34,131 nucleotides of DNA from a virus. Positions 1-34,131 of this stretch are shown in pieces. The notes beneath the pieces were generated by a model. It had not been told where the DNA came from and searched no databases. It worked only from the letters and a program-made list of their open reading frames with translations. Position numbers and translations under genes: made by a program. Positions within the stretch are counted from its first letter, which is position 1. Every line of letters starts with the position of its first letter. Where the stretch lies: positions 1 through 34,131 of the IMG/VR virus record IMGVR_UViG_3300049893_001899, one strand, 5' to 3'.

Positions 1-405
1 AATAACATCTTGGGTATCATCAATGAGAATAATATCTGATTTGGCATAAGTTGCTTTCAAATGGCGACCAGGTACGATATTGGCTGTAAAGTCAATGTGA
101 TGTCTTTTCAACCAAACCTTTTTCTGCCGATTTACTTCTTCGTGATGCATACGACCACCAGAAGAAGAAAGTATCTCTACAGGTATATCAAGAGAGATGA
201 TATATTTCAATAATTCTTTGCCACCAGGATACCAATCAAGTGTTTCAAAGTTTTTACCTTCTACGAACTGATTCCATTTATCATCATGCTTTTCACCACG
301 TTCACGTGTGCTTAATGCTTTTTGTTTGAAGATTTCTTTGTATCTTTGATTGAAATCAGACAGTACACCGTCCATGTCCAGATAAATTTTCTGTATTCGC
401 ATCAT
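1..405 (-). CDS. HAD-superfamily 5'-nucleotidase-like phosphatase (3' part cut by window edge)
   Basis: Open reading frame running off the left edge of the window; about 134 residues are visible. The N-terminus reads KIYLDMDGVLSDF, a HAD motif I (DxDGVxxD) with nucleophile and acid/base aspartates about ten residues in. ILSSSGG matches motif II (Ser), and LIDDTQD near the cut end fits the motif IV acidic pair. This pattern is typical of the C-type deoxyribonucleotidase/NT5C-like HAD phosphatases found in T4-like phages, which dephosphorylate nucleoside monophosphates in the cytoplasm; the substrate here is inferred. Two consecutive ATGs (405 and 402) can serve as start, after a weak purine-rich RBS. 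The 5' end overlaps the end of the gp59 gene by about 50 nt, so the two are probably co-transcribed. A role in nucleotide salvage beside replication genes is plausible. Confidence 0.75.
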   Translation of the reverse strand, partial: MMRIQKIYLDMDGVLSDFNQRYKEIFKQKALSTRERGEKHDDKWNQFVEGKNFETLDWYPGGKELLKYIISLDIPVEILSSSGGRMHHEEVNRQKKVWLKRHHIDFTANIVPGRHLKATYAKSDIILIDDTQDVI

Positions 406-988
406 ATTCTTTCTTTAGTATGAGTTTGTATTTCGTTGGCTCAAATGGTATGAACGGTGTATATTTCTTTATTCTTTTACTGATGTTGGGGTAATGAATC
501 GTATCACCAATCTTACGATCCCATGATGATAGAAAACCTAGAACCTGATTGAGTATACAAATAGTTTCAAGTGAGACTTCTTCATGCAACAATTTGATGA
601 GTAAGTCTGGATACTCACCTTCATGCGACATAAACAAATCATTTGGATTACTATGATTCATTAATGATTCAATTTCATTTGTGAAAGTGTAGGTCAATGA
701 TTGAATCACTTTTTGGCGTTTACGATACTCAGCATCAGCCTCATTGGTCAATAGATGTCCTACCCAGACATTCTGGTCACTAACCAAATTAGCAACAACA
801 AAATCACGGCATATGTCAACATTTGTGAATCTCCGGCTGAGTTTGTAAAAGTGCCATTTGTCTTTACGATTCTCAAACGCACCAATACTTGTGCTTACTT
901 TACCATTGTACTTAAAGTAATCGTAAGAATCTGAATTGAAGTGTAGTTTGAGAGAAGAGTATAAACAAAATGTTTCATATCCCGTCAT
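356..988 (-). CDS. 59: gp59-like DNA helicase loader
   Basis: A 210-residue protein, close to the 217 aa of T4 gp59. Conserved stretches line up with T4 gp59 from memory: a Y-x-x-x-K-YN region near residues 22-30, a KDKWHFYKLS segment around 42-51, and NLVSDQNVWVG around 67-77 (T4: NLVANQDAWIG). The family binds fork DNA and gp32 and loads the replicative helicase gp41 at recombination and origin forks. The gene follows gp33 with an ATGA overlap (985-988), the same 33-59 order as in T4, where gene 32 comes next; gene 32 would lie beyond the left edge here. The last 17 or so codons overlap the HAD gene. Identification is by motif recall, without alignment. Confidence 0.8.
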   Translation of the reverse strand: MTGYETFCLYSSLKLHFNSDSYDYFKYNGKVSTSIGAFENRKDKWHFYKLSRRFTNVDICRDFVVANLVSDQNVWVGHLLTNEADAEYRKRQKVIQSLTYTFTNEIESLMNHSNPNDLFMSHEGEYPDLLIKLLHEEVSLETICILNQVLGFLSSWDRKIGDTIHYPNISKRIKKYTPFIPFEPTKYKLILKKEYDANTENLSGHGRCTV

Positions 989-1209
989 ATCGGTAAACGA
1001 TTGCCTTTCACTTTTAACATATTCAAACGCTCTGCTTGTTCGTGTATTTTTGCTTTGAGATTTGGAGTTATGAGAGAAGCAGCAACCTCTAACTCCAAAC
1101 CTGTCTCTTTACAGTGTTCGGTAATGGCCTCAAGATATGTGTAATCTGTATTGGCCACCAAACCCTCTATCTGCATAGAGAACTTCAGCATCTCATCTTT
1201 TGTAGGCAT
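985..1209 (-). CDS. 33: gp33-like late-promoter co-activator
   Basis: A 74-residue acidic/helical protein. The segment YTYLEAITEHCKETGLELE (about residues 23-41) matches the SYLEATTAFLEENSIPE core of T4 gp33, and the C-terminal half also aligns by eye. T4 gp33 binds the beta-flap of host RNA polymerase and links it to the sliding clamp gp45, activating gp55-dependent late promoters. It is shorter than T4 gp33 (112 aa) because it lacks the N-terminal extension, as in other marine-type T4-like phages. Its position directly before gp59 agrees with the T4 order. The start ATG overlaps the preceding stop (TAATG at 1209), indicating translational coupling. Its presence predicts T4-type late promoters, and NATAAATA boxes are indeed found in this window. 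Confidence 0.8.
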   Translation of the reverse strand: MPTKDEMLKFSMQIEGLVANTDYTYLEAITEHCKETGLELEVAASLITPNLKAKIHEQAERLNMLKVKGNRLPI

Positions 1210-1505
1210 TATGCTGAAGGCGGTATTATATCGTTCATTGTTGAACTAAATGGCCAGTTATTTTGTGGTATATTGCTGAAACTAAATTCAGGTTGCTCAC
1301 CAAGAGTAACTGGACTTTCTTCTTTTTCAAATGGTATAACATCAATCTGACCATCAATTTGATAACCGCATCCTTGCAAGAAGTCACGGAATCTATCAAA
1401 GATGTCACCGAGATATAAGGCATTGCAATTCATTTCTAAATCTCTTTCACCTTCAGCGGAATGAAAGCGAAACATGAATGAATGTTCATCACTATTAAAA
1501 CTCAT
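1209..1505 (-). CDS. Conserved phage hypothetical protein (98 aa)
   Basis: Acidic 98-residue protein with a clear Shine-Dalgarno (GGAGA) before ATG 1505. The central stretch DIFDRFRDFLQGCGY (residues about 34-48) resembles a short helical motif common in small phage and proteobacterial proteins that end in a beta strand such as IDGQIDVI. No catalytic motif, signal peptide or membrane segment is visible. It is coupled by TAATG to gp33 and so probably belongs to the same replication/late-transcription operon. Function unknown. Confidence 0.75.
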   Translation of the reverse strand: MSFNSDEHSFMFRFHSAEGERDLEMNCNALYLGDIFDRFRDFLQGCGYQIDGQIDVIPFEKEESPVTLGEQPEFSFSNIPQNNWPFSSTMNDIIPPSA

Positions 1506-1519
1506 AATATAATCTCCGT

Positions 1520-1741
1520 TTATTTACGATTAGCAGCGTGTGCAATACAAACAATATCATCACTCTTGGCGTATGAACACCGTACAGCCAATGGGTCAAT
1601 GCCTTTTGCAATAGCGTTTTCAATATTTGCTGCCATCAGTTTACGGTCATTCAAACCATAAAGACATGTTGCAGCAACGATTGAAAGTAAAACCAAAGTA
1701 AATGATACTGTGGTTATACTACTCAATCCTTTTTCCATCAT
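1520..1741 (-). CDS. Small single-pass membrane protein, hypothetical
   Basis: About 73 residues. The reading frame can be extended to 1771, but the strong RBS (AAGGAG, 3-6 nt upstream) points to the tandem ATGs at 1741/1738. Residues about 5-27 form one hydrophobic helix (VSFTLVLLSIVAATCLYGL), followed by a soluble tail with two Cys (RCSYAKSDDIVCIAH). No signal-peptidase or lipoprotein site is clear. It sits directly downstream of the SleB-like hydrolase gene, so a role at the cell envelope (for example lysis accessory) is possible but not shown. Confidence 0.7.
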   Translation of the reverse strand: MMEKGLSSITTVSFTLVLLSIVAATCLYGLNDRKLMAANIENAIAKGIDPLAVRCSYAKSDDIVCIAHAANRK

Positions 1742-1767
1742 CTTCTCCTTTTTACTTGATAAAATAC

Positions 1768-2319
1768 TCATGAACTCTTCTTTGCTTTATTGTAGAATAA
1801 ATGTCTGCCTATTTGTGCAGTGTACTTCATATTATTCCAACCAGGTTTTACATAGTCTGCATGAAAGAACAAAGCACCTCTTGTTGGATCTTTAAACTTC
1901 TCAGTATAAAGATAAAAAGCCAATGCTAACTCAGTAACACTATTGTACAACGAATTGCTCTCTAATGTCAAGAGGCCTTTTCGCATCATATCCTTAGGAC
2001 GATTTTCGCATACCCAAGAAAATTGGCAAACAGTACCGACTTTTTGTTTAACTACACCACAATATGTGTCTGGAAAAGTTCCAGAGTGTACACGATTGTG
2101 TGTAACGAATGCTACAGCAAGTTGACCTAATCGTGGTTCTAAACCTGCTTCAAAATACATGTTCTGTGCAAGACATTCCACTTCTGATCTTGCTTGTGGT
2201 GATAAATCTTCTAGTTGTACTTTGGGTTGAACTGGCACATTTATTTGTGCGGCGGCATGACCGATGTATACAACGAATGCTGCAAAGATACTACAAATTA
2301 ATAGTGTGATGTAACGCAT
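1768..2319 (-). CDS. SleB-type cell wall hydrolase (secreted)
   Basis: A 183-residue protein with an N-terminal hydrophobic segment (residues 3-24, with AHAAAQ as a plausible cleavage region). The Hydrolase_2/SleB domain follows: ECLAQNMYFEAGLEPRLGQ (about 49-66) with the family's conserved Glu at E57, then AVAFVTHNRV, and a C-terminal FFHADYVKPGW. SleB-like enzymes cut peptidoglycan glycan strands; phage homologues act as endolysin-like or accessory wall-degrading enzymes. The signal peptide suggests export through Sec rather than release by a holin alone. The RBS AAGGAGA precedes ATG 2319, and a UUCG-capped hairpin lies upstream. The gene is followed at short distance by a small membrane protein. 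Domain assignment is confident; exact role (lysis or entry) is inferred. Confidence 0.85.
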   Translation of the reverse strand: MRYITLLICSIFAAFVVYIGHAAAQINVPVQPKVQLEDLSPQARSEVECLAQNMYFEAGLEPRLGQLAVAFVTHNRVHSGTFPDTYCGVVKQKVGTVCQFSWVCENRPKDMMRKGLLTLESNSLYNSVTELALAFYLYTEKFKDPTRGALFFHADYVKPGWNNMKYTAQIGRHLFYNKAKKSS

Positions 2320-2338
2320 ATTTCTCCTTGTTAGTTAG

Positions 2339-2358
2339 AGAGATGCCGAAGCATCTCT
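2339..2358 (-). terminator. UUCG-capped hairpin between genes
   Basis: Perfect 8-bp stem AGAGATGC / GCATCTCT with an extra-stable C(UUCG)G loop on the minus-strand transcript. It lies between the stop of the 90-aa gene and the RBS of the SleB gene. There is no U-tract after it, so it may be a weak terminator, a mRNA-stability element or a processing stem. Confidence 0.55.
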
Positions 2359-2365
2359 GTTCCCA

Positions 2366-2638
2366 TCAGGCAGCTTTTTTGCTTTGTGTTTTTTCTGCTG
2401 TAATGTTAGATACGAATCCATTCAAGGCTTGTGCCTTAGTAATGATTTCGTTTTCTGTGGGATAAGTTGGAAAGGCTGGGTGTTCAGGTATTGCTTGTCC
2501 GTTTAGTTTAGCGGACTCTACCTTTACATGCCATTCATTGGTTAGGCGATCTTTGCTAGAATGATACTCTTCTAACAAAAGTTCTTTCGCCATTTTTAGA
2601 AGTTCAAGACGAATCTCAAACGGTGTAAGATTACTCAT
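2366..2638 (-). CDS. Conserved T4-like phage hypothetical protein (90 aa)
   Basis: A 90-residue helical, charged protein. The N-terminus MSNLTPFEIRLELLKMAKE and a following long helix to about residue 42 suggest a coiled coil, followed by a Pro-rich turn (PEHPAFPTYP) and a second helix ending in a basic tail. I recall similar proteins in marine T4-like phages, with no known function. The RBS AGGAG lies 8 nt before ATG 2638, just after a 9-bp inverted repeat at 2659-2692. Confidence 0.75.
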   Translation of the reverse strand: MSNLTPFEIRLELLKMAKELLLEEYHSSKDRLTNEWHVKVESAKLNGQAIPEHPAFPTYPTENEIITKAQALNGFVSNITAEKTQSKKAA

Positions 2639-2658
2639 GTGTTTACTCCTGTGTGTGT

Positions 2659-2692
2659 TATACTGGCGAATTGTGTGTGTGATGCCAGTATA
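2659..2692 (-). repeat. 9-bp inverted repeat in the leader of the 90-aa gene
   Basis: TATACTGGC and GCCAGTATA separated by 16 nt, lying between the stop at 2707 and the RBS of the next gene. It could form a leader stem-loop or be a dyad operator. There is no U-run for intrinsic termination. Confidence 0.5.
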
Positions 2693-2706
2693 CTTATTTA
2701 GTTATT

Positions 2707-3417
2707 TTAATCCCACAAACCACGGTAGTATTTACCAAATAGACGAAAACCGTTGTCCATACGATTATATACCTTATTCATACCATCATAATCACATTGG
2801 TATGTGTGATTAGGACCATCTACCATAGTTGATAATTTAGGATTGTCTTCACAAGGAACAAACTTCATATCAATCACACCCGAACGATATGCTTCTTCCC
2901 ATGAATCGTCAAGCAGATGTTCAAAGGCAAAAATCATTTCATTCAACACCCATTCCCACCGACGATGTGTGATATCCCATGATTCTTTTTGAAATTGCTC
3001 ATCATCTTCAAACTTCAATCTGAATTGTGATGAGCCATCATCATAACCAGTTATACGAAGTTCTTCTGGCACGTCTTCAATGTCAACCATAGGTGAACCG
3101 TGTTTTGTTGCTTGAAGTTGTTTGAGCATTGGCAAAATAATATTTGCCAATGTGTGATCCATTGACCATGTATCGTACTTGTCAATGCGTACTTTGATTT
3201 TGCGTTCCTTGTGACTGTCAATCCAATTAAAGAAATCATTCAACCAAGATGATTTGCCATTTTTATCTTCAGACAGCCAAGTACCAAAATCATGAACCCA
3301 ATCTGGATGTCGTTTGAAGCCATGCTCATCGGGAACTTTTTTTACCCAAAAGCAAAGTAGTTCTGCTAATTGGTAAGGACCAAACCAATTTGTATAAGGA
3401 CCAATATAAACACGCAT
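2707..3417 (-). CDS. Conserved T4-like phage protein, function unknown
   Basis: A 236-residue protein beginning MRVYIGPYTNWFGPYQLAE. The frame is open to 3483, but those extra codons lie in the 3' part of the tmRNA gene, so ATG 3417 (after AGAGAT, a weak RBS) is the real start. Recognisable blocks are PDWVHDFGTWLSED (about 39-52) and KIKVRIDKYDTWSMDHTLA (about 72-90); a Trp/Asp-rich C-terminal half follows. I recall this family as widespread in marine T4-like phages and always annotated as hypothetical. No catalytic motif can be named. It lies immediately downstream of the tmRNA and may share its transcript. Confidence 0.8.
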   Translation of the reverse strand: MRVYIGPYTNWFGPYQLAELLCFWVKKVPDEHGFKRHPDWVHDFGTWLSEDKNGKSSWLNDFFNWIDSHKERKIKVRIDKYDTWSMDHTLANIILPMLKQLQATKHGSPMVDIEDVPEELRITGYDDGSSQFRLKFEDDEQFQKESWDITHRRWEWVLNEMIFAFEHLLDDSWEEAYRSGVIDMKFVPCEDNPKLSTMVDGPNHTYQCDYDGMNKVYNRMDNGFRLFGKYYRGLWD

Positions 3418-3439
3418 GATGTATCTCTGAATATGATGT

Positions 3440-3745
3440 GGACTGTTTTGGTAATAAGGTACAGCCCACTTAAACCCCAGCAAGGCTATTTAAGCAGCCA
3501 TTGCGTAGTAATTATCGTTTGCAGATAATTTATTTGCTTGATTTACAGTCATCGCCTACTGTGTTGCCTTCTCCACTATCTCACCCTGTCGAAACCAGGT
3601 CACCCCCATCAAAAGCACACAATCACCACTAGAGCCCTCAGAGGTTTCTTTCATCTAGGACAACTATGTGCTTTTGGTGGAGGTGGGCGGAATTGAACCG
3701 CCGTCCAGAATGCCTTCACTTCGAAGGAGTTACAACAATTCTTTC
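3440..3745 (-). ncRNA. ssrA: Circularly permuted (two-piece) tmRNA
   Basis: The minus strand carries both halves of a tmRNA in swapped order. Acceptor piece first: T-arm GGCGG-UUCAAUU-CCGCC (3702-3686), acceptor strand CACCUCC (3685-3679), discriminator A and encoded CCA (3677-3675). A 67-nt linker follows (3674-3608). Then the 5' piece: GGGGGUG (3607-3601), D-loop-like GGUUUCGACAGG, a pseudoknot-like ACAGU/ACUGU hairpin and the tag frame 3522-3490. GGGGGUG pairs fully with CACCUCC and gives G3-U70, the alanine identity pair. The tag reads ANDNYYAMAA then UAA, like E. coli AANDENYALAA. AAAAGCACA and TGTGCTTTT at the linker ends extend the acceptor stem as a pre-RNA hairpin. Outer ends are approximate. 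It rescues stalled ribosomes with SmpB and marks proteins for ClpXP-type proteolysis. Confidence 0.9.
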
Positions 3746-3895
3746 TTGTAGCACACAACGTGCCACGATGTAATCTCTATAACGCACGATTGTTGATGCC
3801 ACTTCATGGCATTCCTCATATGTATCAAAAGTTTTCCATTGTGATTCTGTAACTGAACCTGAAATGATAACCGTTACAATGAGTGCGTATAGCAT
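3716..3895 (-). CDS. Small membrane-anchored hypothetical protein (59 aa)
   Basis: A 59-codon frame starting MLYALIVTVIISGSVTESQW, with a short hydrophobic N-terminus (signal-like) and then WKTFDTYEECHEVA. The start overlaps the upstream stop as TAATG (3895). Small phage proteins of this layout (short leader, then a Trp-x-x-Phe and Cys-containing helix) are common. The last third of the frame lies in sequence that must also encode the upstream part of the tmRNA acceptor piece, and the stop TGA (3716-3718) is only about 14 nt from the T-arm. Either translation and tmRNA processing share this stretch, or the mature acceptor piece begins close to the stop. Function unknown. Confidence 0.65.
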   Translation of the reverse strand: MLYALIVTVIISGSVTESQWKTFDTYEECHEVASTIVRYRDYIVARCVLQERIVVTPSK

Positions 3896-4206
3896 TATGC
3901 CCTTTTTATTTTTCTCTCCAATTCATGTAATCTGTTCATACCAGTTTCTTGCAAATCATAATCATGAAGAGGTTCAACTGGATCATCAATAACTTTATAT
4001 TTTAGTTTATCAAATTCTTTATGAAACTCGTTGCGTCTTTCGGCATCCCAACTCATACAATGAAAAAATCCACTCTTTGGATGAGCAGAAACATTTTTAT
4101 CATAATAGTCCATGTATCTTGCACGATACTTAGACAATTCCGAAAATAATAAAGAATCTTTGTGACTCTTCTTTATCTCATCAATTAATTCTTTCAAGTA
4201 ACTCAT
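3895..4206 (-). CDS. Hypothetical protein (103 aa)
   Basis: Charged, mostly helical 103-residue protein with a Lys/Glu-rich C-terminal helix (ETGMNRLHELERKIKRA). No membrane segment or known motif is seen. The TAATG junction couples it to the following 59-aa gene. Not recognised. Confidence 0.65.
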   Translation of the reverse strand: MSYLKELIDEIKKSHKDSLLFSELSKYRARYMDYYDKNVSAHPKSGFFHCMSWDAERRNEFHKEFDKLKYKVIDDPVEPLHDYDLQETGMNRLHELERKIKRA

Positions 4207-4220
4207 TATAAAATATCTCT

Positions 4221-4766
4221 TTACTTATATGCTGTAAAAGTTTGATTTGGACCAAGCCTTGTTCTACCTTTACCTCTTTCTTCACCAGGCTTCACTTTAA
4301 CATTGTAATGCACTTTACCTTGGTTTTCAACTTTACCTGATTTAGCAGAAGCATCAAGATGGTGCCAACTACCTTCATGTGAGGTGTGATGAACAGCCAG
4401 AATAGATTCTTGTTTATGCTTGTTGCCAACATTTTTTAAAGCATGAACCATTTTATTATGACCTTCTTTACCTTTTTCAGCGGCATGAACTACATATGAG
4501 CCTTCATGGCTCACTTCATGTTCACCACCGTATTGATATTCACCTTTATGTGGTCCAGACCAACCACCTATATGTCCAGATTTACGGGCATGTTCTAGGT
4601 CTTTCTGCATCTCAGTGTGGGCTGCTTTTTTCTTCTCCGGAGTATTCGTGTGAGGACCTTCGGGAGACAATGCTCCAATACTATGCCCGGAGGCCAAATG
4701 TTTATTTACTTTTTGTTGAAGTGGATTACCTTCATCTAGTTGTACGTGTTGTTTGAATGATAGCAT
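4221..4766 (-). CDS. DUF3293-like conserved phage protein
   Basis: A 181-residue His/Gly/Lys-rich protein. Its arrangement, GHSIGALSPEG, then KKKAAHTEMQKDLEHARKSG, GEYQ, HEGSYVV and KQESIL, follows the pattern of DUF3293-like proteins (S-x-E, N/K-rich helix L-x-x-DL, G-x-Y/W, E-S-F/Y-x-V, QES). Their biochemical role is unknown to me. The C-terminus ends in a basic GRTRLGPNQTFTAY segment. The RBS GGAGG is 5 nt before ATG 4766, and a GATAAATA box lies 22 nt upstream, so late expression and a possible virion role are suggested. The domain label is tentative. Confidence 0.6.
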   Translation of the reverse strand: MLSFKQHVQLDEGNPLQQKVNKHLASGHSIGALSPEGPHTNTPEKKKAAHTEMQKDLEHARKSGHIGGWSGPHKGEYQYGGEHEVSHEGSYVVHAAEKGKEGHNKMVHALKNVGNKHKQESILAVHHTSHEGSWHHLDASAKSGKVENQGKVHYNVKVKPGEERGKGRTRLGPNQTFTAYK

Positions 4767-4781
4767 AGTGCCTCCGACTTG

Positions 4782-5447
4782 TCAAGCATATTTATCAATA
4801 TACTCAATCAATGGTTGCCGATAATCATGTATCTGTCGCTCAAACACCTGTGCAGGTCCTTCTTCGGTAGCAATCAATACCACAATGTCATCAATCCAAA
4901 TACCAGTTCTTTCGGCAAACATCAGCGCATATGCTGTACACTGCATAAAGTAGTTTTGAATGTAGTCTTCATCTTTTTGTTTCGTGGAAGTCTTATAGTC
5001 AATGACTGACAATTTGCCATTCCATTCAGCAATTAAGTCTACACGGCCAGCAATACGATATTTGTCGGAATAAAGTGCTTGTTCTTGTGCATAAACTTGA
5101 CCAACATTTTCATCAATTTTAGGTTTGATTTTGAAAAATAATTCTTTCAAGTCAGGCATCAATAACTGCATCTTGAATTCGTTTATTTCATTCTTCAGGT
5201 AGTCTTCACATATCTTGTGTACCTTTGTACCACGATTTGATGCCTTGCGTGACACTTCATTTGCTCGTTCCTCACCAACTGCTTTACGCCATTCATATAT
5301 GCCTTGCTTATTGTAATGAGAAAGCACCGTAGTGATAGACTTATACTTGTTACCTTCTGGCGTAGTATACAGTCTACCACTATCGGTGGTTTCCGCTGTT
5401 AAGTCAAATTGTAATTGTGGTAAACTTACATGTTCAAATAGTCGCAT
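4782..5447 (-). CDS. PD-(D/E)XK phage exonuclease (RecB/Cas4-like nuclease)
   Basis: A 221-residue nuclease with the full motif set: GTKVHKICEDYL (His77), Glu122 in QEQALYS, GRVDLI (Asp137), VIDYKTS (Asp150, Lys152) and a Gln-Tyr type motif YFMQCTAYALMF (Gln169). This order (H, E, D, D-x-K, Q) is that of RecB-family PD-(D/E)XK exonucleases, many of which are encoded by T4-like phages for DNA degradation or recombination. The TAATG junction with the preceding 59-aa gene shows coupling. Catalytic residues appear intact. The precise substrate (host DNA breakdown or recombination ends) cannot be told. Confidence 0.85.
   Translation of the reverse strand: MRLFEHVSLPQLQFDLTAETTDSGRLYTTPEGNKYKSITTVLSHYNKQGIYEWRKAVGEERANEVSRKASNRGTKVHKICEDYLKNEINEFKMQLLMPDLKELFFKIKPKIDENVGQVYAQEQALYSDKYRIAGRVDLIAEWNGKLSVIDYKTSTKQKDEDYIQNYFMQCTAYALMFAERTGIWIDDIVVLIATEEGPAQVFERQIHDYRQPLIEYIDKYA
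4789..4796 (-). promoter_or_regulatory. T4-type late promoter box GATAAATA
   Basis: GATAAATA on the minus strand, 22 nt before the ATG of the 181-aa gene at 4766, inside the last codons of the exonuclease gene. It resembles the NATAAATA late box used with gp55/gp33/gp45. Supported by two other boxes at 12025 and 17973 with similar spacing. Confidence 0.45.
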
Positions 5448-5626
5448 TATGTAAAGTAGTGATTTCGGCTGTGGTGTGGGTAACTTTGTCTAGGATACTT
5501 CTTTTCTATCTTTGCAGGATCTTCTTTTTCTATTTGTGTTATTTCTGTGGTCATTTCTCTTTCAATCTCTTTTGTGATGTAGTCATTCAGTAGTGCTACT
5601 TTTTTCTGCAAAGATTTTTTAGCCAT
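5447..5626 (-). CDS. Small charged hypothetical protein (59 aa)
   Basis: A 59-codon frame, MAKKSLQKKVALLNDYITKE..., highly charged and predicted helical, with a basic/aromatic C-terminus (YPRQSYPHHSRNHYFT). It has an excellent RBS (AAGGAG, 6 nt before ATG 5626), and its stop overlaps the exonuclease start (TAATG at 5447-5449). This makes it a likely genuine gene coupled to the nuclease. Function unknown. Confidence 0.75.
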   Translation of the reverse strand: MAKKSLQKKVALLNDYITKEIEREMTTEITQIEKEDPAKIEKKYPRQSYPHHSRNHYFT

Positions 5627-5660
5627 ATATGCTCCTTGTGCTAAGGTTCACATAATGTAA

Positions 5661-5966
5661 TTACTGCCCAAACTTTCCTAAATGTTTATCTACAATTCTT
5701 TGTGTTTGTGATTCTTTGACACCTTTTTTACCGTGTTTATTGGCAACTGAAGATTGTTTGTGACTTTCTGATACTTTAGACAGAACTTCTTTGAAACCGT
5801 CTGGTACTTTACCTGTGATTGATACGCCACTGACAATTGACATGGCGCCAAGATGAACTTGTTGAATGTGTGGATTTTCTTTGAGAAAATCTTCTTTAGC
5901 AGAGATGCTCAGAAGTTTCTCAAATGTATCACCTGTTTCTGTATTATAAAAATCGTATGTTGGCAT
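5661..5966 (-). CDS. Conserved T4-like phage protein, MPTYDF family
   Basis: About 101 residues, starting MPTYDFYNTETGDTFEK at 5966, 5 nt after the upstream stop. The longer frame to 6014 is within the upstream gene. The N-terminus looks like an FmdB-type zinc-ribbon opening (MPTYDY) but has no cysteines. The middle has ENPHIQQVHLG and SGVSITGKVPDGFKEVLSKV, and the C-terminus is basic (RIVDKHLGKFG). I recall close relatives in cyanophage and pelagiphage T4-like genomes with the same blocks, all of unknown function. The basic C-terminus could bind nucleic acid, but this is a guess. Confidence 0.75.
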   Translation of the reverse strand: MPTYDFYNTETGDTFEKLLSISAKEDFLKENPHIQQVHLGAMSIVSGVSITGKVPDGFKEVLSKVSESHKQSSVANKHGKKGVKESQTQRIVDKHLGKFGQ

Positions 5967-5971
5967 TAATC

Positions 5972-6514
5972 TTATATAGTCAAATACCATTCTGGCGCCG
6001 GTCGTTTTGTCCACCGTGCAAAATGGGTTTTTTTCTCAATGTAATATTTATGATATGATGCTAACGAATCATTCACTATCTTACAGTCATCAGGCATAGC
6101 TGGTGTTGGTTCAGTAAACACACCTTCACTTATGTTGTTCGGTAGCGCAATTATTGTACTCACTAGTCGTGTTTCAACCGAATGTGTTTTACCATAGCGA
6201 TGAGTGTATTCTTTACACAGTGCATACCACATTTGATACAGCCATGTGTAGTTGCTGTCATTCTGTCGTGCCCAAATGTTTGATGGATGACTTATGTGTG
6301 ATGCTTTCATCAAAACTTCTTCACGTTTATCGGGCAAAAGCCAGCGTTTAATTTTACGATTGTTTGCCGTCAAATCGTAATACTCTTTACCATCAAGAAT
6401 ACGATGCGCCGTTGACATGAGTTGTGCATACTCAATAATCATTTTCACCACGTGTTTATCACAGTGGTATTCGGCGCATTTCCGTGGGTCAGGATGAAGA
6501 TAAAAGATATTCAT
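5972..6514 (-). CDS. Conserved T4-like phage protein (MNIFYL...CDKHVVKM family)
   Basis: A 180-residue protein beginning MNIFYLHPDPRKCAEYHCDKH and then VVKMIIEYAQLMSTAHR. This N-terminal Cys/His-rich helical signature is common to a family found across T4-like phages and some bacteria. Later blocks are HPSNIWARQNDSNYTWL and WTKRPAPEWY. It is usually annotated as hypothetical; I cannot confirm any enzymatic role. The start overlaps the preceding lipoprotein stop. Confidence 0.75.
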   Translation of the reverse strand: MNIFYLHPDPRKCAEYHCDKHVVKMIIEYAQLMSTAHRILDGKEYYDLTANNRKIKRWLLPDKREEVLMKASHISHPSNIWARQNDSNYTWLYQMWYALCKEYTHRYGKTHSVETRLVSTIIALPNNISEGVFTEPTPAMPDDCKIVNDSLASYHKYYIEKKTHFARWTKRPAPEWYLTI

Positions 6515-6789
6515 CAGAAGCAGAGAAAGCGGCAGTTTGTATTCACAGTTTGTGGTGAAGATTTACTTTGTATCTGAACTTGATGCAACTCTTTGAGATG
6601 TTGCATTTTGAGTTCTTGCTCACGACGATCATTTTCACGCTGTATTGCTTCGATTTTTGCAATCTGCGTTTTGATTAAATCTTCATTATTTAAGCCCTGT
6701 GGATTGTGTACAGGATCTTTAGTAATTGTGTTACACGCCGTTAATAGCAACAGCGGCACAAGAAAAATCAACTTACTTTTCGTTTTCAT
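6514..6789 (-). CDS. Small lipoprotein with coiled coil
   Basis: A 91-residue protein with a basic N-terminus (MKTKSK), a hydrophobic core and a lipobox LLTAC (Cys19), so it should be lipid-modified by signal peptidase II. After residue 35 a heptad-rich helix (LIKTQIAKIEAIQRENDRREQELK) predicts a coiled coil; the tail ends in two Cys. It directly follows a one-TM protein gene with an overlap at 6773-6789. A lipoprotein plus coiled coil next to a small membrane protein is reminiscent of spanin-type lysis pairs, but the usual spanin topology is not fully met. Function is open. Confidence 0.7.
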   Translation of the reverse strand: MKTKSKLIFLVPLLLLTACNTITKDPVHNPQGLNNEDLIKTQIAKIEAIQRENDRREQELKMQHLKELHQVQIQSKSSPQTVNTNCRFLCF

Positions 6790-7015
6790 CTTTGTCCTCC
6801 GGTGTCATTTTACCCATAATATAAACCAAACCAATAAACTGAACAGCGCCAGATGCACCAGCCATAGCCAAAAGAGCCATGAACACGGCAATTATGTAAT
6901 ACTTTTGGCGTTCAGTGAACAGATTGCCATAAAAATTTGCTGTAGTAATTGCTTGAATGGCTTGATTTTCAAGTTGTAAATACTTGTCAACAAGCCATGC
7001 TTTGAACTTCGACAT
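6773..7015 (-). CDS. Small membrane protein
   Basis: About 80 residues from ATG 7015, chosen for its GAGGTG RBS; the frame extends to 7105 without good initiation signals. The first 35 residues are amphipathic (LVDKYLQLENQAIQAITTANFYG). Residues about 42-68 form one long or two short hydrophobic helices (YYIIAVFMALLAMAG...FIGLVYIMG). A charged tail (TPEDKDENEK) follows. It overlaps the lipoprotein gene. A holin or inner-membrane partner role is possible, unproven. Confidence 0.7.
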   Translation of the reverse strand: MSKFKAWLVDKYLQLENQAIQAITTANFYGNLFTERQKYYIIAVFMALLAMAGASGAVQFIGLVYIMGKMTPEDKDENEK

Positions 7016-7116
7016 TTTCACCTCATAAAAGAAGGGGCACGTGGATGTCTCCCGACATTCATTGTTGTTTAATGACAAGCCTATTGCACCGCTGACGGCT
7101 GCCACCCCGAAACTGA

Positions 7117-7551
7117 TTATTCGGTGATTTCGGTTACTTCATCCTCAATCACAGGTGCAACGACCTTTGCAGGTTTTGTTGCTTTAGCCTTAGCAGGTTT
7201 TGCATTCAAAGATGCCAGTGTTTTCACAGGCTTGTTTGCAAACTTGCTGACGGAAGGCTTTAGTGTATTTTGACCAGGCACAAACGACTCAGCACCAACA
7301 GACTTTAGATAGTCTTTGATAACTTGAGGGTTTGTGATCTGATAGCCTGTTACATTACGACCATCTTTGATGACTTTTACGACACCATTGGTATTGGTCT
7401 TAATATGCCAAATGTATGTTGACAGACGGTAAGTATAGATATCATTACCAAGTTTAGATTCAATCTCATCTTTGGTAACAACATCGCCTTCTTGCAACAA
7501 TGTCAACAGTTTGACAAAAGGTGGCAAAGCGCCGGATTTGGTACGAGCCAT
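7117..7551 (-). CDS. Winged-helix-like protein with Ala/Lys-rich tail
   Basis: A 144-residue protein. Residues about 10-75 resemble a winged-helix fold: helix FVKLLTLLQEGDVVTKDEIESKLG, helix YRLSTYIWHIK, then a beta wing NGVVKVIKDGRNVTGYQI. The C-terminal 50 residues are a low-complexity K/A/P-rich linker (AKPAKAKATKPAKVV) ending in an acidic tip (EDEVTEITE). It probably binds DNA and may regulate transcription or organise DNA; the target is unknown. Strong RBS AGGAG; a TTGCCA/TATCAT promoter lies upstream (7584-7612). Confidence 0.65.
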   Translation of the reverse strand: MARTKSGALPPFVKLLTLLQEGDVVTKDEIESKLGNDIYTYRLSTYIWHIKTNTNGVVKVIKDGRNVTGYQITNPQVIKDYLKSVGAESFVPGQNTLKPSVSKFANKPVKTLASLNAKPAKAKATKPAKVVAPVIEDEVTEITE

Positions 7552-7583
7552 AATAAAAACTCCTATTCAACGAATGAAACTAT

Positions 7584-7612
7584 ATGATAACATGATACTG
7601 TAACTTTGGCAA
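7584..7612 (-). promoter_or_regulatory. Probable sigma70 promoter (TTGCCA-17-TATCAT)
   Basis: -35 TTGCCA (7612-7607) and -10 TATCAT (7589-7584) with exactly 17 nt between, upstream of the winged-helix gene. Weaker than the other promoters in this window but with the same geometry. Confidence 0.5.
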
Positions 7613-7615
7613 CCA

Positions 7616-8008
7616 TTACAGCACCTCATTTTTCCGACCAAGTCCTGCCGGATTGATACCGGGAGTAACATAAACATAATTACCCTTGTGCATCGGAGCC
7701 GTACAGGATGCAACATCAGCCACAATCTCACGGTCGGAAGCAGTGAGTTTGTGAAAATCTTTCATAATGCCAGTCTTAGTCAAAGCACCCTTGTGAGTGT
7801 CTGGAAGACTCGGAGCATGTGATACCTCACGCTTTACACGATATGGCATCAGTGGCTTGTCTTTTACTTTCTTCGGTGCAGCAGCAGGAAACCGACCACC
7901 AGACGGTAGCGGAATCTTGTTGATTGACGAAATGAAGTCTTGCTGTTCTTGCAATTGCTTCTTCGTCAACTTTTTTTTCTTGGAACTGGAATATATACGA
8001 ATCATCAT
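7616..8008 (-). CDS. Conserved phage hypothetical protein (130 aa)
   Basis: A 130-residue basic protein with a Lys-rich N-terminus (SSSKKKKLTKKQL), a Pro-rich middle (PLPSGGRFPAAAPKK) and a conserved-looking block SLPDTHKGALTKTGIMKDFHKL (about 67-88). I recall a similar S-L-x-D-T-x-x-GA block in small phage proteins of unknown function. The start is ATG 8008 (or 8005), only about 10 nt after a perfect -10 box, so the mRNA is probably leaderless or nearly so. No RBS is visible, consistent with that. Confidence 0.7.
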   Translation of the reverse strand: MMIRIYSSSKKKKLTKKQLQEQQDFISSINKIPLPSGGRFPAAAPKKVKDKPLMPYRVKREVSHAPSLPDTHKGALTKTGIMKDFHKLTASDREIVADVASCTAPMHKGNYVYVTPGINPAGLGRKNEVL

Positions 8009-8017
8009 AACAATACC

Positions 8018-8046
8018 ATTATATCAAGGGTTGAGCCACTTGTCAA
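8018..8046 (-). promoter_or_regulatory. Consensus sigma70 promoter (TTGACA-17-TATAAT)
   Basis: -35 TTGACA (8046-8041), 17-nt spacer, -10 TATAAT (8023-8018). The expected start of transcription is about 3 nt upstream of the ATG at 8008. The -35 overlaps the stop of the SWIM gene. Confidence 0.8.
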
Positions 8047-8399
8047 GAGGTAATCTTTTCTTTTACCTTAGTGATATGCTTACATTTGTTGTGATATTTG
8101 AAACCAATACAAGAGCAAGAAAAATGCTCATTTGATAATGTTACCAAATATTCACCTTTTGAGCCGGCAACTTTGAACTTACGGATATTTGTTGTTGAAC
8201 CTTTAAGTATTTTCAGATTGACAACATTTGCTAGATTGATAACAGATATTGGAAATTTTTTGTTACCAGTTTGTAAACAGAATTCGTTAGCATCTAGCCA
8301 ACGATGAGGTTTGATAACGACACCAGTAAATGTTGTCGATTTAGTAATATAGCGACAATCTACGGTGACTGTCGAACCAACAGAAGGCAGATTTTTCAT
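8043..8399 (-). CDS. SWIM zinc-finger protein
   Basis: A 118-residue protein ending in a SWIM finger, C-x-C-x(8)-C-x-H: Cys95, Cys97, Cys106, His108. The first 75 residues look all-beta and may form an SH3/Tudor-like barrel (GSTVTVDCRYITKSTTFTGVVI...). SWIM fingers bind nucleic acid or protein. In T4-like phages small SWIM proteins are known but uncharacterised. It lies just downstream of a consensus promoter, with only 9 nt between the -10 box and ATG, so it is likely translated from a near-leaderless early mRNA. Confidence 0.8.
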   Translation of the reverse strand: MKNLPSVGSTVTVDCRYITKSTTFTGVVIKPHRWLDANEFCLQTGNKKFPISVINLANVVNLKILKGSTTNIRKFKVAGSKGEYLVTLSNEHFSCSCIGFKYHNKCKHITKVKEKITS

Positions 8400-8408
8400 A
8401 GTATATAC

Positions 8409-8437
8409 ATTATACTATGGGTGACTGCCTTTGTCAA
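8409..8437 (-). promoter_or_regulatory. Consensus sigma70 promoter (TTGACA-17-TATAAT)
   Basis: -35 TTGACA (8437-8432), 17-nt spacer, -10 TATAAT (8414-8409), driving the SWIM gene. A stem-loop (8441-8458) sits just upstream of the promoter, an arrangement like the promoter-early-stem-loop cassettes described for T4-type phages. Confidence 0.85.
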
Positions 8438-8440
8438 GTA

Positions 8441-8458
8441 TGTTGTATTTTTACAACA
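8441..8458 (-). terminator. Stem-loop between LamG gene and early promoter
   Basis: TGTTGTA-AAAA-TACAACA, 7 bp, located after the stop of the LamG fibre gene (8462) and before the -35 at 8437. No long U-run follows, so termination may be partial. It could separate late fibre transcription from the early promoter. Confidence 0.5.
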
Positions 8459-8461
8459 AAA

Positions 8462-10639
8462 TTAGAGACTGCGGCCGGCAAGCATACCGTTTGGTGTAAA
8501 ATCTCCTGCGGTGCCTGAATTTGTACCTGGTGAACTAGGATCATATCGCATATAGATGGCCGGTTTAGTTCCTGTTGGTGTACTACCATCAGAACCAAGG
8601 TCAACAGGATTACCAAAAACATCACGAAACTTCCGACGATTAGACTCTTGACTAATATCAAAATAAGAGGAAGGTGTAGCCAAATAAAACTCACTTAAAT
8701 TTCCATTAAGATACGATGTGCCAATTGACCTACCCATATGCACAGTAGGACGAGTTAAATCTATAAAATCATTTGTGTAGGTGCTCCAAGTTACCGCTAC
8801 AGCCAAATCATTAATATACACTGCTCTATTTGATGCATTTGATAGGTCAAATGAAATTAACACGTGGTTTTTTGCACCAGGACCATCCAAAGCATTGAGT
8901 TTACCGGCGTTAAGAATAAGTGTTCCTGATGAATTCGTTGCATCTAATCCAAATTGCGCCATGCCAGAATTAGGAGAAAAATACAGTCTAAGGCTTGTTC
9001 CCGAACTAGATGTAGTGGCAATACTAAGAGTGTCACAGTCAAAACTATTTGGAAAAATCCAAAAAGATATTAACATTATTTTTGAATCTGAAATTGCCAA
9101 ATCACTTGAACGTGAAAGATAACTATTAACACCATCAAACCTAGCGTAACTTCCCCAATATTCATTGACACTTCTGACGCCTGGGTAAGGACCTCCAGAT
9201 ACGGTAAAATCGCCACCAGAACCATAATTTTTTCCAGCATTTCTGCCATACATTGGTAAATAAATCAGAGGTTGAACACCTAATGGAGTGGAACCATCAG
9301 CACCAGGATCAACCGGTTTGGCATTAATTCCTGTTCCAGTCACAAACTTAGCAAGATTGGACGCTACAGACAAATCGATGTAACTTGTATGAAAGAAAAC
9401 ACCACCCAAGCGACCGTCATGATACCATTGGTCGGACGGACCATTTCTACCAACAACATATCTCGGAGCCGCTCCACTAAAATTTATATTTTGTGCGGTA
9501 TAAGTTGACCAAATTAAATTAACAGTTTGTCCATTTAAATAAAAATGTCTTTTAGACACATCTGATAAATCAACCGAAAATACGAAATGATAATTTCTTC
9601 CTACAACTAAATCAGCAGATTGCATATAAACACCAAGAATATCCGTGCCGGCAGAATTATAACCATAAACATTTAATCTGCCGCCGGAAAGATAGACTTG
9701 AAATCTTCTACCTGTATTGCTCGGTTCACCATAAAGTATAAAACGAGGATTATCATTTGCTATGTTATCAACGTTGAATGTACACGCAAAGGTAAATGTT
9801 GCACTATCTGCTATACCGGATAAAGAATTCACTGTCATATAGGTGCCAGAGCCAGACAAATCAGAATAAGGCACGTTATATTGATTTGGTCCTCTACCTG
9901 ACCTTTCCACATTTCCAATCAAAGTAAGATCACCTCCCGTACCTGAATTTTTTCCTGGATTTGTTGAATCATTCAATTTTAAATACATTATAGGACTAAG
10001 TGTTTCTTGGCCGGTCGCTGGTGTCAAATTAGCTGTGACAAATAAACGGCGATTAGCAGAAACACTCAAGTCACGATAAGTGTAATCAAGATATACATGG
10101 GCAAGGCGTCCATATTGTTCTTGAGAAGCAGCAGCACTTTGACCGACTTGGTGTGAATCAACAGTAAAATCTATACTTGAATTGGTGTATGTACCGGGAA
10201 AACTGCCTACAGAGACATCATTTACATAAACCCATCTTTTACTTGTGTTTGATAAATCAACTGAAATCAAAATATGATTCCAAGTATTATCAGCAAGAGA
10301 AGGTGTACTATTCGTACCATATAAAATGTTCACTCCAGAACTATTATATCCTAAAAAAGTTACATCACCGTCAAGCATTTGTACTCTAAAACGTAATGCT
10401 CCACCCAAATTAGCCCAATAAATTCCATGAGTTATTCCCGCTTCAGTGGCATTCCATACCCACGCACTAAATGTGAATGTGCCACTATCAATGTTACCTG
10501 AAAAATCGGATGCTCTGGACAGATAATCGTTCACACCATCAAAATCGATACCATCAGCGCCACCCGTGACGGCAATAACCTGTCTAAACATTCTATATGC
10601 ACCAATTGCTCCTGCACCTAATGACGCTAATATTGGCAT
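8462..10639 (-). CDS. Fibre-like structural protein with three LamG-type modules
   Basis: A 725-residue, Gly/Ser/Asn-rich beta protein. Three homologous modules (about residues 30-245, 250-470 and 480-725) each hold a concanavalin A/LamG-like sheet (FDGVNDYLSRASDF; YSDLSGSGTYMTVNS; FDGVNSYLSRSSDL). Each ends with a linker of the type P-x-Y-L/M ... PGKNSGTGGDFT. The N-terminus MPILASLGAGAIGAY resembles that of the neighbouring 234-aa protein (MPLISTFAAGSS), suggesting a shared virion-attachment tag. LamG folds bind carbohydrate, so a tail-fibre or host-recognition role is likely. It follows two other structural genes in what appears to be a late operon from the promoter at 12025. RBS AGGAAG. 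No chaperone or protease domain seen. Confidence 0.75.
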   Translation of the reverse strand: MPILASLGAGAIGAYRMFRQVIAVTGGADGIDFDGVNDYLSRASDFSGNIDSGTFTFSAWVWNATEAGITHGIYWANLGGALRFRVQMLDGDVTFLGYNSSGVNILYGTNSTPSLADNTWNHILISVDLSNTSKRWVYVNDVSVGSFPGTYTNSSIDFTVDSHQVGQSAAASQEQYGRLAHVYLDYTYRDLSVSANRRLFVTANLTPATGQETLSPIMYLKLNDSTNPGKNSGTGGDLTLIGNVERSGRGPNQYNVPYSDLSGSGTYMTVNSLSGIADSATFTFACTFNVDNIANDNPRFILYGEPSNTGRRFQVYLSGGRLNVYGYNSAGTDILGVYMQSADLVVGRNYHFVFSVDLSDVSKRHFYLNGQTVNLIWSTYTAQNINFSGAAPRYVVGRNGPSDQWYHDGRLGGVFFHTSYIDLSVASNLAKFVTGTGINAKPVDPGADGSTPLGVQPLIYLPMYGRNAGKNYGSGGDFTVSGGPYPGVRSVNEYWGSYARFDGVNSYLSRSSDLAISDSKIMLISFWIFPNSFDCDTLSIATTSSSGTSLRLYFSPNSGMAQFGLDATNSSGTLILNAGKLNALDGPGAKNHVLISFDLSNASNRAVYINDLAVAVTWSTYTNDFIDLTRPTVHMGRSIGTSYLNGNLSEFYLATPSSYFDISQESNRRKFRDVFGNPVDLGSDGSTPTGTKPAIYMRYDPSSPGTNSGTAGDFTPNGMLAGRSL

Positions 10640-10662
10640 TTTTTTCTTCCTAAATTAAATTA

Positions 10663-11367
10663 TTAAATAACATCTATGGTCCAGTTACCAACCTGATATG
10701 TTGTTGCACTTCTTGACCAAGGTATTGTTTCATTATTCGTATAAGATGAACTCATTTTATAAGAAACTCCAAGTGTAAATATTCCAGCTGAATTAATAGA
10801 ACCGAGTTGCGTCCATCCTGCTCCTGCGGTCAAAGATCCAGCCGACCTATCATTTACCGCAGAAAGAATAAAATCGGAACCTGCACCCTTAGTTATACCA
10901 GAACAACTAAAAGAAGAAGAACCAGACGCAATTGTAGCATTCAGTTGAATATTAAAACTTTGCATACCTCTAAAAGTAATGGCAGCAAAAGTTCCATATG
11001 CACTACCACTAGTATCAGCAGGTGTTACGGTCATTCCCGTCAAATCACCCGACTCAATTGATAATTTTCTTAAAATTGTGCCATAATAACCATTGGTAGT
11101 ATCATTATTATACACGGTTGTGGTCCAACCAGTTTTATTTGTTGTTGATGCTGTTGAAGCAAACCCAGAAAAACCATTTATGATTATTACAGTATCACCT
11201 GCTTGTGTTCCAGTGGGCATGGTAACGGGAACGGGAGTTCCTGCACCAGTATAACCAGAAGTGCTCCAAAAAGAACTAGCAATAAGAGAAGCGCCGCCAG
11301 CGCCAGTTGCACCGAATTGACCAAATCCTCTTGATGAGCCAGCCGCAAATGTCGAAATCAGTGGCAC
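10663..11367 (-). CDS. Structural/tail-fibre-like protein (234 aa)
   Basis: A Gly/Ser/Thr-rich, predicted all-beta protein. The N-terminus MPLISTFAAGSSRGFGQFG matches the style of the fibre gene next to it. A long run of alternating small and aromatic residues (VTMPTGTQAGDTVIIINGFSG, about 48-68, then ITFRGMQSF) recalls phage proteins with a jelly-roll-like C-terminal domain. No enzymatic motif. It lies between two likely virion genes with 6-23 nt gaps, so it is probably co-transcribed late. Role as fibre or head decoration is inferred. Confidence 0.65.
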   Translation of the reverse strand: MPLISTFAAGSSRGFGQFGATGAGGASLIASSFWSTSGYTGAGTPVPVTMPTGTQAGDTVIIINGFSGFASTASTTNKTGWTTTVYNNDTTNGYYGTILRKLSIESGDLTGMTVTPADTSGSAYGTFAAITFRGMQSFNIQLNATIASGSSSFSCSGITKGAGSDFILSAVNDRSAGSLTAGAGWTQLGSINSAGIFTLGVSYKMSSSYTNNETIPWSRSATTYQVGNWTIDVI

Positions 11368-11373
11368 AAGATT

Positions 11374-12006
11374 TTATCCTAAACCAAAGAGTGTATTCGC
11401 AGAAATGACGGTGTAAGTATTTGCTGCCGTCTTGAATATTGAATAACTGAACAGATTGATTTCTGCACTTGAAATTGACACGTTTGCTGGTCGTGTGTTT
11501 CCAGCATAATATAATGTTTGTGTTACACCGTCAATTGCAAGGTTTGCTTGATGTCGCACAGTACCATGCTTGACCGCAATGGCCAATGAAGTTGTCTCAC
11601 CAATTGTTGTTACTGAATCAAATGTATTCTGTGTATTTGCACGAATGTTGAATGTTACATTTGCAGTTGTATTTGCATTGAAGAAAAACACGGTGCTATT
11701 CGCAACATCAATGTTGACGTTGCCACCAATAGCAATAGAATTAATGTTTGCTTCTTCTAGAACTCTTGTGAGAGAGATACTCAGATTGCTGGCTAAAACG
11801 TTACTGGTAATCTGACCAGCAACAATGTTGTTGCCACGAATAGAGTTGGTTGATATGTTATTACCAGATACCGCACCAGGACCCAGTTTGGAACCGATGA
11901 CGGCTTGATCTGCCAAGTCAACACTGACAATAGTGCCGTTGGCAATTCCGACGTTAGTGACAGCATTCGCAGAGATGCTGTCAACAGTAATTTTGTCTAA
12001 AGGCAT
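11374..12006 (-). CDS. Fibre-like protein with N/I/S repeats
   Basis: A 210-residue protein. Residues about 1-75 hold short imperfect repeats (VDSISANAV, GSKLGPGAV, GNNISTNSIRGNNI, AGQITSNVLASNL), as in trimeric beta-helical fibre shafts. The C-terminal half is beta-rich (NVTFNIRANTQNTF, TQTLYYAGNTRPANV), a pattern also seen in marine phage structural proteins. First gene of the structural block, preceded by the RBS AGGAG and a perfect TATAAATA late box at 12025-12032. A tail-fibre or short-fibre role is likely. Confidence 0.65.
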   Translation of the reverse strand: MPLDKITVDSISANAVTNVGIANGTIVSVDLADQAVIGSKLGPGAVSGNNISTNSIRGNNIVAGQITSNVLASNLSISLTRVLEEANINSIAIGGNVNIDVANSTVFFFNANTTANVTFNIRANTQNTFDSVTTIGETTSLAIAVKHGTVRHQANLAIDGVTQTLYYAGNTRPANVSISSAEINLFSYSIFKTAANTYTVISANTLFGLG

Positions 12007-12024
12007 AGTAGTCTCCTATTCGCT

Positions 12025-12032
12025 TATTTATA
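12025..12032 (-). promoter_or_regulatory. T4-type late promoter TATAAATA
   Basis: Exact T4 late consensus TATAAATA on the minus strand, 18 nt before ATG 12006 of the first structural gene. Fits with the gp33 gene in the same genome. Confidence 0.7.
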
Positions 12033-12049
12033 CGAACAGAAGACTTGAC

Positions 12050-12223
12050 TTATCCTTTGAGTAGTTGCTGTCCTTCAGTACGCAGGTCTTCTTCAAATTC
12101 CTGCATATTTAATCTGGCCAATTCCGAACGCAGACTTTCAAGTTGAACTCTATCCACATTGGTTTCAGCAATCTTGTCTTCAAGTTCCCGTATGCGTTTT
12201 CTGATTTGTTCTTTATAAGACAT
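12050..12223 (-). CDS. Small coiled-coil protein (57 aa)
   Basis: From ATG 12223 (RBS AGGA) the protein reads MSYKEQIRKRIRELEDKIAE and continues as a single charged helix with heptads (LESLRSELARLN), ending in a short tail. The longer frame to 12265 adds residues from the upstream gene. It overlaps the 50-aa gene by 11 nt. Coiled-coil oligomerisation is likely; function unknown. Confidence 0.7.
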   Translation of the reverse strand: MSYKEQIRKRIRELEDKIAETNVDRVQLESLRSELARLNMQEFEEDLRTEGQQLLKG

Positions 12224-12365
12224 AATCTTTTTCCTGCTTGAGTAAGCGGTACAGAGACTTGTCATGATGCTTTTGATTCTTCAATTGTTGACTCTCATAC
12301 TGCTCACGGTTTTTATGAAATTTAGTTTTCTTCGGTTTTTGATATTTCTTACCGCCAGACAACAT
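12213..12365 (-). CDS. Small basic protein (50 aa)
   Basis: A 50-codon frame starting MLSGGKKYQKPKKTKFHKN, very rich in Lys, His and Gln, with an AGGAG RBS 8 nt before ATG 12365. Its stop overlaps the next gene. No hydrophobic segment. It may bind nucleic acid or a virion component. Not recognised. Confidence 0.65.
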   Translation of the reverse strand: MLSGGKKYQKPKKTKFHKNREQYESQQLKNQKHHDKSLYRLLKQEKDYVL

Positions 12366-12376
12366 ATTTATTGCTC

Positions 12377-12919
12377 CTAAAAGATAATATCTGCAATGCC
12401 ATACTCTATCAAATCTTCTGCTGTCAACCAGACATCAGTTGGTCGCAGAAACTTGGATTTCACATCTTTGACCGACAGTTTTGAACAGTCGGAAAGAATC
12501 TTTGCCATCTTATGATGATACCTGTCACACTCTTTAGCATAAGCCCGCATGTCATGGTACTTACCACCCATTTCATCATTGAACTGGTGAATCATCACAG
12601 TCGTGTTCTTACCAATCGCACGATAGCCTTTTTCACCAGCAGCAAACACCACAAATGCGGCACTCATTAGATTACCATATGCCAGTGTACGAACAGGCAT
12701 ACCAACACCACGCATCAAATCAGCAATGCCTATCGCATCACCCAGATTACCACCCTCTGAGTTAATGTGAAGTGTCAGTGGCTTTTCAATTTTATTAAAC
12801 TTGGCATAAAGTAGCCAGCGTGATACAGCCTCAGTGTTTGTAGGGTCAATGCTACCAGACAAAAAATGAGCATAGTGTTCAAACTGTACTTCCTGTACCT
12901 CTGTCTCTTTGTCGCTCAT
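12377..12919 (-). CDS. ClpP-like serine protease
   Basis: A 180-residue ClpP/crotonase-fold protease with the full triad: Ser86 in YGNLMSAAF, His111 in MIHQF and Asp162 in LRPTDVWLTAEDLIEYGIAD. INSEGGNLGDAIGIADLM (about 52-69) is the ClpP oxyanion/substrate-binding segment. The family forms tetradecameric chambers fed by ClpX/ClpA. Phage copies may either join host ClpX or act as a prohead-type protease. The gene overlaps the epimerase gene by 41 nt. Encoded in the same genome as a tmRNA whose tag ends in a Clp-type signal (YAMAA), which makes a degradation role plausible but unproven. Confidence 0.85.
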   Translation of the reverse strand: MSDKETEVQEVQFEHYAHFLSGSIDPTNTEAVSRWLLYAKFNKIEKPLTLHINSEGGNLGDAIGIADLMRGVGMPVRTLAYGNLMSAAFVVFAAGEKGYRAIGKNTTVMIHQFNDEMGGKYHDMRAYAKECDRYHHKMAKILSDCSKLSVKDVKSKFLRPTDVWLTAEDLIEYGIADIIF

Positions 12920-13850
12920 ACCAATTATACGCCGTTCTCAAAATAGATTTTAAATCGTGCTTGGGTTTGAATTTCAGATGTTCTTTGGCGGCATCAGAGT
13001 TGGCGACTAGCCTTCGTGGGTCACCTTCTCTTCGTTTACCGATTGTGTATTGAATTGGAACTTTTAGTTCCTGTTTAGCAGCATCAATCACTTGTAGTAC
13101 AGTATAACCTTTACCTGTGCCTAGATTGAATAGTCTAGGTTGATTTTTTCCTTTTTTCTGTAAATATTCGTCAGCCAATAAGTGTGCTTCAGCAACATCA
13201 GACACATGTACATAATCACGTATACAAGTGCCATCTACTGTTTGATAATCGTTTCCATATACGATGAACTCTTCGTTATTTAGACTTTTGAACATTAGTG
13301 GAATCAAATGTGTTTCTGGATGATGGTCTTCACCCATCTCACCATCAGGATCAGCACCCGCCAAATTGAAAAAACGGAAAATAATATGATTCACTTTTGC
13401 ATCACGAATCGCACACTCAGCAGCATACTTGCTGTTAGCATATGGGTTGTTGTTATCTATTTCCGCTTTCTCAGAGAGGCTGGTAAACTGAGAACGATAA
13501 ACGCCGGCAGTAGAAGAATAAACAATATTGCTGACATCAAACTTTCTCATTGTATAAAGTAGATTACATGTACCACCAACATTTACACTCCAGAATAATT
13601 CTGGTTGTTCTACTGACTCACCAACTTCAATACGACCTGCTAAATGAAACACCACATCAATTTTATATTGTTCAAATGGTCGCTCTAAAGTTGAAACACG
13701 AACATCACCAATAAATGCATCATTCCAATACACCATGTTGCGTGGAGACTTTATATCAAAGCAGATTGTTGTGTAACCTGCTTTCTTCAGTGCTTTTGCC
13801 AAATGACTTCCAAGATAACCTGCACCACCAGTTACCAATGCTGTTCTCAT
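12879..13850 (-). CDS. UDP-glucose 4-epimerase-like SDR enzyme
   Basis: A 323-residue extended short-chain dehydrogenase. It has an NAD-binding GGAGYLGSH (residues 8-16), active-site Ser/Thr in YSSTAGVY (111-118) and the Y137-x-x-x-K141 pair in NPYANSKYAAE. The C-terminal half carries substrate-binding blocks typical of GalE: DGTCIRDYVHV, FNLGTGKGYTVLQVI and KRREGDPRRLVA. GalE interconverts UDP-Glc and UDP-Gal (or the N-acetyl forms). It overlaps RmlC by 4 nt (ATGA) and is part of a four-gene sugar module. Exact nucleotide sugar is uncertain. Confidence 0.85.
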   Translation of the reverse strand: MRTALVTGGAGYLGSHLAKALKKAGYTTICFDIKSPRNMVYWNDAFIGDVRVSTLERPFEQYKIDVVFHLAGRIEVGESVEQPELFWSVNVGGTCNLLYTMRKFDVSNIVYSSTAGVYRSQFTSLSEKAEIDNNNPYANSKYAAECAIRDAKVNHIIFRFFNLAGADPDGEMGEDHHPETHLIPLMFKSLNNEEFIVYGNDYQTVDGTCIRDYVHVSDVAEAHLLADEYLQKKGKNQPRLFNLGTGKGYTVLQVIDAAKQELKVPIQYTIGKRREGDPRRLVANSDAAKEHLKFKPKHDLKSILRTAYNWYERQRDRGTGSTV

Positions 13851-14341
13851 CTATCTCTTTCTGAAAGAATAGGGTTTTTGATTGGCCAGAAGATATTGAA
13901 ACGCTCGTCGTTCCACTTCACAGTGTATTGTGAAGCACGGTCATAGTATTGATCTAGTTTGTAACTGAATACACATTGCTCAGACATCACCAAATGTGCA
14001 TTGCCATGTTTTGGTGGTAACAGCACTTGATACCCATTACGATCAGATAGCGTAAACTCTTGCCATTGACCGTATTGGTCAGAATCTTCATCAAGATTAA
14101 TTACAACCTGATAGATTGTGCCATGTAAACAAGAAACAAGTTTCGTAGTTCTATCATCACCATGAATGCCACGCAGTGTGTGTCGGCGTGAAGTTGAAAT
14201 GCTGTCAAGAATAAAGTTTACACCCAATGAAGCATAATTATCTTTGTGCCACACTTCAACATTTGTGCCACGATAATCTTCATGTACAGTTGGTTTAATT
14301 AATTTAACGCCTTTGAGGCTTGTGTCTTCTATTATCATCAT
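13847..14341 (-). CDS. dTDP-4-dehydrorhamnose 3,5-epimerase-like (RmlC family)
   Basis: About 164 residues from ATG 14341, which overlaps the glycosyltransferase stop (ATGA); the frame extends upstream only within that gene. Cupin-type RmlC landmarks are visible: YRGTNVEVW (about 23-31), LRGIHGDDRTTKLVSCLHGTIYQVVINLD (56-84) with the catalytic-type His60, and PPKHGNAHLVMSE. The enzyme epimerises C3 and C5 of a 4-keto-6-deoxy sugar nucleotide. A missing RmlA/B/D set means the substrate must come from the host. Together with its neighbours it suggests synthesis or modification of a surface sugar. Confidence 0.8.
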   Translation of the reverse strand: MMIIEDTSLKGVKLIKPTVHEDYRGTNVEVWHKDNYASLGVNFILDSISTSRRHTLRGIHGDDRTTKLVSCLHGTIYQVVINLDEDSDQYGQWQEFTLSDRNGYQVLLPPKHGNAHLVMSEQCVFSYKLDQYYDRASQYTVKWNDERFNIFWPIKNPILSERDR

Positions 14342-15090
14342 CCACTCACAATTGTTATACCAGGTCCAACAATATACTCTTCTTTGAATTGCTGCTTCCA
14401 AGGAAAGCCATTCGGGTAATTCTTTTCGTTTTCTGCATTGCCTTTTTCAAAGAACTCAGCATTCACAGAATTTGGATTACCGTCTAAGCGATAGCACAAT
14501 GAATACTCTCTTGAGCATGAATAGTTTGGAAAGTATTGTTTCAGCGCATTAAAGAACTGTCTGTCAGCACCCCATTGACCATACCATGCTGCACCAAGTT
14601 TACGTGCAATGTCTGCTTTGATCATGAATGATGATGTGTCAATGTGAAACGCATCTTTATTGAAATAGATTGGCCATTGACCTAGCGACTCACAATTATC
14701 TTCTGCAACAAAGTTACCTTCTTTGTCAAAAACTTTTCTTAGTGAGTATGCCCAATCAACACCTTTTTTGATTCTCTCCACAAGTTTCTCAACGTGATTA
14801 GGCTCAAGCCAATTGTCTTCGTCAAGATAACAGATAACATCAGCATTGACAAGAAAACCACATGCAGCATATACACGATGGCCATACCAGCCTTTGCCGA
14901 CATTTTCTTCCAAACGGACTGTTTTGATTCTTGTTGCGCCTTCAAGTTGATGCCAAATTTTACTCTCATGTTCTTTACCATCAAGAAAAAGGTAATGTGT
15001 CAAATCATCATATGTTTGTTCATCGACAGATTGAACACAATCACTGAGCGTTGTTGCTCCGATTGTCGGTGTCACTACTGCTACTTTCAT
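14338..15090 (-). CDS. Glycosyltransferase family 2
   Basis: A 250-residue GT-A fold protein. It starts MKVAVVTPTIGATTLSDCV (nucleotide-binding strand) and continues with NVGKGWYGHR and YLDEDNWLEP (about 87-97), the DxD-type metal motif. A basic/aromatic acceptor region follows. The donor sugar is unknown. Start at 15090 has an AAGGAG RBS 6 nt upstream, located inside the nucleotidyltransferase gene, so the last 17 residues of that gene are encoded in this overlap. Likely transfers the sugar made or activated by the neighbours. Confidence 0.85.
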   Translation of the reverse strand: MKVAVVTPTIGATTLSDCVQSVDEQTYDDLTHYLFLDGKEHESKIWHQLEGATRIKTVRLEENVGKGWYGHRVYAACGFLVNADVICYLDEDNWLEPNHVEKLVERIKKGVDWAYSLRKVFDKEGNFVAEDNCESLGQWPIYFNKDAFHIDTSSFMIKADIARKLGAAWYGQWGADRQFFNALKQYFPNYSCSREYSLCYRLDGNPNSVNAEFFEKGNAENEKNYPNGFPWKQQFKEEYIVGPGITIVSG

Positions 15091-15523
15091 GCCAACTCCT
15101 TAATAACCAAGATGAAGAATTCTTTTTGTTGCTACCACCAACACCATATACAAAGTTGATACCGGGCACATTTGCTTCTGCGTTGTTTGTTTCATTGCGG
15201 TCGCCACCATTCGCAAACCATATTTGATAATTTGAAAGTACGGGCAACACTTGACGGTAATGATCCCTTACACGTTCAAGTAAGTCACATGCGGTGCCAT
15301 CCGAATCATCAAACTCCCACACTTCATCAACCCAACGAATTGATTCTAACACGGCACGGCGTTCACGTATGTCCATGAACGGTTTGCCCTTCTTGCGTGT
15401 GAGCCATTCATCAGAGTTTAGACCAACGATAAGTTTGTCACCAATACCTGATGCTTCACGCAACAAGGCTAGATGACCCGAATGAATAGGATCAAATCCA
15501 CCAGAGACAACAACAATTTTCAT
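15041..15523 (-). CDS. Sugar-phosphate nucleotidyltransferase (RfaE2/TagD-like)
   Basis: A 160-residue cytidylyltransferase-like enzyme. GGFDPIHSGH (8-17) contains the HxGH nucleotide-binding motif (His14, His17), and VGLNSDEWL and KGKPFMDIRERRAVL are typical of RfaE C-terminal (heptose-phosphate adenylyltransferase) and TagD families. Near the end, GGSNKKNSSSWLL fits the family's terminal K-x-SSS motif. The final S/N-rich 17 residues come from an overlap with the GT2 start and are probably dispensable. It would activate a sugar (or polyol) phosphate with CTP or ATP. First gene of the sugar module, overlapping the ligase-like gene by ATGA. Confidence 0.8.
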   Translation of the reverse strand: MKIVVVSGGFDPIHSGHLALLREASGIGDKLIVGLNSDEWLTRKKGKPFMDIRERRAVLESIRWVDEVWEFDDSDGTACDLLERVRDHYRQVLPVLSNYQIWFANGGDRNETNNAEANVPGINFVYGVGGSNKKNSSSWLLRSWHESSSSDTDNRSNNAQ

Positions 15524-15954
15524 ATAACTAAATCGGGAAATGCTTCTTTAACTAGATTAGCGGTGAGATGTTTTACCTTGAATCTTTTTTGTAGAACATC
15601 AAGTATAATAGCAGCCTCATCTTTATGTAATGATTCTACCATAACTAGAATTTGTTGTGTAGTCTTTTCTGCGGTAAAACCTTCGGGACGCATAGGATGA
15701 TTCTTGATAAACCGATACATTTTCGGCATCTGTGTGTCAAGATAAGCATAATTCAAACCAGCAGGTTCTTTTGCTGGTCGATACCTATCAGGTAGCACAA
15801 TATCAAATTCTATGGCGGGATTGAATACTAATTGAAGAAAGAAACGAAAACGTTCATCACCCTCACGGCGTAGAATGTTTATTCGGTCTTGTTTAGTTGT
15901 GGCATTTTCAAACTCCTCAAATATTTCAGAGTATAGTTTTTCAGAACTCATCAA
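15520..15954 (-). CDS. Stand-alone DNA ligase N-terminal-like domain protein
   Basis: A 144-residue helical protein. The segment EIFEEFENATTKQDRINILRR (first 20: E to R) and the following DERFRFFLQLVFNP resemble the opening helices of T4 DNA ligase gp30 (IASIGSTKQKQAIL, then LLKRVYRLTYS). The end, HLTANLVKEAFPDL, matches gp30 SVSIANKVWPGL. The rest of the ligase (KxDG nucleotidyltransferase and OB domains) is absent here and there is no nearby remnant. In T4 this domain contacts DNA and clamp. Lies between RNase H (14-nt overlap) and the sugar module. Match is by eye; could be an independent family with the same fold. Confidence 0.55.
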   Translation of the reverse strand: MMSSEKLYSEIFEEFENATTKQDRINILRREGDERFRFFLQLVFNPAIEFDIVLPDRYRPAKEPAGLNYAYLDTQMPKMYRFIKNHPMRPEGFTAEKTTQQILVMVESLHKDEAAIILDVLQKRFKVKHLTANLVKEAFPDLVI

Positions 15955-16789
15955 TTACCTCAATTAGATTTTTAAGTTTGTTTGCAATCATGTAATTCAT
16001 AAAGTGTTGCTTAGTGTGACCAGCAGCACTTTCATATGTATCTATAATACTTTTCTGAAGTGTTTCTGGCACTTTGGTTAAATCAATCATCATTTCGTTG
16101 CGTTTGTAATTACGCAACATTTCACCTTCGCAGAAATCCTCTGGTGCTTGATTCAGCCAGTTTATAATCTTTGCTTCGGTGATTGGCTTTTGGCGTACAC
16201 CATTGATGATGCTATCGTCAGCAGATAGAATGTTAGGTATACCATCACCTTTATCACCACGAATAATCATTTGCTTCAGTTGTACAGTTGGTAGTGGTTC
16301 TTTGATGAACTTCTTGAGTATTGGTGAATACTGTTCAACATTGTCAAATCGCTGTAACTGTGCAAAGTCTTTGTCTGAAGAAAGTATCATTACCTTTTCA
16401 TGTATTGATTGTCGGATAGCCAGTGTGGCGATAATATCATCAGCCTCAGCAGTGTCAACATCAACGACTTTGTATGGTGAATGCTCTTTCAGTTCTTCTT
16501 TGATTTTATGCAAACACTCAAAGATGGAGTTCCAATCATGACCAGATGCATCACGTGTTTTCTTGCGACCTGCTTTGTATTGTGGAAAGAATTCTCGGCG
16601 CCAGTAATTGCGATTGTCACAAGCAATCACAACTTCAGGACCGTGTGTGGCCTTGAACTTTTTGACATAAGTGCGAATCACATTCAATATCATATGTCGC
16701 ACTAGTGCCTCTTCAACCGGTTTCTTAGATGAACCGATTTGTTCCATCAATGAAGAGATGGCCACCTGATTATAATCAAAGATTATCAT
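15941..16789 (-). CDS. rnh: T4-type RNase H (5'-3' exonuclease)
   Basis: A 282-residue FEN-family nuclease. Acidic active-site residues are in place: Asp5 (IIFDYNQ), Asp58 (IACDNRNYWRR), Glu115/Asp117/Asp118 (DTAEADDIIA), Asp139/Asp141 (SSDKDF) and Asp179/Asp182 (GDKGDGIPN). T4 RNase H removes RNA primers and some DNA from lagging-strand fragments, acting with gp32 and the clamp. Its neighbours here are the ligase-like domain (downstream) and a 33-aa microprotein coupled by ATGA (upstream). In T4 the gene lies just upstream of dsbA-33-59; here it is 15 kb away from 33-59. Confidence 0.85.
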   Translation of the reverse strand: MIIFDYNQVAISSLMEQIGSSKKPVEEALVRHMILNVIRTYVKKFKATHGPEVVIACDNRNYWRREFFPQYKAGRKKTRDASGHDWNSIFECLHKIKEELKEHSPYKVVDVDTAEADDIIATLAIRQSIHEKVMILSSDKDFAQLQRFDNVEQYSPILKKFIKEPLPTVQLKQMIIRGDKGDGIPNILSADDSIINGVRQKPITEAKIINWLNQAPEDFCEGEMLRNYKRNEMMIDLTKVPETLQKSIIDTYESAAGHTKQHFMNYMIANKLKNLIEVIDEF

Positions 16790-16887
16790 TTTACATGTTG
16801 TCCTAGAATTGCCCCTTTGAACAAAAACAAAAAGGCAACCCGTAAGTGAAATTTGAACTTACGATAGTAATAACCACGAATTGTCAT
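16786..16887 (-). CDS. 33-aa translationally coupled microprotein
   Basis: A 33-codon frame starting MTIRGYYYRKFKFHLRV and then a hydrophobic FLFLF stretch. Its ATG overlaps the stop of the 357-aa gene (ATGA) and its own stop overlaps the RNase H ATG (ATGA), so it fits exactly between two genes on a single translational relay. The basic/aromatic N-terminus and hydrophobic centre suggest a small membrane peptide. Not recognised. The exact coupling at both ends is the main evidence. Confidence 0.6.
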   Translation of the reverse strand: MTIRGYYYRKFKFHLRVAFLFLFKGAILGQHVK

Positions 16888-17957
16888 TTTACAGTTCTCA
16901 ATAATATTGTATCAGCATTGATTCGTCCTGTCAAGGCGCTTTCAACGGCACGAATATCATTTAGCACATTACGCAATGCAACTTTACCACCTTTCAACAC
17001 TTCTGGTATCGTTACACCAGGTTTGCGTAACTTTTTGCTTACCGATTTACTCTCGGCAAAGTTTTGTATCGTAGAGCCTTTAATGTTTAGACCAGCAGCA
17101 TCAGCGGCCTGATACACACCTAGTTTACGTGTTTTTACATTATACACCCATAACTGATTTGCACCTATAATAGTTTTAGGGTCAACTGACACAAGTTTTA
17201 ATTCGGCAAAGTCTTTTGCATAATTCATCTTTGCAACAATTTGATCAGCAGATTTTGCCTTGCGTTTGCGTGGCTTACGGGTTTTAATTGCTTCACCAGC
17301 CAATTTCATACCGTCAACAATTACTTGGTCACAGTATGCTATCAACTTTTTAAGTTGCACTTTTGTAAAGTTGGAATATGCTTCTTTGACATCAGCATCA
17401 GTCGTTGTCAAAACACTATCATATTCTACACGGCGTGTTTTAAAATGTTCAATTACAAATTTTGTATGTGCATTTTTGACATCCATGCCTGTCATTGTTG
17501 CATAAGGTGAGACATTTGCTTTGAACTCAGAAGTTATCAATTCATCAATTTGACCTTCCAATTCTCCGATACATTCAGATGCTTTTCTTTTAATGTGATC
17601 TTGAATTGATAATACACTAGCGGTCGTGGTTGTACTTTTAACAACTGTTGTTGACTGTTTGATTTTGTCGATTGTCTCATTAAACCACCTAGTGTTGGAA
17701 TCGTTTAGGACGCCACCTAGACTCACAATCCGACAAATGAATCCGAATGTACTAGACTGTGATTTTAAACCGTCCGGCGCTTGGATTTTGAGTTTCTTTT
17801 TGAAGTATTCGGTAGCATATTTTGTTGCATCTTTGCTATCACGATTTTGAGCATACCAACTCAGGGCTTGAGTTAGTTGTGTTTGTGACAACTCACCCGT
17901 AAACTTGGGTTCTTTGTTGTTTGATAAGATTGCTTTTATGTCAATTGACCGATTCAT
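16884..17957 (-). CDS. Conserved T4-like phage protein (357 aa), function unknown
   Basis: A 357-residue protein, largely helical. A basic patch KTRKPRKRKAKSADQ (about residues 226-240) and a beta-rich segment (IIGANQLWVYNVKTRKLGVYQ) follow a helical N-terminal half. I recall similar proteins in marine T4-like phages, in each case hypothetical. No catalytic motif is evident. RBS GAGG. Upstream is a tandem of a late AATAAATA box and a sigma70-like promoter, so it may be expressed both early and late. A DNA-binding role is conceivable from the basic patch. Confidence 0.75.
   Translation of the reverse strand: MNRSIDIKAILSNNKEPKFTGELSQTQLTQALSWYAQNRDSKDATKYATEYFKKKLKIQAPDGLKSQSSTFGFICRIVSLGGVLNDSNTRWFNETIDKIKQSTTVVKSTTTTASVLSIQDHIKRKASECIGELEGQIDELITSEFKANVSPYATMTGMDVKNAHTKFVIEHFKTRRVEYDSVLTTTDADVKEAYSNFTKVQLKKLIAYCDQVIVDGMKLAGEAIKTRKPRKRKAKSADQIVAKMNYAKDFAELKLVSVDPKTIIGANQLWVYNVKTRKLGVYQAADAAGLNIKGSTIQNFAESKSVSKKLRKPGVTIPEVLKGGKVALRNVLNDIRAVESALTGRINADTILLRTVK
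16906..16934 (-). promoter_or_regulatory. Probable internal sigma70 promoter (TTGACA-17-TACAAT)
   Basis: Inside the last codons of the 357-aa gene: -35 TTGACA (16934-16929), 17-nt spacer, -10 TACAAT (16911-16906). It would transcribe the 33-aa microprotein, RNase H and the downstream genes. Confidence 0.55.
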
Positions 17958-17972
17958 AATGTCCTCAGACCC

Positions 17973-17980
17973 TATTTATT
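17973..17980 (-). promoter_or_regulatory. T4-type late promoter box AATAAATA
   Basis: AATAAATA, 15 nt before ATG 17957 with an RBS between. Same placement as the boxes at 12025 and 4789. Confidence 0.5.
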
Positions 17981-17991
17981 CATGAAACTAC

Positions 17992-18021
17992 ATTATAGCA
18001 TAAATATACCGTGATTGTCAA
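17992..18021 (-). promoter_or_regulatory. Sigma70-like promoter (TTGACA-18-TATAAT)
   Basis: -35 TTGACA (18021-18016), 18-nt spacer, -10 TATAAT (17997-17992), directly upstream of the late box. Lies in the divergent region between the 357-aa gene and the plus-strand gene at 18079. Confidence 0.7.
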
Positions 18022-18078
18022 GATTGTCTTTTTTGAATCAAATAATGTTTCTTCTAGGAAAGGTTACGAAAAAGACAA

Positions 18079-18873
18079 ATGGATCCGTTGACACTGTTTG
18101 CTTTGGCAAATGGGGCAGTTCAAGCGGTAAAAAAAGGTTGTGAGTTATACAAAGAAATTGCTAGTGCCGCTGGTGATGTAAAAGGTGTTTTATCCGATTT
18201 AGAAGAGCAATTCAATTCTCGTCATAAAGACAAGCCGCCCACTATTGCTGAGAAAAATCAGTACATAGAAGAAAAAAATCGCATACTTGAGTTAAGTAAG
18301 AAACAACCCAACGATATCTATACACAGATAGGTGAAGAGTTGGGTGTTTACTTTGAAAACTATGCCAAGTGTTCTGCTATCTTTGAAGAAGAAGAAAAAC
18401 ATTCTCAAGAAGTTTATACAGGAGAAACAAGTCTAGGTAAAAGAGCATTGCAGCGTGTTCTCATGCAAACTCGTTTGACTGCCATGGAAGCAGAACTTCG
18501 TGAACTTATGGTTTATAATTGTCCTCCAGAATTGGGCGATTTGTATACACGTGTATTCGCCATGATGGAAAAAATGAAGAAAGAGCAGTCGGTCGCATGG
18601 GCGAAAAAAAGAGAAGCGGACAGAATCGCAGCAATCAAAAGAGAAAAAAGACTTGAATATATTAGATGTAATGCATACAAGTACAGCATCGTAACAATTC
18701 TCATTCTTTATTTCATTTTACTTGTATGGTCTGTGTTACAAGTACGCATTACAGAAAAACCGGAACTTGGAAGGTGCCTGATACCAAAAGGCACATGGCC
18801 GTATCAACATTACAATAATCTAAAATGGGTTGATTGTGAAATTCCCAAGCCTACCGACAATGCTGAAAATTGA
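18079..18873 (+). CDS. Conserved T4-like phage protein MDPLTLFALANGAV (264 aa)
   Basis: One of only two plus-strand genes. 264 residues: an N-terminal hydrophobic helix (MDPLTLFALANGAVQAVKKGCELYKE), a long charged coiled-coil region (about 45-200), one membrane helix (about 207-227, SIVTILILYFILLVWSVLQV) and a Cys-containing tail. I recall the MDPLTLFALANGAV opening in marine T4-like phages, with no assigned role. The single TM near the C-terminus plus coiled coil suggests a membrane-associated or virion protein. RBS not strong (GGAAAGG). Divergent to the 357-aa gene. Confidence 0.75.
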   Translation: MDPLTLFALANGAVQAVKKGCELYKEIASAAGDVKGVLSDLEEQFNSRHKDKPPTIAEKNQYIEEKNRILELSKKQPNDIYTQIGEELGVYFENYAKCSAIFEEEEKHSQEVYTGETSLGKRALQRVLMQTRLTAMEAELRELMVYNCPPELGDLYTRVFAMMEKMKKEQSVAWAKKREADRIAAIKREKRLEYIRCNAYKYSIVTILILYFILLVWSVLQVRITEKPELGRCLIPKGTWPYQHYNNLKWVDCEIPKPTDNAEN

Positions 18874-19048
18874 TTTTGTTGACGGCGAAATGATTTACTT
18901 TGTCTTTACAAATAAAGGCAACAATCTAATTCTTGTTACACGTGACGGTATGTTAGCGACACAAGTAAATGCCGCATTGAAAAACAAAAGTGATGATTCA
19001 TACTACAGATTAAAACCAGTAAACAAAAAAGGAAAAGCGGCTTGGTAG
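18860..19048 (+). CDS. Small conserved phage protein (62 aa)
   Basis: From ATG 18860 (overlapping the upstream gene by 14 nt) it reads MLKIDFVDGEMIYFVFTNKG and then NNLILVTRDGMLATQVNAAL, a compact beta-rich protein with a basic KKGKAAW end. A TTG start at 18830 is possible but gives residues outside the conserved-looking part. Its stop codon TAG lies in the loop of the terminator hairpin. Function unknown. Confidence 0.7.
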   Translation: MLKIDFVDGEMIYFVFTNKGNNLILVTRDGMLATQVNAALKNKSDDSYYRLKPVNKKGKAAW

Positions 19049-19059
19049 CCGCTTTTTTT
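19035..19059 (+). terminator. Rho-independent terminator
   Basis: Stem AAGCGGCT / AGCCGCTT with a TGGT loop and a following T-run (TTTTT). It ends the short plus-strand operon and contains the stop codon of the 62-aa gene. The minus-strand version has TTTT, so it may also act weakly on the convergent transcript. Confidence 0.9.
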
Positions 19060-19666
19060 ATTGCTCAGATAAATGTTTGTCTAGTGCTTTCTGATAACGA
19101 TTAGCGTGAGAACGTTCTGCTTTTGCAAGTGTTTCAAACCAATCAGCCACTTCATCAAAGCCTTCTTCACGTGCAGTCTTTGCCATACCTGGATACATGT
19201 CAGAGTATTCATGTGTTTCACCAGCGATAGCAGCCTCTAGCATTTGTCGTGCTGTTTTTGCTGGCATACTTGTACCAGGTTCACCCGCACCACCTTCAAT
19301 CAGATATTCCATATGTCCGTGTGCGTGGCCTGTTTCACCTTCAGCAGTGGAACGAAACAGTGCAGCAAGGTCGTTTTCACCCGCAATGTCGCATTGATTT
19401 GCGAAATACAGATAACGACGATTTGCCATTGATTCACCTGCAAAAGCCTCTTTCAAGCACTCAGCAGTTTTTGTACCTTTCAAACTCATAACATCTCCTA
19501 TAGAATGATTAATTTTTTTCAGTGACCACGTTCCATCTTTATTATCAACCCAGTCAATTGAATCACCTTCTTTCCAACCGAGTTCAGCAATGGCTTCATC
19601 AGGTAATTCTATAAAGAGATTACCATCTTCATGTTCTTTTACATCTAGAGTCCAAGATTTATTCAT
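19058..19666 (-). CDS. AbrB-like domain plus rubrerythrin-type ferritin-like protein
   Basis: A 202-codon frame. Residues 1-55 look like a SpoVT/AbrB swapped-hairpin domain ([22 protein letters not shown]). Residues 60-202 are a rubrerythrin diiron domain with Glu78 (AGES), Glu111-x-x-His114, Glu150 (AGET) and Glu184-x-x-His187. No C-terminal rubredoxin (CxxC) is present, so it is an erythrin-like form; family members reduce peroxide or bind iron. An AGGAG RBS 5 nt before the internal ATG at 19489 would let the diiron domain be made alone. So one frame may yield a fusion and a free rubrerythrin, or an ancestral stop was lost. Convergent with the plus-strand operon. Confidence 0.85.
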
Positions 19667-19677
19667 GGTATGTAATT

Positions 19678-19751
19678 TGGAGCGGGATGTCAGAATCGAA
19701 CTGACAACGTAAGATTGGAAATCTCAAGTTTTACCATTAAACTAATCCCGC
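19678..19751 (-). tRNA. tRNA-Gly(UCC)
   Basis: Acceptor GCGGGAT/ATCCCGC, T-loop TTCGATT, anticodon loop TTTCCAA (UCC), CCA encoded. Separate from the main array; lies between the 96-aa gene and the AbrB-rubrerythrin gene. Confidence 0.9.
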
Positions 19752-19756
19752 ATGTT

Positions 19757-20047
19757 TTATTTGATGAGAATCTCTTTTCGTTCAACATCTTCACCTGATG
19801 GGTGATGATATGCAAGATATCCATCACTATCTTTGTATGTTACACCAGACCAAAAGTATTGCTTGTCTTTAAAGTAAGCAATACGTTCGTCTGTATACTC
19901 ATTTATGTCAACTTTAACACAACCGAGCCATTCTTGCCAATTATCATCAGCAACTTCTGAAATTTTTACCGCTTCTTCTTCGGAATCTGCTTCAATCACA
20001 TAAACATTACGAAAAAGAGACAATTGCTCAACGATATACTTAGGCAT
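19757..20047 (-). CDS. Hypothetical protein (96 aa)
   Basis: Start taken at ATG 20047 (MPKYIVEQLSLFRNVYVIEA), 7 nt after GGAG; a GTG at 20053 is also in frame. An alpha/beta pattern with an EADSEEEAVKISE helix, common in small phage proteins that carry a DpnD/PcfM-like beta-alpha-beta opening. Overlaps the WYL_2-like gene. Function unknown. Confidence 0.7.
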   Translation of the reverse strand: MPKYIVEQLSLFRNVYVIEADSEEEAVKISEVADDNWQEWLGCVKVDINEYTDERIAYFKDKQYFWSGVTYKDSDGYLAYHHPSGEDVERKEILIK

Positions 20048-20333
20048 TTTCACTCTCCAATGAAAAATGAACTTCTTTGATTGAATCCCAACGAAAACTA
20101 CGCCATCCTTCTTTTTCTAAATCATAAACGGCAAGAACTTCATCATTTTTTGCTTTTTCTGAACCAACAGTTTCGGGAAGATAGTCTTCCATCAGTGTAC
20201 ATTTCATTGTACGCTCAGTTCCGTCTTTTTTCGTAAAAACAATTTCAATTGGTCGTTCTTCAAGTAGACTAATCAACCACTTACGGCCTTTTTTTGCATC
20301 TTTGCTGTTACCAGAAAAAACATTTGTAGTCAT
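20040..20333 (-). CDS. WYL_2 (DUF2693)-like SH3-fold protein
   Basis: A 97-residue protein. LLEERPIEIVFTKKDGTERTM then a CTL strand, a charged loop, LAVYDLEKEGWRSFRWDSI (about 68-86) and a final strand, which is the DUF2693 (WYL_2) pattern known from T4-like phages and some bacteria. A small beta-barrel that may bind nucleic acid or ligand. RBS GGAG with a start 4 nt after the upstream stop. Role unknown. Confidence 0.75.
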   Translation of the reverse strand: MTTNVFSGNSKDAKKGRKWLISLLEERPIEIVFTKKDGTERTMKCTLMEDYLPETVGSEKAKNDEVLAVYDLEKEGWRSFRWDSIKEVHFSLESENA

Positions 20334-20336
20334 AAT

Positions 20337-20771
20337 TTACTCCGCTAAAGAATTTAACGCCTCATTCACTTTTTGCTTAAATTTTCCGTTTGTAATGAAA
20401 TCAAGATACTCTACCCACCAATTTTCTGATTGTTCCGTTTTTTTGACGATACAACCAGACAAACCAGAGCCAACAAGGTTTTTTATGTATACAATTGGGT
20501 CGCCAAGTATTGCTTCAAACGCATCATCAAACTGTGGCATGCCATTTTCATCTTCCTTGAAAAATGCCATGTGATATTTGTAGCCCATATTTGACTTTTC
20601 AATGGGTTCCGCCATTGTCCACTCTTCTTTGAAGTTGAAAAATGCTAATTTATAGTTGCCGTCATAGTCATCATAGTCAGGAACAAAGTGAAAACCATCA
20701 AATCTACTCATTTCATCGCCGGAAAGTGTTTCCGGCTCAATTTTTTGCAACTTTTCATCCGAAGAAGGCAT
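20337..20771 (-). CDS. Hypothetical protein (144 aa)
   Basis: From ATG 20771 (RBS AGGA); the frame is open to a TTG at 20834 but the sequence upstream belongs to the 53-aa gene. Acidic and aromatic (FHFVPDYDDYDGNYKLAFFNF), then a helical end (KFKQKVNEALNSLAE). No motif recognised. It overlaps the 53-aa gene by 17 nt and is coupled to the WYL_2-like gene. Confidence 0.7.
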   Translation of the reverse strand: MPSSDEKLQKIEPETLSGDEMSRFDGFHFVPDYDDYDGNYKLAFFNFKEEWTMAEPIEKSNMGYKYHMAFFKEDENGMPQFDDAFEAILGDPIVYIKNLVGSGLSGCIVKKTEQSENWWVEYLDFITNGKFKQKVNEALNSLAE

Positions 20772-20916
20772 AATTTTTCCTAAAATTTTGTTTTTCAACT
20801 GCTCGGTTATGAATTTTTGTCGCCGAATGCTCAACTTTCATGCGGAATTTCGGCGTGAACAAGTCTTTAGCAACAAAATTACGTGGTTTTCGCAATTTTT
20901 GTGAATTTTTATTCAT
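20755..20916 (-). CDS. Small basic protein (53 aa), probably leaderless mRNA
   Basis: A 53-codon frame starting MNKNSQKLRKPRNFVAKDLF, strongly basic, ending NFRKNYAFFG. Short proteins of this type (RNP/FVAK... basic tail) occur widely in T4-like phages. The ATG lies only 7 nt after the -10 box of a consensus promoter and has no RBS, so the mRNA is likely leaderless. First gene of the operon that continues through 20337, 20040 and 19757. Confidence 0.75.
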   Translation of the reverse strand: MNKNSQKLRKPRNFVAKDLFTPKFRMKVEHSATKIHNRAVEKQNFRKNYAFFG

Positions 20917-20923
20917 AGAATAT

Positions 20924-20952
20924 AGTATACATCAGAAAAAATTGTTTGTCAA
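20924..20952 (-). promoter_or_regulatory. Consensus sigma70 promoter (TTGACA-17-TATACT)
   Basis: -35 TTGACA (20952-20947), 17-nt spacer, -10 TATACT (20929-20924). The -35 begins 2 nt after the CCA of tRNA-Ser(GCU). Confidence 0.85.
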
Positions 20953-20953
20953 G

Positions 20954-21040
20954 TGGCGGAGAGTACAGGATTCGAACCTGTGCGCCTCTTTCGAAACGGC
21001 GGATTAGCAATCCGGTGCATTACCACTCTGCCAACTCTCC
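20954..21040 (-). tRNA. tRNA-Ser(GCU)
   Basis: Class II tRNA, 87 nt with CCA encoded; anticodon loop TTGCTAA (GCU), long variable arm, T-loop TTCGAAT. Last gene of the array before an early promoter. Confidence 0.92.
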
Positions 21041-21056
21041 TAAAATTACTGAAATA

Positions 21057-21129
21057 GGGTGCTTCAGTTTGGATTCGAACCTTGTCCTAGTGTTGTCCAT
21101 CTGTACGTCCCACCGTACTGACCGAAGCA
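21057..21129 (-). pseudogene. Degenerate tRNA-like unit
   Basis: A 73-nt unit with a 7-bp acceptor (TGCTTCG/TGAAGCA) and GGTTCGAATCC, but the T-stem has only two pairs, no proper anticodon stem can be drawn and the 3' end reads CCC, not CCA. D-arm GTC/GAC possible. It looks like a decayed tRNA, or an unusual RNA kept between tRNA genes. Confidence 0.5.
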
Positions 21130-21131
21130 TT

Positions 21132-21221
21132 TGGTGGAAGCGGTGAGATTCGAACTCACGGACCCATTACTGAATCGCTAGTTTTCAAGACTAGTGCCTT
21201 AAACCACTCGGCCACACTTCC
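21132..21221 (-). tRNA. tRNA-Ser(UGA)
   Basis: Class II, 90 nt, acceptor GGAAGTG, anticodon loop CTTGAAA (UGA) on a CTAGT/ACTAG stem, long variable arm, CCA encoded. Confidence 0.92.
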
Positions 21222-21226
21222 AAAAC

Positions 21227-21304
21227 TGGAGCAACGGGTCAGATTCGAACTGACGGCTTTAGGGATTTGCAGTCCCTTGCATTGGACCTCTCTGCCACCG
21301 TTGC
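21227..21304 (-). tRNA. tRNA-Cys(GCA)
   Basis: Acceptor GCAACGG/CCGTTGC, anticodon loop CTGCAAA (GCA), T-loop TTCGAAT, discriminator T and CCA encoded. Confidence 0.9.
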
Positions 21305-21309
21305 ATAAT

Positions 21310-21385
21310 TGGTGCATCGTGATGGATTCGAACCACCGACAACCTGCTTGTAAGGCAGGGATTCTACCACTGAACTAACGATGCA
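21310..21385 (-). tRNA. tRNA-Val(UAC)
   Basis: Acceptor TGCATCG/CGATGCA, anticodon loop CTTACAA (UAC) on CCTGC/GCAGG, CCA encoded. Confidence 0.92.
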
Positions 21386-21410
21386 CATCGCCTCACACGC
21401 TTACTTATAT

Positions 21411-21485
21411 TGGTAGTAGTGGTAAGATTCGAACTTACACCTGACACCGTATGAAGGTGGCGCACTACCATTATGCTACACTACC
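21411..21485 (-). tRNA. tRNA with CAU anticodon (Met, elongator or Ile2)
   Basis: Acceptor GGTAGTG/CACTACT with a G1-U72 wobble, D-stem GCA/TGC, anticodon loop TTCATAC (CAU), T-stem GTAAG/CTTAC, CCA encoded. CAU may be elongator Met or lysidine-modified Ile; the sequence alone does not decide. Confidence 0.88.
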
Positions 21486-21489
21486 ATTC

Positions 21490-21563
21490 TGGTTGTCCTG
21501 ACAAGAATCGAACTTGTGTTATACGATTATCAGTCGTAGGTTCTACCATTGAACTACAGGACA
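21490..21563 (-). tRNA. tRNA-Ile(GAU)
   Basis: Acceptor TGTCCTG/CAGGACA, anticodon loop CTGATAA (GAU) on TACGA/TCGTA, CCA encoded. Confidence 0.92.
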
Positions 21564-21564
21564 A

Positions 21565-21640
21565 TGGTGGTGCCTGTTAGAATCGAACTAACTTCATCGG
21601 TTCTTCAGACCGCTGCAATGACCACATTTGCTAAAGCACC
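21565..21640 (-). tRNA. tRNA-Phe(GAA)
   Basis: Acceptor GGTGCTT/AGGCACC, D-stem GCAA/TTGC, anticodon loop CTGAAGA (GAA), CCA encoded. Confidence 0.9.
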
Positions 21641-21647
21641 TTACTGC

Positions 21648-21722
21648 TGGGGTGTCTAACGGGTACCGACCCCGTACCTACTCTTTCACAGAGAGTAATG
21701 CTACCACTACACTATAGACACC
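21648..21722 (-). tRNA. tRNA-His(GUG)
   Basis: Acceptor GTGTCTA/TAGACAC with an encoded G-1 opposite C73 (the His identity pair), anticodon loop CTGTGAA (GUG), CCA encoded. Confidence 0.92.
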
Positions 21723-21729
21723 ATTGTTC

Positions 21730-21824
21730 TGGTAGTAGACCTAGGATTCGAACCTAGCCGTTGCAGCCCATCTGACCACTCTCCAGAGTTTATAAGTCTC
21801 CGCCGCACACCAGTGCTGTCTACC
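21730..21824 (-). tRNA. Atypical 95-nt class-II-like tRNA, anticodon uncertain
   Basis: Acceptor GGTAGAC/GTCTACT (G1-U72), T-arm CTAGG-TTCGAAT-CCTAG and CCA are sound. The anticodon arm pairs CGGAG with CTCTG and leaves a 9-nt loop ACTTATAAA, or a 7-nt loop CTTATAA (UAU) with an A-A mismatch at 31-39. The extra arm is about 26 nt with only a CAG/CTG pairing. If one T is ignored the loop is that of Leu(UAA), the amino acid otherwise missing from the array. Possibly decayed, or a true unusual tRNA. Confidence 0.6.
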
Positions 21825-21826
21825 AT

Positions 21827-21900
21827 TGGCCTCGGTGGAGAGAATCGAACTCCCACTAACGGTTTTGGAGACCGCTGCGCTGCCATTACGCCACACCGAG
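21827..21900 (-). tRNA. tRNA-Trp(CCA)
   Basis: Acceptor CTCGGTG/CACCGAG, anticodon loop CTCCAAA (CCA), discriminator G, CCA encoded. Confidence 0.92.
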
Positions 21901-21904
21901 ATAT

Positions 21905-21979
21905 TGGAGCGGGTAGTCAGATTCGAACTGACGACATTTTCCTTGGCAAGGAAACATTCTACCCCTGAATTATACCCGC
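21905..21979 (-). tRNA. tRNA-Gly(GCC)
   Basis: Acceptor GCGGGTA/TACCCGC, anticodon loop TTGCCAA (GCC) on TTTCC/GGAAA, CCA encoded. Its first base is the last base of the TAG stop of the RNase H-like gene. Confidence 0.92.
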
Positions 21980-22446
21980 TACGCTACTAAACTTTTAAAT
22001 CTATCTGCCGCATAACTTGCAGCAAATGCTTTTGGTTTTATCAATGGTATCACATTACACGTACCACGTATATAACCAATCGCTTCATTTACCACACATG
22101 AACTACCATGCATTTCACTTGGGTTGATATCCAAATGAATCTGTATATCATGTGGTATTACTTCATACAATTTCAAATACAAATCTGCCACTTTATAAAC
22201 TTCATTCATCAACCGAAATCGTGGCCGACTTTTCTTTTGTTCGAAATCACGTTCACGCTGTACAGCACCAAATATCTTACACCCATGACGACCATCGATA
22301 TGAATTACAACAGCAAGAATGTAATCAGCATACCATTCGCCGTCAATCTGAAATCGTTCAGAATCAGCACCGATATACACTTTTGTATCGGGACCACATG
22401 TTTCAAGAAATGCGGCCACTTCGTTCACATCAATTTCTTTTTTCAC
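21979..22446 (-). CDS. RNase H-like fold protein (DUF458 type)
   Basis: A 155-residue protein placed inside the tRNA array. KVYIGADSERF (Asp28) opens a strand-turn typical of RNase H-like folds, followed by KIFGAVQRERDFEQKKSRPR, RLMNEVYKVADLYL, then HLDINPSEMHGSSCVV (Asp106) and IRGTCNVIPLIKPKAFAASY. This order is that of DUF458-like proteins, predicted nucleases found in phages and bacteria. Start is GTG 22446. The stop overlaps the first base of tRNA-Gly(GCC). Location between tRNA genes suggests an RNA-related role, but this is inference. Confidence 0.75.
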   Translation of the reverse strand: MKKEIDVNEVAAFLETCGPDTKVYIGADSERFQIDGEWYADYILAVVIHIDGRHGCKIFGAVQRERDFEQKKSRPRFRLMNEVYKVADLYLKLYEVIPHDIQIHLDINPSEMHGSSCVVNEAIGYIRGTCNVIPLIKPKAFAASYAADRFKSLVA

Positions 22447-22460
22447 GTTTCGCCTGTAAA

Positions 22461-22536
22461 TGGTAGCGGGTGTTGGATTCGAACCAACGATCTTCAGAGT
22501 ATGAGCCTAACGGGATGACCACTTCCCTAACCCGCA
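22461..22536 (-). tRNA. tRNA-Met(CAU), initiator-like
   Basis: Position 1-72 is an unpaired U-U while 2-7/66-71 pair (GCGGGT/ACCCGC), as expected of bacterial initiators, and the segment GGCTCATA is initiator-like. However the anticodon stem is TTAGG/TCTGA, not three G-C pairs. CCA encoded. Confidence 0.85.
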
Positions 22537-22543
22537 ATAAAAC

Positions 22544-22619
22544 TGGTGCCGATTGCAGGACTTGAACCCACCACCTGACGCTTACAAGGCGCCTGCTCTA
22601 CCAGATGAGCTAAATCGGC
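22544..22619 (-). tRNA. tRNA-Thr(UGU)
   Basis: Acceptor GCCGATT/AATCGGC, anticodon loop CTTGTAA (UGU), T-loop TTCAAGT, CCA encoded. Confidence 0.92.
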
Positions 22620-22629
22620 AATAAAACTT

Positions 22630-22704
22630 TGGTGGAGAATAGCAGATTCGAACTGCTGACTGTAGAATGCAAATCTACTGCGTTCCCAATTACGCCAATT
22701 CCCC
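22630..22704 (-). tRNA. tRNA-Ala(UGC)
   Basis: Acceptor GGGGAAT/ATTCTCC with the G3-U70 pair that defines alanine tRNA; anticodon loop TTTGCAT (UGC), CCA encoded. Confidence 0.92.
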
Positions 22705-22796
22705 ATATTGAAGTGTTCTGCTGTTCACAGATCGGGAATTCCAGCCCCCAAAGTCTTGTTAAACTTTTACATGCCACCCTAAACAACACTTCAATA
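22705..22796 (-). ncRNA. Structured inter-tRNA RNA element 1 (92 nt)
   Basis: Fills the gap between tRNA-Arg and tRNA-Ala with no spare bases: it starts right after the CCA of tRNA-Arg and ends at base 1 of tRNA-Ala. Ends form a perfect 12-bp stem, TATTGAAGTGTT with AACACTTCAATA. Inside are smaller hairpins (AAAGT/ACTTT, CTGT/ACAG). No OR frame of note. RNase P and tRNA 3' processing would free it as a stable RNA. Function unknown. Confidence 0.65.
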
Positions 22797-22872
22797 TGGC
22801 CGGTCCTGAGAGAATCGAACTCCCACCTGCGGGTCCGTAGCCCGCCGTAATCATCCATTTTACTAAAGACCG
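22797..22872 (-). tRNA. tRNA-Arg(ACG)
   Basis: Acceptor CGGTCTT/AGGACCG, anticodon loop CTACGGA (ACG, probably read as ICG), CCA encoded. Confidence 0.92.
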
Positions 22873-22873
22873 T

Positions 22874-22955
22874 TGGTGGGTTGAGTAGGGATCGAACCTA
22901 CTTGCCGAAGCCACGGATTTACAGTCCGCTGCCCTACCATTAGAGCATTCAACCC
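22874..22955 (-). tRNA. tRNA-Tyr(GUA)
   Basis: Class II, 82 nt; acceptor GGGTTGA/TCAACCC, anticodon loop CTGTAAA (GUA), short GGCTTCGGC variable hairpin, CCA encoded. Confidence 0.92.
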
Positions 22956-22963
22956 AATAACAC

Positions 22964-23039
22964 TGGCAGGGAGTATAGGATTCGAACCTATGCATGTCGG
23001 AATCAAAATCCGATGCCTTACCAACTTGGCGAACTCCCA
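22964..23039 (-). tRNA. tRNA-Gln(UUG)
   Basis: Begins TGGGAGT like bacterial Gln tRNAs, with an open U1-U72; anticodon loop TTTTGAT (UUG), discriminator G, CCA encoded. Confidence 0.9.
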
Positions 23040-23165
23040 ACAATATTAGAATTGCAGTCTGCACTATTTGCTATGCTCAACGGAATGACCGGCCGGCTTT
23101 ACCGTTTGTGTACATAGTTACGCAGGCATGATCAAGCCCATGGCTTACAGACTGCAAATCTAATA
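23040..23165 (-). ncRNA. Structured inter-tRNA RNA element 2 (126 nt)
   Basis: Starts exactly after the CCA of tRNA-Asn and ends 4 nt past its stem, at tRNA-Gln. Ends form an 18-bp stem with one mismatch (TATTAGATTTGCAGTCTG region with 23044-23061). The interior holds AAGCC-ATG-GGCTT and nested CTATG/CATAG and AACGG/CCGTT helices, so a compact multi-hairpin RNA is predicted. No open frame. Function unknown. Confidence 0.65.
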
Positions 23166-23240
23166 TGGCTGCTCAGGTAGGGATCGAACCTACGACACAC
23201 GGATTAACAGTCCGCTGATCTACCACTGATCTACTGAGCA
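23166..23240 (-). tRNA. tRNA-Asn(GUU)
   Basis: Acceptor TGCTCAG/CTGAGCA, anticodon loop CTGTTAA (GUU), discriminator G, CCA encoded. Confidence 0.92.
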
Positions 23241-23247
23241 ACAAACT

Positions 23248-23325
23248 TGGCGACATGTACGGGATTCGAACCCGTGGTCTCCGCCGTGACAGGGCGGCGC
23301 ATTAGGCCAACTATGCTAACATGCC
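23248..23325 (-). tRNA. tRNA-Asp(GUC)
   Basis: Acceptor GGCATGT/ACATGTC, anticodon loop CTGTCAC (GUC) on CCGCC/GGCGG, discriminator G, CCA encoded. Confidence 0.92.
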
Positions 23326-23399
23326 ATATTGAAGCACATTGGGACTCCATTGGAGTTAATTATCTTTGGAACAACCCTCAGAACCAATGTGCTTCAATA
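23326..23399 (-). ncRNA. Structured inter-tRNA RNA element 3 (74 nt)
   Basis: Fills the gap between tRNA-Lys and tRNA-Asp exactly. Perfect 16-bp terminal stem, TATTGAAGCACATTGG with its complement (23384-23399), extendable by 3 bp into the CCA; loop of 41 nt with an ACTCC-AAT-GGAGT hairpin. The stem opening TATTGAAG is shared with element 1. Function unknown. Confidence 0.65.
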
Positions 23400-23476
23400 T
23401 GGTAGGTGCGGTGGGATTCGAACCCACGACTCTCAGATTAAAAGTCTGATACTCTAACCAGCTGAGTTACACACCC
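23400..23476 (-). tRNA. tRNA-Lys(UUU)
   Basis: Acceptor GGGTGTG/CGCACCT with G1-U72, anticodon loop CTTTTAA (UUU) on TCAGA/TCTGA, CCA encoded. Confidence 0.92.
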
Positions 23477-23486
23477 ATAATATAAT

Positions 23487-23561
23487 TGGTACACCCAACC
23501 GGATTCGAACCGGTGTTACTGCCGTGAAAGGGCAATGTCCTGACCACTAGACGATGGGTGC
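23487..23561 (-). tRNA. tRNA-Glu(UUC)
   Basis: Acceptor GCACCCA/TGGGTGT with G1-U72, anticodon loop CTTTCAC (UUC), CCA encoded. First tRNA after the array promoter. Confidence 0.92.
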
Positions 23562-23598
23562 ATCTCACAAATTTTTTAAAGATCAATCAACAAACAAC

Positions 23599-23627
23599 AT
23601 TCTACAGAAACATCAAAACTTTGTCAA
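23599..23627 (-). promoter_or_regulatory. Promoter of the tRNA array (TTGACA-17-TAGAAT)
   Basis: -35 TTGACA (23627-23622), 17-nt spacer, -10 TAGAAT (23604-23599), about 40 nt upstream of tRNA-Glu. It would transcribe the main tRNA array. Confidence 0.75.
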
Positions 23628-23635
23628 CTACTTTT

Positions 23636-23712
23636 TGGTCTGAGTGGAGAGGATCGAACTCCCGACCTCCTGCTCCCAAAGCAGGCATTCTACCAGGCTG
23701 AACTACACTCAG
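23636..23712 (-). tRNA. tRNA-Pro(UGG)
   Basis: Acceptor CTGAGTG/CACTCAG, anticodon loop TTTGGGA (UGG) on CCTGC/GCAGG, CCA encoded. Lies upstream of the array promoter and just below the terminator, so it depends on read-through. Confidence 0.92.
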
Positions 23713-23720
23713 ATATAAAA

Positions 23721-23755
23721 CAAAAAACCCCGAAGCCTTTTGGATTTCGGGGTTT
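23721..23755 (-). terminator. Rho-independent terminator
   Basis: On the minus strand AAACCCCGAA pairs with TTCGGGGTTT, followed by a T-rich tail (TTTTTTG). It ends the accessory operon that begins at 24872 and insulates the tRNA array. Confidence 0.85.
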
Positions 23756-23781
23756 GTATACAGTTTGAACTAAACTACAAT

Positions 23782-23877
23782 CTATACACAAACCTCCGAT
23801 GCGGGCGCCCATGATCCATTATCGCTAAATGTGCGATACTCTGGGCACTGCTTGGTAATGTGTATTAGTTTGTTCAT
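23782..23877 (-). CDS. Possible 31-aa peptide
   Basis: ATG 23877 opens a 31-codon frame (MNKLIHITKQCPEYRTF...) with only a weak RBS (AGAG). It lies between the 133-aa gene and the terminator, with no other gene in this 170-nt stretch. May be a gene or a chance frame. Confidence 0.35.
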   Translation of the reverse strand: MNKLIHITKQCPEYRTFSDNGSWAPASEVCV

Positions 23878-23881
23878 AACT

Positions 23882-24283
23882 CTATATATCCCTCTGAACG
23901 CCCCTAAACGTCAATTCACCAATAAAAAGTTTTCGTATGCGTTCACTAATATGTATTTGAGTATCAAGTATAGCCTCAATGTGTTCGTTTGTCAAGTCTT
24001 TGAGTGGCACATATGTCAAAGGCTGTTTACCATCTTTACCACGTGTGCCCCATTTGAATACTTCACGAACTAGGGCATACGGCGCATCATCATACACCGA
24101 CAGTTCCTCATACGGTGCATCATCATGTACATTGCGGCGCAGATACTCCAGCCCACCATCAACCATGTATTCTTTACCATTTGCATCAACATAGGTCACA
24201 TAGTCATGGCGATGCCTAGATTCAAGAATCGTACCGTCAGGTGTACGAATACGATTCGATACGATTCTTGCTTCACTCATCAT
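23882..24283 (-). CDS. Conserved phage hypothetical protein (133 aa)
   Basis: Start at ATG 24283, which overlaps the upstream stop as ATGA. MMSEARIVSNRIRTPDGTIL, then SRHRHDYVTYVDANGKEYMVDGG and YLRRNVHDDAPYEELSVYDD, followed by KWGTRGKDGKQPLTYVPLKD. I recall this family as widely shared by T4-like and other large phages, of unknown function. The repeated DDAP/YDD region is acidic. Last sizeable gene of the operon before the terminator at 23721. Confidence 0.8.
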   Translation of the reverse strand: MMSEARIVSNRIRTPDGTILESRHRHDYVTYVDANGKEYMVDGGLEYLRRNVHDDAPYEELSVYDDAPYALVREVFKWGTRGKDGKQPLTYVPLKDLTNEHIEAILDTQIHISERIRKLFIGELTFRGVQRDI

Positions 24284-24447
24284 TGTACACACCACCCCTC
24301 ATCAATTAAGGCACGTGCGGCACGACCATACGAACCTTGCAAATGCCACACCAGACCCGAATCAATCAACTCTTGAAAAAATTCAACTGTTTCATCAAAG
24401 TGCAACTCACCTGATTCATAAGCAATCATTTTATCAATCTGATCCAT
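24280..24447 (-). CDS. Small conserved phage protein (DUF7417-like)
   Basis: From ATG 24447, 2 nt before the previous stop region: MDQIDKMIAYESGELHFDET, then FFQELIDSGLVWHLQGSYGR and AARALIDEGW. The helix pattern with LQGxYGR is known from a small phage family (DUF7417) of unknown function. The extra N-terminal residues of the longer frame belong to the upstream gene. Confidence 0.8.
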   Translation of the reverse strand: MDQIDKMIAYESGELHFDETVEFFQELIDSGLVWHLQGSYGRAARALIDEGWCVQ

Positions 24448-24448
24448 G

Positions 24449-24838
24449 TTACGCCTCCAAAACGTAAGGTTTGTTCCACTTACCAATGTTTACATCAATG
24501 TACCAACCGACATTAAAGTAATCAACTTGAATATCAGACTTATCCCAGTTACCAGCATTCATCGCCGGAATCACTTCAGACAGAAAGAAATACGCATCAC
24601 CATTGAAATGACTTTTGTAGTGATAAGGATTCACCTGAATGCCAAACTTCTCAGCATCGGCACGTGTTTCAGGGCTATCGCCATAATCGCTGATAAAATC
24701 AATTTTACCAGCCTTCACATTCAGCACCAAGGTCGAATGATTGCGAACAGCAAGGCTGGCTTTCACGCCATGCTTTTTGCAAATCGCCTTGATCTTCGGT
24801 GCCAACTTAGACTTCAATTCTTGAGATACGTAAGCCAT
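24449..24838 (-). CDS. Conserved phage protein (129 aa)
   Basis: Start at ATG 24838 after a GGAGG RBS: MAYVSQELKSKLAPKIKAIC. Further blocks: GVKASLAVRNHSTLVLNVK, NPYHYKSHFNGDAYFFLSE and DYFNVGWYIDVNIGKWNKPY. Closely similar proteins occur in many large phages; function unknown. First gene after a consensus promoter (leader about 30 nt). Confidence 0.8.
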   Translation of the reverse strand: MAYVSQELKSKLAPKIKAICKKHGVKASLAVRNHSTLVLNVKAGKIDFISDYGDSPETRADAEKFGIQVNPYHYKSHFNGDAYFFLSEVIPAMNAGNWDKSDIQVDYFNVGWYIDVNIGKWNKPYVLEA

Positions 24839-24871
24839 CACAAACCTCCATGTAATCAATCAACATGTATA

Positions 24872-24900
24872 ATTATAGCGGTGGTACGGTACTTTGTCAA
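24872..24900 (-). promoter_or_regulatory. Consensus sigma70 promoter (TTGACA-17-TATAAT)
   Basis: -35 TTGACA (24900-24895), 17-nt spacer, -10 TATAAT (24877-24872). The -35 overlaps the stop of the 79-aa gene. Shares GGTTGACAAAGT with the promoter at 27435. Confidence 0.85.
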
Positions 24901-25136
24901 CCATTTCTTTTTAGCAACTTTTCTATCTCAGTGTTGTCAAGTTGAAAACGTTGCACAATGTCATCCCAAAAGTCTATTGCCAAATAATCTTCTGGTGTAT
25001 TCTCACCTGTTTGATAGATTTGATATATTTCGGATAACAATTGGAGTGCATATCTTTCCTGGTGTGATTTGAAAACATCCACAAAAAATGAACCACCCGT
25101 TTGTTTAGCAATTTCAGTCAGCAGTTCTTTGTTCAT
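24897..25136 (-). CDS. Hypothetical protein (79 aa)
   Basis: ATG 25136 after an AAGGAG RBS. Helical acidic protein (MNKELLTEIAKQTGG, then LSEIYQIYQTGENTPEDYL), no motif recognised. It overlaps the phosphatase-like gene by 23 nt. Confidence 0.7.
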   Translation of the reverse strand: MNKELLTEIAKQTGGSFFVDVFKSHQERYALQLLSEIYQIYQTGENTPEDYLAIDFWDDIVQRFQLDNTEIEKLLKRNG

Positions 25137-25485
25137 AACGCTCCTTGATTAGTTCAATCAATTCTGGATTACGATACTCATAATTATCTGGAATCTGCAA
25201 ATCAATGATAGGCTTGTCAAGCATCCACTCCATCATCTTGTTGCGAACCCATAATGCATGTTCAGTGTCAGCACATACGACCTCATCACACCACATCAGC
25301 AAATCTTCAGTAACAGGAATCAATGCGTAGCCCGCCGTGCCAGCCGACCGTGTATTGAAGTTATACGGTTCAGCAGATAACACGTGCGCCATCGTAGGCG
25401 AACGGAGCATATTGGCAGAACAAACCGTCAATACTTTTTTGTAGTCGCCTTGAAATCTATTTGAATGTACCCCGTAACGTACCAT
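25114..25485 (-). CDS. Low-molecular-weight protein phosphatase-like protein
   Basis: A 123-residue protein. VLTVCSANMLRSPT (Cys22, Arg28) is the C-x5-R phosphate loop of LMW-PTPs, and LQIPDNY (Asp100) fits the general acid. Between them are EPYNFNTRSAGT and VVCADTEHALWV as in the phage branch of the family. Start at ATG 25485 overlaps the next gene's stop. May act on phosphotyrosine or phosphoarginine, or as an arsenate reductase-like enzyme; substrate unknown. Confidence 0.8.
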   Translation of the reverse strand: MVRYGVHSNRFQGDYKKVLTVCSANMLRSPTMAHVLSAEPYNFNTRSAGTAGYALIPVTEDLLMWCDEVVCADTEHALWVRNKMMEWMLDKPIIDLQIPDNYEYRNPELIELIKERYEQRTAD

Positions 25486-25985
25486 TATTCTTCCTCTTCG
25501 TTCTCTGCTTCCCAATCACGTTTGTAATCTGAGATACCATACATCTCATTTAGTTCATGTGGCAGTTCTTCTTCAATTTCATCAGCAGACAAATCCGCAT
25601 ATTCATAACATTCATCAGCCCCGTTGTCATAGTTACCTGCAAAACATGTACCTGGCTCATTGTAGAATGCTTCAACACCCCAGCCTTGTTCAGTTAGATA
25701 ATCATACAATGCGATAGGCGGACCCCATGCGGTTTCAAAATAGATAGTCAGATTTTCATCATCATGCCTTTCCCAATCAATGATACTTGCGTCCCATTTG
25801 GTACCCCAATTGTTTACTGACCAGTCATAATCCCATTGACCCGATGGATTCGGCCGAAAGTGTTCAAACAAACAACCAGCATACCGACCATCATCAGTTC
25901 GCTTGAATAGTTCATTCTCAACACCATCTAACTTGGCTTTGTCTTCACTTGAAAGCCGTAATGTATTGTCGCACCAATTGGGCAT
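25485..25985 (-). CDS. Api92-like (DUF1281) protein
   Basis: A 166-residue acidic protein opening MPNWCDNTLRL, the hallmark of the Api92/DUF1281 family (ferredoxin-like domain), then NNWGTKWDAS and FETAWGPP. The C-terminal 40 residues are very acidic (EEIEEEL, EENEEEE). Found in phages and mobile elements; function not known. Strong RBS before ATG 25985. Confidence 0.8.
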   Translation of the reverse strand: MPNWCDNTLRLSSEDKAKLDGVENELFKRTDDGRYAGCLFEHFRPNPSGQWDYDWSVNNWGTKWDASIIDWERHDDENLTIYFETAWGPPIALYDYLTEQGWGVEAFYNEPGTCFAGNYDNGADECYEYADLSADEIEEELPHELNEMYGISDYKRDWEAENEEEE

Positions 25986-25994
25986 GATATCTCC

Positions 25995-26150
25995 TTAAAA
26001 AATAGATGACAGTGCAGCAGCACCGTTCATTGCTGAAATAATCAAATAGACAAATGCCCAACCAGGTCGCCCTTCATCAGCGGCGACCGTAGACATATTC
26101 CAAAAAAGAAATACAAACAAAAATTGTAAAGCAAAAATAATGATGCCCAT
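25995..26150 (-). CDS. Small membrane protein (51 aa)
   Basis: From ATG 26150 (RBS GGAA): MGIIIFALQFLFVFLFWNMS is one hydrophobic helix and WAFVYLIISAMNGAAALSS a second, joined by a short charged loop (ADEGRPG). The GTG at 26177 is an alternative start. Two-TM inner-membrane protein; role unknown. Confidence 0.65.
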   Translation of the reverse strand: MGIIIFALQFLFVFLFWNMSTVAADEGRPGWAFVYLIISAMNGAAALSSIF

Positions 26151-26151
26151 G

Positions 26152-26397
26152 TCATTCCAATAATGTACGACTTTCACGATCCCAAAAAAACTGCACTGCC
26201 CGTTTAGCGGATTCTAAATTGATATACTGGCCAAGATGCTTTTCATCCTGAACCGTGAAAGTGTACTCACCCGTATACACCAGACCAATCCAAACTTCCT
26301 GGAGTGCAATCTTGCTTACTGTACCGACAATCTTACCAGTCAAGGTGTCATAATAATAGTATTTCTCAGAATACCGTTCCCAGTCATAATCTTTCAT
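26152..26397 (-). CDS. Conserved phage protein (81 aa)
   Basis: Aromatic beta-rich protein: MKDYDWERYSEKYYYYDTLTG, then GTVSKIALQEVWIGLVYTG and HLGQYINLESAKRAVQFFW. I recall the same YYYYD...GxVSKIA... pattern in other phages; function unknown. It overlaps the next gene (26394). Confidence 0.75.
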   Translation of the reverse strand: MKDYDWERYSEKYYYYDTLTGKIVGTVSKIALQEVWIGLVYTGEYTFTVQDEKHLGQYINLESAKRAVQFFWDRESRTLLE

Positions 26398-26558
26398 TGG
26401 CGAAACACCAGACTTTGCGTGATGGTATCAGTCACAGAACAAATGAAATAGGCCACATCTTCTCCATAGAGATTTTCCTCTATATTAACAAACTTCACTT
26501 CACTTGTCAAGTGTTCATCGCCACACTCACGACATTTCACCACAAACGATTCATTCAT
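26394..26558 (-). CDS. Small Cys-containing protein, partial zinc ribbon (54 aa)
   Basis: Start at ATG 26558: MNESFVVKCRECGDEHLTSE with a CxxC pair (Cys9, Cys12); the expected second pair is reduced to one Cys (YFICSVTD). In related phage proteins a second CxxC completes a zinc ribbon. It may be a degenerate or alternative metal site. Function unknown. Confidence 0.65.
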   Translation of the reverse strand: MNESFVVKCRECGDEHLTSEVKFVNIEENLYGEDVAYFICSVTDTITQSLVFRQ

Positions 26559-26875
26559 TAAGCAATACCTGTCCATTGTAGGCGATTCAGATAAGTGCCT
26601 GAATCAAACACATTCCCACGCACAAAGTTCTTTGCTGGTGCTTTCCATGAAGCCGCTTTCCAGATGTTACCCGTTTCTTTCTCTACGAACGAGTGTACCG
26701 AGCGGGAGCCACCAGCCGAGATTTTCACGACCTTTACGTACTTAGACCCCGGCTCAAACTCAACACCGAACTGTCCGATGTCCGAGATACCGGCATCACC
26801 ACACCATTTCACATAGTTCGCCACGATATTATCTTTGTAACCAATCAGCGCAACAGCCAGATCATCTTTCACCAT
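26558..26875 (-). CDS. Conserved phage protein (105 aa)
   Basis: Start at ATG 26875 after GGAGA: MVKDDLAVALIGYKDNIVAN. The conserved-looking core is YVKVVKISAGGSRSVHSFVE, then GNIWKAASWKAPAKNFVRG. Widely shared by large phages; function unknown. Basic, could bind nucleic acid. Confidence 0.8.
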   Translation of the reverse strand: MVKDDLAVALIGYKDNIVANYVKWCGDAGISDIGQFGVEFEPGSKYVKVVKISAGGSRSVHSFVEKETGNIWKAASWKAPAKNFVRGNVFDSGTYLNRLQWTGIA

Positions 26876-26886
26876 GTTTTTCTCCA

Positions 26887-27087
26887 TTACAAAACAGTTT
26901 CACAGTATTTGTATTTCAACAACTTAGCCGTATCTTTATCATACAGCCAAGTCAGCGCACACCATACAGAATCCGAAACACTATAATACTCACGATACCG
27001 AGTATAAACTTCGGCAAACCAATTTTCATCATTCCGTGCGGCACAATAGTCTTGTGCCCGTTTCAAATACTCCATTTTGTTCATCAC
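26887..27087 (-). CDS. Hypothetical protein (66 aa)
   Basis: Helical, Tyr-rich protein (MNKMEYLKRAQDYCAAR, then YREYYSVSDSVWCALTWLYD). ATGATGA junction with the gene at 27084. No motif recognised. Confidence 0.7.
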   Translation of the reverse strand: MMNKMEYLKRAQDYCAARNDENWFAEVYTRYREYYSVSDSVWCALTWLYDKDTAKLLKYKYCETVL

Positions 27088-27404
27088 GCAAACTCCATTT
27101 CAAGTTCTTTCGGTGAATAAACAATGCAGCCATCCCACTCCAGCTGGCTACGCTCATACTCTGTCAGATAGTCATCCTCAACCAACTGTAGATCAACCAC
27201 AGTCTCACGGAAGTAATCATTTGATACCTCAACCTGAGCCTTCACCTCTGCCAGAATCCGAGTCATTTGCGATTTATCAACATTCCGCACCACGTACTCA
27301 TCACCACCTTTAGGTTTGAAATATGCATCCTCACCGGTACCAATCGTACCGTCCTCACGCCATGCATAATTCTCATAGACCTGTGTAGTAAATATTGCTT
27401 TCAT
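27084..27404 (-). CDS. Conserved phage protein (106 aa)
   Basis: MKAIFTTQVYENYAWREDGT, then KPKGGDEYVVRNVDKSQ and an acidic C-terminal half (VEDDYLTEYERSQLEWDG). A family known from other large phages, function unknown. First gene of the operon from the promoter at 27435. Confidence 0.75.
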   Translation of the reverse strand: MKAIFTTQVYENYAWREDGTIGTGEDAYFKPKGGDEYVVRNVDKSQMTRILAEVKAQVEVSNDYFRETVVDLQLVEDDYLTEYERSQLEWDGCIVYSPKELEMEFA

Positions 27405-27434
27405 GACAACCTCATCTCAATCTCAACAGAGTCC

Positions 27435-27463
27435 ATTATAGCCGAGGCACCCCACTTTGTCAA
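27435..27463 (-). promoter_or_regulatory. Consensus sigma70 promoter (TTGACA-17-TATAAT)
   Basis: -35 TTGACA (27463-27458), 17-nt spacer, -10 TATAAT (27440-27435). The -35 overlaps the stop of the 44-aa gene. Identical 12-nt -35 block GGTTGACAAAGT with 24872. Confidence 0.85.
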
Positions 27464-27594
27464 CCATTATTCTGACCATTCCGACGAAAGTATTCCAGCC
27501 ACCCATCGTTAGTATCCTGATAACGAAGCCATAGTGTTATCAAAAGATTCACGACCAGAAAAATTGCAATTCCAACAAGTATTTTTATGCTCAT
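27460..27594 (-). CDS. Small membrane protein (44 aa)
   Basis: ATG 27594 overlaps the stop of the preceding gene (ATGA). MSIKILVGIAIFLVVNLLIT is a single TM helix, followed by a soluble tail (LRYQDTNDGWLEYFRRNG). Role unknown. Confidence 0.7.
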   Translation of the reverse strand: MSIKILVGIAIFLVVNLLITLWLRYQDTNDGWLEYFRRNGQNNG

Positions 27595-28004
27595 AATAAC
27601 ATGAATAGTGCAATAATGATACCAATGACAATTAGATATGGTAATAGCAATAGTAGTCTAAATGATAATACCAGCAACCACCATGCCACCTTGAATGGTA
27701 GCAATAGTAGTCCCAGCAACAGCATTACCATAATATCATCTCCAGCATTACCTTTCCTTGACGAGCGACTCCTGCGAACCTTGCTTCCAATTGTCCTACT
27801 CTTCCGTGTAATCCAACCATTGCGATTATCAGTGGTCGTTTGTCGCATAGTACCATTTTTGTTCCACGACCATGAGTACGTGCGCTTATTCTTACCACCT
27901 AGTGAGCCTTTAGTGGTGTTAGTGATCCGTGTACCCTTTGAAGATTGTGTCGTGGTTCTTCGTGTGGTGTCACCGGTCTTCTTCGTTTTGCGCTTATAGG
28001 CCAC
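27591..28004 (-). CDS. Basic N-terminus plus two-TM protein (137 aa)
   Basis: GTG start at 28004 overlapping the previous stop (TAGTG). Residues 1-85 are Lys/Arg/Thr-rich and hydrophilic (KRKTKKTGDTTRRTTTQSSK). Residues about 90-137 form two hydrophobic helices. The plus strand also has a long frame here, but the minus frame is coupled at both ends. Function unknown. Confidence 0.65.
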   Translation of the reverse strand: MAYKRKTKKTGDTTRRTTTQSSKGTRITNTTKGSLGGKNKRTYSWSWNKNGTMRQTTTDNRNGWITRKSRTIGSKVRRSRSSRKGNAGDDIMVMLLLGLLLLPFKVAWWLLVLSFRLLLLLPYLIVIGIIIALFMLL

Positions 28005-28189
28005 TAATCTTCGTAGTCCTCATCATCATAGTCTTCGCCATCATAAAAGAATTCATTCAACCGTGCCATATCCGCTACATCATCTTCGGACATATACTTC
28101 AGACAAGCCATGATCACGGTGTCACGATCCAGCAGTCCATCTTCAACCAACTCCAGGACACGATTCGTTGCTTGACGGGTTTGGTACAT
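28004..28189 (-). CDS. Conserved small phage protein (61 aa)
   Basis: MYQTRQATNRVLELVEDGLLD, then VIMACLKYMSEDDVADMARLNE and an acidic tail (YDGEDYDDEDYED). I recall this MYQTRQAT family in many large phages; function unknown. RBS GGAGG 8 nt before ATG 28189. Confidence 0.8.
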   Translation of the reverse strand: MYQTRQATNRVLELVEDGLLDRDTVIMACLKYMSEDDVADMARLNEFFYDGEDYDDEDYED

Positions 28190-28360
28190 CCTATACCTCC
28201 AAAAAAAATTTTTGTGCGATTCAGTGGCGGATTTGCGATTTCACTGGAGTTCGGCGTCAATAAGGTTTGCTTTGAAATAGCATGTTCCTTTGAGGAGGCT
28301 CATTGTCTAGACCGCTTATCGATTTCACCATACACCACACCACACACTGCCCCCGCTGCC
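28190..28360 (-). other. Gene-free stretch
   Basis: 171 nt between the 61-aa gene and the 42-aa frame. Only frames under 25 codons are present, without RBS. It has an A/T run (AAAAATTTTTTTT) just before the GGAGG RBS of the next gene and a direct repeat TGCGATT. No promoter of the consensus type found here. Confidence 0.5.
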
Positions 28361-28489
28361 CTATGCCCCCTCAGGGCGCCCGTACATCTCCAGTATATTG
28401 TTCACTGTTAGCACTGCCACGCCCAAGTAATTAGCAATGAAGGGCACACTGCATCCCGCATCACTCATCTCCAGGATTTCAATTACCAA
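28361..28489 (-). CDS. Probable HTH-like miniprotein
   Basis: Frame from TTG 28489 (42 codons) or ATG 28468 (35 codons). VIEILEMSDAGCSVPFIANY then LGVAVLTVNNILEMYG reads as a helix-turn-helix unit, like the 44-aa protein at 28875. The start overlaps the end of the 69-aa gene, and the ATG has GGAG too close, so the start is unsure. Function unknown. Confidence 0.5.
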   Translation of the reverse strand: MVIEILEMSDAGCSVPFIANYLGVAVLTVNNILEMYGRPEGA

Positions 28490-28688
28490 GTTCTTGTAGT
28501 AGCCCATTTATTTCCTCATCCTCATCATAGGGATTAATCTTCGGCGGCTTACGGGTGTTAGGATTTTCTCCGTACACCTTTACATCACCGTTGCGCCCAC
28601 CTGCCACCACAGTACGGGGTGCCATGTAGACTTCAAACTCCTGCACGGCCTCTGCTACTTCAGCCTCACTAAACAATGCTTTTTTCAT
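28479..28688 (-). CDS. Small protein sharing its N-terminus with the next gene (69 aa)
   Basis: MKKALFSEAEVAEAVQEFEV opens like the neighbouring 58-aa protein (MIKALFTDADVAEATK). The rest is hydrophilic and Pro/Asn-rich (ENPNTRKPPKINPYDEDEE). TAATG junction at 28688. Function unknown. Confidence 0.7.
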   Translation of the reverse strand: MKKALFSEAEVAEAVQEFEVYMAPRTVVAGGRNGDVKVYGENPNTRKPPKINPYDEDEEINGLLQELGN

Positions 28689-28864
28689 TATGCAAAGGCC
28701 TTCGTTGGGTAGCCAGCAGCAATACCACCAGAGCCCTTCACAAAGCCCTTAGAGGCTTTGGCACGGCATACTGGCTTTTTGGCCTTACGGGGCTTACACA
28801 CAGTGGCACCCATGCCTTTGGTGGCCTCTGCTACATCGGCATCAGTAAATAGTGCTTTAATCAT
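28688..28864 (-). CDS. Small basic protein (58 aa)
   Basis: ATG 28864 after AAGGAG; stop overlaps the next ATG (TAATG). MIKALFTDADVAEATKGMG, then a Lys/Ala/Gly-rich, Cys-containing basic tail (KPRKAKKPVCRAKASKG). The codons are richer in C and G at third positions than those of most genes in this window. Probably a paralogue of 28479 by its N-terminus. Function unknown. Confidence 0.7.
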   Translation of the reverse strand: MIKALFTDADVAEATKGMGATVCKPRKAKKPVCRAKASKGFVKGSGGIAAGYPTKAFA

Positions 28865-28874
28865 ATTATGCTCC

Positions 28875-29009
28875 TTACAGTTTCCAGGTCTTAATGGCTT
28901 CGGCTACATCACCCACTGCAATGTTCAGCAGAGCAGCAATACGCCACACAGGATAGCCAAGGTACTTCAAGGTGGCTATCTCATTAATCGTTTCACGGCG
29001 GATAATCAT
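28875..29009 (-). CDS. HTH-like miniprotein (44 aa)
   Basis: MIIRRETINEIATLKYLGYP, then VWRIAALLNIAVGDVAEAIK, a single helix-turn-helix-like unit (about residues 8-38). ATGA overlap with the upstream stop at 29006. May be a small DNA-binding protein or a partner of one. Function unknown. Confidence 0.7.
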   Translation of the reverse strand: MIIRRETINEIATLKYLGYPVWRIAALLNIAVGDVAEAIKTWKL

Positions 29010-29170
29010 AATTTCATTCCATTTGCAAGATAAGCAATATAACCAGGGTTCTTGTTCAACACCACCACAGGCTCAATACCTAACACCACACCGGTCTTTG
29101 CAAAGGCCTTTGTAGCATAGGCCACAGCGGCTCTCAAGGTCTTAAACTTTCTGCCATCACAGGTAAACAT
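29006..29170 (-). CDS. Small conserved phage protein (54 aa)
   Basis: Start at ATG 29170 after AAGGAG: MFTCDGRKFKTLRAAVAYAT, then VLGIEPVVVLNKNPGYIAYL. Compact alpha/beta protein. The longer frame to 29194 adds leader-like residues. First gene after the promoter at 29201. Function unknown. Confidence 0.7.
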   Translation of the reverse strand: MFTCDGRKFKTLRAAVAYATKAFAKTGVVLGIEPVVVLNKNPGYIAYLANGMKL

Positions 29171-29200
29171 CACAATCTCCTTATCAATCACCACAAGGAC

Positions 29201-29229
29201 ATTATACTGGCACCAGCGGAATCTGTCAA
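29201..29229 (-). promoter_or_regulatory. Consensus sigma70 promoter (TTGACA-17-TATAAT)
   Basis: -35 TTGACA (29229-29224), 17-nt spacer, -10 TATAAT (29206-29201), preceded by GG as in other early promoters here. Confidence 0.85.
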
Positions 29230-29233
29230 CCAG

Positions 29234-29395
29234 TTATTCGGCAAACTTAGCACCCACAGGGCGACTAGTAATTGCTAAAGTGTAAACACCCCGATTTGCT
29301 TTGATTATACGCAACATTGTTTTTTTGCTACCCTTTGCAGCAACTAGATTTGTTGCTTTTTCGACAATGGCATAATAGTTCGACGGCTTTATCAT
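29234..29395 (-). CDS. Small basic protein (53 aa)
   Basis: MIKPSNYYAIVEKATNLVAA, then KGSKKTMLRIIKANRGVYTL and a beta end. ATGA overlap with the upstream gene (29392-29395). Basic, possibly nucleic-acid binding. Function unknown. Confidence 0.65.
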   Translation of the reverse strand: MIKPSNYYAIVEKATNLVAAKGSKKTMLRIIKANRGVYTLAITSRPVGAKFAE

Positions 29396-29520
29396 TTTGC
29401 TATCTTCCTGTCACGTATCGCATCCCACGCAATGTAGCCCATTGCAAAAGGTGCAATTGTCAGAAAAACAACCACCGCACCATCGGCCACATACAAAAGC
29501 CAGTTCAGAAAATCCATCAT
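29392..29520 (-). CDS. Small membrane protein (42 aa)
   Basis: ATG 29520 overlaps the previous stop (ATGA). MMDFLNWLLYVADGAVVVFL then TIAPFAMGYIAWDAIRD forms one or two TM helices with a charged end. Role unknown. Confidence 0.7.
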   Translation of the reverse strand: MMDFLNWLLYVADGAVVVFLTIAPFAMGYIAWDAIRDRKIAK

Positions 29521-29693
29521 ACCGCATCCTTAATTAAACGATAACCTTCTGCTACATTGAACAGATTCGCCCGTTGCCAGTCCCACAAGTCCGTTACACG
29601 ATTATATACAGGACCGAACAACCAGTCATTACCATCGGCGGTGTAGACTTTGGTTTGCCAGCCGCCGGGAACATTCAGACAAGAAATTTCCAT
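29517..29693 (-). CDS. Small conserved phage protein (58 aa)
   Basis: Start at ATG 29693: MEISCLNVPGGWQTKVYTAD, then NDWLFGPVYNRVTDLWDWQR and a helical end. Trp-rich. The frame upstream of 29693 overlaps the 25-aa TM peptide in another frame and is not used. Function unknown. Confidence 0.65.
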   Translation of the reverse strand: MEISCLNVPGGWQTKVYTADGNDWLFGPVYNRVTDLWDWQRANLFNVAEGYRLIKDAV

Positions 29694-29697
29694 TTTA

Positions 29698-29775
29698 TTA
29701 ACCCAGAGTAGTAACAGTAGTAGCCAAGGCGCCCCACACAAACAACGCCACACATAGTATCAGAAAAGCAATCAT
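29698..29775 (-). CDS. 25-aa single-TM microprotein
   Basis: MIAFLILCVALFVWGALATT spans nearly the whole peptide. GGAG RBS before ATG 29775. Sits between the promoter at 29808 and the next gene. Function unknown. Confidence 0.55.
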   Translation of the reverse strand: MIAFLILCVALFVWGALATTVTTLG

Positions 29776-29807
29776 CTCAATCTCCACAATCATCTCATCA
29801 CGGTTAG

Positions 29808-29836
29808 ATTATGGCGGAATTGCGGTAGATTGTCAA
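29808..29836 (-). promoter_or_regulatory. Sigma70 promoter (TTGACA-17-CATAAT)
   Basis: -35 TTGACA (29836-29831), 17-nt spacer, -10 CATAAT (29813-29808). Shares TTCCGCCATAAT and a downstream TGATGAG with the promoter at 32989. Confidence 0.8.
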
Positions 29837-29837
29837 C

Positions 29838-30184
29838 CATTTTGTGGTGCGGCAGCCAGGGTGGCGGGCGGTGCAGCAGGACATGCTGCGGTACATACTA
29901 GGGGTAGTATGCGGTGCTGCGGAAAACACTACATCTAGTATGCCGCCACCACGCACGGTTCCAGCACGCCATAAATAGTGCGGTCACAGCCCACAAAATC
30001 CCACAAAATCCCACTATTCTACACTACCATAGCACGGTGTAATGCATTATATTGCAGGTAATTGAGAATCATTATCACTGGCCTGAATAACACGCCTCCT
30101 GCACACCACCGCACACCACAATCTACCAACAAAGCACCACAATTACCACTAAGCGGTACAAAGTTCGGTCGCTCCTACGCTCTC
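29838..30184 (-). other. 347-nt gene-free, GC-richer, hairpin-rich interval
   Basis: No frame of more than about 30 codons on either strand with a start signal. It contains GCAGCA-GGACA-TGCTGC (29873-29889), CATACTA-GGGG-TAGTATG (29894-29911), a tandem CCCACAAAAT repeat (about 29990-30012) and repeated GCGGTGC units. It lies between the end of the 67-aa gene and the promoter at 29836. It may hold a non-coding RNA, terminators or an origin/regulatory region. Confidence 0.5.
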
Positions 30185-30388
30185 CTATACCATCTCCGAA
30201 CGGTCTTTGCTTATCAACTTAGCCCATCGCTTATGAAATTGTGCTATATCCGTCATCACCTTATGGGGGTGTTGTCCGTATATAAATGCTATCATGGCTA
30301 GTTCAGCGGCACCGTCACCATCTACTGTTATCATTTTAGCAGCCATCTCCACGGCGTCCTGATAGGTCTTGGTGCGGAATTTAGGCAT
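30185..30388 (-). CDS. Hypothetical protein (67 aa)
   Basis: MPKFRTKTYQDAVEMAAKMI, then GDGAAELAMIAFIYGQHPHK and a basic helical end. TAATG junction with the 52-aa gene. No motif recognised. Confidence 0.7.
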   Translation of the reverse strand: MPKFRTKTYQDAVEMAAKMITVDGDGAAELAMIAFIYGQHPHKVMTDIAQFHKRWAKLISKDRSEMV

Positions 30389-30546
30389 TAGTAAACTTCA
30401 CGCTCATATATGTCAAACTCATCAATTACACCGTCTACCACTAGGCCTTCGCCATAGTACAGTGCAGAATCATAGTCTCCAAATACACGTAGCACGGTAT
30501 CACCCTCATATGGTATCACTTCAACAACAATAAAAACTTTGTTCAT
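30388..30546 (-). CDS. Small acidic protein (52 aa)
   Basis: MNKVFIVVEVIPYEGDTVLR, then VFGDYDSALYYGEGL and a beta end (EFDIYEREVY). Likely a small beta/alpha fold; similar openings (VxVVEVI...YEGD) occur in phage proteins. RBS AGGAG before ATG 30546. Function unknown. Confidence 0.7.
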   Translation of the reverse strand: MNKVFIVVEVIPYEGDTVLRVFGDYDSALYYGEGLVVDGVIDEFDIYEREVY

Positions 30547-30581
30547 TTTGATAACTCCTCGTTTTCTCTCTCAACATGGAT

Positions 30582-30610
30582 ATTATCGCTGGAATGTGGG
30601 GAATTGTCAA
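30582..30610 (-). promoter_or_regulatory. Sigma70 promoter (TTGACA-17-GATAAT)
   Basis: -35 TTGACA (30610-30605), 17-nt spacer, -10 GATAAT (30587-30582), upstream of the 52-aa gene. Confidence 0.75.
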
Positions 30611-30626
30611 GAGGTAGATTTTGTTG

Positions 30627-30875
30627 TCAAATTGGAATGTTACTCCAGGTCTTGAGCTTTTGGCGCTTATCTTTGGAGTGGAGCTGGATTCTTGTCTCGT
30701 CTACCAGCTGGTGTTCAATGCACAGGTCAATCATACACTGAAGGTCGCCTAGTTCTTGTTCTAGTCTTTTAATGTTATCTGAGTGGTGTCCGAATCGGTG
30801 TATCTTTGAGACTATCTGAATTACTTCGGCGGCTTCTTCCTGTAGTATAGTGAGAATCTCGGTCGTGGTGTTCAT
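30627..30875 (-). CDS. MazG-like nucleotide pyrophosphohydrolase
   Basis: An 82-residue helical protein with the MazG-type metal motif E-x-x-E ... E-x-x-D: Glu14/Glu17 (EEAAEVIQIVSK) and Glu41/Asp44 (LEQELGDL). Short single-domain members of this superfamily in phages hydrolyse NTPs or dNTPs to NMPs. The second half (MIDLCIEHQLVDETRIQLH) fits the helical bundle. It may cleanse the nucleotide pool or lower alarmone levels; substrate unproven. Overlaps the next gene by ATGA. Confidence 0.8.
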   Translation of the reverse strand: MNTTTEILTILQEEAAEVIQIVSKIHRFGHHSDNIKRLEQELGDLQCMIDLCIEHQLVDETRIQLHSKDKRQKLKTWSNIPI

Positions 30876-31045
30876 GGGCTATACTTTGCATCGGCTATGA
30901 TCAATGCACCAAGGATAATCCATAGAATGCCCCATACAGGAAAGCCAAGGGCAAGGTCAGCAAGTCCGTTTAGTATATTAATGGTACCGATTGTATAGCC
31001 GATAGGTCTACGGTACTTCATTATTTTTTCATACAATGTTTTCAT
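30872..31045 (-). CDS. Small membrane protein (57 aa)
   Basis: Start at ATG 31045 after GGAGCATAAT: MKTLYEKIMKYRRPIGYTIG, then two hydrophobic stretches (INILNGLADLALGFPV and WGILWIILGALIIAD). A two-TM inner-membrane protein. Role unknown. Confidence 0.7.
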   Translation of the reverse strand: MKTLYEKIMKYRRPIGYTIGTINILNGLADLALGFPVWGILWIILGALIIADAKYSP

Positions 31046-31046
31046 A

Positions 31047-31223
31047 TTATGCTCCGTTGGGTGATTGTTCATTTGCTCTCAGCCGTTCTATCTCATCGGC
31101 TGCCTCTTCCAGCAGGTCGGCAATGCGGTCGGGTTTGTTTTCTTGTACAGACTTGCGGTCGGGAATCTGGCGGCGTATCTCAGCCCGTTTTCGCAGTCGG
31201 TATACCAGGTCTTGTTCATTCAT
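31047..31223 (-). CDS. Small conserved coiled-coil protein (58 aa)
   Basis: MNEQDLVYRLRKRAEIRRQI, then PDRKSVQENKPDRIADLLEE and AADEIERLRANE, a helical, charged protein of a type common in phages. RBS GGAG before ATG 31223. Its stop lies 1 nt from the next start. Function unknown. Confidence 0.75.
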   Translation of the reverse strand: MNEQDLVYRLRKRAEIRRQIPDRKSVQENKPDRIADLLEEAADEIERLRANEQSPNGA

Positions 31224-31468
31224 TGGTTAACTCCGAAATGTTCTAATACAGCAATGGCATAATGTGTAGGTGTTTGATTAATATCTGGCGGAACTTTTCG
31301 TTCTATAGCATTATCATACATTACTTTTACACATTCCCGCACAATCAACTCGGCAAACTTTTCAAAGTCTGATAGTTTAAGATAATAGATTGTCTCAGGT
31401 TCTAATGGGAAATCATCATCAAATTCAATACCAGCCTGTTCCGCAAGTTTTCTAATTCGTTCGGTCAT
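31220..31468 (-). CDS. Small conserved phage protein (82 aa), paralogue of 31614
   Basis: MTERIRKLAEQAGIEFDDDF, then a conserved FEKFAELIVRECVKVM (about 35-50) and an end HYAIAVLEHFGVNQ. The FAELI-x-x-EC and HFGV-x-Q blocks recur in the gene at 31614. Widely seen in phages; function unknown. Confidence 0.75.
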   Translation of the reverse strand: MTERIRKLAEQAGIEFDDDFPLEPETIYYLKLSDFEKFAELIVRECVKVMYDNAIERKVPPDINQTPTHYAIAVLEHFGVNQ

Positions 31469-31617
31469 TTTATGTCCTCAAACTCACATTTGCAAAATTG
31501 ATATTCAAAACAAGTTTCATCTATTGGCAGATAGTCAAAGTCTGGACAATAATGCTTGTACTTACCTTCCAGTATTTTACCATAGAAGTGTAAGCAGTCT
31601 TGTTCAAAATCAGTCAT
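31465..31617 (-). CDS. Small Cys-rich protein (50 aa)
   Basis: MTDFEQDCLHFYGKILEGKY, then HYCPDFDYLPIDETCFEYQF and CKC. ATGA overlaps at both ends (31465-31468, 31614-31617). Cys pairs suggest metal binding or disulphides. Function unknown. Confidence 0.7.
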   Translation of the reverse strand: MTDFEQDCLHFYGKILEGKYKHYCPDFDYLPIDETCFEYQFCKCEFEDIK

Positions 31618-31829
31618 TGGTCAACTCCGAAATGTTTTAGAATCTTATCAGCGCAATAATGACCATCCATTCCCTTATCGCCCAGTTCTTCACATATACC
31701 TAAGCATTCCTGAATAATCAACTCGGCAAACTTGAGTATAGCAGTGCGGTCATAGTCATCCATCTGATCCCAGCCGCCTTGAGCCGTCAGACCTGCCTGA
31801 TACATCAAATCGTCAAACTTGTCGGTCAT
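31614..31829 (-). CDS. Small conserved phage protein (71 aa), paralogue of 31220
   Basis: MTDKFDDLMYQAGLTAQGGW, then ILKFAELIIQECLGICEELG and ILKHFGVDQ. Repeats the FAELI-x-x-EC ... HFGV-x-Q layout of the gene at 31220. Function unknown. Confidence 0.75.
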   Translation of the reverse strand: MTDKFDDLMYQAGLTAQGGWDQMDDYDRTAILKFAELIIQECLGICEELGDKGMDGHYCADKILKHFGVDQ

Positions 31830-31837
31830 TGGTCATC

Positions 31838-32011
31838 TCAGTTCTTATCTACTGGCACACCAATGATTGTACACTGTACATTGCGTGGCAGTGTTTTTTC
31901 ACACTCGGTTAGTGCTTTTCTTTCAGCAGATTTTCCGGTGTCATAGCCCAGAAGACCGCCTATAAACAAAGCAAAAATTACAACAAAAAGTCCAAATACA
32001 TTTTCCATCAT
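31838..32011 (-). CDS. Membrane-anchored small protein (57 aa)
   Basis: MMENVFGLFVVIFALFIGGL is one TM helix, followed by a soluble part ALTECEKTLPRNVQCTIIGV with two Cys. ATG 32011 overlaps the previous stop. Phage proteins with the ECEKTLPRN block occur widely; function unknown. Confidence 0.75.
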   Translation of the reverse strand: MMENVFGLFVVIFALFIGGLLGYDTGKSAERKALTECEKTLPRNVQCTIIGVPVDKN

Positions 32012-32277
32012 TCACTCCTTGGTAAATTATATTGTCGGGTATACTGGCTCGTCACTGAGCCGTGGATTGGTGGTGCTTCATATTGTACATTAGATTCTAC
32101 GGGCAAATCAAATGCCGCCCGTATGATTTTTTTGTCGGCTTGTGAGCCGCATAGTTGGGCGCAGTGTTCAGCCACTCGTTTGACCAGTTCTTCAATTAGC
32201 ACAATTTGCTTGGTGTTGGTCAGGTATGTCATATCAATGCCGACCTCATCACAGTATTTTTGAGTATTCTTATTCAT
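32008..32277 (-). CDS. Hypothetical protein (89 aa)
   Basis: Start at ATG 32277, which overlaps the 27-aa peptide stop. MNKNTQKYCDEVGIDMTYLT, then a helix VLIEELVKRVAEHCAQLCGS, then a hydrophilic tail. The frame extends upstream to a TTG at 32313 with no RBS. No motif recognised. Confidence 0.65.
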   Translation of the reverse strand: MNKNTQKYCDEVGIDMTYLTNTKQIVLIEELVKRVAEHCAQLCGSQADKKIIRAAFDLPVESNVQYEAPPIHGSVTSQYTRQYNLPRSE

Positions 32278-32357
32278 AGCGGTGTCTTGTGAAAAAGGTA
32301 CAGACATATGCAAATCGCCAGCATAAAGCCGGCGTACCAGAAGTGGTCAAATTTCAT
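32274..32357 (-). CDS. 27-aa single-TM microprotein
   Basis: MKFDHFWYAGFMLAICICLY and a short basic end. Stop overlaps the ATG of the 89-aa gene (ATGA), indicating coupling. The RBS is weak. Function unknown. Confidence 0.5.
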   Translation of the reverse strand: MKFDHFWYAGFMLAICICLYLFHKTPL

Positions 32358-32379
32358 TTTTTGAGCATTTTTGACTGGT

Positions 32380-32574
32380 TTAATTCAATTTCAATGCTCT
32401 GGCAGCAGATTTATTTGCTTCAGAGAATGCATAATCATTTGACAGGCTATTGTAGCCGTCATAGAATTTCCACTCACCGTTGACCAGTCGTTCTACTTTT
32501 ACATCATACAGTACATCAAACGGACTGCCATCATGCACAATCCGCACGGTACCAAAATCTTTCGCAATATACAT
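32380..32574 (-). CDS. Hypothetical protein (64 aa)
   Basis: MYIAKDFGTVRIVHDGSPFD, then VERLVNGEWKFYDGYNSLSN and a helical end. Probable small beta-rich fold. Its ATG lies at the stop of the 68-aa gene. Function unknown. Confidence 0.7.
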   Translation of the reverse strand: MYIAKDFGTVRIVHDGSPFDVLYDVKVERLVNGEWKFYDGYNSLSNDYAFSEANKSAARALKLN

Positions 32575-32780
32575 TATAATACTCCCGCTATCTCATTTTC
32601 ATTCAAAATAACCGAATCACGCACCGCACCGAATACATTAATCGGATTGTCTAGCGTTACATGATGCGACATACCACTACCATATTTTACACGACTCAGC
32701 CTCACCGTACCTGATACGGGGTAGTCACCCATATACATACCGATCACACGCATACCGTCAAGAAAAGATTCACCGATCAT
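32574..32780 (-). CDS. Hypothetical protein, SH3-like beta fold (68 aa)
   Basis: MIGESFLDGMRVIGMYMGDY, then GTVRLSRVKYGSGMSHHVTL and a final strand (SVILNENEIAGVL). The order of strands suggests a small beta barrel. Overlaps the next gene by ATGA. Function unknown. Confidence 0.7.
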   Translation of the reverse strand: MIGESFLDGMRVIGMYMGDYPVSGTVRLSRVKYGSGMSHHVTLDNPINVFGAVRDSVILNENEIAGVL

Positions 32781-32956
32781 ACAGCCTCCACAGGAGCAAA
32801 CATTTTAGCACCCTCACGCATAAAGTTTTTCAACTCACGGCGCACCTCAGAAGGAAACTCGTCCTCATATTCTAAAATAAAAGCAATTGCCTCAAGGGTT
32901 TTGTACCCACGTGCAATCCGAATAGATTCAACTTCAGCCATTAGATTCTTAAACAT
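32777..32956 (-). CDS. Hypothetical protein (59 aa)
   Basis: Start at ATG 32956 after GGAGA: MFKNLMAEVESIRIARGYKT, then LEAIAFILEYEDEFPSEVRR. Helical, acidic. First gene after the promoter at 32989. Function unknown. Confidence 0.7.
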   Translation of the reverse strand: MFKNLMAEVESIRIARGYKTLEAIAFILEYEDEFPSEVRRELKNFMREGAKMFAPVEAV

Positions 32957-32988
32957 TTGACATCTCCAAATCAACTCATCACAGTGTA

Positions 32989-33017
32989 ATTATGGCGGAA
33001 AGTCAGGGGTTTGTCAA
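32989..33017 (-). promoter_or_regulatory. Sigma70 promoter (TTGACA-17-CATAAT)
   Basis: -35 TTGACA (33017-33012), 17-nt spacer, -10 CATAAT (32994-32989). Shares TTCCGCCATAAT with the promoter at 29808. Confidence 0.8.
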
Positions 33018-33262
33018 GGGCTATTATTTGTTTCTAGATTGATAACTGATTTCTTTTTGATACAGACAAAGGAACCTTGCTTTTCTTGAAACAAGATACC
33101 GTTGCGATTTTGACAAGCCTCTTCGGCAGCCTGGAATTGGCTACGGACTACATTGTAACCCGTAATTGCTACTAGTACACAAAAGGCATAAAAGGAGTAC
33201 AGTACGACATACTCCCAATTAATTCTCTCCAACAGCAGGTCTATTTTCGTTCTCATTTCCAC
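33014..33262 (-). CDS. Membrane protein (82 aa)
   Basis: MEMRTKIDLLLERINWEYVV, then a TM helix YSFYAFCVLVAITGYNVV and a soluble C-terminal half with two Cys (EEACQNRNG, SFVCIKKK). Its stop overlaps the -35 at 33012. Role unknown. Confidence 0.65.
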   Translation of the reverse strand: MEMRTKIDLLLERINWEYVVLYSFYAFCVLVAITGYNVVRSQFQAAEEACQNRNGILFQEKQGSFVCIKKKSVINLETNNSP

Positions 33263-33488
33263 TCACACAAACATCACCAACAAAAATGTATACATTTGAA
33301 TCTATAGACTTTTGTGCATACAATTGATTATTATAGCACAAATAAGGGTCTTTGTAATTCTGCATTGCATAGTATGCCGCAAAGCCTATGCCACCTAAAA
33401 TCATCAATATTGGAATGTATTTGATATACTTGACTATCTCAGGCATAGCACCCAATAATTTGGGTAACATTTCCAACAATTGCTTCAC
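33219..33488 (-). CDS. Membrane protein (89 aa)
   Basis: MKQLLEMLPKLLGAMPEIVK, then a TM segment IPILMILGGIGFAAYYA and a Cys-containing tail (YLCYNN, DVCVSGN). I recall related proteins in marine phages. Overlaps its neighbour by 44 nt. Role unknown. Confidence 0.7.
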   Translation of the reverse strand: MKQLLEMLPKLLGAMPEIVKYIKYIPILMILGGIGFAAYYAMQNYKDPYLCYNNQLYAQKSIDSNVYIFVGDVCVSGNENENRPAVGEN

Positions 33489-33688
33489 TTCACTTTACCT
33501 TTGCTTTTTACTGCCTCCGATAGCATACCTTTAATCACCAGCAGCACACGATTTTTTTCTCTTTCGGTCAGGTGTTGTACCAACATGAGTTTATCTTCAT
33601 ATGATTTTGCATTGTCTAGAAACTCTTTTGGTACTTCAATTTTTTTCTTTTTTGGTCTGTATTTTTTGAAGTCTGGATTGTCTGACAT
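33485..33688 (-). CDS. Small basic protein (67 aa)
   Basis: MSDNPDFKKYRPKKKKIEVP, then a helical, charged segment (DNAKSYEDKLMLVQHLTERE) and a basic end. ATGA overlap with 33219-33488. Function unknown. Confidence 0.65.
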   Translation of the reverse strand: MSDNPDFKKYRPKKKKIEVPKEFLDNAKSYEDKLMLVQHLTEREKNRVLLVIKGMLSEAVKSKGKVK

Positions 33689-33727
33689 TTGATGCTTTGT
33701 TGGTTTATCACCAAATCATGGCACTAT

Positions 33728-33967
33728 TTATTCTATACAGTCTTTCATCTCACGCCAATAGTTTCGCTCTGCCCAATGCACAATGCACCAGTCTTCAATG
33801 CATTGCTCTGAGGTGAGTTTTTCATCGGGTTCACCATTGTCAACCATTTTTAAAAACCAATGTATCCAATATTGATCTAGTATTTCTTTTTCAGACAATG
33901 TTTCCCAATGATCATATTCATGACCTGATTCTGTTACATCGGGATAAACGATGGTGTAGTATTTCAT
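33728..33967 (-). CDS. Hypothetical protein (79 aa)
   Basis: Start taken at ATG 33967, which overlaps the preceding stop (ATGA): MKYYTIVYPDVTESGHEYDH, then WETLSEKEILDQYWIHWFLK. Trp-rich, acidic. The longer frame to 33997 overlaps the upstream gene. No motif recognised. Confidence 0.65.
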   Translation of the reverse strand: MKYYTIVYPDVTESGHEYDHWETLSEKEILDQYWIHWFLKMVDNGEPDEKLTSEQCIEDWCIVHWAERNYWREMKDCIE

Positions 33968-34131
33968 GTCGGCACAAACCCTGGCTTTGTTACCCACAGT
34001 TTACCAATTGGACCACATTCTTCACCAATCATTCTCATTGCTCGGCAAGTTCTTTTCGAATGATTACCATAGACAGGATCATCAAACTTCAAGGCCTGCG
34101 GATGTAAGCAAAAAGCCTCTTTATCAGAGGC
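33964..34131 (-). CDS. C-terminal part of a phage hypothetical protein (cut by window edge)
   Basis: A 55-codon frame running in from the right edge: FCLHPQALKFDDPVYGNHSK, then GEECGPIGKLWVTKPGFVPT. The CGPxGKLW ending is typical of small phage proteins with scattered Cys. ATGA overlap with the next gene. Start lies outside the window. Confidence 0.65.
   Translation of the reverse strand, partial: ASDKEAFCLHPQALKFDDPVYGNHSKRTCRAMRMIGEECGPIGKLWVTKPGFVPT

Follow-up and report, generated by a model that had tools for sequence, protein, structure and literature searches.

A conserved, probably cis-acting DNA site beside a predicted early promoter in an uncultivated relative of phage T4

What is the function of a 347-nt interval (positions 29838-30184) that carries no convincing gene in a gene-dense phage genome? 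The DNA analysed here, called the window, is an entire IMG/VR record of 34,131 bases, classed as linear, and by our reading its minus strand carries nearly all of its likely genes. A preliminary description had depicted the interval as gene-free, GC-rich and hairpin-rich, and had proposed that it might encode a non-coding RNA or act as an origin, packaging or recombination site. The gap is real: no other uncovered stretch of the window is as long as the 228 nt at 29957-30184 within the interval, where uncovered means free of minus-strand ORFs of at least 40 aa, of RNA genes and of the one long plus-strand ORF; by a similarly crude measure, the corresponding element is not the longest gap in two large related records, G005 and G010. 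Four ORFs of at least 40 codons overlap the interval, all starting with GTG or TTG: one on the minus strand (29804-29956, 50 aa), which crosses the promoter discussed below, and three on the plus strand (42, 44 and 79 aa), the 79-aa one being antisense to a 67-aa gene. This last gene (30185..30388, minus strand) has no match in Pfam or PHROGs and ends at the upstream border of the interval. GC content is 0.516 in the interval and 0.403 in the window overall, and 0.2% of 347-nt windows are as GC-rich; the repeats described earlier, the tandem CCCACAAAAT (29990-30009) together with the words TGGTGCGG and TGCTGCGG, are likewise present. The abundance of hairpins holds in part: an inverted repeat is found at 29894-29908/29928-29942 and the minus strand folds more stably than most of 100 shuffles (z -2.42, 2 as good or better), whereas the plus strand does not stand out (z -0.60, 26 as good or better). 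One weak intrinsic terminator lies in the interval (29995-29979, minus strand).

Judged by its genes, the phage is an uncultivated relative of phage T4. The window encodes a T4 RNase H-like exonuclease, and the major capsid protein Gp23 family (PF07068), searched for in the relatives' records, was matched in three of six (G005, G010 and G007), the other three being the shorter ones of 63-82 kb. Since the three larger records share genes or DNA with the window and carry Gp23, the window belongs with the T4-type phages. One conserved window protein has relatives in 27 phage records, with 25-33% identity among the 15 matches listed.

The element was compared in 20 members, assembled from IMG/VR and the window (W). 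Two neighbouring window proteins used as queries brought 3 and 49 loci; L059, L061, L062 and L069 were obtained by a pattern of the repeat array described below, L104 by a pattern of its tail, and L195-L205 by applying a model made from earlier members to records fetched by a membrane protein. The members are related, so that the counts given here are not counts of independent events; most records are fragments, and the set of modules varies between subgroups. L203 and L206 were left out of the 20, while L101 (array only) and the match in record G014 were kept as candidates and not counted; five pattern-search rows (L063, L064, L065, L067 and L105, the last of which looks coding) were dismissed as chance. 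Model R1, run on whole records, matched 12 of 24 at E 0.1, nine of these 12 being its building sequences, and missed G005, which carries the array; at E 0.01 it matched 11 of 49, leaving ten records and seven distinct elements once L203 is set aside.

Only the near half of the interval (about 29837-30024), adjoining the early promoter, is common to relatives, and it is conserved in part. Variable content among relatives, which the preliminary description had named as evidence against a function, is indeed found in the far half (30025..30184), where no relative aligned over at least 60 nt and which, two small motifs excepted, is not shared as a block with the fetched relatives. Of the near half, array and tail are retained even in G010, whose proteins are about 35-68% identical to those of the window. 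In G010 the array, at 71,824, directly follows homologues of window genes 33,728, 31,220 and 31,614 and precedes homologues of 20,337, 21,979 and 24,449, a broadly window-like order; homologues of 30,627 and 32,574 sit elsewhere (at 102.7 and 90.1 kb), some gene order is changed, and the majority of small genes around the element of the window lack a homologue in G010. Although L013 and L040 have flanking DNA in common with the window, neither the array nor a model match was found in their partial records (G013 and G016). Array and tail gave no match in host genome contigs; among isolated phages no DNA match was found to the region or to the array stretch of L008, and seven short matches to the L061 stretch were taken as chance. 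Array and model R1 were absent from Rhizobium RHph_I1_18, Caulobacter Cr30, Synechococcus BUCT-ZZ01 and Variovorax V45v66, and R1 had no match in T4. No description of the element was found in the accessible parts of the literature searched, including PMC4177764, PMC3016281, PMC7145576, PMC2984593 and PMC3014915, subscription journals being mostly beyond reach.

The core of the near half is an array of the form GTG N7 GTG N7 GTG N7 GTG (29992..30024, minus strand), with an exact period of 10 nt, one helical turn per unit; the two copies of CCCACAAAAT, read on the other strand, are part of it. Four units are present in 15 of the 20 members, three in 3 and none in 2 (L011 and L205). When both strands of a mostly non-redundant pool of 605 kb were searched, the fourfold GTG-N7 pattern gave 12 matches, all at the element, from 11 sources, 4 of which had been fetched by a pattern containing the array. 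GTG at control periods of 6 to 17 other than 10 gave 0-2 matches, except for six at period 9 in one record, and control triplets at period 10 gave at most 2, the exceptions being AAA and TTT (12 each) and CAC, which is GTG on the other strand. The four-GTG array is not explained by chance. It occurs in seven of the eight distinct elements reached without the array pattern, by the first two protein searches and the window itself (W, L003, L004, L005, L008, L009, L011 and L031); the exception, L011, has a different upstream sequence and the same tail. Of 17 whole records 12 contain it, each at a single place, and this includes records as long as 172 and 169 kb; in one of the 12 it shows two overlapping registers. 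Weak second model matches occur in G034 (L206) and G019, so that the statement of one place per record is valid for the four-GTG array only.

The array is accompanied by a conserved tail, TGTGACCGCACTA (29976..29988, minus strand), whose commonest form is TGCAAACGCACTA; CGCACTA is present in 17 of 20 members, and in the part shared by relatives the common form reads ATGCAAACGCACTA. Comparison of L195 with L104 reveals an insertion of exactly 10 nt separating array and tail, and in L196 and L204 the tail precedes the array. In G014, a more distant phage, a match with three GTG at period 10 lies in a region of short ORFs (L120 483-508, E 6e-4), with the array opposite in orientation to a MazG-like gene; together with the tail-first arrangement of L196 and L204, this reversed array indicates that the order of the modules is not fixed. 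Near 1501 in L203 and L206 (records G048 and G034) the array-tail model also matched weakly, at two GTG spaced at period 10; there the hairpin-capable GCAATCGCAC/GCAAAGGCAC, with the word GCAA..GCAC, stands directly before a PstS-like gene named by eye.

Overlapping the tail, on the opposite strand to nearly all likely genes, is a T4-type late-promoter motif, CATAAATA (29970..29977, plus strand). The late promoter is reported as NATAAATA for cyanophage S-PM2 and as TATAAATA for T4 in the accessible text of PMC2984593. At the site in the window NATAAATA is found, as CATAAATA. The likeness to a T4-type late promoter lies in the letters of the motif; the difference is that this copy faces against almost all likely genes. 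The motif [TC]ATAAATA occurs on the counter strand in 12 of the 20 members and on the array strand in none, and its position relative to the dyads described next differs between subgroups. In G005 and G010, ATAAATA favours the gene strand by 24 to 3 and 19 to 1, as expected of late promoters, and in the window by 6 to 2; there TATAAATA stands just before a tail-fibre-like gene starting at 12,006 (weak PHROGs match).

Further modules resemble operators. Two dyads of the form ACTA-N4-TAGT (29928..29939 and 29897..29908, both on the minus strand) are 31 nt apart from start to start, about three helical turns; together they make up the strongest inverted repeat (29894-29908/29928-29942), which recurs in relatives; 9 of 20 members have the pair when up to 2 mismatches are allowed. 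The two small motifs are a 14-bp near-palindrome, TGCAATATAATGCA (30043..30056, minus strand), matching TGCA[AT]TATA[AT]TGCA in four of 20 members (W, L011, L104 and L195), and a Fur-type box, TGATAATGATTCTCA (30063..30077, minus strand). The consensus of Fur boxes, TGAKAATNATTMTCA, has a 7-1-7 arrangement, and the window's box has no mismatch to it; the box in L204, TGAGAATGATTCTCA, is a perfect 7-1-7 as well, and that in L205 has one mismatch. When up to one mismatch is allowed, all loci examined together have seven distinct boxes; three belong to elements and lie just upstream of array or tail, on the side away from the promoter. The window and L204 share the 7-1-7 form with known Fur boxes; unlike these, the element's boxes are phage-borne and present in three of 20 members, and binding of Fur to them is putative.

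Just outside the interval lies a strong promoter of the sigma-70 type, TTGACA-17-CATAAT (29808..29836, minus strand), with 11 of 12 consensus letters; in relatives the shared part continues into TTGACA-17-TATAAT and then a short membrane peptide. A promoter-like site with TTGACA or TTGCCA is present downstream of array or tail in 19 of 20 members, at a distance of 87 to 345 nt from the anchor. Array, tail, counter-strand late motif, dyad pair and sigma-70 promoter recur together in relatives, whereas in the 250 nt upstream of 30 other strong promoters, taken by a stricter pattern from the window, G005 and G010, there is no tail, late, Fur or palindrome module and no dyad, even with one mismatch allowed; since these 30 were chosen without the four-GTG array, they are a valid control for the other modules only. 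Near-consensus sigma-70 promoters on the minus strand (11-12 of 12 letters) that face leftward small genes number five in the window (27435-27463, 29201-29229, 29808-29836, 30582-30610 and 32989-33017), and 45 promoter-like sites, against 19.3 expected, are found in 26000-34131; the -10 and leader after the 32989 promoter are 85% like those after the 29808 promoter over about 40 nt.

Downstream of the promoter is the gene for a membrane micropeptide (29698..29793, minus strand), of 31 aa, or 25 aa from an inner ATG. With a simple pattern, a conserved single-helix membrane peptide of 24-34 aa (..WGVLAAAPGAVTTLG-like) was found downstream of the element in 13 of 20 members. It was also seen in L163, with no element in view; an alignment search of viral contigs with this short query returned 140 candidate stretches, none of them confirmed.

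Taken together, the interval is supported as a cis-acting DNA site, as the preliminary description had proposed; the arguments, drawn from sequence comparison, are the helical phasing, the single array per record where one is found, a neighbourhood that is broadly kept, and modules that outlast the turnover of flanking genes. Lengths are kept while letters change (the 10-nt period, the 31-nt spacing of the dyads, the 10-nt insertion), which points to DNA rather than RNA as the form in which the site acts. Such a conserved control site probably binds proteins, to switch phage genes or to start DNA copying.

The reading to which we give most weight, still tentatively, is that the interval forms the non-coding part of a modular control locus for divergent early and late transcription. 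It is favoured because promoters and operator-like modules cluster here, among the small leftward genes of a T4-type phage, and the modules are present in the 20 members as against none of the 30 other strong promoters. A phage or host protein would bind the array along one face of the helix; in some lineages the Fur-type box or the 14-bp near-palindrome may supplement or replace its site. Early in infection the sigma-70 promoter would drive leftward transcription of the micropeptide gene and those that follow; at a later stage polymerase modified by the phage would initiate at ATAAATA on the opposite strand and transcribe the array in the rightward direction, producing RNA antisense to early genes. 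Late transcripts begin about 6 nt downstream of a T4-type late promoter. With this spacing, that of T4, the late transcript, if the motif is active, would start near 29983 and contain the array in its first 50 nt or so, and a protein bound there could block or time transcription and so bring about an early-to-late switch. Several observations weigh against the control locus: 8 of 20 members lack the late motif, 11 the dyad pair and 5 the full set of four units; no second four-GTG array occurs near other promoters, unlike the sites of a general regulator; and the 87-345 nt spread of the promoter distance is awkward for a simple operator.

A replication origin, one of the earlier proposals, is the chief alternative but less probable, and the evidence on it is mixed. 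The array would then act as iterons for an initiator, and the transcript of the early or the late promoter would open or prime the site. Short direct repeats, evenly spaced, are indeed found, with at least three units in 18 of 20 members, one four-GTG place per record in 12 of 17 records (those of 172 and 169 kb among them) and a neighbourhood broadly kept despite gene turnover. According to the accessible part of PMC3016281, the 12-nt repeats of T4 oriE are regularly spaced and this origin seems to require an early promoter, and T4 oriC may need a late one; the same source states that T4 origins use phage promoters, so that the origin and the control locus do not exclude each other. Resemblance to the oriE 'iterons' consists in evenly spaced direct repeats near an early promoter of a T4-type phage. 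It ends there: the repeats that we found adjoining oriE in phage T4 (L111 5403-5570) are 24 nt apart and inside gene 5, where the coding of the protein, not a role as a DNA site, may preserve them, whereas the present array is non-coding, with four units at a 10-nt period; moreover, the role of the oriE repeats is described as unproven in the part of PMC3016281 available. The iteron origins of plasmids and satellites, such as the RepA_N iterons of PLE (PMC7145576, seen in part), are alike in being non-coding direct repeats with A/T tracts and differ in unit and period; an iteron origin has a cognate initiator that binds the repeats, and one for the present array is hypothetical. Against an origin, no AT-rich unwinding element is seen in a stability profile computed over 29500-30700, in which most 60-nt windows of the interval exceed the average stability of the window, and neither GC skew nor gene strand switches at the element in G005 or G010. 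In L061, the member inspected by eye for DnaA boxes, TTATTCACA and TTATCCACT-like words were noticed.

A further possibility is a nucleoprotein locus, in which a fixed protein array of four helical turns would sit at the start of the counter-directed late promoter, with Fur boxes in some lineages, and the timing, as a switch or as origin firing, would be tied to a host regulator, for example an iron sensor; we regard this elaboration as rather improbable. The subject deserves attention, as to our knowledge there has been little study of early/late timing and of the choice of origin in T4-type phages beyond laboratory strains. The element offers a concrete, conserved cis site of defined geometry, once per record, that is open to testing, with a possible link to a host metal regulator. 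The accessible part of PMC3016281 indicates that even in T4 the role of the oriE repeats is unsettled.

Two further explanations are less likely than a control locus or an origin. The T4-type phages reportedly possess regulatory cassettes named PeSL (promoter early stem-loop), said to have been described by Arbiol et al. in 2010 and to be present in many copies at the gene boundaries of one genome. A recombination-prone cassette of this kind, which would shuffle small genes and keep its letters as shared homology, seems unlikely. The likeness lies in an intergenic early promoter adjoining an inverted repeat in a gene-shuffling region: the two lie together, neighbouring small genes differ among relatives, and the L011 element precedes a different promoter and gene. 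Many copies per genome were not found, however; the array, here accompanied by a tail and a counter-strand late motif, occurs once per record and not at many junctions, and none of the tail, late-motif, dyad, Fur-box or palindrome modules accompanies any of the 30 other strong promoters.

A non-coding RNA, either structured and made from the minus strand or acting by its sequence as a late antisense RNA from the plus strand, is distinctly improbable. It agrees with the minus-strand fold in the window and with the late motif that 12 of 20 members carry on the counter strand, and an antisense RNA, CfrI, is reported for the T4-like phage S-PM2 in the accessible text of PMC2984593. The dyad pair is able to form a conserved hairpin, with 91.5% paired cells and a covariation score of 0.222, each reached by none of 500 shuffles, both measures being inflated by the relatedness of the rows. 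Pairs changed on both sides, however, were reached by 124 of 500 shuffles and further pair types by 405 of 500, neither of which is unusual, and each arm of the repeat is itself near-palindromic, so that operator dyads explain the pairing equally well. A structured form of the RNA that had been suggested found no backing in Rfam and no consistent backing in the folds: at gathering score the window has 24 Rfam matches, all tRNA or tmRNA and none in the interval, and over 12 members no consistent fold emerged, one strand of one member beating all 100 shuffles (L031, z -3.53) and the remaining z-scores, from -1.76 to +0.83, scattering around the shuffled values. RNAalifold gave consensus energies of -5.89 and -8.96 kcal/mol for the two strands, with covariation terms of -0.12 and +0.13, and by eye the sequence after the tail is not conserved between subgroups. 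That the interval is leftover DNA without function is highly improbable: relatives do not have the far half as a block, but the near half is kept in modules and spacing, array and tail persisting at the protein divergence of G010, and for 29837-30024 sequence comparison contradicts this reading.

Other features of the window were noted in passing. A permuted, two-piece tmRNA gene (3417-3786, minus strand), matched by the Rfam families beta_tmRNA and tmRNA_permuted, encodes the tag peptide ANDNYYAMAA; 22 tRNA genes for 19 amino acids, with none for Leu, occupy 19678-23712 (minus strand), and G005 and G010 have 26 and 34 tRNA/tmRNA places, respectively. A rubrerythrin/ferritin-like phage protein is encoded at 19058-19666 (minus strand). 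Beside the tail-fibre-like genes, 12377-12919 and 12879-15523 (minus strand) contain a ClpP-like protease, sugar epimerases and a glycosyltransferase, as well as an ORF named by eye as nucleotidyltransferase-like. On the plus strand, a long ORF at 17999-18873 (264 aa), for which neither Pfam nor PHROGs gave a match, is preceded at a distance of about 80 nt by CATAAATA in the same orientation, and both the protein and its upstream motif are also found in G005.
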